Source of the DNA: Branchiostoma floridae | Lineage: Eukaryota > Chordata > Leptocardii > Amphioxiformes > Branchiostomatidae | Assembly: GCF_000003815.2 (NCBI RefSeq) | Contig: NC_049988.1 | Span: 20,043,712 to 20,107,711 of the forward strand | Direction of reading: 5' to 3' | Length of the DNA stretch: 64,000 bases | Shown: positions 1-64,000 of the stretch, piece by piece | How positions within the stretch are numbered: the first letter of the stretch is position 1 | How the letters are laid out: every line of letters begins with the position of its first letter | Notes under the pieces: model-generated | Told to the model about the DNA's origin: nothing | Databases searched by the model: none | What the model saw: only the letters and a program-made list of their open reading frames with translations | Made by a program: the position numbers and the translations under genes

Positions 1-59
1 TCCGTGCCCTAAAGATAATATATAAGTCCCGCTGACATAACGCAAAGAACCACAATTAG

Positions 60-175
60 AATGTGCCAAAAAGCAGTTACTCAAGCAACTGGATATGATT
101 TTTAATATCAATTTGCAAGAGTAACTGCTTTTTTTGGCATTTCTTATTACCTAGATCTTCATCGACGCATAATGA
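60..175. repeat. Head-to-head pair of dispersed-repeat fragments forming a hairpin
   Basis: Bases near 66-98 and 108-140 are inverse complements around a motif reading AAGCAGTTACTC, so the stretch can fold into a stem. The left half and the sequence to about 175 both resemble the dispersed repeat at 11,499-11,650 (GTTACTCAAGCAACTGGATA), but in opposite directions. It looks like two repeat ends joined head to head. Non-coding. Confidence 0.55.
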
Positions 176-867
176 CAATAAAGTTTCTTGCATATTTATG
201 TCCCTTTGCTTGATGAACTAAGTTCGATACTAAGGGAGTGATAGAAAAGCTATATACATGCTATTCTCTTCTAGTTTTTCCAGTACATTGTAGTGGAATG
301 ATCTCACAACATGATCTGATTGTAAATGCATAGAAAACGTGAGACAGTAGGGTGCAACAGCGACAATTTATCTCTACATACCATGACAGGGGATGAAACA
401 TGTGAGACCCGATTCTGCTGTGACACCCGCAGACTAACCTGGAGGTAACATCTGGTACAAGCAGGGGAGGGCAATGTTGTAGGGTTTCTGTCAGCTCGAG
501 ATACTACGCAGGGATAATAACAAGTATAACAATTATACTCGCCGACATAACTTGTAGACAATTCTTTTTTATCTTTTTGCTTTGGGACAGACGAGAACAA
601 TGTGGCACTGCAGTCAAGTTAGTAACTTATTTTTATAGTGCCACTTGTTGTGTTTTTCATCGATTATGCCAACAAGACGCTACAAATCACGACCATAGCA
701 TGCTCAGAACTCGAGATATCAAACGCAGAAGTTCCACTGCAGTACCCTTATAACACGCTAGGGTGACCAAAATCTGATAGTTACAAGATCTCATCAAGAC
801 CTACCGAAGTATCAAATATCAAGGCAATCCACAAAGTAGTCTGCTGATCTGGAGTTATGCTGGTCAA

Positions 868-917
<50 letters not shown>

Positions 918-3900
918 ACACACACAAAGGCTACAGAAAGCATAACCTTCTAGCGATGTTAATAACGTGAAGTTCACCAGTGAAGTTCAAATTCTCCGTG
1001 CCTGACTGTACGTATGCGTCTCGGCATGGGAATTACGTCTGACTAATGGTGTGGATGAAGTCTGCAGATCCAATATCACGATACGGCAGCAGGCTGACGC
1101 GTGTGGAGCCGATAGCTGATGAGGGCTCAGATACACAACCAAGCAGAGATAACTGGAGTTAGCTAGATCATGGCAGTGAATACAGGCTGATGTATGAATC
1201 TTATCTTGTGTACGATATCATATCCAAGAAACCAGAGCGTTATATAAGTTTGTAAGCAAATACGGCAAACAAAAGGTAACATCACGTCTTGGTTATTCAG
1301 TGAAGAGTTAGTTATTAAGAAGATGCCTCTCATCAAGAAAACAAAACGTTATGTAAGTGCATTTTATTATATACTTGAGTATAAATGCTTGAGTTCATAC
1401 TCAAGTATCACGTAGTTTGAAGTTTCAAAGCATGACTCTATGTCTCCATCATTACCTTTCACAACGATTCATTGCCCAGTTCTAATGAGAGTTTCAGACC
1501 GAGCCATTTACACCCTGTAGCTATTCTAAATTGGATTTGACGTGGACGTGGTTGCAACACACACAGTAAATGCTGTGTTGATGGCAATGCTACTAGTTTC
1601 TGCTTTTGCCCAATTTGTCAGTCGGTTTTGACTATAATTCTAGTGTACACTTGAAGCAACTAATACAGTGAGATGATATCACTGTTTTCTAAAATATCAG
1701 GGTTTTTTTTTCCATGACTTGTCGTTTATGTTCTTGGTTGTAACTGTGACTTCACGGTTACTTGTTGACATGGCCATTGACCTTTAAGTGTAAAGTTCCT
1801 TTCTCACAGCACAGCACATCATAGGTGGCATGTTAGGGGATTCGAACCCTGTAACTCTGAGTTTCGGCTGAACACACTAAACATTATGCCGACAAGACAC
1901 CCCAAGTAGGTCCCAGTCTAAACTCCTCATTCAACAAATTAACTGTCAATACTGTTATCGACGTCTCCAAAATGAACTGGAAAAGCCAGCAGACTAGAAC
2001 GTCTTAAGATAAAATGGCCTCAGGCGCCAGCGTAAGAGGAAAACCCACTGCCGTCAACATGCCTCTGTGTTATCAGGGAGGTCTTTACTCTGGCGAAGTT
2101 GTGCAGTTTTCTCAGTATAGTATTTCAGGATAACACCGCCGTATCTCAGGTTCAGACACGATACTGAATCACGTCTCTACATTTGCCATGGTGCATTAAG
2201 ATACAGCTTCCCTTTATCTAAAATGGTTTGGAGATAGGACTATCTCTTGCCCCATATATACACTGATGAACAAAGTAAAATGGAGTTCAGTACGTCTTCT
2301 AACTCACATTTTAAATGTTTTCTGCTCAGAGTTTAAAGCCATGCACTACAAAACACAAAAGTTTAGACGATACTGGTAGTTATTGCTAAATGCATGTGAT
2401 TTAAGAGTAGACTACAAACGTAAAATAAAGGACAGCTGTTTGTCTAGACAACTAATCTAGGAAAGTCTTGAAACTGCTTAAAGGTTTTCCTTCTTAGCCT
2501 GGCATTATAACAAATAAAATATATACAAGGAAAAGGGCACATTTGCATACTTAGTTTCTTTAGATGTCAGAGTTCTCGCGTCTGCAGCCACGTTCTGTCA
2601 ATAATTCACTAGCTAGCTTCTTTGAGGTTTTACTGATACTTGGGGTTCTAAAAACAAACTATCTTAACAAATGTCACCCTGTTTCGAGAAGATCATAGCG
2701 GTTCAAGCTTCAAATCACTTTATAAGATCCCGGCCATCCTTTCTACCTGCCAGTAAAGGTAGAAACTGTGTACCAGCTATCTACTGTCCTATATATGTCA
2801 GGTGTGATACAGCGAGTGATCTTTCTCTGTATGGAGACCCTCTCGCTGCCATCGGAGTCACTACTTTGCCCTCATCATCGGTTTCTGCGCTATTGGATTC
2901 TGGGTAATTGGATTTCGATCCACTTCTGTCTTCTTCGCTAATTTGTTCAAGAGATCGTATTTCAATCTTAGGTCCAAACACCATGCTCTATTTATTGTGA
3001 GGACGCCTGAGAAAGATATAAGGAAAATCATTGCGCGAAGGTCTCCTTGATTTGAGTCAGAATTACATGCATTTGCCAATAGCTGGTTTGGTTACGGGAG
3101 AGGATGTTGCCAAGGCTATAAAAGAAATAATCACGAACGTCGGCTATTCCTTCTAATTTTCTTAATGGGCTGACTTTAAAAGTTGATTGGGGTAATGGGC
3201 GTAACTTTCAACATTCCAAGATTTGGGGCATTGGGTTTGAGTTAAGGTCCTTTGGGCTTATTTGTTGTCACAGATAGGCGTACCAACTTTTCAATCTTAG
3301 GGAGGGTGATCTTCAACGGGAATTCGAAGTTATGAAAACAGATTATGGACGACCATCCATTTTGTGGGTTTGATAGTGGGTAGCAAGGGATGCTGGTTTC
3401 TTGTAGTCATGTAAGGAATCTTAGCTTTCAAGTAATATCTTACCATATAGACGGTAAGAGGGCTTTTACCCAAGAAAACACATTAACATTGTAAGGACCG
3501 AACTGGCATACAGAATTGAATGGATGTCTTGTATAATTAGTTGTTGTGGAAAGTCTGAGATAAAAGGCAATTTTAATTCATACATTTGATTGATCTTATA
3601 GGGTAGTCCCTTCAGTCTATATATTCTTCTTCAATACATGACACTGACAGATGGTCTTTTCCCTCCATATGTGGTGATATTCCTGACATATTCCACCCAT
3701 CTACAATTCCTTAACTTTGTATGTTCCCAAAGCATGTCTTTCATATACCCTATCTTTAATGACGCCCATAACGATCTCTACAGTAGACAAATGGCTTGAC
3801 TGGGTCCATTACTTGCTGTACTTTGTAACCAGCAGCCAGTGGGAGGGCAATTGCGCTGATTGATGACTACCAATTAGCGTGGCTTAAGATAGCTCGGCCG

Positions 3901-4985
3901 GGTCTCAAGACTCGAGCGTTCCCTCTAGAATCGGGGAAGACGTCCAATTCTAATAACACCCATCTCAATCACAGGGTTGTGACGTCGTATCTCGGAGATG
4001 AAAATAAACGAATCCCTTTCAATTCTGTCTTTCTTTTCAGTCATTCTTTTACATTTTGCACGATGCTCTAATTATGAAGTCATTAAGGGTTACATAGATC
4101 CAAGTCAATATTAAATCCTTAATTTTGTAGATTTTTAGGAAAAATTTAAGATTAATCTTAAAAGGAATGGCACCATATAACAGCCCTGTTAAACTACATG
4201 GCGAACGTTTCAAACATCTCCAAGTCTGTCAGCGAGTCACGAAAAGGATGGCAATAAATTTGTAGTAAATAGCTCTGACATATTAGTCCAGGTATCCTTC
4301 AGGTTAAGATAGATTCACCAAGCCGATCCTCTGAACAAAATACTCTCCTTCTTCATTATTAATAGCAAAATGATGGATTTCAAGTATGATTGCCGAATTG
4401 GCAAGGATCACTACAATAAATCATATAAACAAAAAGCAAGAAATAACCTGAAATTTTACATGTTCTCACTTGGGTAGACTTTGTTGTAAAACAAGAGCAC
4501 TCAATGTAATATTCCAATAAGCGACTTGACTATCCTCCTATTCTGGGGTTTTTGTTTCACAATCCAGCCAACTGACAACCCCTTTCATAGCCTCCTTCAC
4601 AGATTGTAGATATGCGTCACAGGTTCACAAATGTCACCGCGTCCATAGACTCTACATGAAAAATAACATACCAGACTCTACATATGCGGTTAGTGAACTC
4701 CCCGAGTACTGTAATCTACTGACTGGTAATAGCCCAGTGTTCTTATAATTATGATTGAGCAACCTGTAAGTCACATCGTGGCGTCTAATCAATTTAATAT
4801 GTAGTTATAATAATGAGTCCTCTCCTTTTGTTATGCCGCCCAATTTCCCAAACAAGAAGAGACACTAAATTTTGTACGTCTCCCATTTTCCTTAATAAGA
4901 ATAGACATTTGTAATATTTAAGTGGATCACAGTCCTCTGATAACAGCATGAGGCATTACACGCTGTACGTTTATGAAGGGTAGAG
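176..4985. other. Intergenic, no gene seen; one (AC)n microsatellite
   Basis: No open frame here has splice signals, composition or a motif that supports a gene. A CA dinucleotide run occupies about 870-927. Near 1838-1852 there is an antisense tRNA B-box-like word (GGGATTCGAACCC type), a possible remnant of a tRNA-derived SINE. The remainder is AT-rich and shows no repeat structure I could detect. Confidence 0.5.
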
Positions 4986-4999
4986 ATCCAGGAAAACAA

Positions 5000-5308
5000 T
5001 ATGCAAATGCAACTCAATCTCTACAACTGGATAAAAACGGAGATTTACTTCTGGACGTTTTGAGTGACATCCATCACTCTTCTTCAGCGTCACTAGAATA
5101 AACTAGTAAAACAAGTCAATACAAGTACTGCTAACTAGAAATTAGGACTTAGTGGTTCGACCAGTTTTCTAGTTAGCTGTACTTGTATTGAATTGTTCTG
5201 CCAGTTCATTCTAGTGACGCTGAAGCATAGTGATGGATGTTAATCAAAACATCCGGAAGTAACTCCGTTTTAGTTATCCAGTTGTAGAGATTGAATTTCA
5301 TTTGAACA
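5000..5308. mobile_element. Foldback element, about 145-bp arms
   Basis: The left arm (about 5000-5145) and right arm (about 5160-5308) are imperfect inverse complements. Both carry the words for TCTCTACAACTGGATAA, CATCCATCACT and TTCAGCGTCACTAGAAT. The loop is only 10-20 bases. There is no coding capacity, so this is a MITE or foldback element of unassigned family. Confidence 0.7.
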
Positions 5309-5798
5309 TTACGCATGTGGTTCAGCTCTGCAGGCAGCCACTGTCTTCATTTTAACATGCAGACCGCACCGTCACACGGTAAACGCCTTATAAGGTCAGG
5401 TCGCTAGAGCAATGAGGTGAAGAAGCAAACAACTCTGCGTCTTAGAATAAGTCATACATCTTAAAGACGTGCAGGCAAAATTGTGGATTTTAGAGGTCAA
5501 GCCCCTAATTCTTCAAGTCATCTTGACGCAGCTCATCACGCAAATTGGCCCCTCTTTCCTTATCGTGGTTCCCAGGGAGTCGGGAAGACGCAAAGTGAAA
5601 AGGCTTCACACAAATGCCGAGGTAATGCCTGGCAGACCAATCCCAATAAATTCCAGCTTCACTGTCACTTCTCCAATTGAAGGAAATTGCCCCGAGCCTC
5701 CCGGCACCCATTCCGAGCGCGGCAGAACCAGTAAACACATTTCGCGCACGTTAAACGCCAGTCCGTGAGACATTTGAGCCGAACTGTTGTAGTAATAC

Positions 5799-6235
5799 CC
5801 CATTTCCACTAGGACGGCGCTCTCGCTGCGCCCTTTCTGCGACCCTGTTTTTGACAGATCGCTCAACGAATTGTGTAAAGAAGAAACAAATTTTTACACG
5901 TTGTGTGTTTTGCTGTCCTCTTAGTCACAGTTTTACATGCTGTATGATATAACCGTTATGAAATCAAAGGTTATACATATCCTATTTAGGTCGCAGTGAG
6001 AGCGCAGCGCGATCGCCGTCTAGTGGAAAGGGGGCCTTAGGATATGTCTAACCTTCGCTTTCACACTGGGTATATCATACAAAACGTAAAAATATGACTG
6101 AGAAGACAACAAAACACACAAAGTGTAAAAATATTCGTTTCTTCCCCATTCAATTCGTTGAGAGATGCGTCAAATCTTAGGTCGCAGTAAGAGTGCAACG
6201 CGATCGCCGTCTATCGGAAAGGGGCCTTAACGCCA
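5799..6235. mobile_element. Palindromic MITE with TIRs plus an internal third TIR copy
   Basis: The left end reads TTTCCACTAGGACGGCG and the right end is its degenerate inverse complement (CGATCGCCGTCTATCGGAAA). The inner parts (5,850-5,960 and 6,070-6,165) are also inverted copies of each other. A third copy of the terminal sequence sits in the middle (5,990-6,040). The outer flanks GCCAGTCCGTGAGA occur on both sides (about 5,758 and 6,231), suggesting a flanking duplication. A relative is present at 62,600-62,770. Non-coding. Confidence 0.65.
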
Positions 6236-6409
6236 GTCCGTGAGAAATTCGAGCCGAGCCGCTGAAGTTATGAGCCCGGGGTTTGGTTACTGCACCCATG
6301 CATCAGTCGCACGGCCGTCTCTTTCTACAATTACCGGTCGCCATTAACGAGGAAAATTGCCCTCTCCCCACGGCAGTTTATTGAGCTCGGCGCCATTACA
6401 CCTGACATG

Positions 6410-7445
6410 TCCGACGCTTTGAAGCCGGATGGTAGAGAAGTGGGCTTTCAGTTCGACCTTGGATGTAGCGCCAATGACATAAACATAACGTTTTCTGAAG
6501 GCTTCTCCAACTCTGATCTGGACTGCGTACCGTGCTAATTAGGTAATGCTCATTCCGACGATCACCAACAATAACAGGCGACACATATAGGAGCTAGCAA
6601 AAGCAGCAAACAAGGATGTCAATGACCCTCATAAAAATTTCTGAGAGCATAACTTACTCTGATCTAGCCCTTAATATCTGCTGCTTAGTACATGAAACTT
6701 CATCGGATGTTACTACATCTAACTACCTTTCAGCCCGACCTTGGATGTAGCGGCAATGACATTAACTATGCAAAAGTTTTCTGAAGGCTTCTCCAACTCT
6801 GATCTCGCCTCCATACCTTCCTGGTTAAGTTATGTTCGTTCCGAAAATCAAGAGACAACAATGGGTAACACCTAGAAGGGAGCAACCCAAAGCAGCAAAC
6901 AAGGATGTTAATATCCTCATCAAGTTTTCTGATGGCATCCCTTACTCTGATCTTGCTTGTTACACTGCTGGTTATTATATGTATTACTAAGTAACTACAT
7001 CGGACGTTGCCACTTCTAACTAACTTCCAGCCCGACCTTGAATGTAGCGCCAATGACATAAACTGCACAACAGTTTTCTGAGGGCTACTCAAACTCTGAT
7101 CTAGCCCGCGTCTTGACCGCCCTAGTTAGGTTATGCTCATCCCAACAAACAAAACAAGGATCAAAAATAGAAATTTATCCGTTGCATTAAGACGTTCAAA
7201 ATATGGGAACTCTTTTCTGATATATTCATAAAGCACAATTCGTTCCTTATGATACAATTTACAATGTAAGATAAAATGCTGTTCATCTTCTACATGTTGT
7301 AGATCACAAAATTGGCAGACTATGTTGCAGAGGAGTGCGGTTAATAACCCTCATAAAATTTTCTTGGGGCAACCCTTACTCTGATCTAGCCCGGGTGCAA
7401 TGTTGGTTAGTATATATAAGTAACTACATCGGATGTTAGCACATT
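6410..7445. repeat. Tandem repeat, about 280-296-bp unit, about 3.5 copies
   Basis: The word CGACCTTGGATGTAGCG starts near 6456, 6736 and, with one change, near 7033. Each occurrence is followed by TTTTCTGA(A/G)GGCT, ACTCTGATCT and AGCAGCAAACAAGGAT at similar spacing. A partial fourth unit follows 7,320. Short open frames across it are by-products of the repeat. Confidence 0.75.
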
Positions 7446-8590
7446 TTGAAAGTTAAACTTATGTTTAACGTTAAGGAGAATGTCATTAAGTCTTTTAAGC
7501 CATATATTTTGTTTATTCATTCATTTATCTTTAAAAAAAAAGATAGAGGGTGCCGTAGCAAATTTTGTTTTTTCGTGAGAAGTAGGAAGTCATGTAAGTC
7601 TTTTGCTTGTTTGGCCATGAGCATCGAGTCTTTATTTCTAACAATTATCAATTAAAACCGACGCCTTCTTTCTCGTCTCTAAAGTCTCAAACAACTTTTG
7701 TAGCATTGATAAACTGGCCCCTACTGCGGTGTTACAAACGTTTGCAACAGTGCACTCCTGACTGCCGTTAGGAACTTACATTTAGCTGTCCCATGTGCGG
7801 AGACTTGTTTTGCTACAAGTTTCTAACTACCTTTTTATAAAGAAACATTGCACTCAGCTGGGTACTATGTTGTTTGGGACGTATCTATGCGTCTTGAAAG
7901 TAAGATCTATCAAGTCATACTGAGACATAAAAGATGGATGAAAGCTACTTTCCCTCCATCTAGGGAAGGAAGTGGTCCCTAACGGTCTATTTCTGCAAAC
8001 CCATTGCACCCAGCTGACTACGAAATATGCTCTAGGGGATGTCTGTAAAAGCTGAAGACAAGACAGGATATCAATAAGGAGATGATACAAAAGTTTTATG
8101 CAAGGAAAGCTGCTTCTTCTCGCCCAGTCGGGGACGCAGAGATCTGCACAGGATCTTCAGAAACTTAGTCATTAGCGTAAACTCCGGCAAGTAAACGTCA
8201 GGCATTTGTGATTCGTAAGAGCCTAGAGAGGATGTGCGGTCTGTTGTAACAACTCAACTCAACTACACTGCAAACATAACAACGGACATTAAAAAAAACA
8301 GAGATATGCTTCTGGGCATTGTTTTGACGCTAAAAAGGGTGATAAAACGACTCTATCATCATATACATTAAGTTATAGAGATCAAAGTTCTTCGACCTTT
8401 TTAAGATAATGTTTCACAGCATTTAAGACAGCACATAAACAGCTGTAAACAGGGACGAATCAATATGTTTTGATCAACAAAGTTGGCTGTGACAGAGAGA
8501 GAATTAAACTACAGCGGTAACAAGCAACATTTTAAATAAGTTACTTGCATCATACTCTCTAGCCTCATATCAAACGTGACCAACAAGCTT
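7446..8590. other. Intergenic, nothing recognised
   Basis: This is AT-rich sequence with short open frames only, no convincing splice signals and no protein motif. The segment at 8,290-8,390 weakly recalls the foldback element at 5,000-5,308, but too weakly to call. Confidence 0.4.
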
Positions 8591-8591
8591 A

Positions 8592-8740
8592 AGATGTCTG
8601 AGATACGTCGATGAAGGTAAGACATCCGGGTAATAAGATACGCCAATAAGCAGGTACTGAAGCAACTAGATGTGATTTTGGAAACGGTCAGACACTTCAG
8701 AAAAAAACATCCGGTATCTTTCGTCAGTGACACTTTTTAA
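8592..8740 (+). repeat. Dispersed repeat fragment (GTTACTCAAGCAACTGG family)
   Basis: It contains in order the degenerate words ACGTCGATG, GACATCC(G)GGTAATAAGATACGCC, AGCAACTAGATGTGATTTTGGAAACGGTCAGAC and TTTCGTCAGTGACACT. The same order appears at 11,499-11,650 and in parts at 29,975-30,049 and 59,080-59,143. A transposable-element fragment; superfamily not assigned. Confidence 0.65.
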
Positions 8741-8764
8741 AATCTTGTTGGAGAGACTTTTTAT

Positions 8765-9180
8765 ATGTCTGCGAGGCTGATTGATGACTGTATCATACCT
8801 GACGACATCCTTTAATCCGTGCATCTCCGCGGGTTCTGTGGCGCCGGACTCTTATCCTGTGCGCCTCGGGTCCTTTTCCATACAAAAACTCGAACTTCAT
8901 CAAAACTAACGGCGGCTGCGGGCCTCGCCATGCGATCGGTAATTTCCACTGCATTTCTGTGAGGCTGATTGATGACTACATCTAATCTAACTACATGATT
9001 CAATCCGTACATTTCTGTAGGTTTTGTGGCGCTGTGACGCTGTAGGGTGGGGCATTGTACATAGGGCAGTGGAGTAAATAATGTGGCACGGTTTTTTTCT
9101 GTACACAAAACTCGAACTTCATCGAAACTAACGGCGGCCGCGGGCCTCGTCATGCGATCGGCAATTTCCACTGCCTTGTA
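8765..9180. repeat. Two-copy tandem repeat, about 200-bp unit
   Basis: Unit one (about 8,770-8,955) and unit two (about 8,960-9,180) share GAGGCTGATTGATGACT at the start and ACTAACGGCGGC(T/C)GCGGGCCTCG(C/T)CATGCGATCGG near the end. The 119-codon reverse frame spanning both is a by-product of the duplication and has no recognisable domain. Confidence 0.7.
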
Positions 9181-9204
9181 GCGATTTTCCGAACCGCTGC
9201 CGGC

Positions 9205-9480
9205 CGGCAGGATTAGAGATAATCATGATGGAGAATCAGTGGGCACAAAATTACCCCGGATATAGTTACGGGAATTGGAGACAGTGAACGTGACAGAGAA
9301 ACACAAACAGCTAGTAGCTTGTAGTTTGTGTAGTTCTATGGTCAACGACTCCATAACAAGACGTCTTTAGTTCTCGGCTGTGACCAGCTCTATGAGAATT
9401 GGAAGAATTGGACGTGATGGTGGAACGCAAACAGCTAGCTACTAGCTAGTAGCTTGCGTTGTCCGGTGGTTATCGGCCCT
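9205..9480 (+). repeat. Dispersed repeat, copy 1 (CTAGCTACTAGC family)
   Basis: It carries TGGAACGCAAACAGCTAGCTACTAGC followed by TAGCTTGCGT, and a degenerate earlier unit at about 9,270-9,400. The same words return at 10,280-10,510. Unassigned non-coding element. Confidence 0.5.
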
Positions 9481-9509
9481 ACCTCGGGACCAAGAGCTTT
9501 GGACCAAGT

Positions 9510-10250
9510 ACGCTTTGTCGTTTCTGGTTGTGTTAACGGGAGGTGCCTCAACCCCAACTTAGAACAATCCAGCTGATGTTTTTTACGGGCAATGGGCTGA
9601 ATGCACTGATTGTGAATACCCGACTAAAAAAACCATTACGAAAAAACGTCACCGCCAACATCAACAAAACTCTGTCTGATTAAATGAAAATATCATCTAC
9701 ATCTCTCTATCAAGTCTTATTTTCATAGAAAGCACGAATCATTTGTTACAGTCAAATACATCTTTGGAGCGTTCTCTAGTCTAACACCTTCACGGCCACA
9801 CTCCCTTGGGAGTACAATGGTGGCAATGTTTATGTCGCTTCCCTTTGGTTGCTTTTCTACTCAACAAACATTTGACGACCCATATTCATAGTGTTTTATG
9901 GAGCTTTATTTATGTGTATCATGGCAGTTGTGTGACTGCTTGGAATAGTTGGTATAGTTAGCGACACGAGCCGCCAATACGTAGAGGCCGGTGACCGCAG
10001 TGATTCAGCTCTGTCAACATTACTGTTAGAATTCTGTTTTAAAAAACACGAAGTAAATATGTTAAAGTATACTTGGAATGCAAATTAAATCTGTGTGCAT
10101 AGACTTGGTTTATTTACCTTTGTAATCAGCATAGTAAGTGGCAACAAACACGGTGTACTTATGAATAATAAGATCAGCAAAAAATCCGTACCGTCTTACG
10201 ACGGGAACCATCTTAGGGCGGCCCCCGTTACTCATCATTAGACACAAAAC
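9510..10250. other. Intergenic, nothing recognised
   Basis: Unique-looking AT-rich sequence without a supported gene or repeat. Confidence 0.35.
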
Positions 10251-10510
10251 TACACCAGCTCTATGACGATCAGTGAACACGATGGTGAAACGCAAACAGC
10301 TAGCTACTAGCTTTCCATGTAGTAGCTTGCGTAGTCCTATGGTTAACGACTCTGGACCAAGAAGTTTTTGGTTCGAATCCCGGCTGTGATGCACACCCTA
10401 ATGCACAAAACTACACCAGCTCTATGAGATTTGGAGGCAGTGAACGTGATGGTGGAACGCAAACAGCAAGCTACTAGCTAATAGTTGGTAGCTTGTGAAG
10501 TACAATGTCA
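10251..10510 (+). repeat. Dispersed repeat copies with a tRNA-like B box
   Basis: Two degenerate units share CACCAGCTCTATGA and GAACGCAAACAGC(T/A)AGCTACTAGC. Between them, near 10,372-10,383, is GGTTCGAATCCC, a good polymerase III B box. Upstream sequence does not fold into a proper tRNA (the T stem is mispaired), so this is a SINE-like remnant and not a tRNA gene. Confidence 0.45.
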
Positions 10511-11498
10511 CTCACCTGACGTGAACACAACATGAAATGTTTCTGTCGTTAGGTCGCGACGTTAAAATACAGTCCACCGTACGTTTCGTACAGAGAATAC
10601 TGTACAGTGAACCTATATATACTGTACAGAACGTCCGTCTTTTCTGTGACGACCAGTGGAAGATTAGCTTATCTGCTTATTGATTGCATGAGCTTAAATG
10701 GTTCGAGAACGATATTGCTATTAACCCACCCGCTGGTGTTGAGGGAGACCCAACTGCTAAACACGCCGGTGCTTTACGTGGTCTAAAAACACATTTGTAG
10801 CTGTTTCTTTTGATACATATGCACAGCGGTGCTTCCCTTGGTGCTAAAAGTCTTGTTATTGTTGTTGGTGGTTGTTACCTTTGACAGATTGCTACAATGT
10901 GTCGTTACATATATTTCAAATGTGCTTTTTGGTGTTGCCATTCGTGCCATTTGAATAAATCAGAGAATACATCCATCTAAAAAATTTTTGCATTCATTTG
11001 GTGGTGAATAGCACCTTCAGGAGCTGGTAAGAGAAGAGTACAAAATATATCACGATGGATGCAACACTGGGGGGGGGGGTGTATTTTAGCCAGATTAAGA
11101 AAGCGTTATTCTGAAATCATCCCACGTTTTGATGTAGAAGAAAGAAAGGGTAGATCAAAATCAGGGCATTTTCGCTTCTCTAAATTGCAGACAATTTAGA
11201 AATGTAGTTGACCTCTTCACCACTGTTTATGTCTTTGATGCACCACCTTCTTCAAATCATTATTTTGTTAATTTTACGGAACAGTAAGCATCTGCACTCC
11301 GTCTCGTCACAACGACATTGTAAATAATGTCTCTGGCATGAAATACAGTTACTTGACTGCATTTTGAACCTAATTAGCGTTTTGTTAAATCACCTGAACC
11401 GTAAAGACATGTTCTAATACAGGAGCGTTAGTTGGCAAGTATTGCTCTGAAAAGTAACATCAGCAACGTACACTTCTCCCCTGCAGTTGCTTTTGATA
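10511..11498. other. Intergenic, nothing recognised apart from a G run
   Basis: A run of about ten G lies near 11,070. No gene, RNA or repeat family was identified. Confidence 0.35.
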
Positions 11499-11830
11499 CG
11501 TCGATGTAGGTTAGACATCCAGGTAATAAGATACGCCAAAAATAGTTACTCAAGCAACTGGATATGGTTTTGAAACGATCAGACGTTTCGGAAAGAATCC
11601 ACTTTCCTTCGTCAGTGACACTGAAGTGATCTGCAAGAAACAGGTCTTTTATACTCTAACTATGAATGAAGACAATTTCAGATGACCAATAGGAAAGGTT
11701 GTAAGACAATTCAGACTGAAGACAATTTGGATTCCAAAGAAAACAAAGCTAAGCCAAAGTCAAGCTGAAGACAATTTGGATTTCAAAGGATATCAAGGCT
11801 AAGACACAGTTAATGCAAATGAGTCAATGA
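11499..11830 (+). repeat. Dispersed repeat, the most complete copy in the window
   Basis: It begins with ACGTCGATGTAGGTTAGACATC, passes through GTTACTCAAGCAACTGGATA, GAAACGATCAGACGTTTCGG and CCTTCGTCAGTGACACTGAAG, and continues into a short internal repeat in which GAAGACAATTT recurs three times. No open frame of useful length remains. Probably the end of a larger transposable element. Confidence 0.65.
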
Positions 11831-11999
11831 GTTGCTTTTGATGTATAGAACCAGAGTTGTACTAAACAGTACAAGCTCCATATTCATAACAGATTTATCG
11901 ATATGAATGTACGTATGCGGATTATCTAATAGAATCTACGGGTGCTATCTTTTGATAAGCTTTGTCAAAAGGTTACGGCTTGATTTCCAAGATAGGCAA

Positions 12000-13855
12000 A
12001 CGCTATTCCCATCCCAACCCTAACCTGAATCCCTAACCCTTACCCCTAGTCCTGACCCTTCCCCGACCCCTGAACCATAGACCTGCGCATGTAGTGGGCG
12101 TGTTTATGGTATATGTTTTTTTTTCTTATAAACTTCATCTAAAAAAAGAGTTTACGGCTCAAATTTACAAGATAAACGCTAAACCCAGCACGTGCCCCAA
12201 CCCTATACCCCGATCCTAACCTGAACCCCCAACACTAAACCTTTACCCCATAGTTCTAACCCATCCCCGTAATCTGACCTCAGTTCATGTACTAGACGTG
12301 TTTGTGTCGTAAAAGGGTTAAACGTATTTGATAAACTCTGCCTAAAGAGTTCACTGCTTGATTTTCCATAATAACCAAACGCTCACCCAAACACGTGCCC
12401 TTTACCCTGAATTCCCAACCCTAACCTTTACCCCCTAGTCCTGACCCCCCCCCCCCCTTATCTGACCCATATGCATGTATTGGACGTGTTTGTGTTGTAA
12501 AAGGATTAGACGTATCGGACCGTGAAGCGTGAACCCTAGCCCCACACAGACCCTAGTTCCTAACCCTAACACCTAGCCTTTACCACAAGTCCTGACCCCC
12601 CTCCCCCTGACTCCTACACCTGTCTAATATGTAGTAGTCGTGTTTGTGTTGTAAAACGGAGTTGAACGCATCAGACCGTGTAGCGTGAACCATAACCCCA
12701 CACACAGACCCTAACCTTAGTCCCTAAACTTTGCCCCATAATTCTAACCCCTCCCCCTGCCCCGACCCCTATGCATGTAGTGGGCGTGTTTGTGTTCTAA
12801 AACGGTTGAGCGTATTTGATAAACTCTGCCTAAAGAGTTTACTGCTTGATTTTCCATAACAACGAAACGCTCACCCAAACACTTGCCCTTTACCCTGAAT
12901 TCCTAACCCTAACCTTTACCCCCTAGTCCTGACCCCCCCCCCCCCCTTATCTGACCCATGTGCATGTATTAGGCGTGTTTGTGTTGTAAAAGGATAATAG
13001 ACGTATCGGACCGTGTAGCGTGAACCCTAGCCCCACACAGACCCTAGTCCCTAACCCTAATACCTAGCCTTTACCACAAGTCCTGACCCTTCCCTCCCCC
13101 TGACTCCTAGACCTGTGTATGTAGTAGTCGTGTTTGTGTTGTAAAACGGAGTTGAACGCATCAGACCGTGAAGCGTGAACCCGAACCACCACACACAGAC
13201 CGTAACCTGAGTCCCCAACCCTCAACCCTAACCTTTACCCCCTAGTTCTAACCCCTCCCCCTGCCCCGACCCCTATACATGTAGTGGGCCTGTTGGTGAT
13301 CTAAAACGGTTGAACGTATTTGATAAACTCTGTCTAAAGATCTTACTGCTTGATTTTCCAAAATAACCAAACGCTAACCCAAACCCGTGCCCTTTACCCT
13401 GAATTCCCAACCCTAACCTTTACCCCCTAGTCCTGACCACCCCCTCCCCACCCCCCTTATCTGACCCATGTGCATGTATTAGGCGTGTTTGTGTTGTAAA
13501 AGGATAATAGACGTATCGGACCGTGTAGCGTGAACCCTAGCCCCACACAGACCCTAGTCCCTAACCCTAATACCTAGCCTTTACCACAAGTCCTGACCCC
13601 TCCCTCCCCCTGACTCCTAGACCTGTGTATGTAGTAGTCGTGTTTGTGTTGTAAAACGGAGTTGAACGCATCAGACCGTCAAGCGTGAACCCGAACCACC
13701 ACACACAGACCGTAACCTGAGTCCCTAACCCTCAACCCTAACCTTTACCCAATAGTTCTAACCCCTCCCGCTGCCCCGACCCCTATGCATGTATTGGGCG
13801 TGTTTATGTTGTAAAAGGGCTGGACGTATTGAACCATGAAGCATGAACCCGGCGG
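12000..13855 (+). repeat. Higher-order satellite: about 11 monomers in trimeric blocks, CCCTAA-like
   Basis: The conserved monomer word (GCATGTA...GTGTTTGTGTTGTAAAA) occurs near 12107, 12296, 12482, 12637, 12781, 12971, 13126, 13285, 13479, 13633 and 13796. The spacing pattern of about 190, 155 and 155 bp repeats, giving blocks near 490-505 bp. Between these words the sequence is C-rich with many AACCCTAACC-like stretches, C runs and CCCTGACTCC words. It resembles degenerate interstitial telomeric sequence organised as a satellite. Non-coding. Confidence 0.8.
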
Positions 13856-14132
13856 TTTGGCGACATTAATGGCCTATCCCTGAGTAAATCACAGGAAACG
13901 ATGGTCAGCACCAATTTTCTCCCAAAGCCAGCCGAGTCCCGACATTACCCAAAATGAGTCCGTATATTCAGCAATATATGGGAGGGGAGATAGCGCTGAT
14001 TTGGGAGCAATTTGTGCGGCGACTGCGGCTGCAAGTGGATCGGTTGTTTCACATCAACACTGCATCTGCGGGCTGAGCTGGTACGTGACCTGGGTCAGAC
14101 TGGAAGATCATTCGGGGTGCATTGAAGTATAC

Positions 14133-14556
14133 TTGCAGCGTGTACTTTTCAGTACAAACCTGGTGTGTTACGCCATGAGGCGGTTTACCAGGTATGCAGC
14201 GTGTACTTTTCAGTACAAACCTGGTGTGTTGGGCCATGAGGCGGTTTACCAGTATGCAGCGTGTACTTTTCAGTACAAACCTGGTGTGTTGGGCCATGAG
14301 GCGGTTTACCAGTATGCAGCGTGTACTTTTCAGTACAAACCTGGTGTGTTGGGCCATGAGGCGGTTTACCAGTATGCAGCGTGTACTTTTCAGTACAAAC
14401 CTGGTGTGTTGGGCCATGAGGCGGTTTACCAGTATGCAGCGTGTACTTTTCAGTACAAACCTGGTGTGTTACGCCATGAGGCGGTTTACCAGGTATGAAG
14501 CTTGTACTGTTCAGTACAAACCTGGTGTGTTACGCCATGAGGCGGTTTACCAGGAA
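14133..14556. repeat. 60-bp tandem array, seven copies
   Basis: Copies of GCAGCGTGTACTTTTCAGTA start near 14135, 14196, 14256, 14316, 14376, 14436 and 14497. The four central copies are essentially identical; the outer ones diverge. Because 60 is divisible by three, overlapping open frames of 120-165 codons run through it on both strands with the same short peptide repeating. They are consequences of the array, not genes. Confidence 0.9.
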
Positions 14557-14559
14557 TGC

Positions 14560-17138
14560 AAAAATGTTAACAAAAGGTAATGGTATTTCATATTGTGTTC
14601 GAGGATTTTGCTTCGATGGTCACTTTGAACCAGGAGAATTCGGATATGGCCCAGCCCTCAATCATATGTGTTGATGGATTCTTTGAGGTGCTTAAGGTGT
14701 GCGAACACAACTAGTGTCTTACAATGTATGTTCGCATTGGCAAATATGATTGGCATTGGCAAGTACAACCTACCAAAGTTCCTGTTTCTTCTAGCCACAT
14801 AACAATAAAAGAAATTTTAATTAACACATATTTGCATTTCCAAGAGTACACATACAGAATCATCAAAACAAAAAGTACCACATCATTGTGTTTGTGCTTC
14901 AAATGAACTTGGTTATGTTAGCATCAACATGCATTGCTGACAGCGCAGAAAACGAGCTACCAAATTCATGGATACGAATAAACCAAAATGAAATAAATGA
15001 AGTTCTAGATAACATATAATTACATAACCAATTATACACATACAGAAACATGAAAAGACGAAAACGTCTAATGTCCAGACGACGCTATGATACACTTTGT
15101 GCATGGTTGAAACCATTACGTGCGCACGAACCAGAACTCTGCGCTACATCCGCCCCGATCCATCTAAAGTGGCGAAGAAGTTAAGACTCATGGCGTGACC
15201 CCTCAAGGTCAAGACGAGGATTTGAGGTTGAAATTGGGATCACGATCCCCGAGCACCAATATTAGGCTGCGCCAATTCCTTCCGTGACAGTGAAAAATGC
15301 GAGCGGACTTTCCCAGCACCCTGAGAAAGTCCGCCAGAAATTGGAGAAAATTGGATCCGGGATTCGATATAATAAGCACGGCGGCTTCGCTGTGGAAAAT
15401 CTACTCGCTGGAAATCGAATTCCGCTGGACTGTAATGATATCCTGCTGGTAGCTTAGACGGATTGCAATGGACACCCTCCGAAATAGGGTTTACACAGCT
15501 TAGCAACTGTTTTGTCAAGTCATAAAAAGGAATGGAGCATCTCTCTCGCTTGTATTGTTTGCAAACATTTATAAATGCGTTAGCTAACAATGGAGACAGC
15601 AAACGAAACTACGTTAAAACATGACGCATTGAACATTAGAACTTAGGAAAGTCTAAAAAGACGAAGTCAATGATGTAAGATGGCATTTGCTATGTCTTTG
15701 GATAACCGTGTACGTTTCCCTTTTAAAATGCAGACTCACGTATACAATATATAAACCCCACAGTTTAAAGACATTTGTTTCTATGGCTGGGCGTAGTAAA
15801 ACAAGTTGAGAGACGGTTGATTTATCAGGAAATCAGTTGATTGCTTGATTCATTTATCTCTTGCTTCCTTCGAAAGGTGGTAAAATTACATCACATTACA
15901 CATGACTGATCCTATTAACGACTGTGAAACTGAGCCATTAAAAATCTAATACCTTCATAGAGTCTGACATTTACTTCCTAAATACTCCCCAAATTTTCCA
16001 TCTATGAAATTTGATTAGCCATTTTCCCAAACATGTAGCAATCGGTAAAATTGAGTGCGGATTTTGTGCTTGGATTCAGGCTAAACCCCCAGCGTAGGCT
16101 CCAATTTCAGTGCCGACCTTGGGGATTCCTTCCTCTCCGGGAGATACGATTGATTTTCATTGTCTCGGCGACCTTTGCTAATTCCGCTGCAAATTACCAG
16201 CTCCCAGGGGTCCTACCCGATCCGTCACCGCTCTACACGTGCATCCTGCGCACCAACAATATAACGCTAAGCAGTGGCTCTCCCTCCCAAAACAACTATA
16301 CTCATCACTGGGTGTAGTCTTCAAGTTCAACAAAGAATAGCTTAGCATTTCTCTTTGGCCATGGGGCAGTTCTTGACGGAGGTGTTCGAAAGAGAACAGG
16401 GGGTTCTACCTGGTTCTATTTGTTCGATTTGGAGTTCGATCAGGATCGGTCCATTCCGCTGCAAATTACCAGGCCCCATGGGTCCCTACCCGATCCATCA
16501 CTGCGCATCGCAGCCGCGGAAAAACGACTAAAAGCACATTAGGCGGGCTGGAAAATCACTGGGGGCGGGTTGGGAAGGTTGAGGGTGTTCTGGACACCTA
16601 CGGTGGTGGTGGGTAAGCTACAAGCAGATCTTGCGGTGGATAAAATAGTTATCTGTTGTTGACGGTAGCAATCCTGGACAGAATACGTGTTCTGGACGCC
16701 TACGGTTGTGATGGGTACATTTCGGTGTTTGTATGAGCAAGCGTAGGAGACCAGGAGAGTTTCCTGAAATGGCCATATTTACTATCTGTTATGTGCTCTG
16801 GCGTTGTGCCCTTGGGAAAATCACTTTACATGATTTTTTTTTTTACTTCAAGAAATGAGTACCTCGCTTCGGTCCATGTTTAAGGACAGCCACACCTTTT
16901 TAACGCATATTTATTCAAAAGATCCCACCACCCTTGTCAAAAAGAGTCGGGGACATTCCTTGTGTGATTGGATCACATTATTCATCTATACCTTGCATAT
17001 ACATTTTTTCATGTTATTCATAACTTGATAATTGGTTATGAAGTTTGACCACTGCAGATAACCCCCCTAGTCCGCTAAGAACAGCCAATTTGCTACTGGT
17101 AGAGAGATTCTGTAACAGATTATGTTATGTGGAACTTT
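14560..17138. other. Intergenic, no supported gene
   Basis: No frame here has the composition or borders of a real exon, including the 120-codon reverse frame at 15,240-15,602. A short word, ATTCCGCTGCAAATTACCAG, recurs at about 16,180 and 16,455 followed by similar text, marking a small old duplication. Confidence 0.4.
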
Positions 17139-17139
17139 T

Positions 17140-17900
17140 AACCTTCCTCTATCTTTCCCCTAACCCCTTCCTCGTTCATATATTCCAGGAACATATCCGA
17201 TTCCCTTATATGGCCATGTTTACAACTTGTTGTAAACTGTAATCAAGTAGAACATGACGGTAAAGATGACTTGATCAGCAACCATGTAAAACCCCTGCCC
17301 TTTCTTTCACCCCACGCCCATTCCCAAATTCCAGGAGCATCCGTAATGTTCCTAATATGGACATTTTTAACACGTTGTAAAATGTAATCAAGTAGAGCAT
17401 AGTAAAGATGAATTGATCATGAACAATGTAAAAGCTCTGCCCTCGCTTTCACCCCGATCACATGTCCAAATTAAAGGAGCAACCTTGAGAACATTTCCTA
17501 AAAAGGCCATGTTTTCTACCTGTTGTTAGATGTACTCCAAAACACAAAACTTAAAACTAATGACAAATTCATTAACATGCAAGCATACAAGTAGAAACTT
17601 TGCTCCCCTTTTGACCCCTTTTGATATTCCATGGACGTGTCTAATTTTCCTAATAAGGCCATGTTTTCTACTTGTTCTTATAGATGTAATCCAAAACACA
17701 AAAGCTAAACGCAATGAGAAATGCCTTACCATGCAAGTACAACCTTTGCTCTACTTTAGATCACAGTAACCCCCCTTTTGATATTCCAGGGACGCGTCTA
17801 ATTTCCCTAATATGGTCACGTTTACTACCAGCAGTAAAACGTAGCAATTTAGTAGAACATATTAACAAACGAAATGATTACGCGTCAGCTAAAACCTTTG
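17140..17900 (+). repeat. Degenerate tandem array, about 150-180-bp unit, five copies
   Basis: Each unit has the order ATTCCAGG, TTCC(C/T)TAATATGGCCATGTTT, ACTTGTTGTAAA and CAAGTAGAACAT, centred near 17,190, 17,340, 17,500, 17,650 and 17,800. Copies differ by many substitutions and small indels, so the array is old. Confidence 0.65.
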
Positions 17901-17964
17901 CCCTTTCCTCCATCGTTCTCCTCTGATCTCCGCTCCAATGGGACTGCCAGAGTGTGAGCTGATC

Positions 17965-18960
17965 ACGGCAATACCAAGTCACAGATTACCCAAAACTGCG
18001 GCTGATTGCCGTGAATTGCTGGGGACCCTCCGGCCACTCATTATCCCCGATCCATATCCGGGGGGTCACAGACTTTAACAGACAGTCGGAACCCCAAACA
18101 GGCAGGAATCTTTGACCCAGGACCCGCAAAAATTACCTTCTACAACCCCCCCCGGGGGGGGGGGGGGGATTTTCCATATTAGACAGACCTTGCAATACCG
18201 AGTCACAGATTACTCCAAACTCGGGCTGATTGCCGTGAATTGCTGGGGACCCTCCGGTCACTCATTATCCCTGATCCATCTCCGGGGGGTCACAGACCTT
18301 CACAGACTGTCGGAGCTACAAACATGCAGGAATCTTTGATCCGGGAAAATTCGCTTTTACAACTATGGGGAGTAAACTTGCCCATATTAGGGAGACGCTC
18401 CTGAAATTAGGAAATATATCTATTTTTATTTTTGCCAGCTCATCAAGACCTTCACAAACTGTCGGAAGTACAAACAGGCAGAAATCTTTGATCCAGGATC
18501 CAGGAAAATGGGCTTTTACAGCTCTGGAAGGTAAAGTCCACATTCCGGGACTTAGTCTTAGGAAATATGTTTGTTTTTTATCGTCGCCAATTCAGAGGCC
18601 TTCACAGACTGTCTGAACTACAAACAGGCAGGAATGGTTGATCCAGGAAAATTCGATTTTACAACTGTGGGGGGTAAACTTGCCCATATTAGGAACACGC
18701 TTGTGGAAGTAGGAAATAATTTTTTCAAATGTTGCAAGTTCAGAGGCCTTCACAGACTGTCGGAACTTCAGACTTGCAGAAATCTTTGATCCGGGATCCA
18801 GAAACACTAGCTTTTACAACTCTGGAGGGATAACATGGCCATATTAGGGACACGTTCCGGCAATTAGGATTTTTTCATCGTTGTCAATTAGGGAACCTTC
18901 AAAGACTCTTGGAACTACAAACAAGCAGGAACCTTTGGATACAACAAGAAAATTTAAAAG
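17965..18960 (+). repeat. Tandem repeats: two about 220-bp units, then about 150-bp units
   Basis: Segments 17,970-18,125 and 18,190-18,345 are near-identical (GTGAATTGCTGGGGACCCTC in both). From about 18,300 onwards a shorter unit (TTCACAGACTGTCGGAACTA, then CAGGCAGGAATCTTTGATCC and a CCATATTAGG word) repeats near 18,300, 18,451, 18,600, 18,749 and 18,893. A C8-G15 run lies at about 18,146-18,168. Confidence 0.7.
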
Positions 18961-19870
18961 GTAGTAAATAATTTTAAAAGTACGACGTACTTATTGATAA
19001 TACTGCAGAGTTCGGTTTCGATAACATTTTGTTTCATGCTGACATGCATGTTTGCGCAAAATGGAAGTTGAAGGTTGGAACCTCACCATCAGAACTACAG
19101 ACGAGTCGCGAAAATGCGGGGGAAGAAACAGCCTCGGAAAAATATTAGCCACGGCGCCAGAGTCAGGACCAATAAAGGTACCGTCATTTCGGTTTGTTTG
19201 CACAATTCAACCCATTTCACAACAAGAAAACTGTAAGGTATAAATTGGTTTGGCCCACTCACATCTGGCAAAGTCTACTCCCAACAATAATTGTGGCAGG
19301 TCATTAACATTTTAAGGTTAAAGGTATGTCATGGACGATAAAGGTAACTTCACTTGAGATCTTTTGCGCGTTACAGCCCGTTTTAAAACTGACAACATGT
19401 TTACAAGTCATTCAGGGAACAGATTCGTTTGGTCCAATCACATTGGGTAAAAGTCAAGGCTTACAACAAAAATTCAGGTTGGTCTTTGAAATGCTAGAGA
19501 TGTGTTTCTCCTCAAACACAGTAGTCTGTGTAACTCAAACTCAGCTGCCCGGGGCTGTAACTGGCCCCTCCCCGCGGAGGCCGGTGGGTGTTGGGCGGGC
19601 TGGGCGGGCTGCTATAAGCGAGATTCAATCAGGCTACAAACAGAGGACCTCCGGTTTAAATTTCCCGCCATTAGCATCCTAATTATAACAATAATAACCC
19701 CTTACAAATAGCTTTCAAACCACGTTACCTACAAACCCACTTATTCTGGACTCTACGACCTCATTCGGTCAATGTGGACTAGCTATAGGGTAAAATCCTA
19801 ATTGATATCAGCCCTACAGCTTCGACTATGGGTAGACAGTCCTACACGAGAATGTCAGTCTCTACCACAT
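18961..19870. other. Intergenic, nothing recognised
   Basis: No supported gene or repeat. A short GC-rich patch around 19,545-19,615 stands out from AT-rich surroundings. Confidence 0.35.
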
Positions 19871-19877
19871 AGGGTAG

Positions 19878-20056
19878 CCTCTATCAAGCTCCGCGGATCG
19901 GTGATCTAATTGTAGGAATCGGACAAATATACGCTATTTGTATATTTTTCGACCGTCGGTGAGGAACGTATTCTTCTGGCGGCTAACTCCCCTAGGGTAC
20001 TATAGATTTGTCCATTTTCTACAATTAGACCACCGATATGCGGAGCCTGGTAGAGG
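19878..20056. mobile_element. MITE-like inverted repeat, about 50-bp arms
   Basis: The left arm (about 19,880-19,927) and right arm (about 20,007-20,056) are inverse complements over GCTCCGCGGATCGGTG and CTAATTGTAGGAA. Inside is an AT palindrome (TATACGCTATTTGTATA) and a unique segment. No coding capacity. Probably the core of a non-autonomous DNA transposon. Confidence 0.6.
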
Positions 20057-20059
20057 ATA

Positions 20060-21210
20060 CACATAGGGCGCATCTGTAAGCTGACTCAGAGTATGCAAAT
20101 AAAGTTGTAGACTCTACTGCGCATTAATCCTGAAGCAGACCTCCAGCTAACCCTATCACACCCCTGCCCCTCCCCTCCCGCGGGATGAGGACTGACACGT
20201 TCATTTTTCCCCGAGGAAATCAGCCGCAAGTCCAACAGCTGAGCCAGATATGCCCTTTACAGATCTGTATGGGGGTGTGTAAGGGGTTTCATAGTATGTC
20301 AAATTGTTTCCGACGGCGTAACAGCACTATTCGTCTAATGTTGGGGGTATTTGTGTGGTGAAATTATGTCTGATATTCGATGATTACGTTGCAATTCGGT
20401 GCAAAACGTAATCTTCGAGATCATTTTTGACTAAAATATATAAGTAAACTTCTAATTTTCAACTTCGTTAGTGCCTCTCATTGAAGTCTTATTTGATGAC
20501 AGTTATTGATTGCGAAAACTGAAAACAACATCGTCAGGGAAAAGGGAAATAGCTATAAAATAAAGACCAGGCCAGTCGTAACATTACAGTTCATCTGTGT
20601 CGGTAAAACACTATCAATTTAAAGATGACTGAACTTAAAACGGCGAACAATTTGAAGAAATTAGGACTTACCCAAATTTTTAATCGACCCGTCCACTGCT
20701 ACTTCAGGGTGACATCAAAGACACGTGCCCGCAGCAATGGGTCCTACGTGCCAGATAACTTGTGTCTTCCCCGTCTCAGTTCATTATCGGACGGTGGGCT
20801 CGAATGTACACAGCCTACTTCACTCCTTTTGCAAAGAAATTCGGCTCCAAATCTGGGATTTTGATTTGTCAAACGAAAGAAAATCGTCGAATCAAACTTT
20901 AATACCTGATTGTGCCTCTCGACCTAATATTAAAGCATATCCATCCACAATGTACATATAACATGTAAGTATTAATCTTCGTGTTTTAAACGTGTATTAT
21001 AAAGTGTGGTGCCAACATGTACGTTCCCCTATCCATCTTTCCACAAAAAGGTTACGCTATGACGCAAAAGCTTAGACCGCAATCTGCGCAATCATAGTAA
21101 CGACTATAACTCTCCGTCCCGTAATTCCAAACTGCCAGCCCCCTCGGGTACGTATTCAGAACGCGCACAAAGAGCCAACCTGCCCTCTGCAACACTTAGC
21201 GTATCATTAC
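20060..21210. other. Intergenic, nothing recognised
   Basis: There are short open frames only. One is an 80-codon forward frame at 20,625-20,864 whose composition gives no support for a real exon. Confidence 0.35.
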
Positions 21211-21213
21211 CGC

Positions 21214-22255
21214 GTTACGACCGGCGCGTATTACGTGCAGCGACCCGAGCGACAAGGATTTTGATGCGACACAAGTCCCCGATACACTCTCAGTCACGCT
21301 TCGGTGAGCAACTTCATTGCAAGAGCGCCAAACTTAGTCTACTGCGCGACAATCGTAAGAGGATCTGTGGCCATATTCCACCGGGAATATTTTGAACTTT
21401 TGACTCTCTGAAACGCCAGGTATTAGTGGGGCAGTAAGTGAAATTGGGAAAATATTTTGACAAGCTGGTAATAATAGTAAAAAAAACAGGCTGCAAGCAA
21501 TCAAACCTTGAGATTTTACCGAAGAATTAAAGAATGCATCCACATTCCACCACAGATTTCCGATATGCAAACATTTGCCAGGCTTATTTTTCAAAACTGC
21601 GATTTCTCGTTGCCCTTTCGCAAGTGCAATCCAAAACTCTAAGTCACACAACCGTTACGACCGGCGCCTATTACGTGAAGCGACCTGCACGACACGGATT
21701 CTGATGCGACACAAGTCCTCGATACACTCTCTGTCACGCTTCGGCAAGCAACTTCATTGCCAGAGCGCCAAACTTAATCAGCTGGCGAAACATTGCTAGT
21801 CTACTGCGCCAAGATCGTAGAAAGATCTAGAGGCATGATCCAACGGGAATATTTTATACTTTTGACTCTGAAACGCTAGATAGTATTAGTGGGGCAGTAA
21901 GTGAAATTGGGACGCTATGTTGACAAGCTGGTAATTATAGAAAAACAAACTGCAAGCAAGCAAACCTTGCTTGAAATTCAACCGAATAATCAAAGAAAGC
22001 ATCCGAATTCCGCCACCCACTTCCGACATGCTCACATTTCCCAGGCTTATTTTTCAAAACTGCGATTTCTAATTGCCCTTTCGCAAGTGCAATCCAAAAG
22101 TCTAAGTCACACAATAATTACGACCGGCGCATATTACGTGCAGCGACCCGAGCGACACGGATTCTGATGCGACACAAGTCCCCGATACACTCTCTGTCAC
22201 GCTTCGGCGCGCAAATTCATTGCCAGAGCGCCAAACTTATTCAGCTGGCTGCATG
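21214..22255 (+). repeat. Tandem repeat, about 440-465-bp unit, 2.3 copies
   Basis: The word GACCGGCGC(G/C/A)TATTACGTG starts near 21,220, 21,659 and 22,122. It is followed each time by CGACACAAGTC and CACGCTTCGG, and within the two full units by TTAGTGGGGCAGTAAGTGAA and CAAGCTGGTAAT. Non-coding. Confidence 0.75.
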
Positions 22256-22301
22256 AAGCTGGCACCCATACTTGATCTGTGATGAGTTGCAGGGAAAATA
22301 G

Positions 22302-23961
22302 AATAGAGTTAATTCCAGTTGTGGCGGCCATGTTGGATTTCCGGGGTCATGGCACCAGAACGAGACTGCAGGTGGTACCAGCTGGGCATTCTACTATATA
22401 GGCTGTATTGCAGACATAAGTATGCCATCTTCGGGAGTGCATTTCACCCCTCTAATGTTAACAACTGCACAATATATGCCTGTTATATATAGAAAATATT
22501 GTTTGGGACATTTGAATTTGATTTTGGTGATATTTTTTAATCAATTTTTCACATTTTTTATGGGTGACCTGAGAACAATTAGTGTCAGTGTTTATATCAT
22601 CCATGAGTGCTTTGTATTGGTAACTGTGATATAGTAGGTTTACTATTTGGATTAAACCCTACAAATACACAAAATATGGGGATGACATTTTTGCGGGTAG
22701 AAATTTAGAAGACATTTGGCAGTTGTTCTGATGATGTATTGATGCCAAGATCCGTTCTGCAAACTACGCTCTATGGGAATGTCATGCCGGGTGTGCTCCT
22801 TTACTTTCTTCCCAAATCATGTTTTCATTGTTTTATTCTAGTTTAAACAACATAACCCTACACAACAAATTCCACATGTTGGGTCCATAAAATTGTGGGA
22901 TGAAATGTAGCAGATTTTTTTTCTGTTAGGGATTTTTCAATGCCAATGTGGAGAAAAACGTAAATTTTATCGTCAGTGGAAGAGGTAAATTGGTGATAGA
23001 ACTTAGTAATACGTAGTTTTATGAACAGATGTTCGCAGCGTCTGTGAAAATTCTGTCACATTTCCACCCACACTGATCTGAAACTGGCATGAAGTCCGGT
23101 TTTTAGAGTAATGTGAGGGTCGACTCTAGCCTGAGTATCATCCTAGTTGGTTACGGAGGCTCTCATACTCACCCCTCTGGTTTGTGAGGGGTGAGTATGG
23201 GAGCCCGGTAAGCTACCTAGGATGACACTCAGGCTACAATCCCTCCTCCGCTGGCACTTATAATCAAAGTTATGTTTTTTTTCCACCTTGGCATTGAAAA
23301 AATTGCAAAAACAACAGTAAACAATCTGCTACATTTCATCCCACAATGTTATACAACATGTGGACATTTTTCTTACGGGGTATGTTGTTTAAACTAAAAT
23401 AAACCAATAAAAACACTGTCAGATAAATTGGGAAACAAGTAAAGGAGCACACCCGGTACATACACTGCCTTCCCCATTGAGTGCCGCAGGATTTTCCTAT
23501 AGAGCTTAGTTTGCAGAACGGTTCTTGGCATCTAGAAATCATCAGAATAACAGCCAAATGTCTTCTAAATTTCTACCAAAAGGTTTGTCACCCCGATATT
23601 TCCATGTTTTTGTAGGTTTTAATCACAGATACCGATACACAGCACACATGGAGGATATAAACACTGACATTAATTATTCTCAGGTCACCCGTCAAAAAAT
23701 GTGAAAAATTAATAAATAATATCACCAAAATCAAGTTCAAATTTCCAAAACAGTATTTTCTATAGATAACAGGCATATATTGTGCAGTTGTTTAACCTTA
23801 GAGGGGTGAAATGCACTCCCGAAGATGGCATACTTATGTCTGCAATACAGCCTATATAGTAGAATGCCCAGCTGGTACCACCTGCAGTCTCGTTCTGGTG
23901 CCATGACCCCGGATGACCCCAGAAATCCAACATGGCCGCCACAACTGGAATTAACTCTATT
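22302..23961. mobile_element. Large foldback element, 1.66 kb, about 650-680-bp arms
   Basis: The left arm (about 22,302-22,952) and right arm (about 23,283-23,961) are inverse complements along their whole length, with scattered substitutions and small indels. Landmarks in both are TGTGGCGGCCATGTTGGATT, CAGGTGGTACCAGCTGGGC and TGGGATGAAATGTAGCAGAT. The 330-bp centre holds a second palindrome at 23,127-23,238. Short open frames occur in mirrored pairs and are not genes. It could be a long-TIR DNA transposon derivative or a head-to-head duplication. Confidence 0.85.
23127..23238. mobile_element. Short palindrome nested in the foldback loop
   Basis: About 50-bp arms read TAGCCTGAGTATCATCCTAG and its complement (CTAGGATGACACTCAGGCTA), with the inner stem CTCATACTCACCCCTC around an 8-base loop. 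Probably a small independent MITE inserted into the loop of the larger foldback. Confidence 0.7.
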
Positions 23962-24600
23962 GAAACAAGGCCAGAACGAATGTATTCTTTGGTTTGAAAG
24001 ACATGATCAATGAAACTTGGTATATTAGATTGGCTAGAATTTTCTGAGATATTAAAAGTTTTTTTCTTTTAAAGTTTCTTTTCGTTTAGAAGTCATTGTA
24101 GCTTGTAGCCATATTGATCTACGATGAGGTTGCAAGAAAATAGAATTGAAATAAGGCCAAAAAGAATGTATTCTTTGGTTTGAATGCTGGATTTACTAGA
24201 TATTCTGATATGTTGAAGGCGCTCCTTTTAAAATATTTTCTTCTTTCCAAGTCAATAAATCTAACGGCATTTGCTTTGTGACAAAGTGCAGAAGAAGCAG
24301 AATTTAAACACGACCAGAACGAACGTATTCTTTGGTTTACCCTTTGATGGAATGGTACATAAGCCACAAATTTCTTAGGCATTTCTTTCCATTGATTTTG
24401 TCCTTTGAAATGAGCTTGTAACGACACTTCATCTGTGATGAGTTGCAAGAAAGTAGAATTGAAACAAGGCCAAAACAAATGTATTCTTGGTGCGAACGCT
24501 AGGTTTGCGGGATATTTGTTAGATGTTGAGATCGTTTCTTTAGAAATTCTTCTCTGTTCCAATTCAATGAAGCTTGTAACATTTGATTGGAGATAAGTAG

Positions 24601-25075
24601 CAGAAAATATAGAATATTCGTGGGCATTATTTGTGTATATAATTACGTATACATTTATATTTTTCGTTAAAAAAACATCCCGGCCTCATCATGGTTTGGA
24701 AATGTAACGTTACCCTGATGGAGATCATAGTAATGCTGCCTTGTGATGCTACCTTACGATATTTCATTTTATTTGAATCAGGCCCAAGGCCCATAAAAAC
24801 ACAGTGCAAACACTACACGGAGAAAGAATTATGTACATAATGCCGCCAAAAGGTAATCTCTAACCAGATCTACGGTGCGTAAAGTATCAAACTTACCGAT
24901 CCACGGTAAGTATCAAACTTTCCGTTTGACTCCCTTATCCGGCTACAATCCTTGGCCAGCTTTGATGCTATCTTATGGCACCGTAGGGTCGACGTCTGCT
25001 TGGAGATTAGCCAAAAGGTACTATGGCGGAAACCTTCCAAGTGGTCTAGCAGCTTACGTACATACACCTTAACAT
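24601..25075. other. Intergenic, nothing recognised
   Basis: A short duplicated word (GTAAGTATCAAACTT type, near 24,878 and 24,906) is all I see. Confidence 0.35.
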
Positions 25076-25079
25076 TTTA

Positions 25080-27440
25080 CCGATACAGAATCTATTTTCA
25101 CTCTGTACCAACAGTCCGACCTCAAACAGTCTCGAGTCTCTGCCAACACTAAACGTGCTTTTCTCTCAATAACCTATGACGTTATCACACAGCGAAATCA
25201 GGAAAGTAAGACCTCGAGCCGTCACAAAGGCCCACCTGGTGCGTCTACTGCCTCAGGTACCAACTTCTACGTGCCACAAGGGGCTGTTTAAGGTCATGTA
25301 ATTCCTTGGACATTCTTCAGGTAGGGCTGTTTGCCAAGTTGCGTTGCCATGGTTTCTCTATTCACACCTTTGAGAGTAGTACGACCGGTGCGATGGCCGG
25401 GTGTTCGCCTTGCATTAGGTGGTGAGTTCGATACCGGCTAGGTCATACCAATGACTTAGAAAAATAGTACATGCTGCTTTGTCTGTTGAGTATTTTCACT
25501 CTGCACCAACAGTCCGACCTCAAACAGTCTCGAGTCTCTGCGAAGACTAAACGTGCTTTTCTCTCAATAATCTATGACGTTATCACACATCGTGATCGGC
25601 AATGTAAGACCTCGAGCCGTCACAAAGGCCCACCTGGTGCGTCAACGACCTCAGGTACCAACTTCCACCTGCCACAAGGGGTGATGTAATTCCTTAGACA
25701 TTCTTCAGGTAGGGCTGTTTGCCAAGTTTCGTTGGCATGGTTTCTCTATTCAAACCTTTGAGAGTAGTACGACCGGTGCAATGGCCGGGTGTTCGCCTTG
25801 CATTCGGTGGTGAGTTTGATCCTGGTTAGGTCATTCAAATGACTTTAAAAAATAGCACATGCTGCTTTGTCTGTTGAGTATTTTCATTCTGCAGAAACAG
25901 TCTGACCTCAAACAGCCTGAGTCTCTGCCAAGAGTAGACGTGCTTTTCTCTCAATACTCTATGACGTTATCAAACAGCGTGATCGGCAAAGTAAGACCTC
26001 GAGCCGTCACAAAGGCCCACCTGGTGTGTGTACGACCTCAGGACCAACTTCTGCCTGCCACAAGGGACTGTTTAAGGTCATGTAATTCCTTGGACATTCT
26101 TCAGGTAGAGCTGTTTGCCAAGTTGCGTTGGCATGGTTTCTATGTGAACACCTTTGAGCTACGACGGTTCAATGGCCGGGTGTTCGCCTTGCAGTTGGTT
26201 GTGGGTTCGATACCGGCTAGGTCATACAAATGAATTAAAAGACAGTACATGCTGCTTTGTCTGTTGAGTATTTTTACTCTACACCAAGAGTCTTGAGTCT
26301 CTACCAAGAGTAGACGTGCTCTTCTCTCAATAATCTATAACGTTACCAAACAGCTTGATCGGCGAAGTAAGACCTTGAGCGGTCACAAAGGCCCACCTGG
26401 TGCGTCCACGACCTCAGGTACCAACTTCCACCTGCCACAAGGGACTGTTTAAGGTCATGTATTGCCTTGAGCATTCTTCAGGTAGGGCTGTTTGCCAAGT
26501 TTCGTTGGCACGGTTTCTCTGTTGACACCTTTGAGCTACGACCGGTGCAATGCCCGGATGTTGCGGCCTTGCATTCCGTGGTGAGTTTGATCCTGGTTAG
26601 GTCATTCAAATGACTTAAAAAAATAATACATGCTGCTTTGTCTGTTGAGTATTTTCACTCTGCAGCAAAAGTCCGACTTCTAACAGTCTTGAGTCTCTGC
26701 CAAGAGTAAACGTGCTTTTCTCTCAATACTCTATGACGTTATCACACATCGTGATCGGCAAAGTAAGACCTCGAGCGGTCACAAATACCAACCAGGTGTG
26801 TGTACGACCTCAGGTACCAACTTGCACCTGCCACAAGGGGCTGTTTAAGGTAATGTAATTCCTTGGGCATTCTTCAGGTAGGGCTGTTTGCCAAGTTGCG
26901 TTCGTATGACCTTTGAGCTACGACCGGTGCAATGGCCGGGTGTTCGCCTTGCATTCGGTGGTGAGTTTGATCCCGGCTAGGTCATACAAATGAATTAAAA
27001 AATAGCACATGCTGCTTTGTCTGTTGAGTATTTTCACTCTGCACCAACAGCCCGACTTCTAACAGTCTTGAGTCTTTGCCAAGACTAAACGTGCTTTTCT
27101 CTCAATAATCTATGACGTTATCAAACAGCGTGATCGGCAAAGTAAGACCTCGAGCCATCACAAAGGCCCACCTGGTGCGTCTACGGCCTCAGGTACCAAC
27201 TTCTACCTGCCACAAGGGACTGTTTAAGGTAATGTAATTCCTTGAACATTCTTCAGGTAGAGCTGTTTGCCAAGTTGGGTTCGTATAGATTCTCTATCTG
27301 CGTACACCTTTGAGCTACGACCGGTGCAATGGCCGGGTGTTCGCCTTGCATTCGGTGGTGAGTTCGATCCCCGGCTGAGTCATACCTAAAAAAAAGACTT
27401 TAAAAATGGTACATGCTGCTTTTTCTGCTTATCACTCAGC
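25080..27440 (+). repeat. Tandem array, about 385-bp unit, six copies, each with a tRNA-derived SINE-like segment
   Basis: The tRNA-like segment starts (ACGACCGGTGC) near 25,381, 25,768, 26,161, 26,538, 26,920 and 27,318. Each copy has GCCTTGCATTCGG, which reads as an anticodon loop for TGC (Ala), and a B box (GAGTTCGATCCC type), but lacks a full D arm. It is followed by ACATGCTGCTTTGTCTGTTGAG. The rest of the unit (CCTCGAGCCGTCACAAAGGC, CATTCTTCAGGTAG) is shared too. The last copy ends with the most complete SINE 3' part (27,318-27,460). Six copies of a SINE plus its flank in tandem look like a satellite seeded by one SINE insertion. Confidence 0.8.
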
Positions 27441-28954
27441 ACTAATGAGGAAAAGCATGTGAGTTTGACACATATCACTACCAGATTAATGATGTTGGAT
27501 ACTTTGCCTTGTTGCGTTCGTTTGAACAGACCCTTTCTTCTCTGTTTCTGTAGCAGGATATGTTTACACGGGATTAAAACCAACAAGAACATTTCAAGCC
27601 CATGGTTTATTTAAGTTCAAATGATTGTGTTGGGAGGCCTACAGTGACTGAATGACATGATATACAAATGATGCTATCATTGTATTTTGTTATAATTACC
27701 AAAGCAAAGCAAACCAGAATTTGCAACAGAAACATGAACAGAACAGTAAACATACCAAACAAAACTTCAGTTTGATGATTTGTACCTTTTATGGCTGGCG
27801 GGCTGAATCTGGTCCCTACAAAAAAATACAGAACCTCATAGCATAATAAAACACATTATTGTCATCATTAATATATTAGTTGAATAGGAATATTGCAACA
27901 TCATCAGAACAGGGTAAGTAACAATTGGAAAAATCTACTAGTTGTTAGCTTGGAAGTTCAACTGTGCTGGAAGAAATCGTCCTGAAGCAAGTTAAACTGT
28001 AATATTCCAACACAAAAAAGGGGCTTTCCAAACTTTGTGACAGTCTAACTCCAGTCTTTGTCCAGGAATAAGCAAACAACAGCATAAACTGATGTCACAG
28101 AAGCAGTTTACTGCTTTTTCCCAGACAAAGACTGTTGTTGGACAATTCAAAATTTGGATAAGTCCAATTTGGAAACGTATGCTTCAGATTTAGAATCTTG
28201 AATCTGTACCCTATATGCTATCTCGTTTAGCACTAATACAATGTAAATTGCAATTTGATAGTCTTGATCAAAACTTTGTACCTAGTTAAACAAACGTATT
28301 GTTCTTCCTGATTCTTCATAATTGTTTTTGGCAAATAAACTTTAATAAAATGTCAATCATGCTCAGCCTGTTAAACTTACATTTACATATATATATACAT
28401 AGAATTTCTTTACTTTCAAGTTGTTACTATGTAATACTCCTTCGATAAGGTCAATGGCTTAAGTTCACAGTAAGTCTTTTTTAGCTTTGCGGCAGGGAAT
28501 AATTGGATTGCTTGTGGTTATTCTTAGTTTGTGGTTTCACTTAAGTCCCATACTGTACATTAATCGAATCAACAGTAGTTTTATATATAATCAAGTCCGC
28601 AATGAAGCATTCACTGCCAAACCGTAAACATTCATTAAAACCATCTCAAAAAAAGGGCCAAGAATTACGGTAGTTGTCCTGATCTTCAAGCTTTTTTTCT
28701 ACATTCTTACTTACAGTTATGCATATTTGTCACAAAAGTTGCAATGGGTTTTGGGAGACTTTCGTCATCTACTGATCGCCTTTCAGTGTGCAAAAATCAT
28801 GACGAATTTTACATAATTCCATACTGATATTCTTCCGATAAACAGTTACTACATCTTATGTCAGCTCTACGTTGCATTGCTGAATTCATGGTCTAAACCA
28901 ACACGTCCGACTGCGCTTCACAGCTGAACTGCAAGGGGGCAGTTCTACACTGCA
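27441..28954 (-). other. Putative 3' untranslated and downstream region of VPS50
   Basis: AT-rich unique sequence following the VPS50 stop codon, with no other gene. On the minus strand an ATTAAA variant lies at about 28,333-28,338 and the first canonical AATAAA at 27,606-27,611. The mRNA end is therefore uncertain; a 3' UTR of 0.6-1.35 kb is inferred, not seen. Confidence 0.35.
27606..27611 (-). terminator. Candidate polyadenylation signal for VPS50
   Basis: The first canonical AATAAA on the minus strand downstream of the stop, read from TTTATT on the plus strand. The ATTAAA at about 28,333 is the competing candidate. No transcript evidence is available. Confidence 0.25.
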
Positions 28955-29074
28955 TCATCTCTTGAGCTTTTCCATGTCTTCGATGGTGGCCAGCAGTCGT
29001 TGTCTGGCCTTCTTGTTGATATGTGAGCCGACACCGCACATGACAAGCCCAGTCAGCTGCTTGGTGGAATATTC
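28955..29074 (-). CDS. VPS50: VPS50 exon 30 (residues 936-974 and stop)
   Basis: Codes [20 protein letters not shown], then [19 protein letters not shown] and TGA. Acceptor CATGTAG, phase 0. The C terminus aligns end to end with vertebrate syndetin. Confidence 0.97.
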
Positions 29075-32000
29075 CTACATGGAAAATAGTAAACAGCGAG
29101 TGTCATTGAAATGTTGATTTCAAACACTATTTATGAAGACAAAGTAAATGTCATTACCAAAAGGTTTTCGATCAATTCTCTGATACTTCTCAAGTTGAAA
29201 TTACATTGAAAAGGATCAATATTCAGTCAAACATGTCTATACACCTTTCTCACGCGGCCGCCATGATGGATTAAAGACGAGGTCAATGAGGCAAACAGAC
29301 AAAACTTATTTCTAAAATCAGCTCCCATTTAGTTTTTCCCCAGACCACACAAATTTTTACAATATAAGATCAAATAATAAATATCAGAACTAGTGTTATG
29401 CAGCGAAATATGTAGCAATCTAGACTCGAGTACTGATCCCATAAGTCCCTTAAGAGATGCAAAATAAAAACATAATAATGCAAATATTTGACGGGCATGC
29501 AGCCATTCTCCTATTGGTCAATTTTCTAATTTCCATGCTATCATTGGTTGAACTATTAAGGCTTCCATTCAGAACTTCATGTTGGGTACTTAAGTACATT
29601 CACAAAATTCTCTCATATTTAATTTACTTCAATTTCAATTTTAAAGACACTATTAGGTTGTATTTTCATTGATCAATCATTCCCATCAATATTACTGTCG
29701 ACCAATGATTAAAAAAAAAGTCTCTTTGGTAAACAAAGTTCAGAGTTGAAAGGTCCTGACCCTATGGTCCCTGATCCATCTCTCCATGTCTGCATCTGTC
29801 AGGTAGTAGGCCTTGACGTACACCTCAACAAACTCACGGTCAGGAATGGGTCTACAAAACAAGAAGAAAAATTGAATTAGAATCAAACACTATACATAGT
29901 CTTGGACAGTGCAAACCCTCATTATTATCACACACTCACTTGCTATCCATTTTATCAATGACAATGATCTTTGTTACGTGATGTAGGTTAGACATCCAGG
30001 TAATACGATACACCAAAAAATAGTTACTCAAGCTAACTGGATATGGTTTNNNNNNNNNNNNNNNNNNNNNNNNNNNNNNNNNNNNNNNNNNNNNNNNNNN
30101 NNNNNNNNNNNNNNNNNNNNNNNNNNNNNNNNNNNNNNNNNNNNNNNNNTCTTTTCTAAAACTTGTGTAAGGCTGAGAAATGTTGCATTTTCTGCACCTC
30201 GATCCAAAAAAAGTAGCAATTTAGTTTACACGGACAATTTTTTTTACCTGAGGTCTGTGAGTTTCTCCAGCTTCATAAGAAACTGTTGGAAGTCCAGCTG
30301 CATCAGAGCTCGACCCTCGTTACTGCACTTCTTCGCACTCGCAAAACTAACAAAATAGAGAAAAAATGTCGGAAATCAGTATAGTAATTTCAAGTATTTT
30401 AGACACATAAAAACAAATGTATGAAACACAATACATGTATATTGTTTTGTCCAACAGGAGAAGCATTGCTGTCTTTCATGCAATTTGTGTGGGCTTTACT
30501 AATTCATATTATAATATATTATGCAATATCTAAATTATAAAACATTGGCAAAAATAACACAGCAATGCCACAGTGAACGAAGCCCGCAGTGCCGCACTGG
30601 TGCCCCAAGTGCAAATAGATAACGCCTTTAGTAAGCAACTTACCCCTCCACAAAGGTTCTGTTGGCCAGTCGGATGCAGTGTTCCCACAGGACATTGTAC
30701 ACAGGCTGGGGGATCGGCACATGTCTGGGGAAAGGGCAAAAATAGGGAAGGACTCATTGAACGGCATCTTGACCAATTAACAATTAGGACTTGAATGTAC
30801 ATTGTTTATGACTTGTGAAAATGGCGTAAGGAAAAAGTATAATTACCTTCCAACTTGGTCCAGTTTATTGCTGAAAACTTGTAATTCCTGTAGGAACATG
30901 AAAAACAATTTTCTAAATTTGACAGAATTTCTACGGAACTACTAATAATTACAACATGTAATGGTAACTTACGCCAAGAGCACTCCAAATATTTGCAAGA
31001 CATAGAGTTATCTTATTTGTTTTTGTTAAAGAAGGATATTTTCAATAATTTTATCAAAGAAAAAAGACAACATCTAATCCTGTACCCTAAGAAGCACGTC
31101 CACATAGGAGCTGTGTTGTGACATGATATCTTTAATGTCCCATTTCACATTGGCCATCAGCTGTAGAATGTGGTCGTAAACTACGGACTTCGCTGCAACA
31201 ACACGGTATACTGGTCTCCGCAGTTCTGAAGCTGTACTGATGGTCTGTGGGGATAAAAAGGAAAAAGCTATTCATATTCCTGAGTATTATGTATGGTATA
31301 AAATGAACACACCTGTTTTAGAAAATAGACAATCATGTACACATGGACTTAGTTAGAGTCAATCAGTGATGATAAAAGAGAAAAAATGTTGTTGGGTTTA
31401 AGTTTCCTTCTGCCTCAAACAGAAAATTATAAGAGATAAGCAATATTTTGTTTCTTCTCAAATTCTGTCATTGTAAACTTGTGTACAATTGATACACCTT
31501 CTCATAACACAGAAAGACTGGACCATTGTCATATCATAATACAGAAGAAAAGTGTTAAGACTAGTCTAGTCTATGAGAAACCCATGGTCTGACCTGAGAG
31601 TAGAACTGTTGCAGGAAAGCCTTCTTTGCAGGAGGGATGACAGACTCCAGCTGTGGCTGTAGGAACTCAAACTGGTCCGCAAGGAACACTCTGCAAAGAG
31701 TTTAAGTTTCTTATTTTATTTTTCACAGCAGTTACAGCTATATGAAGCTGGACAGGACCAATTTATGATTGTGACGATCTTCAATTTGTATATGACACAC
31801 CAGCTTGGTTAAGGACTGCTCTGTGCTCTACATCGACTTTTAGCTCGTCAATATACAAAACAAAAGCCAGAATTGGTGGATTCAAGTCCATTTGGGCGCA
31901 TTCAGAGCAACAGAGGCACTTGGCTTGAAGCTAAATTAAAGCCTTTGTCCCCGAGGTGCAAGTTTTGCTTTCCCCCTTCCATATTAACATGGGAACAATG

Positions 32001-34107
32001 CGAAACTGGGTGACGCCTTTTCACCAATATTCACCAATTTCTACCAACATTCACCCATTATAAGCCGGATTCACCCAAACGAAAATTGGTTGACTAATGT
32101 ATGAATTGGAAACAATAACGCAAATAATTGAAGTAATCAATACAAGTATTAAGTACTTACAGGGACTCGGTAGCGACCACCCTCTCAGCCAGCCCATACA
32201 GGTTCTGGGTCCCTGTCAGGTCCACAACAGGGGACACGTGGGGGAACGGGACCTTGTCCTAAACAGGGAAAGTAAAAACAAAGTTAGCTTCTAATTAATC
32301 TAATTCATATATTTATTCGTTCGGCTGATGTTACAGGCAGCCAAGGTCGTCCAACTAGCGATGGCTATTACTAGGGACTGGCCTTGGGATCTAAATGAAT
32401 TAATCTAAATGAACAAAAAATAAGACAGATACTCTTCAATACTGTCCAGGACCTTTATATTCTAAACAGAAACTTTAACATTTGTCATAACAAACGACAA
32501 CCATAACCTATTGCAAATGCATTAAAATTTCAGTTTGCAGGGATTTAAATTTGAGGTATAGAAAGAATGAAGTGTTCACAGTGGTTTTGCGTTCTCTGTG
32601 AAGCTGTCACCACAAAATAAGCAAACATAAAACCACTGTAAACACTTCAGCATTTACATGATGGTCTGGACCATAAATTTAGCAAACACTTCTCAGCTGC
32701 TCATACTCACTTCATCAAGAATCTTGTGAGGTAGCAGAAGAGGCGAAGAGGGATGAAATCAAATGTTAGTGTCACATTTTATAGTGATTTTAGTTCTGTT
32801 GGTTTAGCATCAAATGTAACGCTAGTTCACCTTTATCCGTGGGGTGACCTTTATCCGTTGTCTTTAAGGACAGCACATTTAGGAGTATTAAGTCTGCTGA
32901 CAGTGGTTTCAAATTTGCAATATTTTCAAAATGTTCCAATTTGAAACCACCGTCCGTCGACTTCATATCCCTAAATACGTTTTTTCTTACAAACAACGAA
33001 TATGGGTTACCCTCGGATAAAGGTGAACCAGCGTTAAGTGTAATTAATTTTACATTTGATTGATGAGAGAATCTTTCTCACCTTTCTATCCTCTACCTGT
33101 TGTACAGGCTGTTGTAGGTTTGGCATCATGGAGTCCTAGTGACAAGTAAAGAACAATCATTGAATAGTCTACTTCAATAAACCCAATGATGAAAAATTGA
33201 CTTGTCTGTTAATGTACTAAGAGTATTTTTATGGATAAGAGCATCCCACATACCTCTGGTAGTATAAGGTTGTCGTTTATTCTCTTCAAGGTTGTTTTCA
33301 GCTTGTTACTCAAACCCCAGTCTGCAGCAGCACTCTGCTAACAAAAAAACAACAACAAGAAATTTCAAATGTAAGGATCACACAACTTTGATCCACTGGT
33401 CATGAATCACTTTGCAAATGCAAAAGCAGCAAACATTTGAAGAAAAAAAAATACTTTTGTCTGTTTTGTGATCGGATGCTTTTAGTTAGGGTTATTGGGG
33501 ACAAGAAAAAAAACTTACCAAGTCCAAGTCTGTTGCAAAGAAAGAGTACACCTGCAAGAGATTAAAAAATAAAAAATTTTCAATTATTATATCAAAATAG
33601 GAAAAATACCAAATGAGTAAGTCAACATTTCATGTTCTTTTTTTTCTGTTTGGTAAATGTCAACCTTCCAGAGCTAAAATTATTTGGATTGTTATTTTGT
33701 TTGGGGTTGAATGTCTTTACATGAATGTGTGTATGTAAGTGTGTTTGTGCATGACATTGTGCATACTTACAGAGAAGAGGTAGTAGCCGAACAGCTGTGA
33801 CATACACGTGTGTGTGTGTGTGTGCGTGTGTTTGTGTGTGTGTGTGTGCGTGTGCATGTGTGTACTTACAGAGAAGAGGTAGTAGTCGAACAGCTGGGAC
33901 ATACAGATGTGTGTGTGTGTGTATGTGTGTGTGTACATGTGTGTACTTACAGAGAAGAGGTAGTAGTCGAACAGCTGAGACATACAGATGTGTGTGTGTG
34001 TGTATGTGTGTATGTGTGTGTGTACATGTGTGTACTTACAGAGAAGAGGTAGTAGTCGAACAGCTGAGACATACAGATGTGTGTGTGTGTGTGTGTGTGT
34101 GTGCATG

Positions 34108-34156
<49 letters not shown>

Positions 34157-37100
34157 GTGTGTGTGTGTGTACTTACAGAGAAGAGGTAGTAGTCGAACAG
34201 CTGAGACATACAGATGACCACGTCGAAGGCGATCGGCTTCAGCACATTCATCATCTGCATGTACTTGCCTGGTGGCGGGGAGAGGGAAAAACATGTTCAT
34301 TTTCTGCATATGAAGAAAAATGGCGAAGCCAAAAGCACCATACTTAACTGTGGCTACATGATGTATTCAGTCCAGCAGCGTTCCTGCCAGGCATACGTCT
34401 TTACGTCTTTGGACGCATTTTTTTCTGGAAAGACGCACTCAGCTCGGCTGAATGCGTCCATAAAAAAATCTGTAAGAAAGGCTGACCTGTACCACCAGTG
34501 TACAAAATGTATCTGGAATCTTTGAAAAAATCTGTCTTTATAAGAAGGAATCCTACCTTTACAATTTATACTTCAAATTGTTCACTTTCCGGTCATCCCA
34601 TGGGGCGGAGCGCGGCACGTTTTACAACTAGCGGACCCATGTGCGACACACCCAGCCACGCGCCAGTCTGAGCTGTCCGTTGCGCAATATAATTATTTGT
34701 AGTCCGTGAAATAACGTTACATCTGACAGCCAGCATTCTGTAACACTGGAAGAAATCTTATGCAGATTTTATATTCTGATTTTAACATGATACTTACTTG
34801 TCCTCATTTTCATGTATTTGTTAAAGATTTGTGGTTAATACTAGTATTGAACAAACAAACTGTTCTGCGCGAGTGTTGCACATCTCAACAAAAGTTCTCA
34901 CGCTGTGGGCAGTTGATTGGCAGTCGGTTTCTTTGACAACAGGCCGCCGGCGCCAAGCAGTCTAGATTGGCCACCAGGTCCAAATCCAATCATCTTAATA
35001 ACCAATCAGCGTTTGATAAATGTAATGATGTACTCTGTCATTGGTCACCGGAGAAAATACAAAAGTTACCGAGTATTAGCGCACGTGACGTTGTTTTGTG
35101 ATATTGGTAGGCGCCCGTGTCGTCTGGCAAGTTTCTTCCCTAGCTGCTAACAATTTACTATTAAAGTTTCCCCATTTATCCAAGTTAAAAAAGCGGTGTG
35201 CGATAAATAAGTGAAGAATCCAAAACTATACACTTCATTTCTTATTTCCAAAATTTCTTTTGTTTCAAAAAGACAAAATTTGTGGCAGAAAAGAGGCCAC
35301 AATATTGTTGTCAAGCGTCGATCGAGTCGGCTGTGCACTGGCGTTGGCCTCCGTGGCACATGGCGCGGCACGCCCCCCCCCCCTCCCAAGACGGACCGTC
35401 GATCGCAGCGCCCAGCACGTTGGAACGTCTTTCTGGCTACTAGTTCAAGGCTACCCCGGCACTGATCACTGCCAAAGAGGCAACAGATCGTCCTCCTTTG
35501 AGTAATGTATAACGTTCTTGGTCTATTTAAAAATAAATCCAGCCAAAGATTTCGCGCCGAAAACGGGGTTACCTGAGGTCGCAGGAAACAAACGCACGCT
35601 CGTGGAAAATGACGGCACGGCCTTGTAAAACCCCACCGATTCGTGAGTGTGATGTCGTCGTTATTTTATCGTCTCGGAAAACTATTTGATGAGGGAGGTC
35701 GACATTTTTTTATTCAATGACAGAAGAAATTGGCAGAATTTTTCCATGGGCTGACGAACTGGCTAGAGCCCTGTTGCGAAGCATAAAAAATCCAAAAATT
35801 TTCGTGTCTGGAGAAATTATACCCGGGCCAGATCACTGACGGCTGATTCCCCGTGCTATAGTGTATTTTTTGAGAGAGGGCGGTTGTCGATTACTGAATT
35901 ACGGGAGTAAAAGAGGCAACCGACATCCAATCTCAAGCGCATGATTTTCCTCTCAAATTGCGGGAAATTGTGTTTTAGAGGGTTTGAAAATCCAAATTTT
36001 CCCGGGGGAGCATTCCCCCGGACCCCCCTAGAATGCGAGCGCCTGCGGCGCTCGTCTCGCGCCTCCGGCGCTCAATACCCCCCTCAGAAATATTTGGACG
36101 CATACTTTCAAGAACCTGGCGGGAACGCTGCAGTCCAGGGTTGTAGCCAGCACCTGTCCTTCAGTCCATTGAAGGAATTTTTCAGCTGGGGACTGAAAAA
36201 AATTTTCCCCATTCCGTCCCCTGGGACAGACAAAAATTGATATAAAAAAAAACTGAAACCCATGTGTTCTTCTTCACCAAACAGATGCCATTGAACAGCT
36301 TAGTCTACAAGCAAAATTTGCACCTCAAAATGCAGGAAATAGTGTTTCAGACTGGTCTTGATTTAAAAATATTCTGGGACCCTAGAAATGACGCGTAACA
36401 TCACGTCAATAGACATGCCTTAGTTGCTCGATAGGACCTATTCAAAATCAAGGGGACTGAAAATGATTTTAGGCTGGCTACAACCCTGATTCAGTCATAC
36501 CATCTAATACAGACCCAGCTTAGAACTGGTTGTAGTTTTGTTTTTCTTGTGAATTACAAAAAATTTGATTGTTGGGCAATTTTGTTTTAATTTCCTTACC
36601 AAACAGTCGAAGCACATTGAGCGTGGTGTTGGTCAGGATCGGGGCGTTGTTGAACTTCCGGCTCTTGTCATACTTCTTCCTGGAATCTCTGTATATAAAA
36701 CACACAAAAAACTACCATTCAATCTACTACATCAGGTAAAATTTTCATGTTAATGCATTCTCTTGGATGGGGCATAAAACCAGAAGTCCAGTGTTTTTTT
36801 TAAATTTTTTTATTCACATTTATTTAACGAGGATTTGACAAAAAGCAAGGTTGCATATCTGGGTCTTCTCCTCTCACACATGACAAAAATAAGGACACAT
36901 ACAAAATAACGAACACTAAATAACATAGTCACAAGATAATGATAACGAAGTCAAAATAAACAAGGAATCAAGTAACAGAATGAATGTGCAGCTGGTTTAC
37001 AAACTTAGGAATAATCAAATAAGGCTATATAATCAACTAAAACTAAAAACGACCTGTCTGTTGGATGAACTTGAATACGACATCAAATAAAAGACAATTT

Positions 37101-40100
37101 TGAATGGGAGATAATAGTGCATTTCCCCTAAGTAGAGTTGAACATACAATATTTTCAGTGGTGTGTCTTGGGTCAAATGGTAAGTCCCGTGTTTGGGGAG
37201 AGCCCCACCTTGAGCATGTTAAAGATCCCACCACTCATCAAAGAGAGTAGAGGTTCCTTCCCAGTGTGAGCGGATCAAACCTAACAGTCCAGTCTTACAC
37301 AGCTTGTACTTACTGTACAAATTGGACTGTTAAACCTTAAGGTGGTTTACTGATCCAATGAAACATTACCCTAGCCTCACTGTGTACAATTAAGAATATC
37401 CACAAATGCTTATACCGTAGAACCAATAGTGTAAACGACATGCTAGACCCAATATATTGACTTACGCATACCAATAGATATCCATATATGTCTGTTTAGT
37501 TGTACTGTAAGTAGTTGTTATACTGTAGACCTTACGAAAGTCACTGTACTTTTGTAGTGTCAATAAAGATTTCTTTATTGATCTTCTGATAGAGTAAGTC
37601 AAAGTACGCATAACAAACCTTCTGACAGGAGTCTCCCCGGTTTTCTCATCCACAAAGTCCTGTTTCAGCTCCTCTGGTACGTCACTGTCATCACTGTCAT
37701 CATCCGCGTAGGTGTTCTCTTCCTTCTCATCTTCATCATACTACAGGGGAGTGGGAGGGACAGGGTCAGAAAATCTACTAGGTGTGTGTGTGTATGCATA
37801 TGTGTCTGTGTGTGTGTGTGTGTTCACGCTGTCATCACATGTCATCATCCGCGTAGGTGTTCTCTTCCTTCTCATCTTCATCATACTACAGGGGAGTGGA
37901 AGGGACAAGTTCAGAAAGATCTAGGTTTACAGATAATTAGATGTTTAATTACTTCCAATACAATGTTTTCTTCTTCACCTCAAGTAATTCTTTATCAGTC
38001 TTTTTGTTCTATAACATACTGTACAAATGCTGAGTTTTTGTGCTTCTTCAGGGGGTTTTGTGGATATTCATCTTCTATTCATCTATTTTTGTGTGTCAAC
38101 ATTCAATGCAACCTTCAGTTAGCAATATTTCTTCCTGATCTTACCCCAGGACAGTAGAGTTTTCTCTTTACACAGCTACTTGATATTACTAGCAGACATC
38201 TTCCTCAGACAGTTTTTGACAGGATTTCTGATAGTCAATGTAGGTGTCGCTTTTGCGGCAAGAACACAGTCGCAAACTGGTTGTGTAAAATGAAAATCTA
38301 CTATCCTATCAACCTGATGAAATTACTTTTGGTGGCCTTACCCCGTTTGTTGCCATGACATCCTCTCCATCATCCTCATCCTGGTGCACATCAAACGGGT
38401 TGCCATGGTCACCGTACCGCACAAAGAAGCCCTGCGGAGCGTCCCCTGGCCTGTCCCTGGTCTCCGCCAGCTTGGCAGGGGAGCTCTGGGGACTGGACAT
38501 GGCGGAGGAGAGTTTCTTCACAAGGCCTGAGCGGCGCAGGAACTTAAACTCCTGGGGAAAAAATTTTACAATCTAATAGAATTATACGAATACTAACGGC
38601 AGAGAAACTTAAACTCCTGAGAATGAGAAAAGATTAGAACAGGTTAACTTTCAGGTAAAGGCTTAACAAATGATGTCAAAGCATCGGAGGAACTTAAAAC
38701 TCCTGGGAAAAGATGAAGACTGAACAATTGACATTGAAATGAAAAAAAAATGGACACTGTCAGATGGATGTAAAAAAAAGGTTAGAGAGACAGAACAAAA
38801 TTAAGAATGAATAGATGCAAAACTAAAAGAAAATAGAAATATAGAATAGAATAATAGAATAGAATGATAAAATAGAGTGTTGGAATAGAATGATCAGAGA
38901 ATGGAATTATGGTCTAAGAATAGAATCATATGGAATGGAATAGAATAGAATAGAATGGAATGGAAAGGAAAGGGGGAAAAAGGAATTTGATGTGCATTCT
39001 ATTATTAGACTACAATGTATTCTATGTTGTGATATCAATATCTCAGTTGGCAGTTCAACTTATCACCATTAGATGGACATTGCAAGGACTCATGTCAGCC
39101 TTGATAAATCTCTCTCAAAACAAAAGGATGTTATCAATAATCAACACACCTGCAGGTTGAGGATGGTGAAGTTAGACTTGACAGGACAGAGCTCCCAGGC
39201 CTCGTTCTCAAGAAACATCCTCAGCTCGTCCATCCGGGACCGGTGGTAGTTCTTAAAGTAGTTGATGCTCTGCTTTCTTATGGAGTCCTGCAGACCTTCC
39301 GACTTACTGTTGCAGAACTCTTCACCAATCAGCATCAGTCTGTAGAGATAACCAACCAATCAGAATTAGCCTAAAATCATACCCAACCAATCAGCATTAG
39401 CCTGGAAAGGTAACCAACCAATCAGAATTAGCCTAGAATGATAGCCAACCAATCAGCATTAGCCTGGAAAGATAGTCAGATTTAACCTAAAATGACAGGT
39501 TATCAGCATTAACCTAGAAAGATAGCCAACCAATCAGTATTGACCTATAAAGATAGCCAACCAATCAGTATTGACCTAAAAAACATACCTAACCAATCAG
39601 CATTATCTTAGAAAAAAAATCAGAATTAGCCTAGGAAGATTCAGGAAGAAAGAAAACATTAACCTAAAAGGACAGGCTATCAGCATTGCCCTAGAAGGAT
39701 AGACAACCAATCAACATTAACCTAAAAGACAGCCAACCAATCAGCATTGCTCTAGAATGATATCAACCAATCAGCATTGCCCTAGAAAGATAGCCAACCA
39801 ATCAGCACTAACCTAGAAAGATAGACAGTCAACTAATATAATCAGCATTACCTCAGAAAGACAAACAACCAATCAATCAGCATGAAACAGAATGTCTTAC
39901 TTGTTAACAAGGTCCAGAACATGAAGGAAGTCATCAAACTTGAAGACGGACAGGTCCGTTCCCAACAGGTATAGTTTCACCTTCTGTTGGACATCCTGAA
40001 AAAAAAACAAAAAAAAAAACATGAGAAATCTCACACAAATACTACAAAAGTGTAACTGTATACAATGCTGGATAGTTGAATAAATTTTAATATTTGTATA

Positions 40101-43100
40101 TATATATATATATATATATATATAAGTTGGTATGTTCCTAAAGAATGTGAAAGAAAAAAGCTTCAAGAGTATATAGTAGATACAACATGCTTTTCAATAA
40201 CAATTGGAGTGAAATGGATTTTTTTTCCAATTGAGACAGGTGTGATACCAATTTTCCATGCAATTTTCACCTCTTTTACTAACACTGACAGCCAAAAGTA
40301 TGAAGTAATAAAGAATTTCTAAACGTTTGTGCTGCATTTTGTTTCCTTATTAATTTGAAATTTTGAAATGCGACCCCATTTCGCAAATCCATAACATTAA
40401 TGTAGTGACTTATTCATACGATGATGATGAAAGTAGTGACTTAACACTTAGGCCCAAAAATGTCACGTTGCCATGGTTACCTGCCATATCCGAGCCAGCC
40501 CATGTTCCAGCTTCTGTTTCACATATCTCTGGTTGAAGGTGGCTTCTATGTTGATGGAGCTGGTCGCATCTAGGGGTATGGTATATTAAACCATCAGTTG
40601 TGTTTTGTTTGTGTTATAATTGTCTGTATTACTCTCCAAGCAGAGGTTGGACACCGGTCACGAGACATAAAGAAAATGGTCCAAAACAGGAAGGCTGATG
40701 AATACGCCTAAACATATTATATTAAGAAAACAGCTGGAGCCAAACCTCTGCTTGGAGATTATGTCTGTATTAGTTCTGTGGATTCAAAGTAAATGCTTGC
40801 AGAAATATGAGTATTGTTAGACCTTCCTGATTATGCAATGATCATGCATGACTTTAACATTTATAGCTAATGTATACCAAACATAACGAAGTTCCTTTAC
40901 ATTTGGGGCAGTAAATCAATTGATACAGGTGTTCAAGACTAGGTGACATTTGATCACCAGTTCTAATATTATCAAATGAGCTTCCATAGAAAAATTTGAA
41001 TTCAAATCATGTCCGCAGAGTGTGCCTGGCTGTTGAAAATCTTAATAACAGATTTGGATCTTGGAATTGCTGTTTTTACACATTTTGGTTTGAAGTTGCT
41101 GAATTTTCTCAACTTCTGGCACATTTTACATAATAAAATATGTGTTTTCTCAGGTGGATATGACATTAGATAAAATACAGCATAGTGTTTTCTGTATCAC
41201 CTAAGGCTCCAGCCCTCCCGTGGGTCGAGAGGGCTCAGCCTGACAAATGCAATCAATTGTTGGGATGGGACAAGGGCTCTAGCCAGCGTCCGTTTTTCCG
41301 TCAATTGACTGAAATTTGCCGCATTTGCCGGAAAAATTTTAAAGCCAATCCGTCAACCTTCACGGACAAAAATTTGATAAAAGCTCCTTGGTGGAAGCTA
41401 CAGGCTGCTTGGGGACGCCGTCCACGGCCGTAAAAGCCACACACTGTTTGTTTTGCTATTGTTATGATTGTTGACAATGTGTGTCGGTGCCCTTTTGCAT
41501 ACGATAATCACATTAAACCCGTTTTTCAAGGTCTCAGTTCAGTCTCTCTAACTCCTGGAATAGTGTTTTCGCGACAATGGGAATTGGCTGACGGAAAAAA
41601 ATTTCGAGCTGGCTAGAGCCCTGGATGGAACCTTGGTTATTTAGAATACACTGTTGTGTTCTGCATATGCAATGAATATAGAATACAACACGGTGTATTC
41701 CGTATCACCCTATACGCCCTCCGGCCAATCCGACCCGCGCCGCGGGAGGGCTGGGACCGAGGGTGATGCGGAATACACCGTGTTGTATTTTATTTATGTC
41801 ATACCCACCTGAGAAAACCCATGTTTTGATGCGAAATGCGCCAGAAGTTGAACAAATTTGGTGCCCTCGAACAAGAAGGGTTGCAACAGCAATGTTCCAA
41901 CGTCCGAATCAGGTATTCGAATTGCCAACTGTGCCGTATTCGGCCCGTTCGAAATGGTTTGATTTACTCGAAGGAAGCCTGTGTGATACTCCTTTCGAAC
42001 CTGTGCGATACGGAAAGTATGGCCCGGTCCGGAACACCCGTATCAAATGTTTTTGCTTCACAGGTATGACATAAAATCCATTATCATTGTCATTCTCTAT
42101 ACACTGTGTAGCAGTACCTGAAGTGCTGAACTGAAGGCCTGTTAGTGTAGCATAGTGTTAGACAGAGAAACAGGAGTTAGAACATAGGATAAGGAGGAAA
42201 ACTTCAGCCATCTTAGTGTATAGGTTGAACAGTCAGCTATCAACATACTATAGCTTATTCCAAAAATGTTACAGTCACTTACATCATTTAATAGTAACAA
42301 TTTGTCAAATCAATAAAAAATTACATATTTCATTAATTTGTTTTCTTCATTTATCTGTTCATCCATTCCTTTTCTTTCATTCATACCTTCAATCATTCAT
42401 TTGTGATTTCAGACTCTTGAACCTTCTTCTGCTGCCTCCTGATTGGCTACTGAGTAGTGTGTGAGTTATTTCAAAATTTCGAACCTGCTTCAGCTGTGTC
42501 CTGATTGGCTAGTGAGTTAACTGTGAATGATTTCAACGTTTCAAACCTGCTTCTGCTGCCTCCTGATTGGCTAGTGAGTTAACTGAATGATTTCAACATT
42601 TCAAACCTGCTTCTGCTGTCTCCTGATTGGTGGAGTCGTGGAGCTCGTGCCACTGCATGGTCTTGTGGTAGCTGTTCATCACGCCCCACAATGCCTTGCA
42701 CAGGTCCATCAGACAGGGGATGTAGCTCTCTGTGATGATGTGCTAAAAGGGGGAGGGGGGTAGGTACAAGGTCAGTACAAGGTCAACAGGTAAAACAATA
42801 TTTTATTAGAATGATATCTACATGTAAGACAAGGGATGTAGCTCTCAATGATATGATGTGCTAAAGGCACTAATATACTAATTTAGCTAATAATTTAGCT
42901 AATATGTCTTTTAGAATTTGAAAGTGACACATCTGTTGTACATCTGATAAAGGTCTACGATGATGTACTGGGGCCAGGGGAGGGGGGCATGTACAAGGTT
43001 GAATCATATCAAATCAAGATTTAGATATTGTTAGACCTGATTAAAACAGTGTATTCTAATTCAACATTTATAAAAACACTGCAATGCTACTGCCATCAGG

Positions 43101-46100
43101 TCTAGTAGATCTAAAATCTATTTTGTTACACCTCTTTTACTAATCAAGGGAGCACTAAATTAAAATAGTGATACACTATAAACTTAGTATAAGTTCTATA
43201 TAGAGATCCTACAGCCATCACTAATGATGTATAAGTGTTTTGTGTGTGAAAATACCACAAAAGTAGATGAAAGCAATGGAGTTACAGGGCTCGAAATTCA
43301 TTTTTGGGATTAGGTGCTCTGGTGCACCCAGCTTAAAAAATTGGGTGCACCAAAACTTTTTTGGGTGCACCACTTAAATTTAAGTAATAACCAATAATAA
43401 AACTTAGTCACAAGCTATCAAATTCTTAAACAAGTACCATGACAGACATTTTTTATATCTTTCTAACACTTAGATGTCAAGAATATGATGTATACTAGCA
43501 TACTTAAATATCTTTACATACATAAACCTAAGAAAATATTTAGGTGCACCCTGTGCACCCACAAAAAATAATTGGGTGCACAGCTCCAATTTTGGGTGCA
43601 CCCAGTATTTCGAGCCCTGAGTTAAGAGGGAGAAATATGGCCAGGACAGTACATACCTTATCCTGTGATGGCACCAAGCATTGAAGTTCAACAGGGAGAG
43701 AAAACAGTTTAACAGCAGACAGTTGAAAGCAATGGTTATACAGAATAGGGACAGTCACTTTTAAATACAATTGATATCTTTTACATAATGTAATTCTGAA
43801 TAGAGTAAGGGAGACCAAGTACATGATATCAGGATGCAATCATTGTCACTTCCACTTGCAGATAAGCAGAATAGTTAAACGTTTGACAAACAAGAAAGAT
43901 ACAAACAGAAGCACACAGGGAGGCACATCAATGACAAACAAACACAGCAAAAGTTCAGTTCCAACGTGGATGACCCAATATCTTGTTTCTAAAGCCATTA
44001 GGCCTAAACACATCATCAAGACAATTCTTTACTGGAATCCATTGGTTATTTGAACACTTTTTACACCCAAACTTATCGATCAACACTCCATAGGATTATG
44101 ATGGTAAAGTTGTACATGTTGGACACAGGAAGAGACAGTTCAATATACTCACAGTACAGAGGTCCTTGTACTGCATTTTTTGGAAGTTTGTGTCCCCAGT
44201 ACCAGAGCAGAGTTCCACGTAACCCAGTACGATCTGGAACGCTGTGTTGTGGATGGCACTGGCGTAGTGCATGTGGAGCTGGTCCATTGCAGTCTGAAAT
44301 CAATCAATCAATCAATTAATTAATCAATCAATCAATTGCTTAAATGCTGATTAAAATGGAAAAGTAGAAATTCTTCAACTTGTAACAAACAGCTAGCAAT
44401 TACACATGGTTCTTATGTGCACAAAACAAAACAAGAAATTTCCCTGCGTTTTCAACACATTGTCATTAGTACTAAAAAACTATTGACAATGTCAGACAAC
44501 AAGATCATCCCATTCTAAGTACTGGAATATCATGTCAGGTCTAAATCTCCTGAACCAGATCCAAGGATGGTCTCCATCTATAAATTCCTGGTAGCCTATA
44601 ACTAGTATAAGTGGATCATAGCAATTCAGCACATCACCAATTTGACTCAGTCAACTTCAACACTGGATTGTTCATCTTGGCCACAGTTAGGGTTAAAATG
44701 TTGGGCTAAGCTGGTAAAATGCCAAAGTGTCCGACATCCTTTCATACGGGTATAGAAGAAAAGGGAAAACAGTACCTGAGTTTTCCCCAGCAGCCTGTAC
44801 GCCGTCTGCACCTTCTCATAGTGGGCAGCATCAAAACTGTTACAGGTCTTGGACAGGGCCACGTCTAGTTGTTCCTGAACAGAAAGATTTAAATTAGCAT
44901 GGTCAGAAAATAGGTATGGAAACCAATTAAACTATTCACATCTGTAACTAATCGAGTGATGTCACAGTAGAAAATTCTGGACAAGGAATGATGTTCACAT
45001 TTGTATGGACAAAAAGTACAAAACAGGCTTGTTTCGACCATGTACAGGTAATTACAATTAGCTTTAGGCATGATCTTACAAATAAACCATTTTAAAACAT
45101 GCTACTAACTGTACAAGCTGCTTCTATAGTCCAAAAACTTTTCAACATGGCTTTAGTCTCTAGGTAATGGGTCATTCATGAGAGCAGAATTTCAAATTTT
45201 AGTTTCACTGAATTTGCTAAAGAGAAAAGATTTGATAACTGATTTTTAAGGATAACATTAAAAAAAGTCTGCATGTGTATCTTTCACCCTATTGACTTGA
45301 CACTCTATACAACCATATTGAATTTCTAATCAGAAGTGTAGCGAGGACCTCTATCATCTCGAGTGTGTCCTGCAGTTTGGAGCTGAGATCACTGATACAG
45401 CTGTAGTGTCTGAAGATACTGGCTGCCTTCTGACACTCTACACAACTACATGTCTACTAAATCTTTATCAGAAGAAGAGTAGCGAGGACCTCTATCATCT
45501 CGAGTGTGTCCTGCAGTTTGGAGCTGAGATCACTGATACAGCTGTAGTGTCTGAAGATACTGGCTGCCTTCTGACACTCTACACAACTACATGTCTACTA
45601 AATCTTTATCAGAAGAAGAGTAGCGAGGACCTCTATCATCTCGAGTGTGTCCTGCAGTTTGGAGCTGAGGTCACTGATACAGCTGTAGTGTCTGAAGATA
45701 CTGGCTGCCTTCTGACACTCTACACAACTACATGTCTATAATCTTTATCAGAAGAAGAGTAGCGAGGACCTCTATCATCTCGAGTGTGTCCTGCAGTTTG
45801 GAGCTGAGGTCACTGATACAGCTGTAGTGTCTGAAGATACTGGCTGCCTTCTGACACTCTACACAACTACATGTATACTAAATCTTTATCAGAAGAGTAG
45901 CGAGGACCTCTATCATCTCCAGTGTGTCCTGCAGTTTGGAGCTAAGGTCACTGATACAGCTGTAGTGCCTGAAGATGCTTTCTGATGCCCTATACAACCA
46001 TATCAAATTTCTATCACAACCATATTAAATTTTTATGCCAAGAAGAGTAGCGAGGACCTCTATCATCTCTAGTGTGTCCTGCAGTTTGGAGCTGAGATCA

Positions 46101-49100
46101 CTGATACAGCTGTAGTGCCTGAAGATGCTTTCTGATGCCCTATACAACCATATCAAATTTCTATCACAACCATATTAAATTTTTATGCCAAGAAGAGTAG
46201 CGAGGACCTCTATCATCTCTAGTGTGTCCTGCAGTTTGGAGCTGAGGTCACTGATACAGCTGTAGTGTCTGAAGATGCTGGCTGCCTTCTGACACTCTAC
46301 ACAACTACATGTCTACTAAATCTTTACAAGGACGTCCTTGATCTTTATCAGAAGAAGAGTAGTGAGGACCTCTATCATCTCGAGTGTGTCCTGCAGTTTG
46401 GAGCTGAGGTCACTGATACAGCTGTAGTGTCTGAAGATGCTGGCTGCCTTCTGACACTCTACACAACTACATGTCTACTAAATCTTTACAAGGACGTCCT
46501 TGATCTTTATCAGAAGAAGAGTAGTGAGGACCTCTATCATCTCGAGTGTGTCCTGCAGTTTGGAGCTGAGATCACTGATACAGCTGTAGTGTCTGAAGAT
46601 GCTGGCTGCCTTCTGACACTCTACACAACTACATGTCTACTAAATCTTTACAAGGACGTCCTTGATCTTTATCAGAAGAAGAGTAGTGAGGACCTCTATC
46701 ATCTCGAGTGTGTCCTGCAGTTTGGAGCTGAGGTCACTGATACAGCTGTAGTGTCTGAAGATGCTTTCTGATGCCCTATACAACCATATCAAATTTCTAT
46801 CACAACCATATTAAATTTTTATGCCAAGAAGAGTAGCGAGGACCTCTATCATCTCTAGTGTGTCCTGCAGTTTGGAGCTGAGATCACTGATACAGCTGTA
46901 GTGCCTGAAGATGCTGGCTGCCTTCTGACACTCTACACAACTACATTACTACTAAATCTTTATCAGAAGAAGTGTAGCGAGGACCTCTATCATCTCGAGT
47001 GTGTCCTGCAGTTTGGAGCTGAGGTCACTGATACAGCTGTAGTGTCTGAAGATACTGGCTGCCTTCTGACACTCCAGACACAGCTGGATCGCTCCAGGGT
47101 AGTCTTCCTCCTGAGGAAATGAAAGAAAGAAAATGTTGTTACTGATATCTAAATCTATACCTCAATCTAACTGACACGTGTCATATTCATAGCTGAATGC
47201 TAAGAGACTATCTTTACTGTCAACTTAGTCTCAACTCTCATGGGCTTTTTGAGGCCGAAGGGGCAGCGGGTTGTTATGCACATGTGTCTAGGGCATGATG
47301 TTGGAAAATGGATCTCATCCCCTACTTTCAACCGTCATTTTACCTCCCCAACAGAAGTCAGGTACCCATTTTTGGGCATGGATGGAGTAAGGAAAGTTAT
47401 ATAAAAAAAAAAAAAAAATGGCTTTCCTTAATAATTATTTCTTATGTGTACTAGTCTAGCCATTTGGCCATTCAACAGTGATGTCATTCAGATATTAACT
47501 TTGTAAAGATACATGTTTATTAGATAAAGTATGTCTAATAACCATCCGAAATATCATCTATTTGTAGGAGATAAAAATTCCTCACCTCGAGCATTTCTCT
47601 CAGCCTCACATCTGTTCTTTGCTGTTAAGAAAATAAAAAAAAAACAATCCATTAGAAGAATAATCCACTGTAAAACTATACCCATTTCAACAGAAGCCTA
47701 TTATATAAGCAACACTTTAATACTAGATATATCATACATTTGTCAATAGTCATCAAATGAAATTTACACACTACAAATAAAAATCAATAAAAAAGACCAT
47801 TTTAATCCTATTTTTTCCATAAACAACTTTGTCATCACCCCATTCCTAGATGGTCTCCAGTGCACTTACCAGAGTCTTGATGGTCCTGAGAGAGTTCATT
47901 AACCCCAGGAGTTGGGAGCGCTTGCGCTGATTGGCTAACAGACCCAGGCTGGCCGTGGTGAACCCCTGCTTGGCGATCTCCAAATGTCTGTTAAACAGAA
48001 CCACACAAAATCAACTTTCTTTCAAGTCAATGATGAAACTTAAATGAATTATTGACATGTACAATTCCAAAACCATTTTCCATGAAGAATTACGACCACT
48101 TTTTAACTATCACAACATGATATTATGAGACATTCCTACTCAAAATTCATTAAAAAATAAAATAAGCTTAAATCGTGGACCATGAACATATGTGGGAGCA
48201 TAGCACTATATAATTATGTAGTATAACTATAAGCATTGATGTGAAAACATCTACAAGATGGAGACAACTTTCAAGCAAACAAACAGTTCAATAGTCGAAA
48301 CTCTTGGAAACACTGTTACAGGAGAAACACTACCAGCAGAAGAGGAGATATCCCATGTGTGTATCTTCCCTTTTTTCCCTAGTCAGAGGATTCCTTATGT
48401 TTGCTTTGGAGGATACATATCCAAAAGATTTCCTTATTGCATAAGAAACTGTGACTTATGTGTTTCCAATGAGTTTCATCAGGTAATCAATCACTCCTAG
48501 GAGGAGAGCATAGCAGACAGCAGGCTGGCAGGTCCTTGTGTGTCTGTGGTTGGAGCAATTGGTCATGGATATTATCTATGCTTTTCATTGGGTTTCACAT
48601 GTGCATCCTTCAGTCATACATTGGAATCACAGACATTTTCACAATAAAAAAGTGTCCATAATCTATGTGTCTACTGTATGACGGAGCTTTGCGATGAATA
48701 CCTTCTGCCATTGATACAGATGACCCTTTAAATACTGCACACATCGTACATGTACATAGTACCTATGATAACCACACATCGTACATGTACATAGTACCTA
48801 TGATAACCACACGTACCTTCTGCCGTTGATACAGATGACGTTGGCCCCCTGCAGAGCGGTCTCCAGGTCCATGACCCGCTGCAGTTCCTGTGCGTACGCC
48901 GGGTGGTTCTCCAGCACAAGCTCAGACACCTTCTTAGACACCTGGAGGGACAAAAAAGTCCCTTTGCTTTTGCTTTCCTTAATAAAACAATTATGATGGA
49001 AAACTTTTGAGATCAGAAATCATGAGAAATCATGATAAGTCAAGCACATTTGGCCAGAGCAACATTCAGGGTTGTAGCCAGAATCCGTCCTTCCGTCCTT

Positions 49101-52100
49101 TGACGGAATTTTGCTACTGAGGACAGACAAAAATTTTGCCCATTCAGTCTTTTGTGATGGACAAATATCGGCATACAAAGATATCAATTGGACCAAGCTG
49201 AGTTTACCAGCAAAATTTGTCCCTTGAAATAAAGGAAACGGCATTTCAGAGGGTCTAGATTTCAAAATTTTCCGGGAGAGCATTACCCCGGACCAAATAG
49301 GGCCGTCACGCTTTTGACCGGATTTCTATTCAAAATCCAAGAGATGGAAAACATTTCAAGTTAGCTAGAACACTTAGGCAACATGTAACAAAAAAAGATG
49401 ATCTTACAGCAGCTAGCTGCCTGCGCAGCCTGTTCCTGTCCTTGTCTATGTCTTCTAGACTCAACTTCTCCGGACCATCATGTAGCTTCTGTAGATTCAG
49501 GGATGAAGAAAAATAAAACAAATTCAGATTCCTCCAGCATTGAGGAGCAGATCATTTAGCGTACGATACCCATGGTTCCCAGCTAACACTTGCACAATGA
49601 ATAACACGCCACTTTCTATGATGAATACACTATGGGATCACATAGGATGTTGTTATCCACTGTGTCTGGCGCACAGTATTTGGGAGGCAGAGCCCATCAA
49701 AGCTCTCCTTCCACTGCCTTTTACCCGAGTCCCCAGCGAAAGTAAAGTACCCATTTTTACACCTGGATGAAGTGAGGAAAGTCGTGTAAAATGCCTTTCA
49801 CAAGGGTACAAGATCGGTAGCATGACAGAATTTGAACCCAGGACCTCTGGGTTATGTGCCAAACACCCTGCAATTACACATGTGTACATTGAAGAAAACA
49901 TTTCCCTTCTACTGGGGAAACAAAGAAATATGCAGCTGTCCCCACCTGAAGTCTTTTTTTTTTAAATCTTTATTGTAAAAAAAAAAGAGAAACAGGTTGG
50001 TGCATGGCGTACCTTATACATGTACAATATACATGTAGAAAGTAAAAACTTGCTAGCTAATAAAAGCTTTCCCTATTCTGTGTTCTACATTGCTGAATAC
50101 GGGTTAAAGAAACAGGTCGGTACATGGCAAACACTTAACAAATGACTACAATATACAAAGTGGGAGCTAGCTCTCACCTGCAGCTCATGCTTGCTGGGGT
50201 CCCAGGAGTCATCCTTGTAGTACACCTCCTCTATACTGTCTATGGCCTGCAGGGAACAACATCAAACCCTCACGGTAGTACCTACGACTCACAGTCAGTT
50301 TCAACACTTAGCATATACAGTGTACATTGGATTCCCTTTGGTGTGAACATTAGAGTGAACACACAGGCATGCATATGATGGATCTAACATGCTACATCAA
50401 ATTAATTTTCATAGTACTTTCATAATTAAAGTACTTATGACTCACATCAGTTTCAAGTGTATACATCTCTTCCTTGTTCATGAACTACTACTTAAAGAGT
50501 ACTTTGTAGGCCTCGAGTACATAGGAAATTACAAAAATGTATGTTGTATTATCCATCGGAGAGAAAGCAAATTCACTTTTTGACTTGAAATGTTACTGAA
50601 CTGAAAAAAACTTGGGATTCTCATTTTAACTCTGACATGAAAATTTGGCATTTCAAAGTACCCTCGACCTTTCTACAGAGGCCCATGGCACACAACTTGA
50701 AGCTGGTGTGATTGCACAATATTTAGGTATGACATAAATACATACACACGCATGCTTGTGTACTCACACATGTGAACACAAGAAAACCATAATCACAACT
50801 AATAAGGAAACTGAACGCTGCAGGAATCCACTAATGATCAATATGACTGAGCTTCACAGCAGCCATGCTGTAAGCCAGTAAGGCCTTGTATCCCAGGGTT
50901 TTACTTTTTCGGATAGATAAGAATTTTATGCTTGTGCTCGCTACCTGCTTCTCTAAATGAAAACCAGCTCTAACTACAGCGCAAGTGTACAATTGTACGT
51001 GTGAAGCAGAAGTACACTGTCAGCATCCACCTTATTCAGACATGTAAGACAACACTGTTGTTAGGCCTAGGAAAAAATGTTGTTTCTAGTTACCCGACCA
51101 AAACTTAAACCTGCGAACACTGGCCTTTTTTGTCCACAAGGGACATTGGATTTTAACAGTTGTAGCATTTATACAAACAAAGTCATCTGTTTCAATAAAA
51201 AGAAAAGTGACATCAATAGACCCACTGAACATAGGTATGTTGAAACACTGCTAGTACAATTTTACAAAAAAAGAAAAATTTGATGTTGATAATACCAATG
51301 CTCTGATGATGATGCGCTTTAATTTTTTGCATCACATCATCTAAAAAAAAGTGTAAGGAAAGCCCTATCTATAGTGACCCTATTTTTTTTTTCAGGATGT
51401 TACAACAATATTTATTTTCTTAGGCCTTAATAAATCTTAACTTAAGTCATCTGTAAATACTTTCACATCTTGAGTCCGATACCGGGATCCATATGACTTA
51501 AGTTAAGACTTATATACCTTAGCAGAGGCTATTGCTGACAATGTACTCACTAGTCAAACCAACTGCAGAATTTTTCATTGCAATTTAATCACTGATTTCA
51601 GACTACAGATCAGTTTGATTCAAAATCAGCTCCTTGCAAAAATTTGTCTGATTCAAAATCAGCTCCTAGCAAAAAATCAGTTTGATTCAAAATCAGCTCC
51701 TAGCAAAAATCAGTTTGATTCAAAATCAGCTCCTTGCAAAAATCAATTTGATTCAAAATCATCTCCTAGCAAAAATCAGTTTGATTCAAAATCAGCTCCT
51801 TGCAAAAATCAGTTTGATTAAAAGTTTTAAAACCACAGGACGTTGATTCCAAAGCTGATTGCAATTTATAAAAAAAAAACGAAAAGGCGGCGTCGACACA
51901 CCAAAAATGACACATAGATAGAAACGTGGCTCTCACACGTACAAACGTGCACTTGACTATCTCGGTGTGTTCATGAGACCAACTTCGGTCCCGGGTAAAC
52001 GAGGTTGTGGGTTCGATTCTCGAACCTGCGTTTTTAGAGCTGTGCTTGTTGCTTTTCTTCCTGCCCATGAGCTTTGCCTGCAGAGTCTTGAAATAGCAGT

Positions 52101-55100
52101 CAGTGAATCAGTGGAGGGGTGTAGTCTCATGCCAAGATGTTCAGGGTGGCTGGCTGCTTTTTTGGCTGCTTTTCTATGTTTTCTGATCACTTGTGCATTT
52201 TCATAAGATCAAACTTGTTCAGCATCCCACCACCAGAAGCCATATGCACAGGTCTTCTGAGTGGATAGCTGTTTTTTTTGGCTGATTTTTTAATGTTTTT
52301 TTTTAATGATCACTCTAGAATTTTTAAAAGATATTGTATTATGCCCCGACAGAAGCCATAATCATAAAAGACCACTGGACAGTCAAAAATGCAAAGATCA
52401 GCCAGGAATGAAAAAAAAAACTGCCAGCCACCTAGAAAGTTTGTGCATGAGACTATAGGGGATGGGGGTTGGGGTGGGATCAAAATTCAAGAAATCTTTT
52501 CACCTAATGAAGTTGATTCTTGTGAAAATCTTTACTGGGAAATTTGGATCCTTTTATTTTGTTTTGTAAATTATACAGCCATTGCTTTGAGAAATCTTCA
52601 TAGTGTACCGAAATATGTTTATATTACTACAAATGAAACATTTTTATTTGTTGATACATTTTCATCTGATTACTTTTTGTTGAAGTGTTTATAGCTTTGC
52701 GATAGCACAACTTGCCATGATCAACATATTCTACTTTTGATTCAAACAGCGACAGTGTTTACACATAAACATACTAGTACATGTACATGTACCTACCTCC
52801 TGATCGGCTAAGGGATCGTTCGGGAACTCTCTCTCTTCTTCCTGTGAAAACAAAATTTAATTTAAAAAAATAGATCCCACTGTATTATGATGACCCTGAA
52901 ACATCACCTGACATTCTATGGTGACAATCCATGCTTGGCAGGACTTTGTGTCACTGTTAAACTTTTTGAAAAATCCTACATTGAGAAGATGTTTGTACCC
53001 AGGGTTGTAGCCAGCACCCGTCCTTCCGTCCTTTGACAGAATTTTGTGACTGGGGACGGAAAAAAAATTTGCCCATTCCGTCCGCTGTGAGCAAAATCTA
53101 ACCCTCAAAATGCAGGAAATAGCGTTTCAGAGGGTCTAGATTTCAAAATTTTCCTTGGGAGCATGCCCCCGGATCCCCCTAGGAACTCTGCGTCAAAGCC
53201 TTTAAAAATCGAGGGGAAGGAAAATGTTTTCTGGCTGGTTACAACCCTGTTTGTACCTACATGTAAGTAATATATAAATGTAAGTCAGGCGAAGACTTAG
53301 ATGTATAGTGTACGCCTGTACGGCTATATGATAAGTTAAGGGGAAGCATTAGGTTTAAAGTCTGTATATACATTAATTTTATTATGTACAGCAAACTCGG
53401 TAATGTTACATGTAGACTTAGAGAAGAGTGTAACCACTCTAGTTTTCAGTTTAGTCTACACCAGGGGTCTAGCCAGTGTCCGTTTTTCCGTCAATTGACG
53501 GAAATTTGCTGCGTCTGGCGGAAAAATTTTAAAACCAATCCGTCAACCTTGACGGACAAAAATCCTAGGTGGAAGCTACAGGCGGCTTGGGAACGCCGTC
53601 CACGGCCGTAAAAGCCACACACTGTTTGTTTTGCTATTGTTATGATTGTTGACAATGTGTGTCGGCGCCCTTTCGCATACGATAATCTCATTAAAACCCG
53701 TTTTTCAAGGTCTCAGTTCAGTCCTTCTAATTAATTTTCGCGGTTTTCGCGACGATTGTAATTGGCGGACGGAAAAAAATTTCGAGCTGGCTAAAGCCCT
53801 GGTCAGCACATACCTCATAGATGTACAGCGGCCTGTAGACTCAGTAGACTAGAATATATACTCTGTATACTATAAGGTTGAGGGACATGTGAAATAAAGT
53901 CTGTACATACCTTATAGATATACAGCGGCCTGTCCGGTGATGTGGGGCTTCTGTCCTCATCCCCCACCTGCTGCAGCTTGTCCTGTAACAGGTGCACAAA
54001 ACTCTGGAGACTGGACACAAAACTCGCCATGGTCTGTTCTATATCTGTAATAGACCTGTGCTACTATAGTCTGCGTAGCACACCAGCTTCACAGGAACGG
54101 GGTAGACATGAAACTCTGGAGACTGGACACAAAACTCGCCATGGTCTGTCTGTTCTGTTTCTGTGATAGACCTGTACTACTATAGTCTGGGTAGAACACC
54201 AGCTTCACATGAAACCTGTACTGGGCCTGGGGTCTGATTCTGTAGCTGTCTGTGGGTTACACCAGCTTCACAGGGTAGACACAATACTATGTAGACTGGA
54301 TACAAAACCTGCCATGTCCTGTCTATTCTGTATCAGACTCTGGGACACACCAGCTTTACACCAAACCTGTACTCGGGTCTGGTTCTGTACCGGTCCTGCA
54401 CTAGTCTGTGTACTAGAACACCAGCTTCACACCAAACCTGTACTCGGGTCTGGTTCTGTACCGGTCCTGCACTAGTCTGTGTACTAGAACACCAGCTTCA
54501 CACCAAACCTGTACTCGGGTCTGGTTCTGTACCGGTCCTGCACTAGTCTGTGTACTAGAACACCAGCTTCACACCAAACCTGTACTCGGGTGTGGTTCTG
54601 TCCCGGACCTGCACTAGTCTGTGTACTAGCACACCAGCTTCACAGGATCATGGTAGACACGGACCATGAAACCTGCCGTAGATTCTAATCCGGACCTGAA
54701 CTGGTCTGTGGAACATGCCAGCTTCACAGCAACATGGCAGACACTAACCTCTGTAGACTCTAAACCAAACCTGGCAGGGGTTGTTATTGTATCTATGTGT
54801 TACTGTAAATGCAGAAATGTTCGCGGTGGATTAATGTTCGCGGTTTTCGCGGCGGCCGCTTCACCGCGAATTTAAAACCACCGCGAACATTTTTCCATAA
54901 CAGTAAGAGACTACAGTGCATGGTGCTACCGCGAAATTAAATCCACCGCGAAAAGTACATTTTCCCGCTACCGCGAAATTAAATCCCCGCGAACTTAAAT
55001 GCATTTACAGTACTGTCAGTCAGAGGATAACCTCCTTAACAGGCAAGTGGATGCAGCTGACTAAAAGACTTGCAGAACACTCCATGCCCGATCCCAGGCC

Positions 55101-56148
55101 TCCAAATGCATACAATCTAACATAAAGGTTTGATGGTATATATATAAACATATATGTGCAACATATAATGGATAGTTTTGATTGGGAGGGGGCAGTATCT
55201 ATAATTTTGCAGGGATGAATGCCCTGTTAAGAATCATACTCAAATTCAAAATAATTTAAAATTGTATAAAATATGAGATAATGATGATGACTCTGATCAT
55301 ACATGTCATATGTTTATGCTGATCCCTTTCTGTATCTGTATACAACATTGAAGTAAAAGACCGGGTACCAGTATAAAGATGATATACAGCAACCTACCCT
55401 CCCCTAAAAAGTGGTACAGGCCTGCAGGCGACATTATATATATATAGCCATCCCAAGTTACACATTGGTATGTTGGGTCAGACATTGGGCATGTCATTTG
55501 CATGTCACCATGGGAACAGATTTGATTGACAAGTTGAACACATGTAGTAGAGAGAATAACCATACAATTCATGAGATCAAGTTTCAAGACAGAGACTAGA
55601 GAAAGCTTGTCTATATTTATATTGTGCTTGTAGTAATGTCAGGCTTATAACTTAAATTACTAATTTCTGGAACATACAAAGGCCCAGTCTAATTCATTCA
55701 AAATCCATCAATGTTTTACAAATCAAAGATACTCTTTCAGTTTTCCATATACGTTGAAAAGCAACATTATTTGATACATATATTGGAGAATTTGCTGCGA
55801 AACATCAAAGAGCCTTCGATTTATAAAATTTAGAAAAGGATTAACAAGATAACATAACATTTAGCATTTGCAAATCTCAAATGCAGCTGAAGAAATGATA
55901 ATGTTGCTGTCAAATGGAATACAGCACCTGCAAATAGTAAATATACATAAATATACAGATTAGTGGGTGTTGCCCCCCCTCCCCATTTATTGACATTACG
56001 GGGTCGACCAACTTTCTGACCTTGTTAAAGAAAATAAAATCACTGTAATGATCTCGATCTAGTCCACGGATAAACTACATGTCTTACTCTAGCTATCACA
56101 CGCGTCAAAACTTACCTTCAGCGCCACGAGAGATTTCAATTTCTTCAT
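28955..56148 (-). CDS. VPS50: VPS50 / syndetin (CCDC132), complete coding region, 30 exons
   Basis: Syndetin is the EARP-specific subunit that replaces VPS54 alongside VPS51, VPS52 and VPS53. It tethers vesicles at recycling endosomes and, in animals, supports dense-core vesicle maturation. Joining 30 exons gives 2,925 nt, 974 residues; human VPS50 is 964. The N-terminal half (about residues 40-330) matches the Vps54_N-type region, with [26 protein letters not shown] and [20 protein letters not shown]. An acidic Ser-rich linker spans about 490-590, and the C-terminal syndetin domain follows ([51 protein letters not shown]). All splice phases agree. The start is chosen by MKKLKSL, which mirrors the vertebrate N terminus. 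Introns are packed with transposons and with partial copies of the exons. Near certain as to identity. Confidence 0.96.
29761..29851 (-). CDS. VPS50: VPS50 exon 29 (residues 905-935)
   Basis: Codes [20 protein letters not shown], then [11 protein letters not shown]. Acceptor GTTTTGTAG, donor GTCAGG, from phase 2 to phase 0. Confidence 0.97.
29975..30049 (+). repeat. Dispersed repeat fragment cut by the gap
   Basis: Closely matches 11,503-11,575: GTTAGACATCCAGGTAATA and AGTTACTCAAGC are nearly identical. It continues into the gap. Confidence 0.7.
30050..30149. other. Assembly gap, 100 N
   Basis: A run of exactly 100 N in intron 28, probably a gap of unknown size. It interrupts a copy of the dispersed repeat that begins at about 29,975 (GATGTAGGTTAGACATCCAG). 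Confidence 0.98.
30248..30346 (-). CDS. VPS50: VPS50 exon 28 (residues 872-905)
   Basis: Codes [20 protein letters not shown], then [13 protein letters not shown]. Acceptor TTTTGTTAG, donor GTAAAA, phase 2 in and out. Confidence 0.97.
30644..30724 (-). CDS. VPS50: VPS50 exon 27 (residues 845-872)
   Basis: Codes [20 protein letters not shown], then ANRTFVE. Acceptor TTTCCCCAG, donor GTAAGT, from phase 2 to phase 2. Confidence 0.97.
30847..30887 (-). CDS. VPS50: VPS50 exon 26 (residues 832-845)
   Basis: A 41-nt exon, [13 protein letters not shown], acceptor TTCCTACAG, donor GTAATT, ends in phase 2. Confidence 0.93.
31086..31244 (-). CDS. VPS50: VPS50 exon 25 (residues 779-831)
   Basis: Fifty-three codons from [20 protein letters not shown] through [20 protein letters not shown]. 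Acceptor CCCCACAG, donor GTACAG, phase 0. Highly conserved. Confidence 0.97.
31594..31690 (-). CDS. VPS50: VPS50 exon 24 (residues 746-778)
   Basis: Codes [20 protein letters not shown], then [12 protein letters not shown]. Acceptor CTTTGCAG, donor GTCAGA, from phase 2 to phase 0. Confidence 0.97.
32161..32258 (-). CDS. VPS50: VPS50 exon 23 (residues 714-746)
   Basis: Codes [20 protein letters not shown], then [12 protein letters not shown]. Acceptor CTGTTTAG, donor GTAAGT, ends in phase 2. Confidence 0.97.
32818..33035. mobile_element. MITE, family 4, in intron 22
   Basis: Terminal inverted repeats AACGCTAGTTCACCTTTATC and the complement AACGCTGGTTCACCTTTATC, about 22 bp. Inner words TTTCAAATTTGCAA and CCAATTTGAAACCAC form a second inverted pair. 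A fragment of the same family starts at 63,243 in the third gene. Confidence 0.7.
33082..33135 (-). CDS. VPS50: VPS50 exon 22 (residues 696-713)
   Basis: Eighteen codons, [18 protein letters not shown], acceptor GTCACTAG, donor GTGAGA, phase 0. An earlier in-frame GTAGAG donor after VQQ could give a form five residues shorter; the longer one fits the conserved ERK.KV junction. Confidence 0.85.
33254..33337 (-). CDS. VPS50: VPS50 exon 21 (residues 668-695)
   Basis: Twenty-eight codons, [20 protein letters not shown] then NDNLILPE. Acceptor TTTTGTTAG, donor GTATGT, phase 0. Matches the LS..L.TTL.RI segment of syndetin. Confidence 0.93.
33519..33551 (-). CDS. VPS50: VPS50 exon 20 (residues 657-667)
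   Basis: A 33-nt microexon, [11 protein letters not shown], acceptor CTCTTGCAG, donor GTAAGT, phase 0. Confidence 0.9.
33764..34170 (-). repeat. Intron 19 array: four copies of the exon 19 3' end and donor, joined by (CA)n
   Basis: On the plus strand ACTTACAGAGAAGAGGTAGT recurs near 33,767, 33,866, 33,946 and 34,034 before the genuine copy at 34,171. Each copy has about 45 exon-like bases coding [13 protein letters not shown] and an intact GTAAGT donor. Spacers are TG/CA microsatellites of varied length. The many His/Thr- and Cys/Val-repeat frames here are by-products. Confidence 0.95.
34177..34268 (-). CDS. VPS50: VPS50 exon 19 (residues 626-656)
   Basis: Codes [20 protein letters not shown], then [11 protein letters not shown]. 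Acceptor GCCACCAG, donor GTAAGT, from phase 1 to phase 0. The genuine donor runs straight into a CA repeat. Confidence 0.97.
34376..36130. mobile_element. hAT-like non-autonomous element, 1,755 bp, in intron 18
   Basis: Terminal repeats CAGCGTTCCTGCCAGG (left) and the complement of CAGCGTTCCCGCCAGG (right) match at 15 of 16 bases. Perfect 8-bp duplications CAGTCCAG flank it at 34,368-34,375 and 36,131-36,138. A TTTGGACGCAT word lies inside both ends. It has no transposase-length frame. Internally it includes a GC-rich stretch (35,290-35,480) and, at about 35,740-35,785, the end of a family 1 MITE (GGCTAGAGCCCTG). Confidence 0.85.
36131..36488. mobile_element. hAT-like MITE, family 2, split by the larger hAT element
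   Basis: The right end reads GGCTGGCTACAACCCTG. The left end, CAGGGTTGTAGCCAGC, is interrupted after its first three bases (34,373-34,375) by the 1,755-bp element; its remainder resumes at 36,139. Joining them restores perfect 8-bp flanks ATTCAGTC at 34,365-34,372 and 36,489-36,496. Two more copies are in introns 2 and 5. Confidence 0.85.
36600..36688 (-). CDS. VPS50: VPS50 exon 18 (residues 596-626)
   Basis: Codes [20 protein letters not shown], then [10 protein letters not shown]. Acceptor TATATACAG, donor GTAAGG, from phase 2 to phase 1. Start of the C-terminal syndetin domain. Confidence 0.97.
37130..37270. repeat. Dispersed repeat fragment in intron 17
   Basis: Contains GAGCATGTTAAAGATCCCAC and GAGAGCCCCACC, related in antisense to GGGATCTTTAACGTGCTCGA at 61,543. 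This is a common non-coding SINE-like type. The other parts of intron 17 (36,689-37,618) show only AT-rich sequence. Confidence 0.5.
37619..37740 (-). CDS. VPS50: VPS50 exon 17 (residues 556-596)
   Basis: Codes [20 protein letters not shown], then [20 protein letters not shown]. Acceptor CCCCTGTAG, donor GTTTGT, ends in phase 2. The 5' part with its acceptor is duplicated 145 bp upstream. Confidence 0.95.
37741..37925 (-). repeat. Intron 16: duplicate of the exon 17 5' half and acceptor, plus (TG)n
   Basis: Bases about 37,834-37,925 repeat about 37,689-37,780 with a 145-bp period, including CATCCGCGTAGGTGTTCTCT and the acceptor CTACAGGGGAGTGG. A TG microsatellite (37,782-37,822) lies between the copies. 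The second copy lacks the exon 3' part and its donor. Confidence 0.9.
38342..38551 (-). CDS. VPS50: VPS50 exon 16 (residues 486-555)
   Basis: Seventy codons: [20 protein letters not shown], a Ser/Pro-rich stretch, then [20 protein letters not shown] and MATNG. Acceptor TTCCCCAG, donor GTAAGG, phase 0. This is the less conserved acidic linker, but the GNPF and ASNG-like words are shared with vertebrates. Confidence 0.95.
38600..38975. repeat. Intron 15: degenerate copies of the exon 16 5' end, then an (ATAGA)n-type run
   Basis: ACTTAAACTCCTGAG (about 38,608) and ACTTAAAACTCCTGGG (about 38,692) copy the exon 16 start and acceptor at 38,541-38,556. From about 38,825 to 38,970 the sequence is a degenerate AATAGAATAG microsatellite. 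There is nothing else in the intron. Confidence 0.75.
39150..39339 (-). CDS. VPS50: VPS50 exon 15 (residues 422-485)
   Basis: The longest conserved block: [20 protein letters not shown], then the [10 protein letters not shown] and [10 protein letters not shown] segments. Acceptor ATCTCTACAG, donor GTGTGT, from phase 2 to phase 0. Confidence 0.98.
39340..39895 (-). repeat. Intron 14 filled by an about 31-bp array derived from the exon 15 5' border
   Basis: Fourteen or more copies of AACCAATCAGCATTAGCCT (plus strand) with AGAAAGATAG spacers occupy almost the whole 561-bp intron. The unit matches the first bases of exon 15 and its acceptor (ACCAATCAGCATCAGTCTG, 39,325-39,343). Units vary by substitutions and deletions. 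Each contains a CCAAT word. Confidence 0.9.
39901..39995 (-). CDS. VPS50: VPS50 exon 14 (residues 391-422)
   Basis: Codes [20 protein letters not shown] and [11 protein letters not shown]. Acceptor TTTTTCAG, donor GTAAGA, ends in phase 2. Confidence 0.96.
40098..40123. repeat. (TA)n microsatellite in intron 13
   Basis: About 13 TA units between exons 13 and 14. The rest of the intron is AT-rich with nothing else recognised. Confidence 0.9.
40481..40569 (-). CDS. VPS50: VPS50 exon 13 (residues 361-390)
   Basis: Codes [20 protein letters not shown] then [10 protein letters not shown]. Acceptor ACCCCTAG, donor GTAACC, from phase 1 to phase 0. Confidence 0.95.
41100..41860. mobile_element. Foldback element in intron 12 with about 120-bp arms, interrupted by a MITE
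   Basis: The left arm (about 41,100-41,220) and right arm (about 41,740-41,860) are inverse complements: TCAACTTCTGGC, TTTTCTCAGGTGG.TATGACAT and CCAGCCCTCCC occur in both. A third partial copy of the arm is at 41,685-41,735. The loop contains the hAT-like MITE at 41,272-41,623. Confidence 0.7.
41272..41623. mobile_element. hAT-like MITE, family 1, copy in intron 12
   Basis: The ends read AGGGCTCTAGCCAGC and GCTGGCTAGAGCCCT, as terminal inverted repeats. The 8-bp flanks GATGGGAC and GATGGAAC differ by one base, fitting an 8-bp hAT-type target duplication. Inside are words shared with the copy at 53,462 (GGAAGCTACAGGC, CCACACACTGTTTGTTTTGC). Non-autonomous. Confidence 0.8.
42421..42606 (-). 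repeat. Intron 12 minisatellite copying the exon 12 3' end and donor
   Basis: The exon-end word, plus strand CTGCTTCTGCTG.CTCCTGATTGG, recurs near 42421, 42485 and 42547 before the genuine border at 42,607. The unit is about 61 bp, half exon, half intron. Each copy carries a GTTTGAAA- or GTTCGAAA-like donor. Confidence 0.9.
42607..42742 (-). CDS. VPS50: VPS50 exon 12 (residues 316-361)
   Basis: Codes [20 protein letters not shown] and on to NQETAEA. Acceptor CCTTTTAG, donor GTTTGA, ends in phase 1. Its last about 22 nt plus donor are repeated three times in the following intron. Confidence 0.95.
43285..43619. mobile_element. MITE, family 3, in intron 11
   Basis: Ends are CAGGGCTCGAAAT and ATTTCGAGCCCTG, with GGTGCACC repeated internally on both sides. 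Immediate flanks share only AGTTA (5 bp), so the target duplication is uncertain. It resembles families 1 and 2 in starting with CAGGG. Confidence 0.75.
44153..44293 (-). CDS. VPS50: VPS50 exon 11 (residues 269-315)
   Basis: Forty-seven codons containing [20 protein letters not shown] and the [12 protein letters not shown] block. Acceptor GATTTCAG, donor GTGAGT, phase 0. Diagnostic for syndetin. Confidence 0.98.
44776..44874 (-). CDS. VPS50: VPS50 exon 10 (residues 236-268)
   Basis: Thirty-three codons, [20 protein letters not shown] then the YRLLGKTQ block. Acceptor TCTGTTCAG, donor GTACTG, phase 0. Confidence 0.97.
45330..46984 (-). repeat. Intron 9 minisatellite made of copies of the exon 9 3' part and its donor
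   Basis: The exon-end word (GAG|GTCCTC on the minus strand) recurs near 45343, 45482, 45622, 45762, 45900, 46048, 46200, 46362, 46523, 46686 and 46836, besides the genuine one at 46,985. Units are about 140 bp; three have a 21-22-bp insertion (about 162 bp) and others an AT-rich variant (about 150 bp). Each copy keeps the 87 exon-like bases nearly intact, preceded by TTGTGTAGAG and followed by the weak donor, with in-frame stops only in the spacer. The plus-strand frames of 73-168 codons here are by-products. Confidence 0.95.
46985..47110 (-). CDS. VPS50: VPS50 exon 9 (residues 194-235)
   Basis: Forty-two codons from [19 protein letters not shown] through [10 protein letters not shown] to QDTLEMIE, acceptor TTTCCTCAG. 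The donor is GTCCTCGC, unusually weak, but the border agrees with exon 10 and with vertebrate protein. The 3' 87 nt are repeated eleven times downstream in intron 9. Confidence 0.93.
47215..47430 (+). repeat. Dispersed SINE-like repeat, copy in intron 8
   Basis: Carries CAGGTACCCATTTTTGGGCA and GGAGTAAGGAAAGT, matching AGTACCCATTTTTACACCTG and GTGAGGAAAGT at 49,745-49,785. Ends in an A run. Confidence 0.55.
47586..47621 (-). CDS. VPS50: VPS50 exon 8 (residues 182-193)
   Basis: A 36-nt microexon, [12 protein letters not shown], between acceptor TCTTAACAG and donor GTGAGG, phase 0. The residues match the vertebrate protein almost one for one. Confidence 0.94.
47870..47987 (-). CDS. VPS50: VPS50 exon 7 (residues 142-181)
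   Basis: Codes [20 protein letters not shown] then [20 protein letters not shown]. Acceptor TTTAACAG, donor GTAAGT, from phase 2 to phase 0. One of the most conserved parts of the protein. Confidence 0.97.
48699..48816 (-). repeat. Intron 6: copy of the exon 6 3' end and donor, plus a tandem 46-bp unit
   Basis: TACCTTCTGCCATTGATACA at about 48,699-48,718 copies the genuine exon 6 border TACCTTCTGCCGTTGATACA at 48,814. Between them CACATCGTACATGTACATAG is present twice in tandem. The copied border has GTATTC in place of GTACGT as donor. Confidence 0.85.
48817..48941 (-). CDS. VPS50: VPS50 exon 6 (residues 101-142)
   Basis: Codes [20 protein letters not shown] and on to NVICINGR, strongly conserved with vertebrates. 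Acceptor CCCTCCAG, donor GTACGT, ends in phase 2. A degenerate copy of its 3' end and donor sits in intron 6 at about 48,699-48,723. Confidence 0.96.
49077..49377. mobile_element. hAT-like MITE, family 2, copy in intron 5
   Basis: Left end CAGGGTTGTAGCCAG; the right end (AGTTAGCTAGAACACTTAG) is degenerate. Flanks GCAACATT and GCAACATG agree at seven of eight bases. Shares CCGTCCTTCCGTCCTTTGAC with the intron 2 copy. Confidence 0.75.
49408..49488 (-). CDS. VPS50: VPS50 exon 5 (residues 74-100)
   Basis: Twenty-seven codons, with [20 protein letters not shown] followed by a basic Arg-Leu stretch. Acceptor ATCTACAG, donor GTAAGA, phase 0. Predicted helical, coiled-coil-like. Confidence 0.93.
49590..49890 (+). 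repeat. Dispersed SINE-like repeat in intron 4
   Basis: Contains TACCCATTTTTACACCTGGA, GCCTTTCACAAGGGTACAAG and an antisense-like B box (AATTTGAACCCAGGACCTCTG). Relatives lie at 47,215 and 61,530. Non-coding. Confidence 0.6.
50178..50246 (-). CDS. VPS50: VPS50 exon 4 (residues 51-73)
   Basis: Twenty-three codons starting [20 protein letters not shown], acceptor CCTGCAG, donor GTGAGA, phase 0. Matches the conserved SIE.VY segment at the start of the Vps54_N-type region. Confidence 0.95.
51608..51825 (+). repeat. Minisatellite in intron 3, about 33-bp unit, seven copies
   Basis: GATTCAAAATCAGCTCCT recurs near 51617, 51652, 51687, 51718, 51750, 51783 with CAGTTTGATT between. The repeated [11 protein letters not shown]-like frame is a by-product. 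Confidence 0.85.
51950..52040 (+). repeat. tRNA-like SINE remnant in intron 3
   Basis: GGTTGTGGGTTCGATTCTCG carries a B box, and TCGGTGTGTTCATGAGACC precedes it, but the cloverleaf is incomplete. Rest of intron 3 (50,247-52,796): AT-rich, nothing else seen besides the minisatellite. Confidence 0.35.
52797..52841 (-). CDS. VPS50: VPS50 exon 3 (residues 36-50)
   Basis: Fifteen codons, [15 protein letters not shown], with acceptor TTTTCACAG and donor GTAGGT, phase 0. Similar to the EEF...DP.A.QE stretch ahead of the conserved N-terminal helix region in syndetins. Confidence 0.9.
53000..53249. mobile_element. hAT-like MITE, family 2, copy in intron 2
   Basis: Ends CAGGGTTGTAGCCAGC and GGCTGGTTACAACCCTG, with perfect 8-bp flanking duplications TTTGTACC (52,992-52,999 and 53,250-53,257). 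Confidence 0.88.
53462..53801. mobile_element. hAT-like MITE, family 1, copy in intron 2
   Basis: Ends CAGGGGTCTAGCCAG and CTGGCTAAAGCCCTG. Flanks GTCTACAC and GTCAGCAC agree at six of eight bases. The interior is close to the intron 12 copy (TATTGTTATGATTGTTGACA in both). Confidence 0.78.
53806..53838 (-). repeat. Partial copy of the exon 2 3' end and donor
   Basis: CATACCTCATAGATGTACAGCGGCCTGT, in two parts, repeats CATACCTTATAGATATACAG and CGGCCTGT at 53,906-53,933. It keeps a GTATGT donor-like word and lies just beyond the family 1 MITE. Confidence 0.8.
53911..53982 (-). CDS. VPS50: VPS50 exon 2 (residues 12-35)
   Basis: Between acceptor TGTTACAG and donor GTATGT lie 24 codons, [20 protein letters not shown] and four more, phase 0 at both ends. 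The peptide is not conserved with vertebrates, but the distance from the start to the conserved acidic stretch fits. The frame stays open upstream to an ATG in ACCATGG context at 54,030, so a longer first exon in a second isoform is possible. Confidence 0.75.
53999..54655 (-). repeat. Intron 1 minisatellites next to exon 2
   Basis: An about 112-bp unit (GGAGACTGGACACAAAACTC, CCATGG) is present at 54,002 and 54,116. It passes into a 68-bp array (CACCAGCTTCACACCAAACC, TGTACCGGTCCTGCACTAG) with four near-identical copies at 54,350-54,620. The first unit overlaps the open frame upstream of exon 2. Confidence 0.85.
54803..55010. mobile_element. TA-flanked MITE with CGCGAA-rich interior, intron 1
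   Basis: Ends CTGTAAATGC and GCATTTACAG, each bordered by TA, as for Tc1/mariner-type insertion. The interior has several CCGCGAA words in both orientations (GTTCGCGGTTTTCGCGGCGG; TTCACCGCGAATTTAAAACC). Non-coding. Confidence 0.75.
55015..56110. other. Remainder of intron 1, nothing recognised
   Basis: AT-rich sequence with short random frames. No repeat family was recognised. Confidence 0.4.
56116..56148 (-). CDS. VPS50: VPS50 exon 1 (residues 1-11)
   Basis: ATG at 56,146-56,148 opens [11 protein letters not shown], the same Lys-rich start as vertebrate syndetin. The donor is GTAAG directly after codon 11, phase 0. The start codon lies about 35-45 bases below a YY1-like site, so the 5' UTR is short. 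Confidence 0.85.
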
Positions 56149-56179
56149 TTTCTGTGTGATTTTCGGATTTCTGATATCA

Positions 56180-56250
56180 GACCGCCGCCATGTTGGATCA
56201 CGTGACCTGACGTATCTGGTACAGGAACAGGTGTCCCGCGCATGCCCAGT
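56180..56250 (-). promoter_or_regulatory. VPS50 proximal promoter with YY1-, E-box-, CRE- and NRF1-like sites
   Basis: Just upstream of the start codon: GCCGCCATGTT (YY1-like, 56,184-56,194), TCACGTGA (E-box, 56,198-56,205), TGACGTA (CRE-like, 56,208-56,214) and GCGCATGCCC (NRF1-like, 56,238-56,247). This TATA-less cluster is usual for housekeeping genes. Motif identity is seen; function is inferred. Confidence 0.55.
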
Positions 56251-57167
56251 GAGCGTCCCGATAAGTTACACCTGTTTAAACTTCACTACATCATTGCAGA
56301 GAAAACCACTCCTTCATTGAGACAAAAGAGTATAAAAAGATAACGAATTTCTTTAGATATTACTAAAGTAGAGTTCCGCGACCTCATACCTTCGCCAAAT
56401 GACGTAACGGATACATAAACTAGACCACTGATAGTTTGAAACGTTCGCGTTGGTTATAAACAAGGTTCAGTTTATGGTCTTCTCTACCCTAAATAGCGCA
56501 ATTTCTTCAAAGGATAAAAGTCTTATCTTAGCAACGCAGGCTATATAAATGAATAAGAAATTGCTTTCTTATGACTTTAACAAAAATGATTCGTCTTGGT
56601 ACACAGATAGCACCACTACGAAACTCAAGTTCAAAGAGCAGTCGATCTTTATTCAAGATAAGCTGAAACTGCAACATTATCAGAACTTCTTAAGATTCTG
56701 ATTCATATTTCGTCTTACAAATCGTTAAAGTTGATGGCTTCATAATCATGTTTCTAGCATTTTACCAACAGGAAGAATAAACTTTTGTTACCGATTCAAG
56801 ATGATACAAAGTTTGATACAAAACTATTCTCTTTTAACTGAAGAATTCCAATAGATTGTGCTGCTATTGAATGTCATAGATCATGTTTTAATGCAGGGTA
56901 TGAGATGATCATAAAAGCATATTCTTACATGTCTTGACAAACTTACTAAATTGGAGCTAGGTGTATATGCACTAATGAGAAATTGAATAACATTTGCATC
57001 AAGAAATTCGAAAATACGCATGTCCTTATTTAATTAATCGTGCTGTGTGCATTTGCGCAATCTAAACTGATTGTAGGCTGCTAGATTGTGGGCCTATAGT
57101 ATGCTCTTTGATTAAAGTTAACATATCACAGCTGTCTCAATTCGTCGGAGACGTAGAAACTTTTCCC

Positions 57168-57213
57168 TTAGCTGAGTGTGTATCCCGTCTGGATGGCCCC
57201 CTTGCCGTTGCAC
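57168..57213 (-). CDS. Cys-rich module gene, exon 4 and stop
   Basis: Acceptor CTTTCTAG, then CNGKGAIQTGYTLS and TAA. It completes the last knuckle (CDWCNGKG) across the splice, so the small exon is well supported. Confidence 0.85.
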
Positions 57214-60200
57214 CTAGAAAGGCATGATAGACCACACATTGCAATGATTGTGACTTTGACTTTGACGATTGTATTCAGACCTGGTATAGGATAGAATATA
57301 GATCACTGAGTTCTGAATTGAAATAAAGTTAAGAAAGCATTCATAAACGGGCTTGGCATTGTACATACATTCCTTATTGCCGTTTAACGTCAACTTTAGA
57401 AGCTAGACGTATTACTTGTAAAGTATTGAAACAGCCCCAATTCTACTTACCAGTCGCACTTTGTGCAGAAGAAGCACCGCTGCGTCCGCCTGGCTCGGTG
57501 GGGCACCTCGGCCCAGCCTCCCGTGTGCACCGCGCCCCGGCCCCGGCACTGCGCGCACAGCGCCCGACCCACGGGCATCACCCCCTTCCCCTCACACGCA
57601 CAGCAGTCCTCGCACAGGAGACAGCGCACCCTGCCGGTTTGGGTGTGCGCTGCAGGCGAGCCGTGCAGGAAGCCTTTTCCCTCGCAGCGGTGGCAGATGT
57701 TGGAAGCAATGGGTATGATGCCGTTACCTACAAAAAAGACACAAGAACTAGGCGTCACTGTCTACGTGTAAAAAAACAACAACAAAAGAGCTCACTTCTT
57801 TAGCATGACATTGATCTCATGGTGGAGTAATAATCTACCAGGGTCTGCCGTAACATCACTAAGTGAAATCAGAGATCGGACAATCATATGTGTGAGCACA
57901 AATTGTTCTACGACTACACAGCCACCAATCTTTTCAGAGCTTTACTAAAATTTATTTGGCAACAATTTCACAAAGTTTGGCAAATTTTCCACTTTTTCAT
58001 GTTGCCATAACAACTGTTTATACTGGAAATTCGTTGTTCAATGTCAGACCCAGGTGAGCTCATGTTACATCTACATTGGCACAACCAGGTGAGCTCATGT
58101 TACATCTACAAACATTGGTACACCCAGGTGAGCTCATGTTACATCTACAAACATTGGCACACCCAGGTGAGCTCATGTTACATCTACAAACATTGGTACA
58201 CCCAGGTGAGCTCATGTTACATCTACAAACATTGGCACACCCAGGTGAGCTTATGTTACATCTACAAACATTGGCACACCCAGGTGAGCTCATGTTACAT
58301 CTACAAACATTGTCACACCCAGCTGAGCTCATGTTACATCTAAAAACATTGGCACACCCAGCTGAGCTCAAGTTACATCTAAAAACATTGGCACACCCAG
58401 GTGAGCTCATGTTACATCTACAAACATTGTCACAACCAGGTGAGCTCATGTTACATCTACAAACATTGGCACACCCAGGTGAGCTCATGTTACATCTACA
58501 AACATTGGCACACCGAGGTGAGCTCATGTTACATCTACGAACATTGGCACACCCAGGTGAGCTCATGTTACATCTACAAACATTGGAACAACCAGGTGAG
58601 CTCATGTTACATCTACAAACATTTGAACAACCAGGTGAGCTCATGTTACATCTACAAACATTGGCACACCCTGGTGAGCTCATGTTACATCTACAAACAT
58701 TGGCACACCCAGGTGAGCTCATGTAACATCTACAAACATTGGCACACCAAGGTGAGCTCATGTTACATCTACAAACATTGTCACACCCAGCTGAGCTCAT
58801 GTTACACCTACAAACATTGGCACACCCAGCTGAGCTCATGTTACATCTACATTGTCACAACCAGGTGAGCTCATGTTACACCTGCCCAACCAACGTTAAC
58901 TCTACTCTTGTCTTGCCTTTGCAGGTGGTACAGCGGCGGCAGAAGTGGCAGGGGAGCTCACGTGAGGGTGCCCAGTGCCACGTGTCGTCACTGTGCGTGA
59001 TGCCGATTCCGTCACACCTGTACAACAACAACGATATTGCCGTAGATGTTAAAGGCCATGAGAAAACGGTCGAGCAAGTGGATGGAATTTTGAAACGGTC
59101 AGACGTTTCATGTAGCATGCGTTGTCTTTCGTCAGTGGCTGAATGGAAATCTATAGAGGTATCAATTTTAGCCCAAACTCTAAATCGTTGAAGGAAATAA
59201 ACTTGATATTTAACAATAGATAATACTAATAGACATTATCATTTATCTACAAGAATTGGAACAGTTGAATAAATGCATTACGTAAGTAATCAATGTCTAT
59301 AGTTATGCCTTGATTTGATTTTCTTTCAATACCAATTCTGATGCTTAAGGTTAACATTACAAGCGCTTTAAGTAATAAATTACCGGTCAAAGGTGATCAG
59401 AAGTCTATATCGTCCTCCGTCCCACACACGAAGACGTTCAATCGTAACGCGTACCTGTAGCAGTACTTGTACTGTGTCGGGTCATAAAGTTGTGACTCCG
59501 AGTCGGAGTCCGAGTCGGAATCTTGGTCAGAAATCTCGTCTTCCCAGCCAAGCAGATCTCTCAAGCTCGTAGCAGACGGCGTCTCCATGGGAACGCTGGT
59601 CTCCATGGAAACTTCTGATGACGCAGAACTTGGGGCGTAGGTACTGCCCGCGTGCGAAGACTGGCTGGGAAACACCGTGGGCCTGTTAGTTGCGAAGTAT
59701 CCGCTAGAGGGCATGGTTGAGTAGCCTTGTTGCCCTGACTTGGAGGAGGCGCGAATTCCACATGTAACATCCGAATCGACGTCCCAGACTTTCGCATCCA
59801 ACTTGAAGTCGCTCAAACCGGCTTCCGTGGAGCTTCCGAAGGTGACGTCACTCGGATGTAAGGACATGGGGAGTGTTTGGCTGGAGGAAACCTGACTGAA
59901 CGGCGCCATGTTGGAGGGAGCTGGGCAAAATGGCGCCATGTTGGCTGAAGCTGGGCCATATTGCGCCATGTTGGATGAAGCCTGGACAAACGGTGCCATG
60001 TTGGAACCGTCGACACTTTCAGACGAAGACCGGTGACGGAAACTCCGGAACTTCTTGCGGATGACGTCCTCAATAGAGCGCAGGTTGATGAGGGAGCGGC
60101 GACGGGAGGTACCGGTGGAACCCAGGGTGGAGGAAGATGGCGTCTTCTGGCTCACGGAGGTTTTCGAACTCGACCTTGACGGGAGGTCGCTGTGGGGGAT

Positions 60201-60974
60201 GGTGACCCCGTACCTGTGACTCAAGACGTTCTCCATGGACTGAAGATTAATGGGTGAAGGACGGGAGCCGAGGGTGGAATAAGACGGAGATTCTTGAGAT
60301 ATTGACGGCCTTGGAGCATCTTCTGCGACCTTGTATCTTTGAGTCTCCACAGATTGAAGGTCAACAGGTGAGAGACGGGGCCCGTTGTATCTTTGAGTCT
60401 CCACAGATTGAAGGTCAACAGGTGAGAGACGGGGCCCGAGGGTGGAGTAAGACGGGGCTTCTCGGCGGGTCCTGTCATGAGACACCGGCAGCCATGCACT
60501 TGACCTTGTAGCCTCTTCTGCGCCCCCATACCTTTGATTTATGATGTTCTCCACAGATTGAAGGTCAACTGGCGAGGGACGGGTACCAAGGGTGGAATAA
60601 GACGGAGATTCTTCGCTCCATTCTTGAGATACATTTGACCTTAACGTGTCCTCTACGCTGGTCTGTCCACCACCCGTGGCCCCTTGCGTCGTGACGTCAT
60701 CCACAGGACGAGAGTTGAGCCCTGACCTGTGACCTACAAACGACCCCAGCTGATCAGGAGAAACTTCATACCGCCGATCCCGGCCTGACCTTGACGAGGG
60801 AGCGGCTTCGTCGTGACTTTGACCTTCTCGGAGTTTTCGATCTAAGATGTCCTCCACCGACTGCAGGTTGACGGCCGGATGGTGTTCCCAGAACGACCCC
60901 AGAGTAGAGGACGACGGGAATTCTTGGCGACGACGGTCTCCTTTCCGTGACCTTGGGCTGGTTCTAGACGCCAT
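57168..60974 (-). CDS. Protein with Ser-rich repeat N terminus and triple CxxCxGxG module, four exons
   Basis: Four exons join to 1,944 nt, 647 residues. Residues 1-320 carry five clear and one or two degenerate copies of a STLG...SPVDLQSVE motif (STLG near 23, 127, 177, 233, 282). Residues 324-360 have four SNMAPF-like repeats. About 480-495 is a Ser/Asp run. Residues 505-647 are three tandem modules of 47, 46 and 50 residues, each CxxCxGxG, a His, a spacer, then CxxCxxCxxCxGxG. The knuckles are those of the DnaJ Cys-rich zinc domain, but there is no J domain and the four-Cys ladder is unusual. It probably binds zinc, perhaps as an adaptor or chaperone-like protein; SSUH2-like proteins are a weak alternative. 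Function not known to me. Confidence 0.85.
57451..57727 (-). CDS. Cys-rich module gene, exon 3
   Basis: Acceptor TTTTTTGTAG, donor GTAAGT. Codes GNGIIPIASNICHRCEGKGF, the CLLCEDCCACEGKG ladder, CAQCRGRG and CFFCTKCDW. GC-rich relative to its surroundings, as expected for coding sequence here. Confidence 0.9.
57970..58870 (-). repeat. Intron 2 minisatellite, 39-bp unit, about 22 copies
   Basis: CCAGGTGAGCTCATGTTACA recurs every 39 bp from about 58,051 to 58,870 (first and last spacings shorter by four). Copies differ at a few positions. As 39 is divisible by three, long frames run on both strands, including a 259-codon minus-strand frame of CRCNMSSPGCANV repeats. On the plus strand each unit has a consensus-like 5' splice word (CAG|GTGAGC). 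Located between exons 2 and 3. Confidence 0.93.
58917..59017 (-). CDS. Cys-rich module gene, exon 2
   Basis: Acceptor TTGTACAG, then RCDGIGITHSDDTWHWAPSR and ELPCHFCRRCTTCK. The donor is AAAG|GCAAGA, a GC donor. Joining it to exon 3 gives CTTCKGNG, exactly the expected knuckle, which is the reason for choosing it. Confidence 0.85.
59080..59143 (+). repeat. Dispersed repeat fragment in intron 1 of the Cys-rich gene
   Basis: TTTTGAAACGGTCAGACGTTTC and CTTTCGTCAGTGGCTGA match the family at 8,592 and 11,499. Confidence 0.6.
59455..60974 (-). CDS. Cys-rich module gene, exon 1 (residues 1-507)
   Basis: ATG at 60,974 lies in a CAAAATGGCG (YY1-like) context and opens MASRTSPRSRKGDRRRQEF. The frame is open for 525 codons, but a good donor (CTACAG|GTACGC) follows YKYCY, and splicing there completes the first CxxCxGxG. 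Low complexity: Ser, Pro and Arg dominate; no membrane segment. A 54-bp in-frame duplication lies at 60,331-60,438. Confidence 0.88.
60331..60438 (-). repeat. 54-bp in-frame tandem duplication within coding exon
   Basis: TTGTATCTTTGAGTCTCCAC starts at 60,331 and again at 60,385. The two units are nearly identical and add one 18-residue copy of the GPRLSPVDLQSVETQRY motif. Their near identity suggests recent expansion. Confidence 0.92.
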
Positions 60975-61524
60975 TTTGTGACCAGATTGTGATACTTGCT
61001 ACTCATCTATCGTGGGCTATCAAAGAAACAGTTAAAAAACGTTTCCAGCTTCAGCCACGACCATTGTAAGACGTGGCAAGCAGCTGACGCCGCAGCGTCT
61101 ACTTTCCGCTTCCTCCTGATACAAGGCGTTCTAGAACACTTGTAAAGTAAACGCTTTTGTCGGTTTGTTAGTAGGATACCGTGACATCATTTACACTACA
61201 TTGTTCGACAACAATCGCGTAAATATGGTGTTCCCGTTCGTTTAAATGATTGTTTGGGAGCAATAGCCAAAGTTTTGAAATGCTCACCTAACGTCACGAA
61301 AAGCTTTATGACGTCATTCTGAGGTACAGAGACACGTATTGCAGTCATGGACAACAACAACATTGCATTATCAAAACCGGGAAGTAATAAACGTTGAACA
61401 TGTAACGTGCATGTTTCATTTTTCTATATATAGTTCTTAAGCAATATAGATTTAATACACCAAGTTTGTCCTGAGCTGAACTGCATATCCGGACAGGTTT
61501 ATTTCATCCACTCACATCGGGATG
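60975..61524 (-). promoter_or_regulatory. Upstream region of the Cys-rich module gene
   Basis: Contains an ETS-like TTCCGCTTCCTCC at about 61,105-61,117 and no TATA box. The start codon sits inside a YY1-like word. Promoter position is inferred only. Confidence 0.3.
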
Positions 61525-61765
61525 TTTTCGATAAGTGTGATGGGATCTTTAACGTGCTCGAGGTGGTGTGGCTCTCCTCAAACACAGGACCTCCAGTTAA
61601 CGTCCTATCCGAGGGACGGCTCTAAAAGACGTTAGGTACTCATTTCCACTTGAGTCAAGGGAAGAAATAGGCGTAAAGTGCCTTTCCAATGGCACAACTT
61701 AGGGACCTGTCAGGGCTGCGAACTCAGTACCTCCAGGTTTTGAGTCAACAAGCCACAAGTCACAA
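61525..61765 (+). repeat. Dispersed SINE-like repeat in the intergenic region
   Basis: GATGGGATCTTTAACGTGCT, CGTCCTATCCGAGGGACGGC and AAAGTGCCTTTCCAATGGCA in the order seen in common invertebrate SINE-like repeats. Related to 37,130 and 49,590. The adjoining 61,766-62,570 shows nothing recognised. Confidence 0.6.
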
Positions 61766-62579
61766 GGCCACCGTGTCACATCTGCTTGTGCATACAAGTG
61801 AATGCTGCAATTGTATCGACTGGTACACAGTGACACAGACCCACCGAGCCTCAGGGGTTCTAAACAGAACTTGTCCAACAAGATGCAACAATTATGCTAT
61901 TCAGACCCGACCACTTCGATGAACGGGGGTATTCTTTTTCCCTGTATTTATTTATATAAAGACTAATTGCCTTGTTCAGATTTTGATTCATAGTTGACGT
62001 GATTAGCCTTATCCTATACGTTGCTGAGGTTTCATTGCTTTTCAATTAGAAACTAGTCGAATAGCCTAAAACATTTGCATTAGTTTACGCCTCCCTTTCT
62101 TGCCTTTGGCATTTAAAAGGCGCAGCGGTTGTAATATTATCTGGGTCGGGTAGCGCTGGGTTTCAGGTAGGAGAGTGTTTGTTTTTTCTCGGAGTTTTAC
62201 AAACATCCAATACTAGTTACTGGAAGGTGGTAGTGTACATAAGTTATGATCAGTGACCATCATTTGCGTTTCTCTAACAGTGATTTTAAGCCAGCGACCA
62301 AAATGTGTATGATATTTGATTGGCCCAACAGGGCCATGTGTATTCTTACATTGATAGGGTTGTTAAAATAGTTCTGTATCTAAAAGGAAAACTGGGCATT
62401 CGGGAATATTAAATAAATGGACTTTGGTTTCAGACTGCCATACGTCCTAGTCCACCGTTTCCATGTCGGACGGAGTTGTTAAACAGAAGTTCCACGTCGT
62501 CAGAACTTCTAAACAAGCCATTTACCTTGACATGTTAACTGTGCATTTAAGCTTTCAGCCTCGGGCGGGTCATTGAGCA

Positions 62580-62775
62580 GGAACAGCCATGTTCCACGGG
62601 ACGGTGATGGCACTGCGACCACTCTGCGACCTACACTGGTTTTGTGTAACCCCTGTCTTCGTAATAGAAATATCACGCAAAATGTAAAAATATGATCGAA
62701 AAGACAAAAGAATACACAAAGCGTTGAACATATTCAAATATTTGCCTATGGAATTCGTTGATCGCCCTGTTCTGA
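62580..62775. mobile_element. Fragment related to the palindromic MITE at 5.8-6.2 kb
   Basis: ATATCACGCAAAATGTAAAAATATGA, in parts, AAAGACAAAAGAATACACAAAG and GGAATTCGTTGATCG correspond in order to 6,070-6,170. A GACGGTGATGGCACTGCGAC end resembles the terminal repeat. Confidence 0.55.
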
Positions 62776-62961
62776 GAAGTTTATGTCGTGGCGAGGTTAC
62801 CGCCCTTGTCGAAGGCACCAGTTTATGCAGAAAGGTACAATGGTGTGGAAGGCGCTGTGAGGAGTTAATAACTAAATAAATAGTGGGGCGTTGACACACA
62901 TGAGGCGCACGCGTGACAAGGAGGTGTTCGGCCATCATAGGCTTGACTTCACCGGAACTGG

Positions 62962-62998
62962 TTTAAAAGGAACGTACTCAGCTCACTTGGAGTCAGTC
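62962..62998 (+). promoter_or_regulatory. Candidate core promoter of the secreted Cys-rich gene
   Basis: TTTAAA at 62,962-62,967 is followed 26-30 bases later by an initiator-like TCAGTC (62,993-62,998), the usual TATA-to-Inr spacing. It is about 200 bp before the start codon. Confidence 0.35.
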
Positions 62999-63193
62999 AG
63001 TGAAAAGTCTCTGAACATACCCCTGGCTCCGTTGTCGTTGTCGCCCGAATTTACATTGACCACGTTTTCATAAGCATCAAAAATTGCATGCCACTATTTT
63101 CGGATCCCTTCCTTCAACCGCAATGATTTCAGAATAGTGATATTCCCTTGTCGTCTACAGACACCTGAGACTGTCAGCATTCTAGAGACTACC

Positions 63194-63236
63194 ATGGCCG
63201 ACTTGAAGACCGTCCTGTGTGTCATTGGTGCCCTGG
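63194..63236 (+). CDS. Secreted Cys-rich gene, exon 1
   Basis: ACCATGG start context, 14 codons plus one base, donor GTGAGT. Encodes the N-terminal part of the signal peptide. Confidence 0.75.
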
Positions 63237-64000
63237 GTGAGTAACGCGGGTTCACCTTTATCCGCAAGGTAACCTATATCCGCTGTATCTAAAAGCATGC
63301 TACATTGTATTTTGGGACCGGGGTAGTTAAACTTGCTGACACTTTTGGTAATTCTCGGGTGTCTTAAAATGGCTGCAATTTTCATCTGGTCCGCAGGGGG
63401 TCTCTTCGTCGTCACCTGTAACGGCTCTGTGGACGTCCCGTGTGACTCCCTCCTGTCGGGCGGTGTTCCTCTGGAGCAGTGTTTGGGGGAATATGTGTGT
63501 CACAACGGGACGTGTGCGTGAGTAAATAAACAACTCCAACTCCTCATTCCTTTTCCTGTCGTTCCTTCCTTCTTTCGTTCGTTCATTCATTCGTCCCTTC
63601 CTTTCTCCTTCCTCCCTTTCCCTTCTGTCATTTCTTCCTCACTCCAATCTTCCCCCTTGCTTCCCTCCTCCCATCCCCCTCCCTCCCTCCCTCCCTCCCT
63701 CCTTCCTTCCTTCCTTCCTTCCTCCTTTCCTTCCTTCCTTCCTTCCTTCCTTCCTTCCTTCCTTCCTTCCTTCCTTCCTTCCTTCCTTCCTTCCTTCCTT
63801 CCTTCCTTCCTTCCTTCCTTCCTTCCTTCCTTCCTTCCCTCCCTCCCTCCCACCTTTCCTCCCTCCTCCCATCCCTTCTTTCTTCCCTTCTTCTTTCTTT
63901 CTTTTTGTTCACAAATGCAAATCATATTTATCATATAATCCTCCCTGGGTGGCCATGTATAAAGTTAAGCGGTTTTCTCCCCTATTCCCCAGTGAGCGTA
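63194..64000 (+). CDS. Secreted Cys-rich protein, 5' part, runs off the window
   Basis: Three exons are visible: 63,194-63,236, 63,397-63,517 and from 63,993. The product starts MADLKTVLCVIGALGGLFVV, a plausible signal peptide split by intron 1, followed by TCNGSVDVPCDSLLSG, EQCLGEYVCHNGTC and AER. Five Cys after the signal, with no recognised family; it could be the start of an EGF- or venom-type Cys-rich protein, but too little is visible. Splice phases 1 and 2 agree across the joins. Intron 2 is a long TTCC tract. Confidence 0.75.
63243..63300 (+). mobile_element. Fragment of MITE family 4 directly after exon 1 donor
   Basis: AACGCGGGTTCACCTTTATC and CGCAAGGTAACCTATATCCG match the terminal repeat of the element at 32,818-33,035. 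It starts six bases into intron 1. The far end is not found. Confidence 0.6.
63397..63517 (+). CDS. Secreted Cys-rich gene, exon 2
   Basis: Acceptor GGTCCGCAG, donor GTGAGT, 121 nt from phase 1 to phase 2. Holds the end of the signal peptide and five Cys. Confidence 0.8.
63537..63905 (+). repeat. Long pyrimidine tract, mostly (TTCC)n
   Basis: About 370 bases almost without purines on the plus strand, with a pure TTCC core at 63,700-63,840 bordered by CCCT units. All long Pro/Ser/Leu and Lys/Glu/Arg frames here are by-products. Lies in intron 2 of the secreted Cys-rich gene. Confidence 0.95.
63993..64000 (+). CDS. Secreted Cys-rich gene, exon 3 (first bases only)
   Basis: Acceptor CTATTCCCCAG, then TGAGCGTA, which in phase 2 completes Ala and continues Glu-Arg. 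Truncated by the window end. Confidence 0.55.

Follow-up and report, generated by a model that had tools for sequence, protein, structure and literature searches.

The VPS50 Locus and Its Copied Splice Borders

The stretch of Branchiostoma floridae DNA considered here, 64,000 nucleotides long and referred to as the window, carries the coding region of VPS50 (syndetin) on its minus strand and, next to it, the uncharacterized gene LOC118425189. The VPS50 gene was rebuilt independently of the exon list of an earlier sequence-only reading of this DNA, by alignment of a guide protein to the minus strand and then by spliced alignment, over the whole window, of the B. floridae syndetin-like isoform X2 (P0001, 982 residues), a protein that came from a homologue search and whose cluster has 12 other members (nine homologues were aligned, from 120 listed among 1095 matches). 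The coding region recovered in this way is identical to P0001 at 982 of 982 residues and is divided into 32 exons. The 30 exons of the earlier reading are those of this model minus two microexons, exon 12 (6 nt) and exon 14 (21 nt), and its exons 2, 6, 9, 12, 15, 16, 17, and 19 are numbered 2, 6, 9, 13, 17, 18, 19, and 21 here. Derivation of the two microexons from adjacent sequence was considered and set aside, as comparison of exons 12 and 14 with the stretches neighboring them gave no similarity above that of shuffled sequence (p 0.13 to 0.73).

Copies of splice borders were sought with a 34-nt probe centered on each of the 62 borders of the gene and compared with 1.2 kb on the intron side by gapped alignment, with matches accepted at a score of at least 18; the probe is short enough that any match reaching this score has to cross the border. 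By this uniform scan 8 of the 62 borders (12.9%) have a copy, namely the donors of exons 2, 6, 9, 13, and 21 and the acceptors of exons 17, 18, and 19, and the copies located for all eight sit within the adjacent intron. These are exactly the eight borders, with the same division into donors and acceptors, that had been claimed from sequence alone. The features of the locus are as follows (all on the minus strand):

28958..56148, minus strand: VPS50 (syndetin) coding region, 32 exons, from spliced alignment to P0001
53999..54784, minus strand: intron 1 arrays, with 116- and 71-bp units among others
53802..53836, minus strand: exon 2 donor border, single copy of 35 nt, 89% identical to the original at 53899-53933
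48699..48724, minus strand: exon 6 donor border, a copy limited to the exon tail and GTA, 25 of 26 nt
45308..47071, minus strand: exon 9 array, in which GAG^GTCCTC occurs 12 times (the original and 11 copies) at a spacing of 138-162 bp
42827..42999, minus strand: exon 13 acceptor border, copied twice in degenerate form, absent from the earlier reading
42403..42630, minus strand: exon 13 donor border and three copies, in 60-62-bp units
39324..39875, minus strand: exon 17 array of 31-bp units, which begins within the first 16-17 nt of the exon and its acceptor
38594..38716, minus strand: exon 18 acceptor border, copied twice in degenerate form, both copies beating shuffles
37829..37917, minus strand: exon 19 acceptor border, a single copy placed 145 bp upstream and 95.5% identical over 89 nt
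33726..34079, minus strand: CA-rich array in which the exon 21 donor border is copied four times

Shuffled probes match at a rate of 0.0025 (about 1 in 394), which corresponds to about 0.15 matches expected by chance in 62 borders, and each of the weak copies (those of exon 2 and exon 6 and the two of exon 18) scores better than 300 of 300 dinucleotide shuffles. The count itself depends somewhat on how it is made: raising the score in the gapped scan to 20 leaves seven borders, self-BLAST finds six, ungapped settings find six to eight, and a spanning test limited to top-scoring alignments recovers five of the eight. With simple repeats masked, four or five borders remain, exon 21 being hidden by the masking.

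The families differ from border to border in unit length (about 31, 60-62, 80-100, and 138-162 bp) and have separate sequences, which bears out both the lengths given in the earlier reading (about 31, 61, 80-100, and 140-160 bp) and its contention that no single repeat family is involved. Exon 13 is copied at both ends, as its acceptor border also has two copies, degenerate ones that the uniform scan missed. The degree of decay is likewise varied, with near-identical copies for exons 19, 21, and 9 and heavily decayed ones for exon 18 and the exon 13 acceptor. The exon 6 donor border and its copy have a direct repeat of 35 bp between them, and the unit of the intron 1 arrays that adjoins exon 2 may be copied from the acceptor region of that exon, with the AG lost. 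Copies listed with an AG or GT number 27, a figure obtained with search patterns that included those letters, leaving exon 17 units that do not match them uncounted. For exons 2, 6, and 19 there is one listed copy each, so “array” is a generous term there. One sequence, CCAATCAG, is common to the exon 13 and exon 17 units; it has 17 sites where 2.5 are expected, 15 of the 17 being in these two arrays, on opposite strands, and was taken as a coincidence.

Relation to Amphioxus Mirages

The minisatellites called “mirages” are known from the amphioxus Adh3, globin (BflGb6 and BflGb9), troponin C, and PGBD5 genes (PMC3087553, PMC3902484), and one of these reports cites two further amphioxus loci with similar structures (PMC3087553). 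Like the VPS50 copies, mirages are described there as minisatellite-like tandem copies over donor or acceptor borders, found in the adjacent intron; the published units are 10-160 bp long, with splice signals in many copies (PMC3087553, PMC3902484). The likeness to mirages that the earlier reading had proposed agrees with these descriptions as to structure: the VPS50 copies span borders, lie in the adjacent intron, and have units specific to each border. VPS50 is in this respect a further example of a structure already known from other lancelet genes. It differs in extent, with eight exons of one gene affected and one exon copied at both borders, whereas the published descriptions have a single border for each globin gene and two for PGBD5 (PMC3087553, PMC3902484). 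A somewhat different case is VCBP3 of amphioxus, for which complete or partial exons resembling the adjacent coding exons, some with splice sites, are reported in introns; the passages of that report that concern them do not describe tandem arrays, unlike the VPS50 copies, and mark the data as not shown (PMC2632668). In the open-access literature searched, no paper on Branchiostoma together with VPS50 was found, nor any genome-wide rate of border copies.

Copies of this sort may also be created, or miscounted, in assembly, whether by misassembled or merged haplotypes or by wrong copy numbers. The published chromosome assembly of B. floridae, from which the window presumably comes, is described as built from about tenfold Sanger data with ARACHNE and HaploMerger2 and from two divergent haplotypes (PMC7269912), and an aberrantly assembled mirage has been reported for BflGb6 (PMC3087553). 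Against a contribution from such artifacts, the copies diverge from one another and from their originals, some of them heavily; several units of 31-141 bp would be expected to fit within one Sanger read; and the PGBD5 repeats are reported to have been confirmed by re-examined Sanger and new Illumina data (PMC3902484). That the copies are in part artifacts is quite improbable; the copy numbers of the longer arrays may be wrong.

Borders and the Background of Local Repeats

Counts of border copies mean little without a control for the overall density of local repeats. When the same 34-nt probe is centered on intron positions (n = 2363, all at least 50 nt from borders), 15.8% have a copy within 1.2 kb upstream and 15.2% downstream, against 12.9% for borders; the intron rate becomes 11.4% with each of 29 introns weighted once. 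Positions in exon interiors have a copy at the lower rate of 2.8-4.5% (n = 178, same probe). Circular shifting of the gene model, which preserves exon spacing and repeat layout, yields 8.6 ± 2.4 border matches, with eight or more in 64% of 81 shifts. In ungapped form, 7 of 32 exons have a copied border, compared with 7.6 ± 1.9 over 2436 shifts, and 7 of 62 border positions are copied, which is below the 11.4 ± 2.9 expected by shift. That eight of some thirty exons should be affected had seemed to the sequence-only reading a remarkable concentration; set beside 8.6 ± 2.4 borders and 7.6 ± 1.9 exons under shifting, that view is not supported. VPS50 was chosen in that reading for its copies, a selection that would if anything raise the observed count.

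Counting duplicated loci instead of positions gives a slightly different picture. Eight of 19 duplicated loci touch a border, compared with 6.6 ± 1.7 under random placement (p 0.29); other settings give 9 of 34 against 6.3 expected (p 0.12) and 7 of 13 against 4.7 expected (p 0.10 with random placement, p 0.07 with shifting). All five settings show a mild excess at borders, non-significant throughout (p 0.07 to 0.30), and a border preference of about 1.5-fold may remain compatible with these locus-level counts. Repeats of any spacing cover 11% of intron positions no more than 10 nt from a border and 28% of those beyond 400 nt, and short-period repeats alone give a less distinct profile, covering 7.3% both within 10 nt and at 200-400 nt and rising to about 20% farther away. 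Short-period repeats make up 12.6% of the VPS50 introns and 4.8% of the remaining window, so that VPS50 is moderately enriched in them; when all spacings up to 1.5 kb are admitted, repeats make up 19.4% of the VPS50 introns and 28.8% outside the gene.

A wider comparison is provided by LOC118425189, modeled on the B. floridae protein P0123, which is 100% identical over its match and aligns without gaps; the model has 4 exons and 6 borders within the window. None of these six borders is copied. An array of 39-bp units (21.6 copies, 58048-58880) stops 36 nt short of a donor of this gene and does not cross it. Extra short introns appear in the repeats of the neighbor's large exon when P0121 and P0122 are aligned; they were taken as aligner gaps, and the P0123 model was used instead. 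One such extra intron is 54 nt long, exactly one repeat unit, and has copied edges.

These comparisons bear on whether splice sites or their surroundings set off duplication, perhaps through breaks coupled to transcription or linked to the spliceosome, with borders as preferred targets. Both donor and acceptor borders are affected, and the 8 of 19 loci that touch a border, together with the excess over expectation in all five locus settings, lean in this direction. That excess, however, is non-significant, the border rate is equal to or below the intron rate in three position-based tests, and the neighboring gene has no copied border among six. Of the four kinds of enrichment test applied to VPS50, none shows significant border enrichment, and one, the locus count, leans toward excess; with the neighboring gene, the sample comes to 68 borders in two genes. 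The singling out of borders suggested from sequence is not borne out at 12.9% of borders against 15.2-15.8% of intron positions and a shift mean of 8.6 ± 2.4, and preferential targeting of borders is unlikely. At the scale of the VPS50 gene, border copies are no commoner than copies of intron segments, an outcome that the earlier reading had itself named, for the genome as a whole, as counting against its proposal.

Indiscriminate Duplication as a Probable Source

Most probably, the copies are mirage-type minisatellites produced by indiscriminate tandem duplication, those that cross a border being tolerated since the original exon is left intact. We infer that short tandem duplications, with units of about 31 to 162 bp, would arise throughout amphioxus DNA, blind to gene structure, and that some would expand by unequal exchange. 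The 27 kb of the gene hold 62 borders, so that a unit 30-160 bp long would often take one in, and wherever a unit spanned an exon-intron border the array would carry copies of the splice site. The carrier of such an array would be viable because the full exon, with its original splice site, persists and serves. Duplications within exons would mostly be purged by selection unless in frame.

The neighboring gene offers a probable case of the latter kind. A perfect 54-bp in-frame duplication at 60331-60438 lies within a long open frame of this gene, and in P0121, a protein from a B. floridae x B. japonicum hybrid that matches that open frame, the corresponding 18-residue segment is present once. 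The region of the duplication is probably coding, to judge from the open frame and P0121, P0123 starting downstream of the duplication. If so, tandem duplication would strike exons too, persisting when the frame is kept, and the duplication would fit an indiscriminate process.

Some observations stand against a purely passive origin. The changes in the exon 9 copies, described below, are synonymous in five of five cases, which is not what the neutral drift of dead copies would be expected to give; the locus-level excess is mild but present; the profile of short-period repeats near borders is less distinct; and one gene with six further borders is a small sample.

The similar rates of duplication at VPS50 borders and at intron positions suggest that duplication of a splice site beside its original is nearly neutral, and what was a single-gene curiosity becomes a measurable rate. 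If this were true genome-wide, mirages would require no special mechanism, and models in which introns are gained through duplicated borders could take the number of mirages as their base rate.

Splice-site Choice and Intron Gain

Each of the 27 listed copies (27/27) would give a premature stop if spliced in place of the original site, which implies that splicing would almost always have to pick the original. For all listed copies, the original is also the site nearest to the exon body, a consequence of array geometry alone. P0001 is encoded exactly by the unextended exons (982/982 residues), with no border copy serving as an exon edge in that protein, and RT-PCR on other mirages is reported to show that splicing picks the proper site despite the copies (PMC3087553).

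A role of the copies in splicing itself can be imagined, either as decoys that lead to nonsense-mediated decay (NMD) and throttle VPS50 or as arrays of weak sites that jointly recruit the splicing machinery to exon 9. The uniform outcome of a premature stop would suit the first version, and for the second, the exon 9 donor, GAG^GTCCTC, is the weakest of 31 VPS50 donors (by a matrix built from VPS50 itself) and is present unchanged 12 times over 1.7 kb. Most random extensions of at least 60 nt would, however, be expected to give premature stops; the arrays differ widely in decay and sequence, with no common design; and published mirages are reported not to disturb splicing (PMC3087553, PMC3902484). 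A splicing role is quite improbable.

Mirages have been suggested to feed intron gain (PMC3087553, PMC3902484). Intron gain by tandem genomic duplication, as described in PMC4974935, likewise starts from a duplication within a gene that is able to carry splice signals, and there the duplication is proposed as the source of a new intron; in VPS50, by contrast, no copy is an exon edge of P0001. Intron gain of this kind calls for a duplicated border that acts as a new splice site, and P0001 contains none.

The Exon 9 Array

In the 63 nt adjoining the exon 9 border there are five distinct changes among the 11 copies, and all five are synonymous (p = 4.5e-4 at an expected 21%, a result found after examining eight arrays). 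The value rises to about 0.005 allowing for differences that arose in the real exon, before any correction for the eight arrays, and the test window is the inner 63 nt, the preceding 15 nt being left out. Toward the edge of the unit, a 7-nt deletion is present in three copies, which also have residue-altering changes there; two of these three still have synonymous changes only in the inner 63 nt, though their outer part could not code. The 11 copies diverge from one another by a mean of 3.0% where they derive from the exon and 23.4% where they derive from the intron, a contrast that is not read as constraint because much of the divergence in the intron part consists of rearranged blocks away from the border. 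Use of the copies as cassette exons was also considered and rejected: in-frame options exist, but the best acceptors listed for them score no more than 3.3, compared with 4.1 for the weakest real acceptor.

For the inner part of the unit, the simplest reading is exchange with, or recent growth from, an exon under selection, a lead that comes from one array out of eight examined. A stronger version, which is doubtful, is that exon 9 acts as master copy for the minisatellite beside it, the exon and its 11 copies exchanging sequence so that the array mainly keeps variants that selection tolerates in the exon. Were this true, the array would be an intronic record, and a possible donor, of exon variants. 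Among the changes in the arrays of exons 6, 9, 19, and 21, 8 of 10 are synonymous against 2.2 expected, and in those of exons 2, 13, 17, and 18, 9 of 21 against 5.2 expected, a count inflated by an indel in one exon 18 copy; taken array by array, the synonymous pattern is only suggestive.

Tiny Exons of VPS50

In the spliced alignment of the B. floridae VPS50 protein (syndetin), two very short exons flank exon 13, one within each adjoining intron, and residues from both are included in the protein:

43657-43662, minus strand: VPS50 exon of 6 nt, in the intron on one side of exon 13, its position assigned by its good splice sites
42118-42138, minus strand: VPS50 exon of 21 nt, in the intron on the other side of exon 13

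Neither the 6-nt nor the 21-nt exon has a counterpart in the aligned proteins of B. lanceolatum and seven other deuterostomes, among which the region surrounding the 21-nt exon is only loosely aligned in the echinoderm sequences. Elsewhere in the gene, the donor of exon 9 (GAG|GTCCTC, 46984-46985) is unusually weak, scoring 0.4 against a gene median of 7.1.

Repeats within and beyond VPS50

Further repeated sequences are found in intron 12 of VPS50, outside this gene on its downstream side, and in the neighbouring gene, the uncharacterised LOC118425189:

43322-43371 and 43553-43602: 50-nt element present twice in VPS50 intron 12, with 76% likeness between the copies
25093-27427: large array downstream of VPS50, its unit of 379-396 bp repeated about 6 times
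60331-60438: two identical 54-bp units in tandem, in frame, neighbouring gene (within a long open frame)
58048-58880: 39-bp array, 21.6 copies, intron of the neighbouring gene

The 50-nt element carries inverted GGTGCACCCA-like motifs and is possibly a small mobile element. The segment duplicated in the neighbouring gene is present once in P0121, a protein from a hybrid between B. floridae and B. japonicum. Several reading frames are open across the 39-bp array, which stops 36 nt from the donor of its intron. Spliced alignment also places a GC donor (AAG|GCAAGA) in this gene at 58917.
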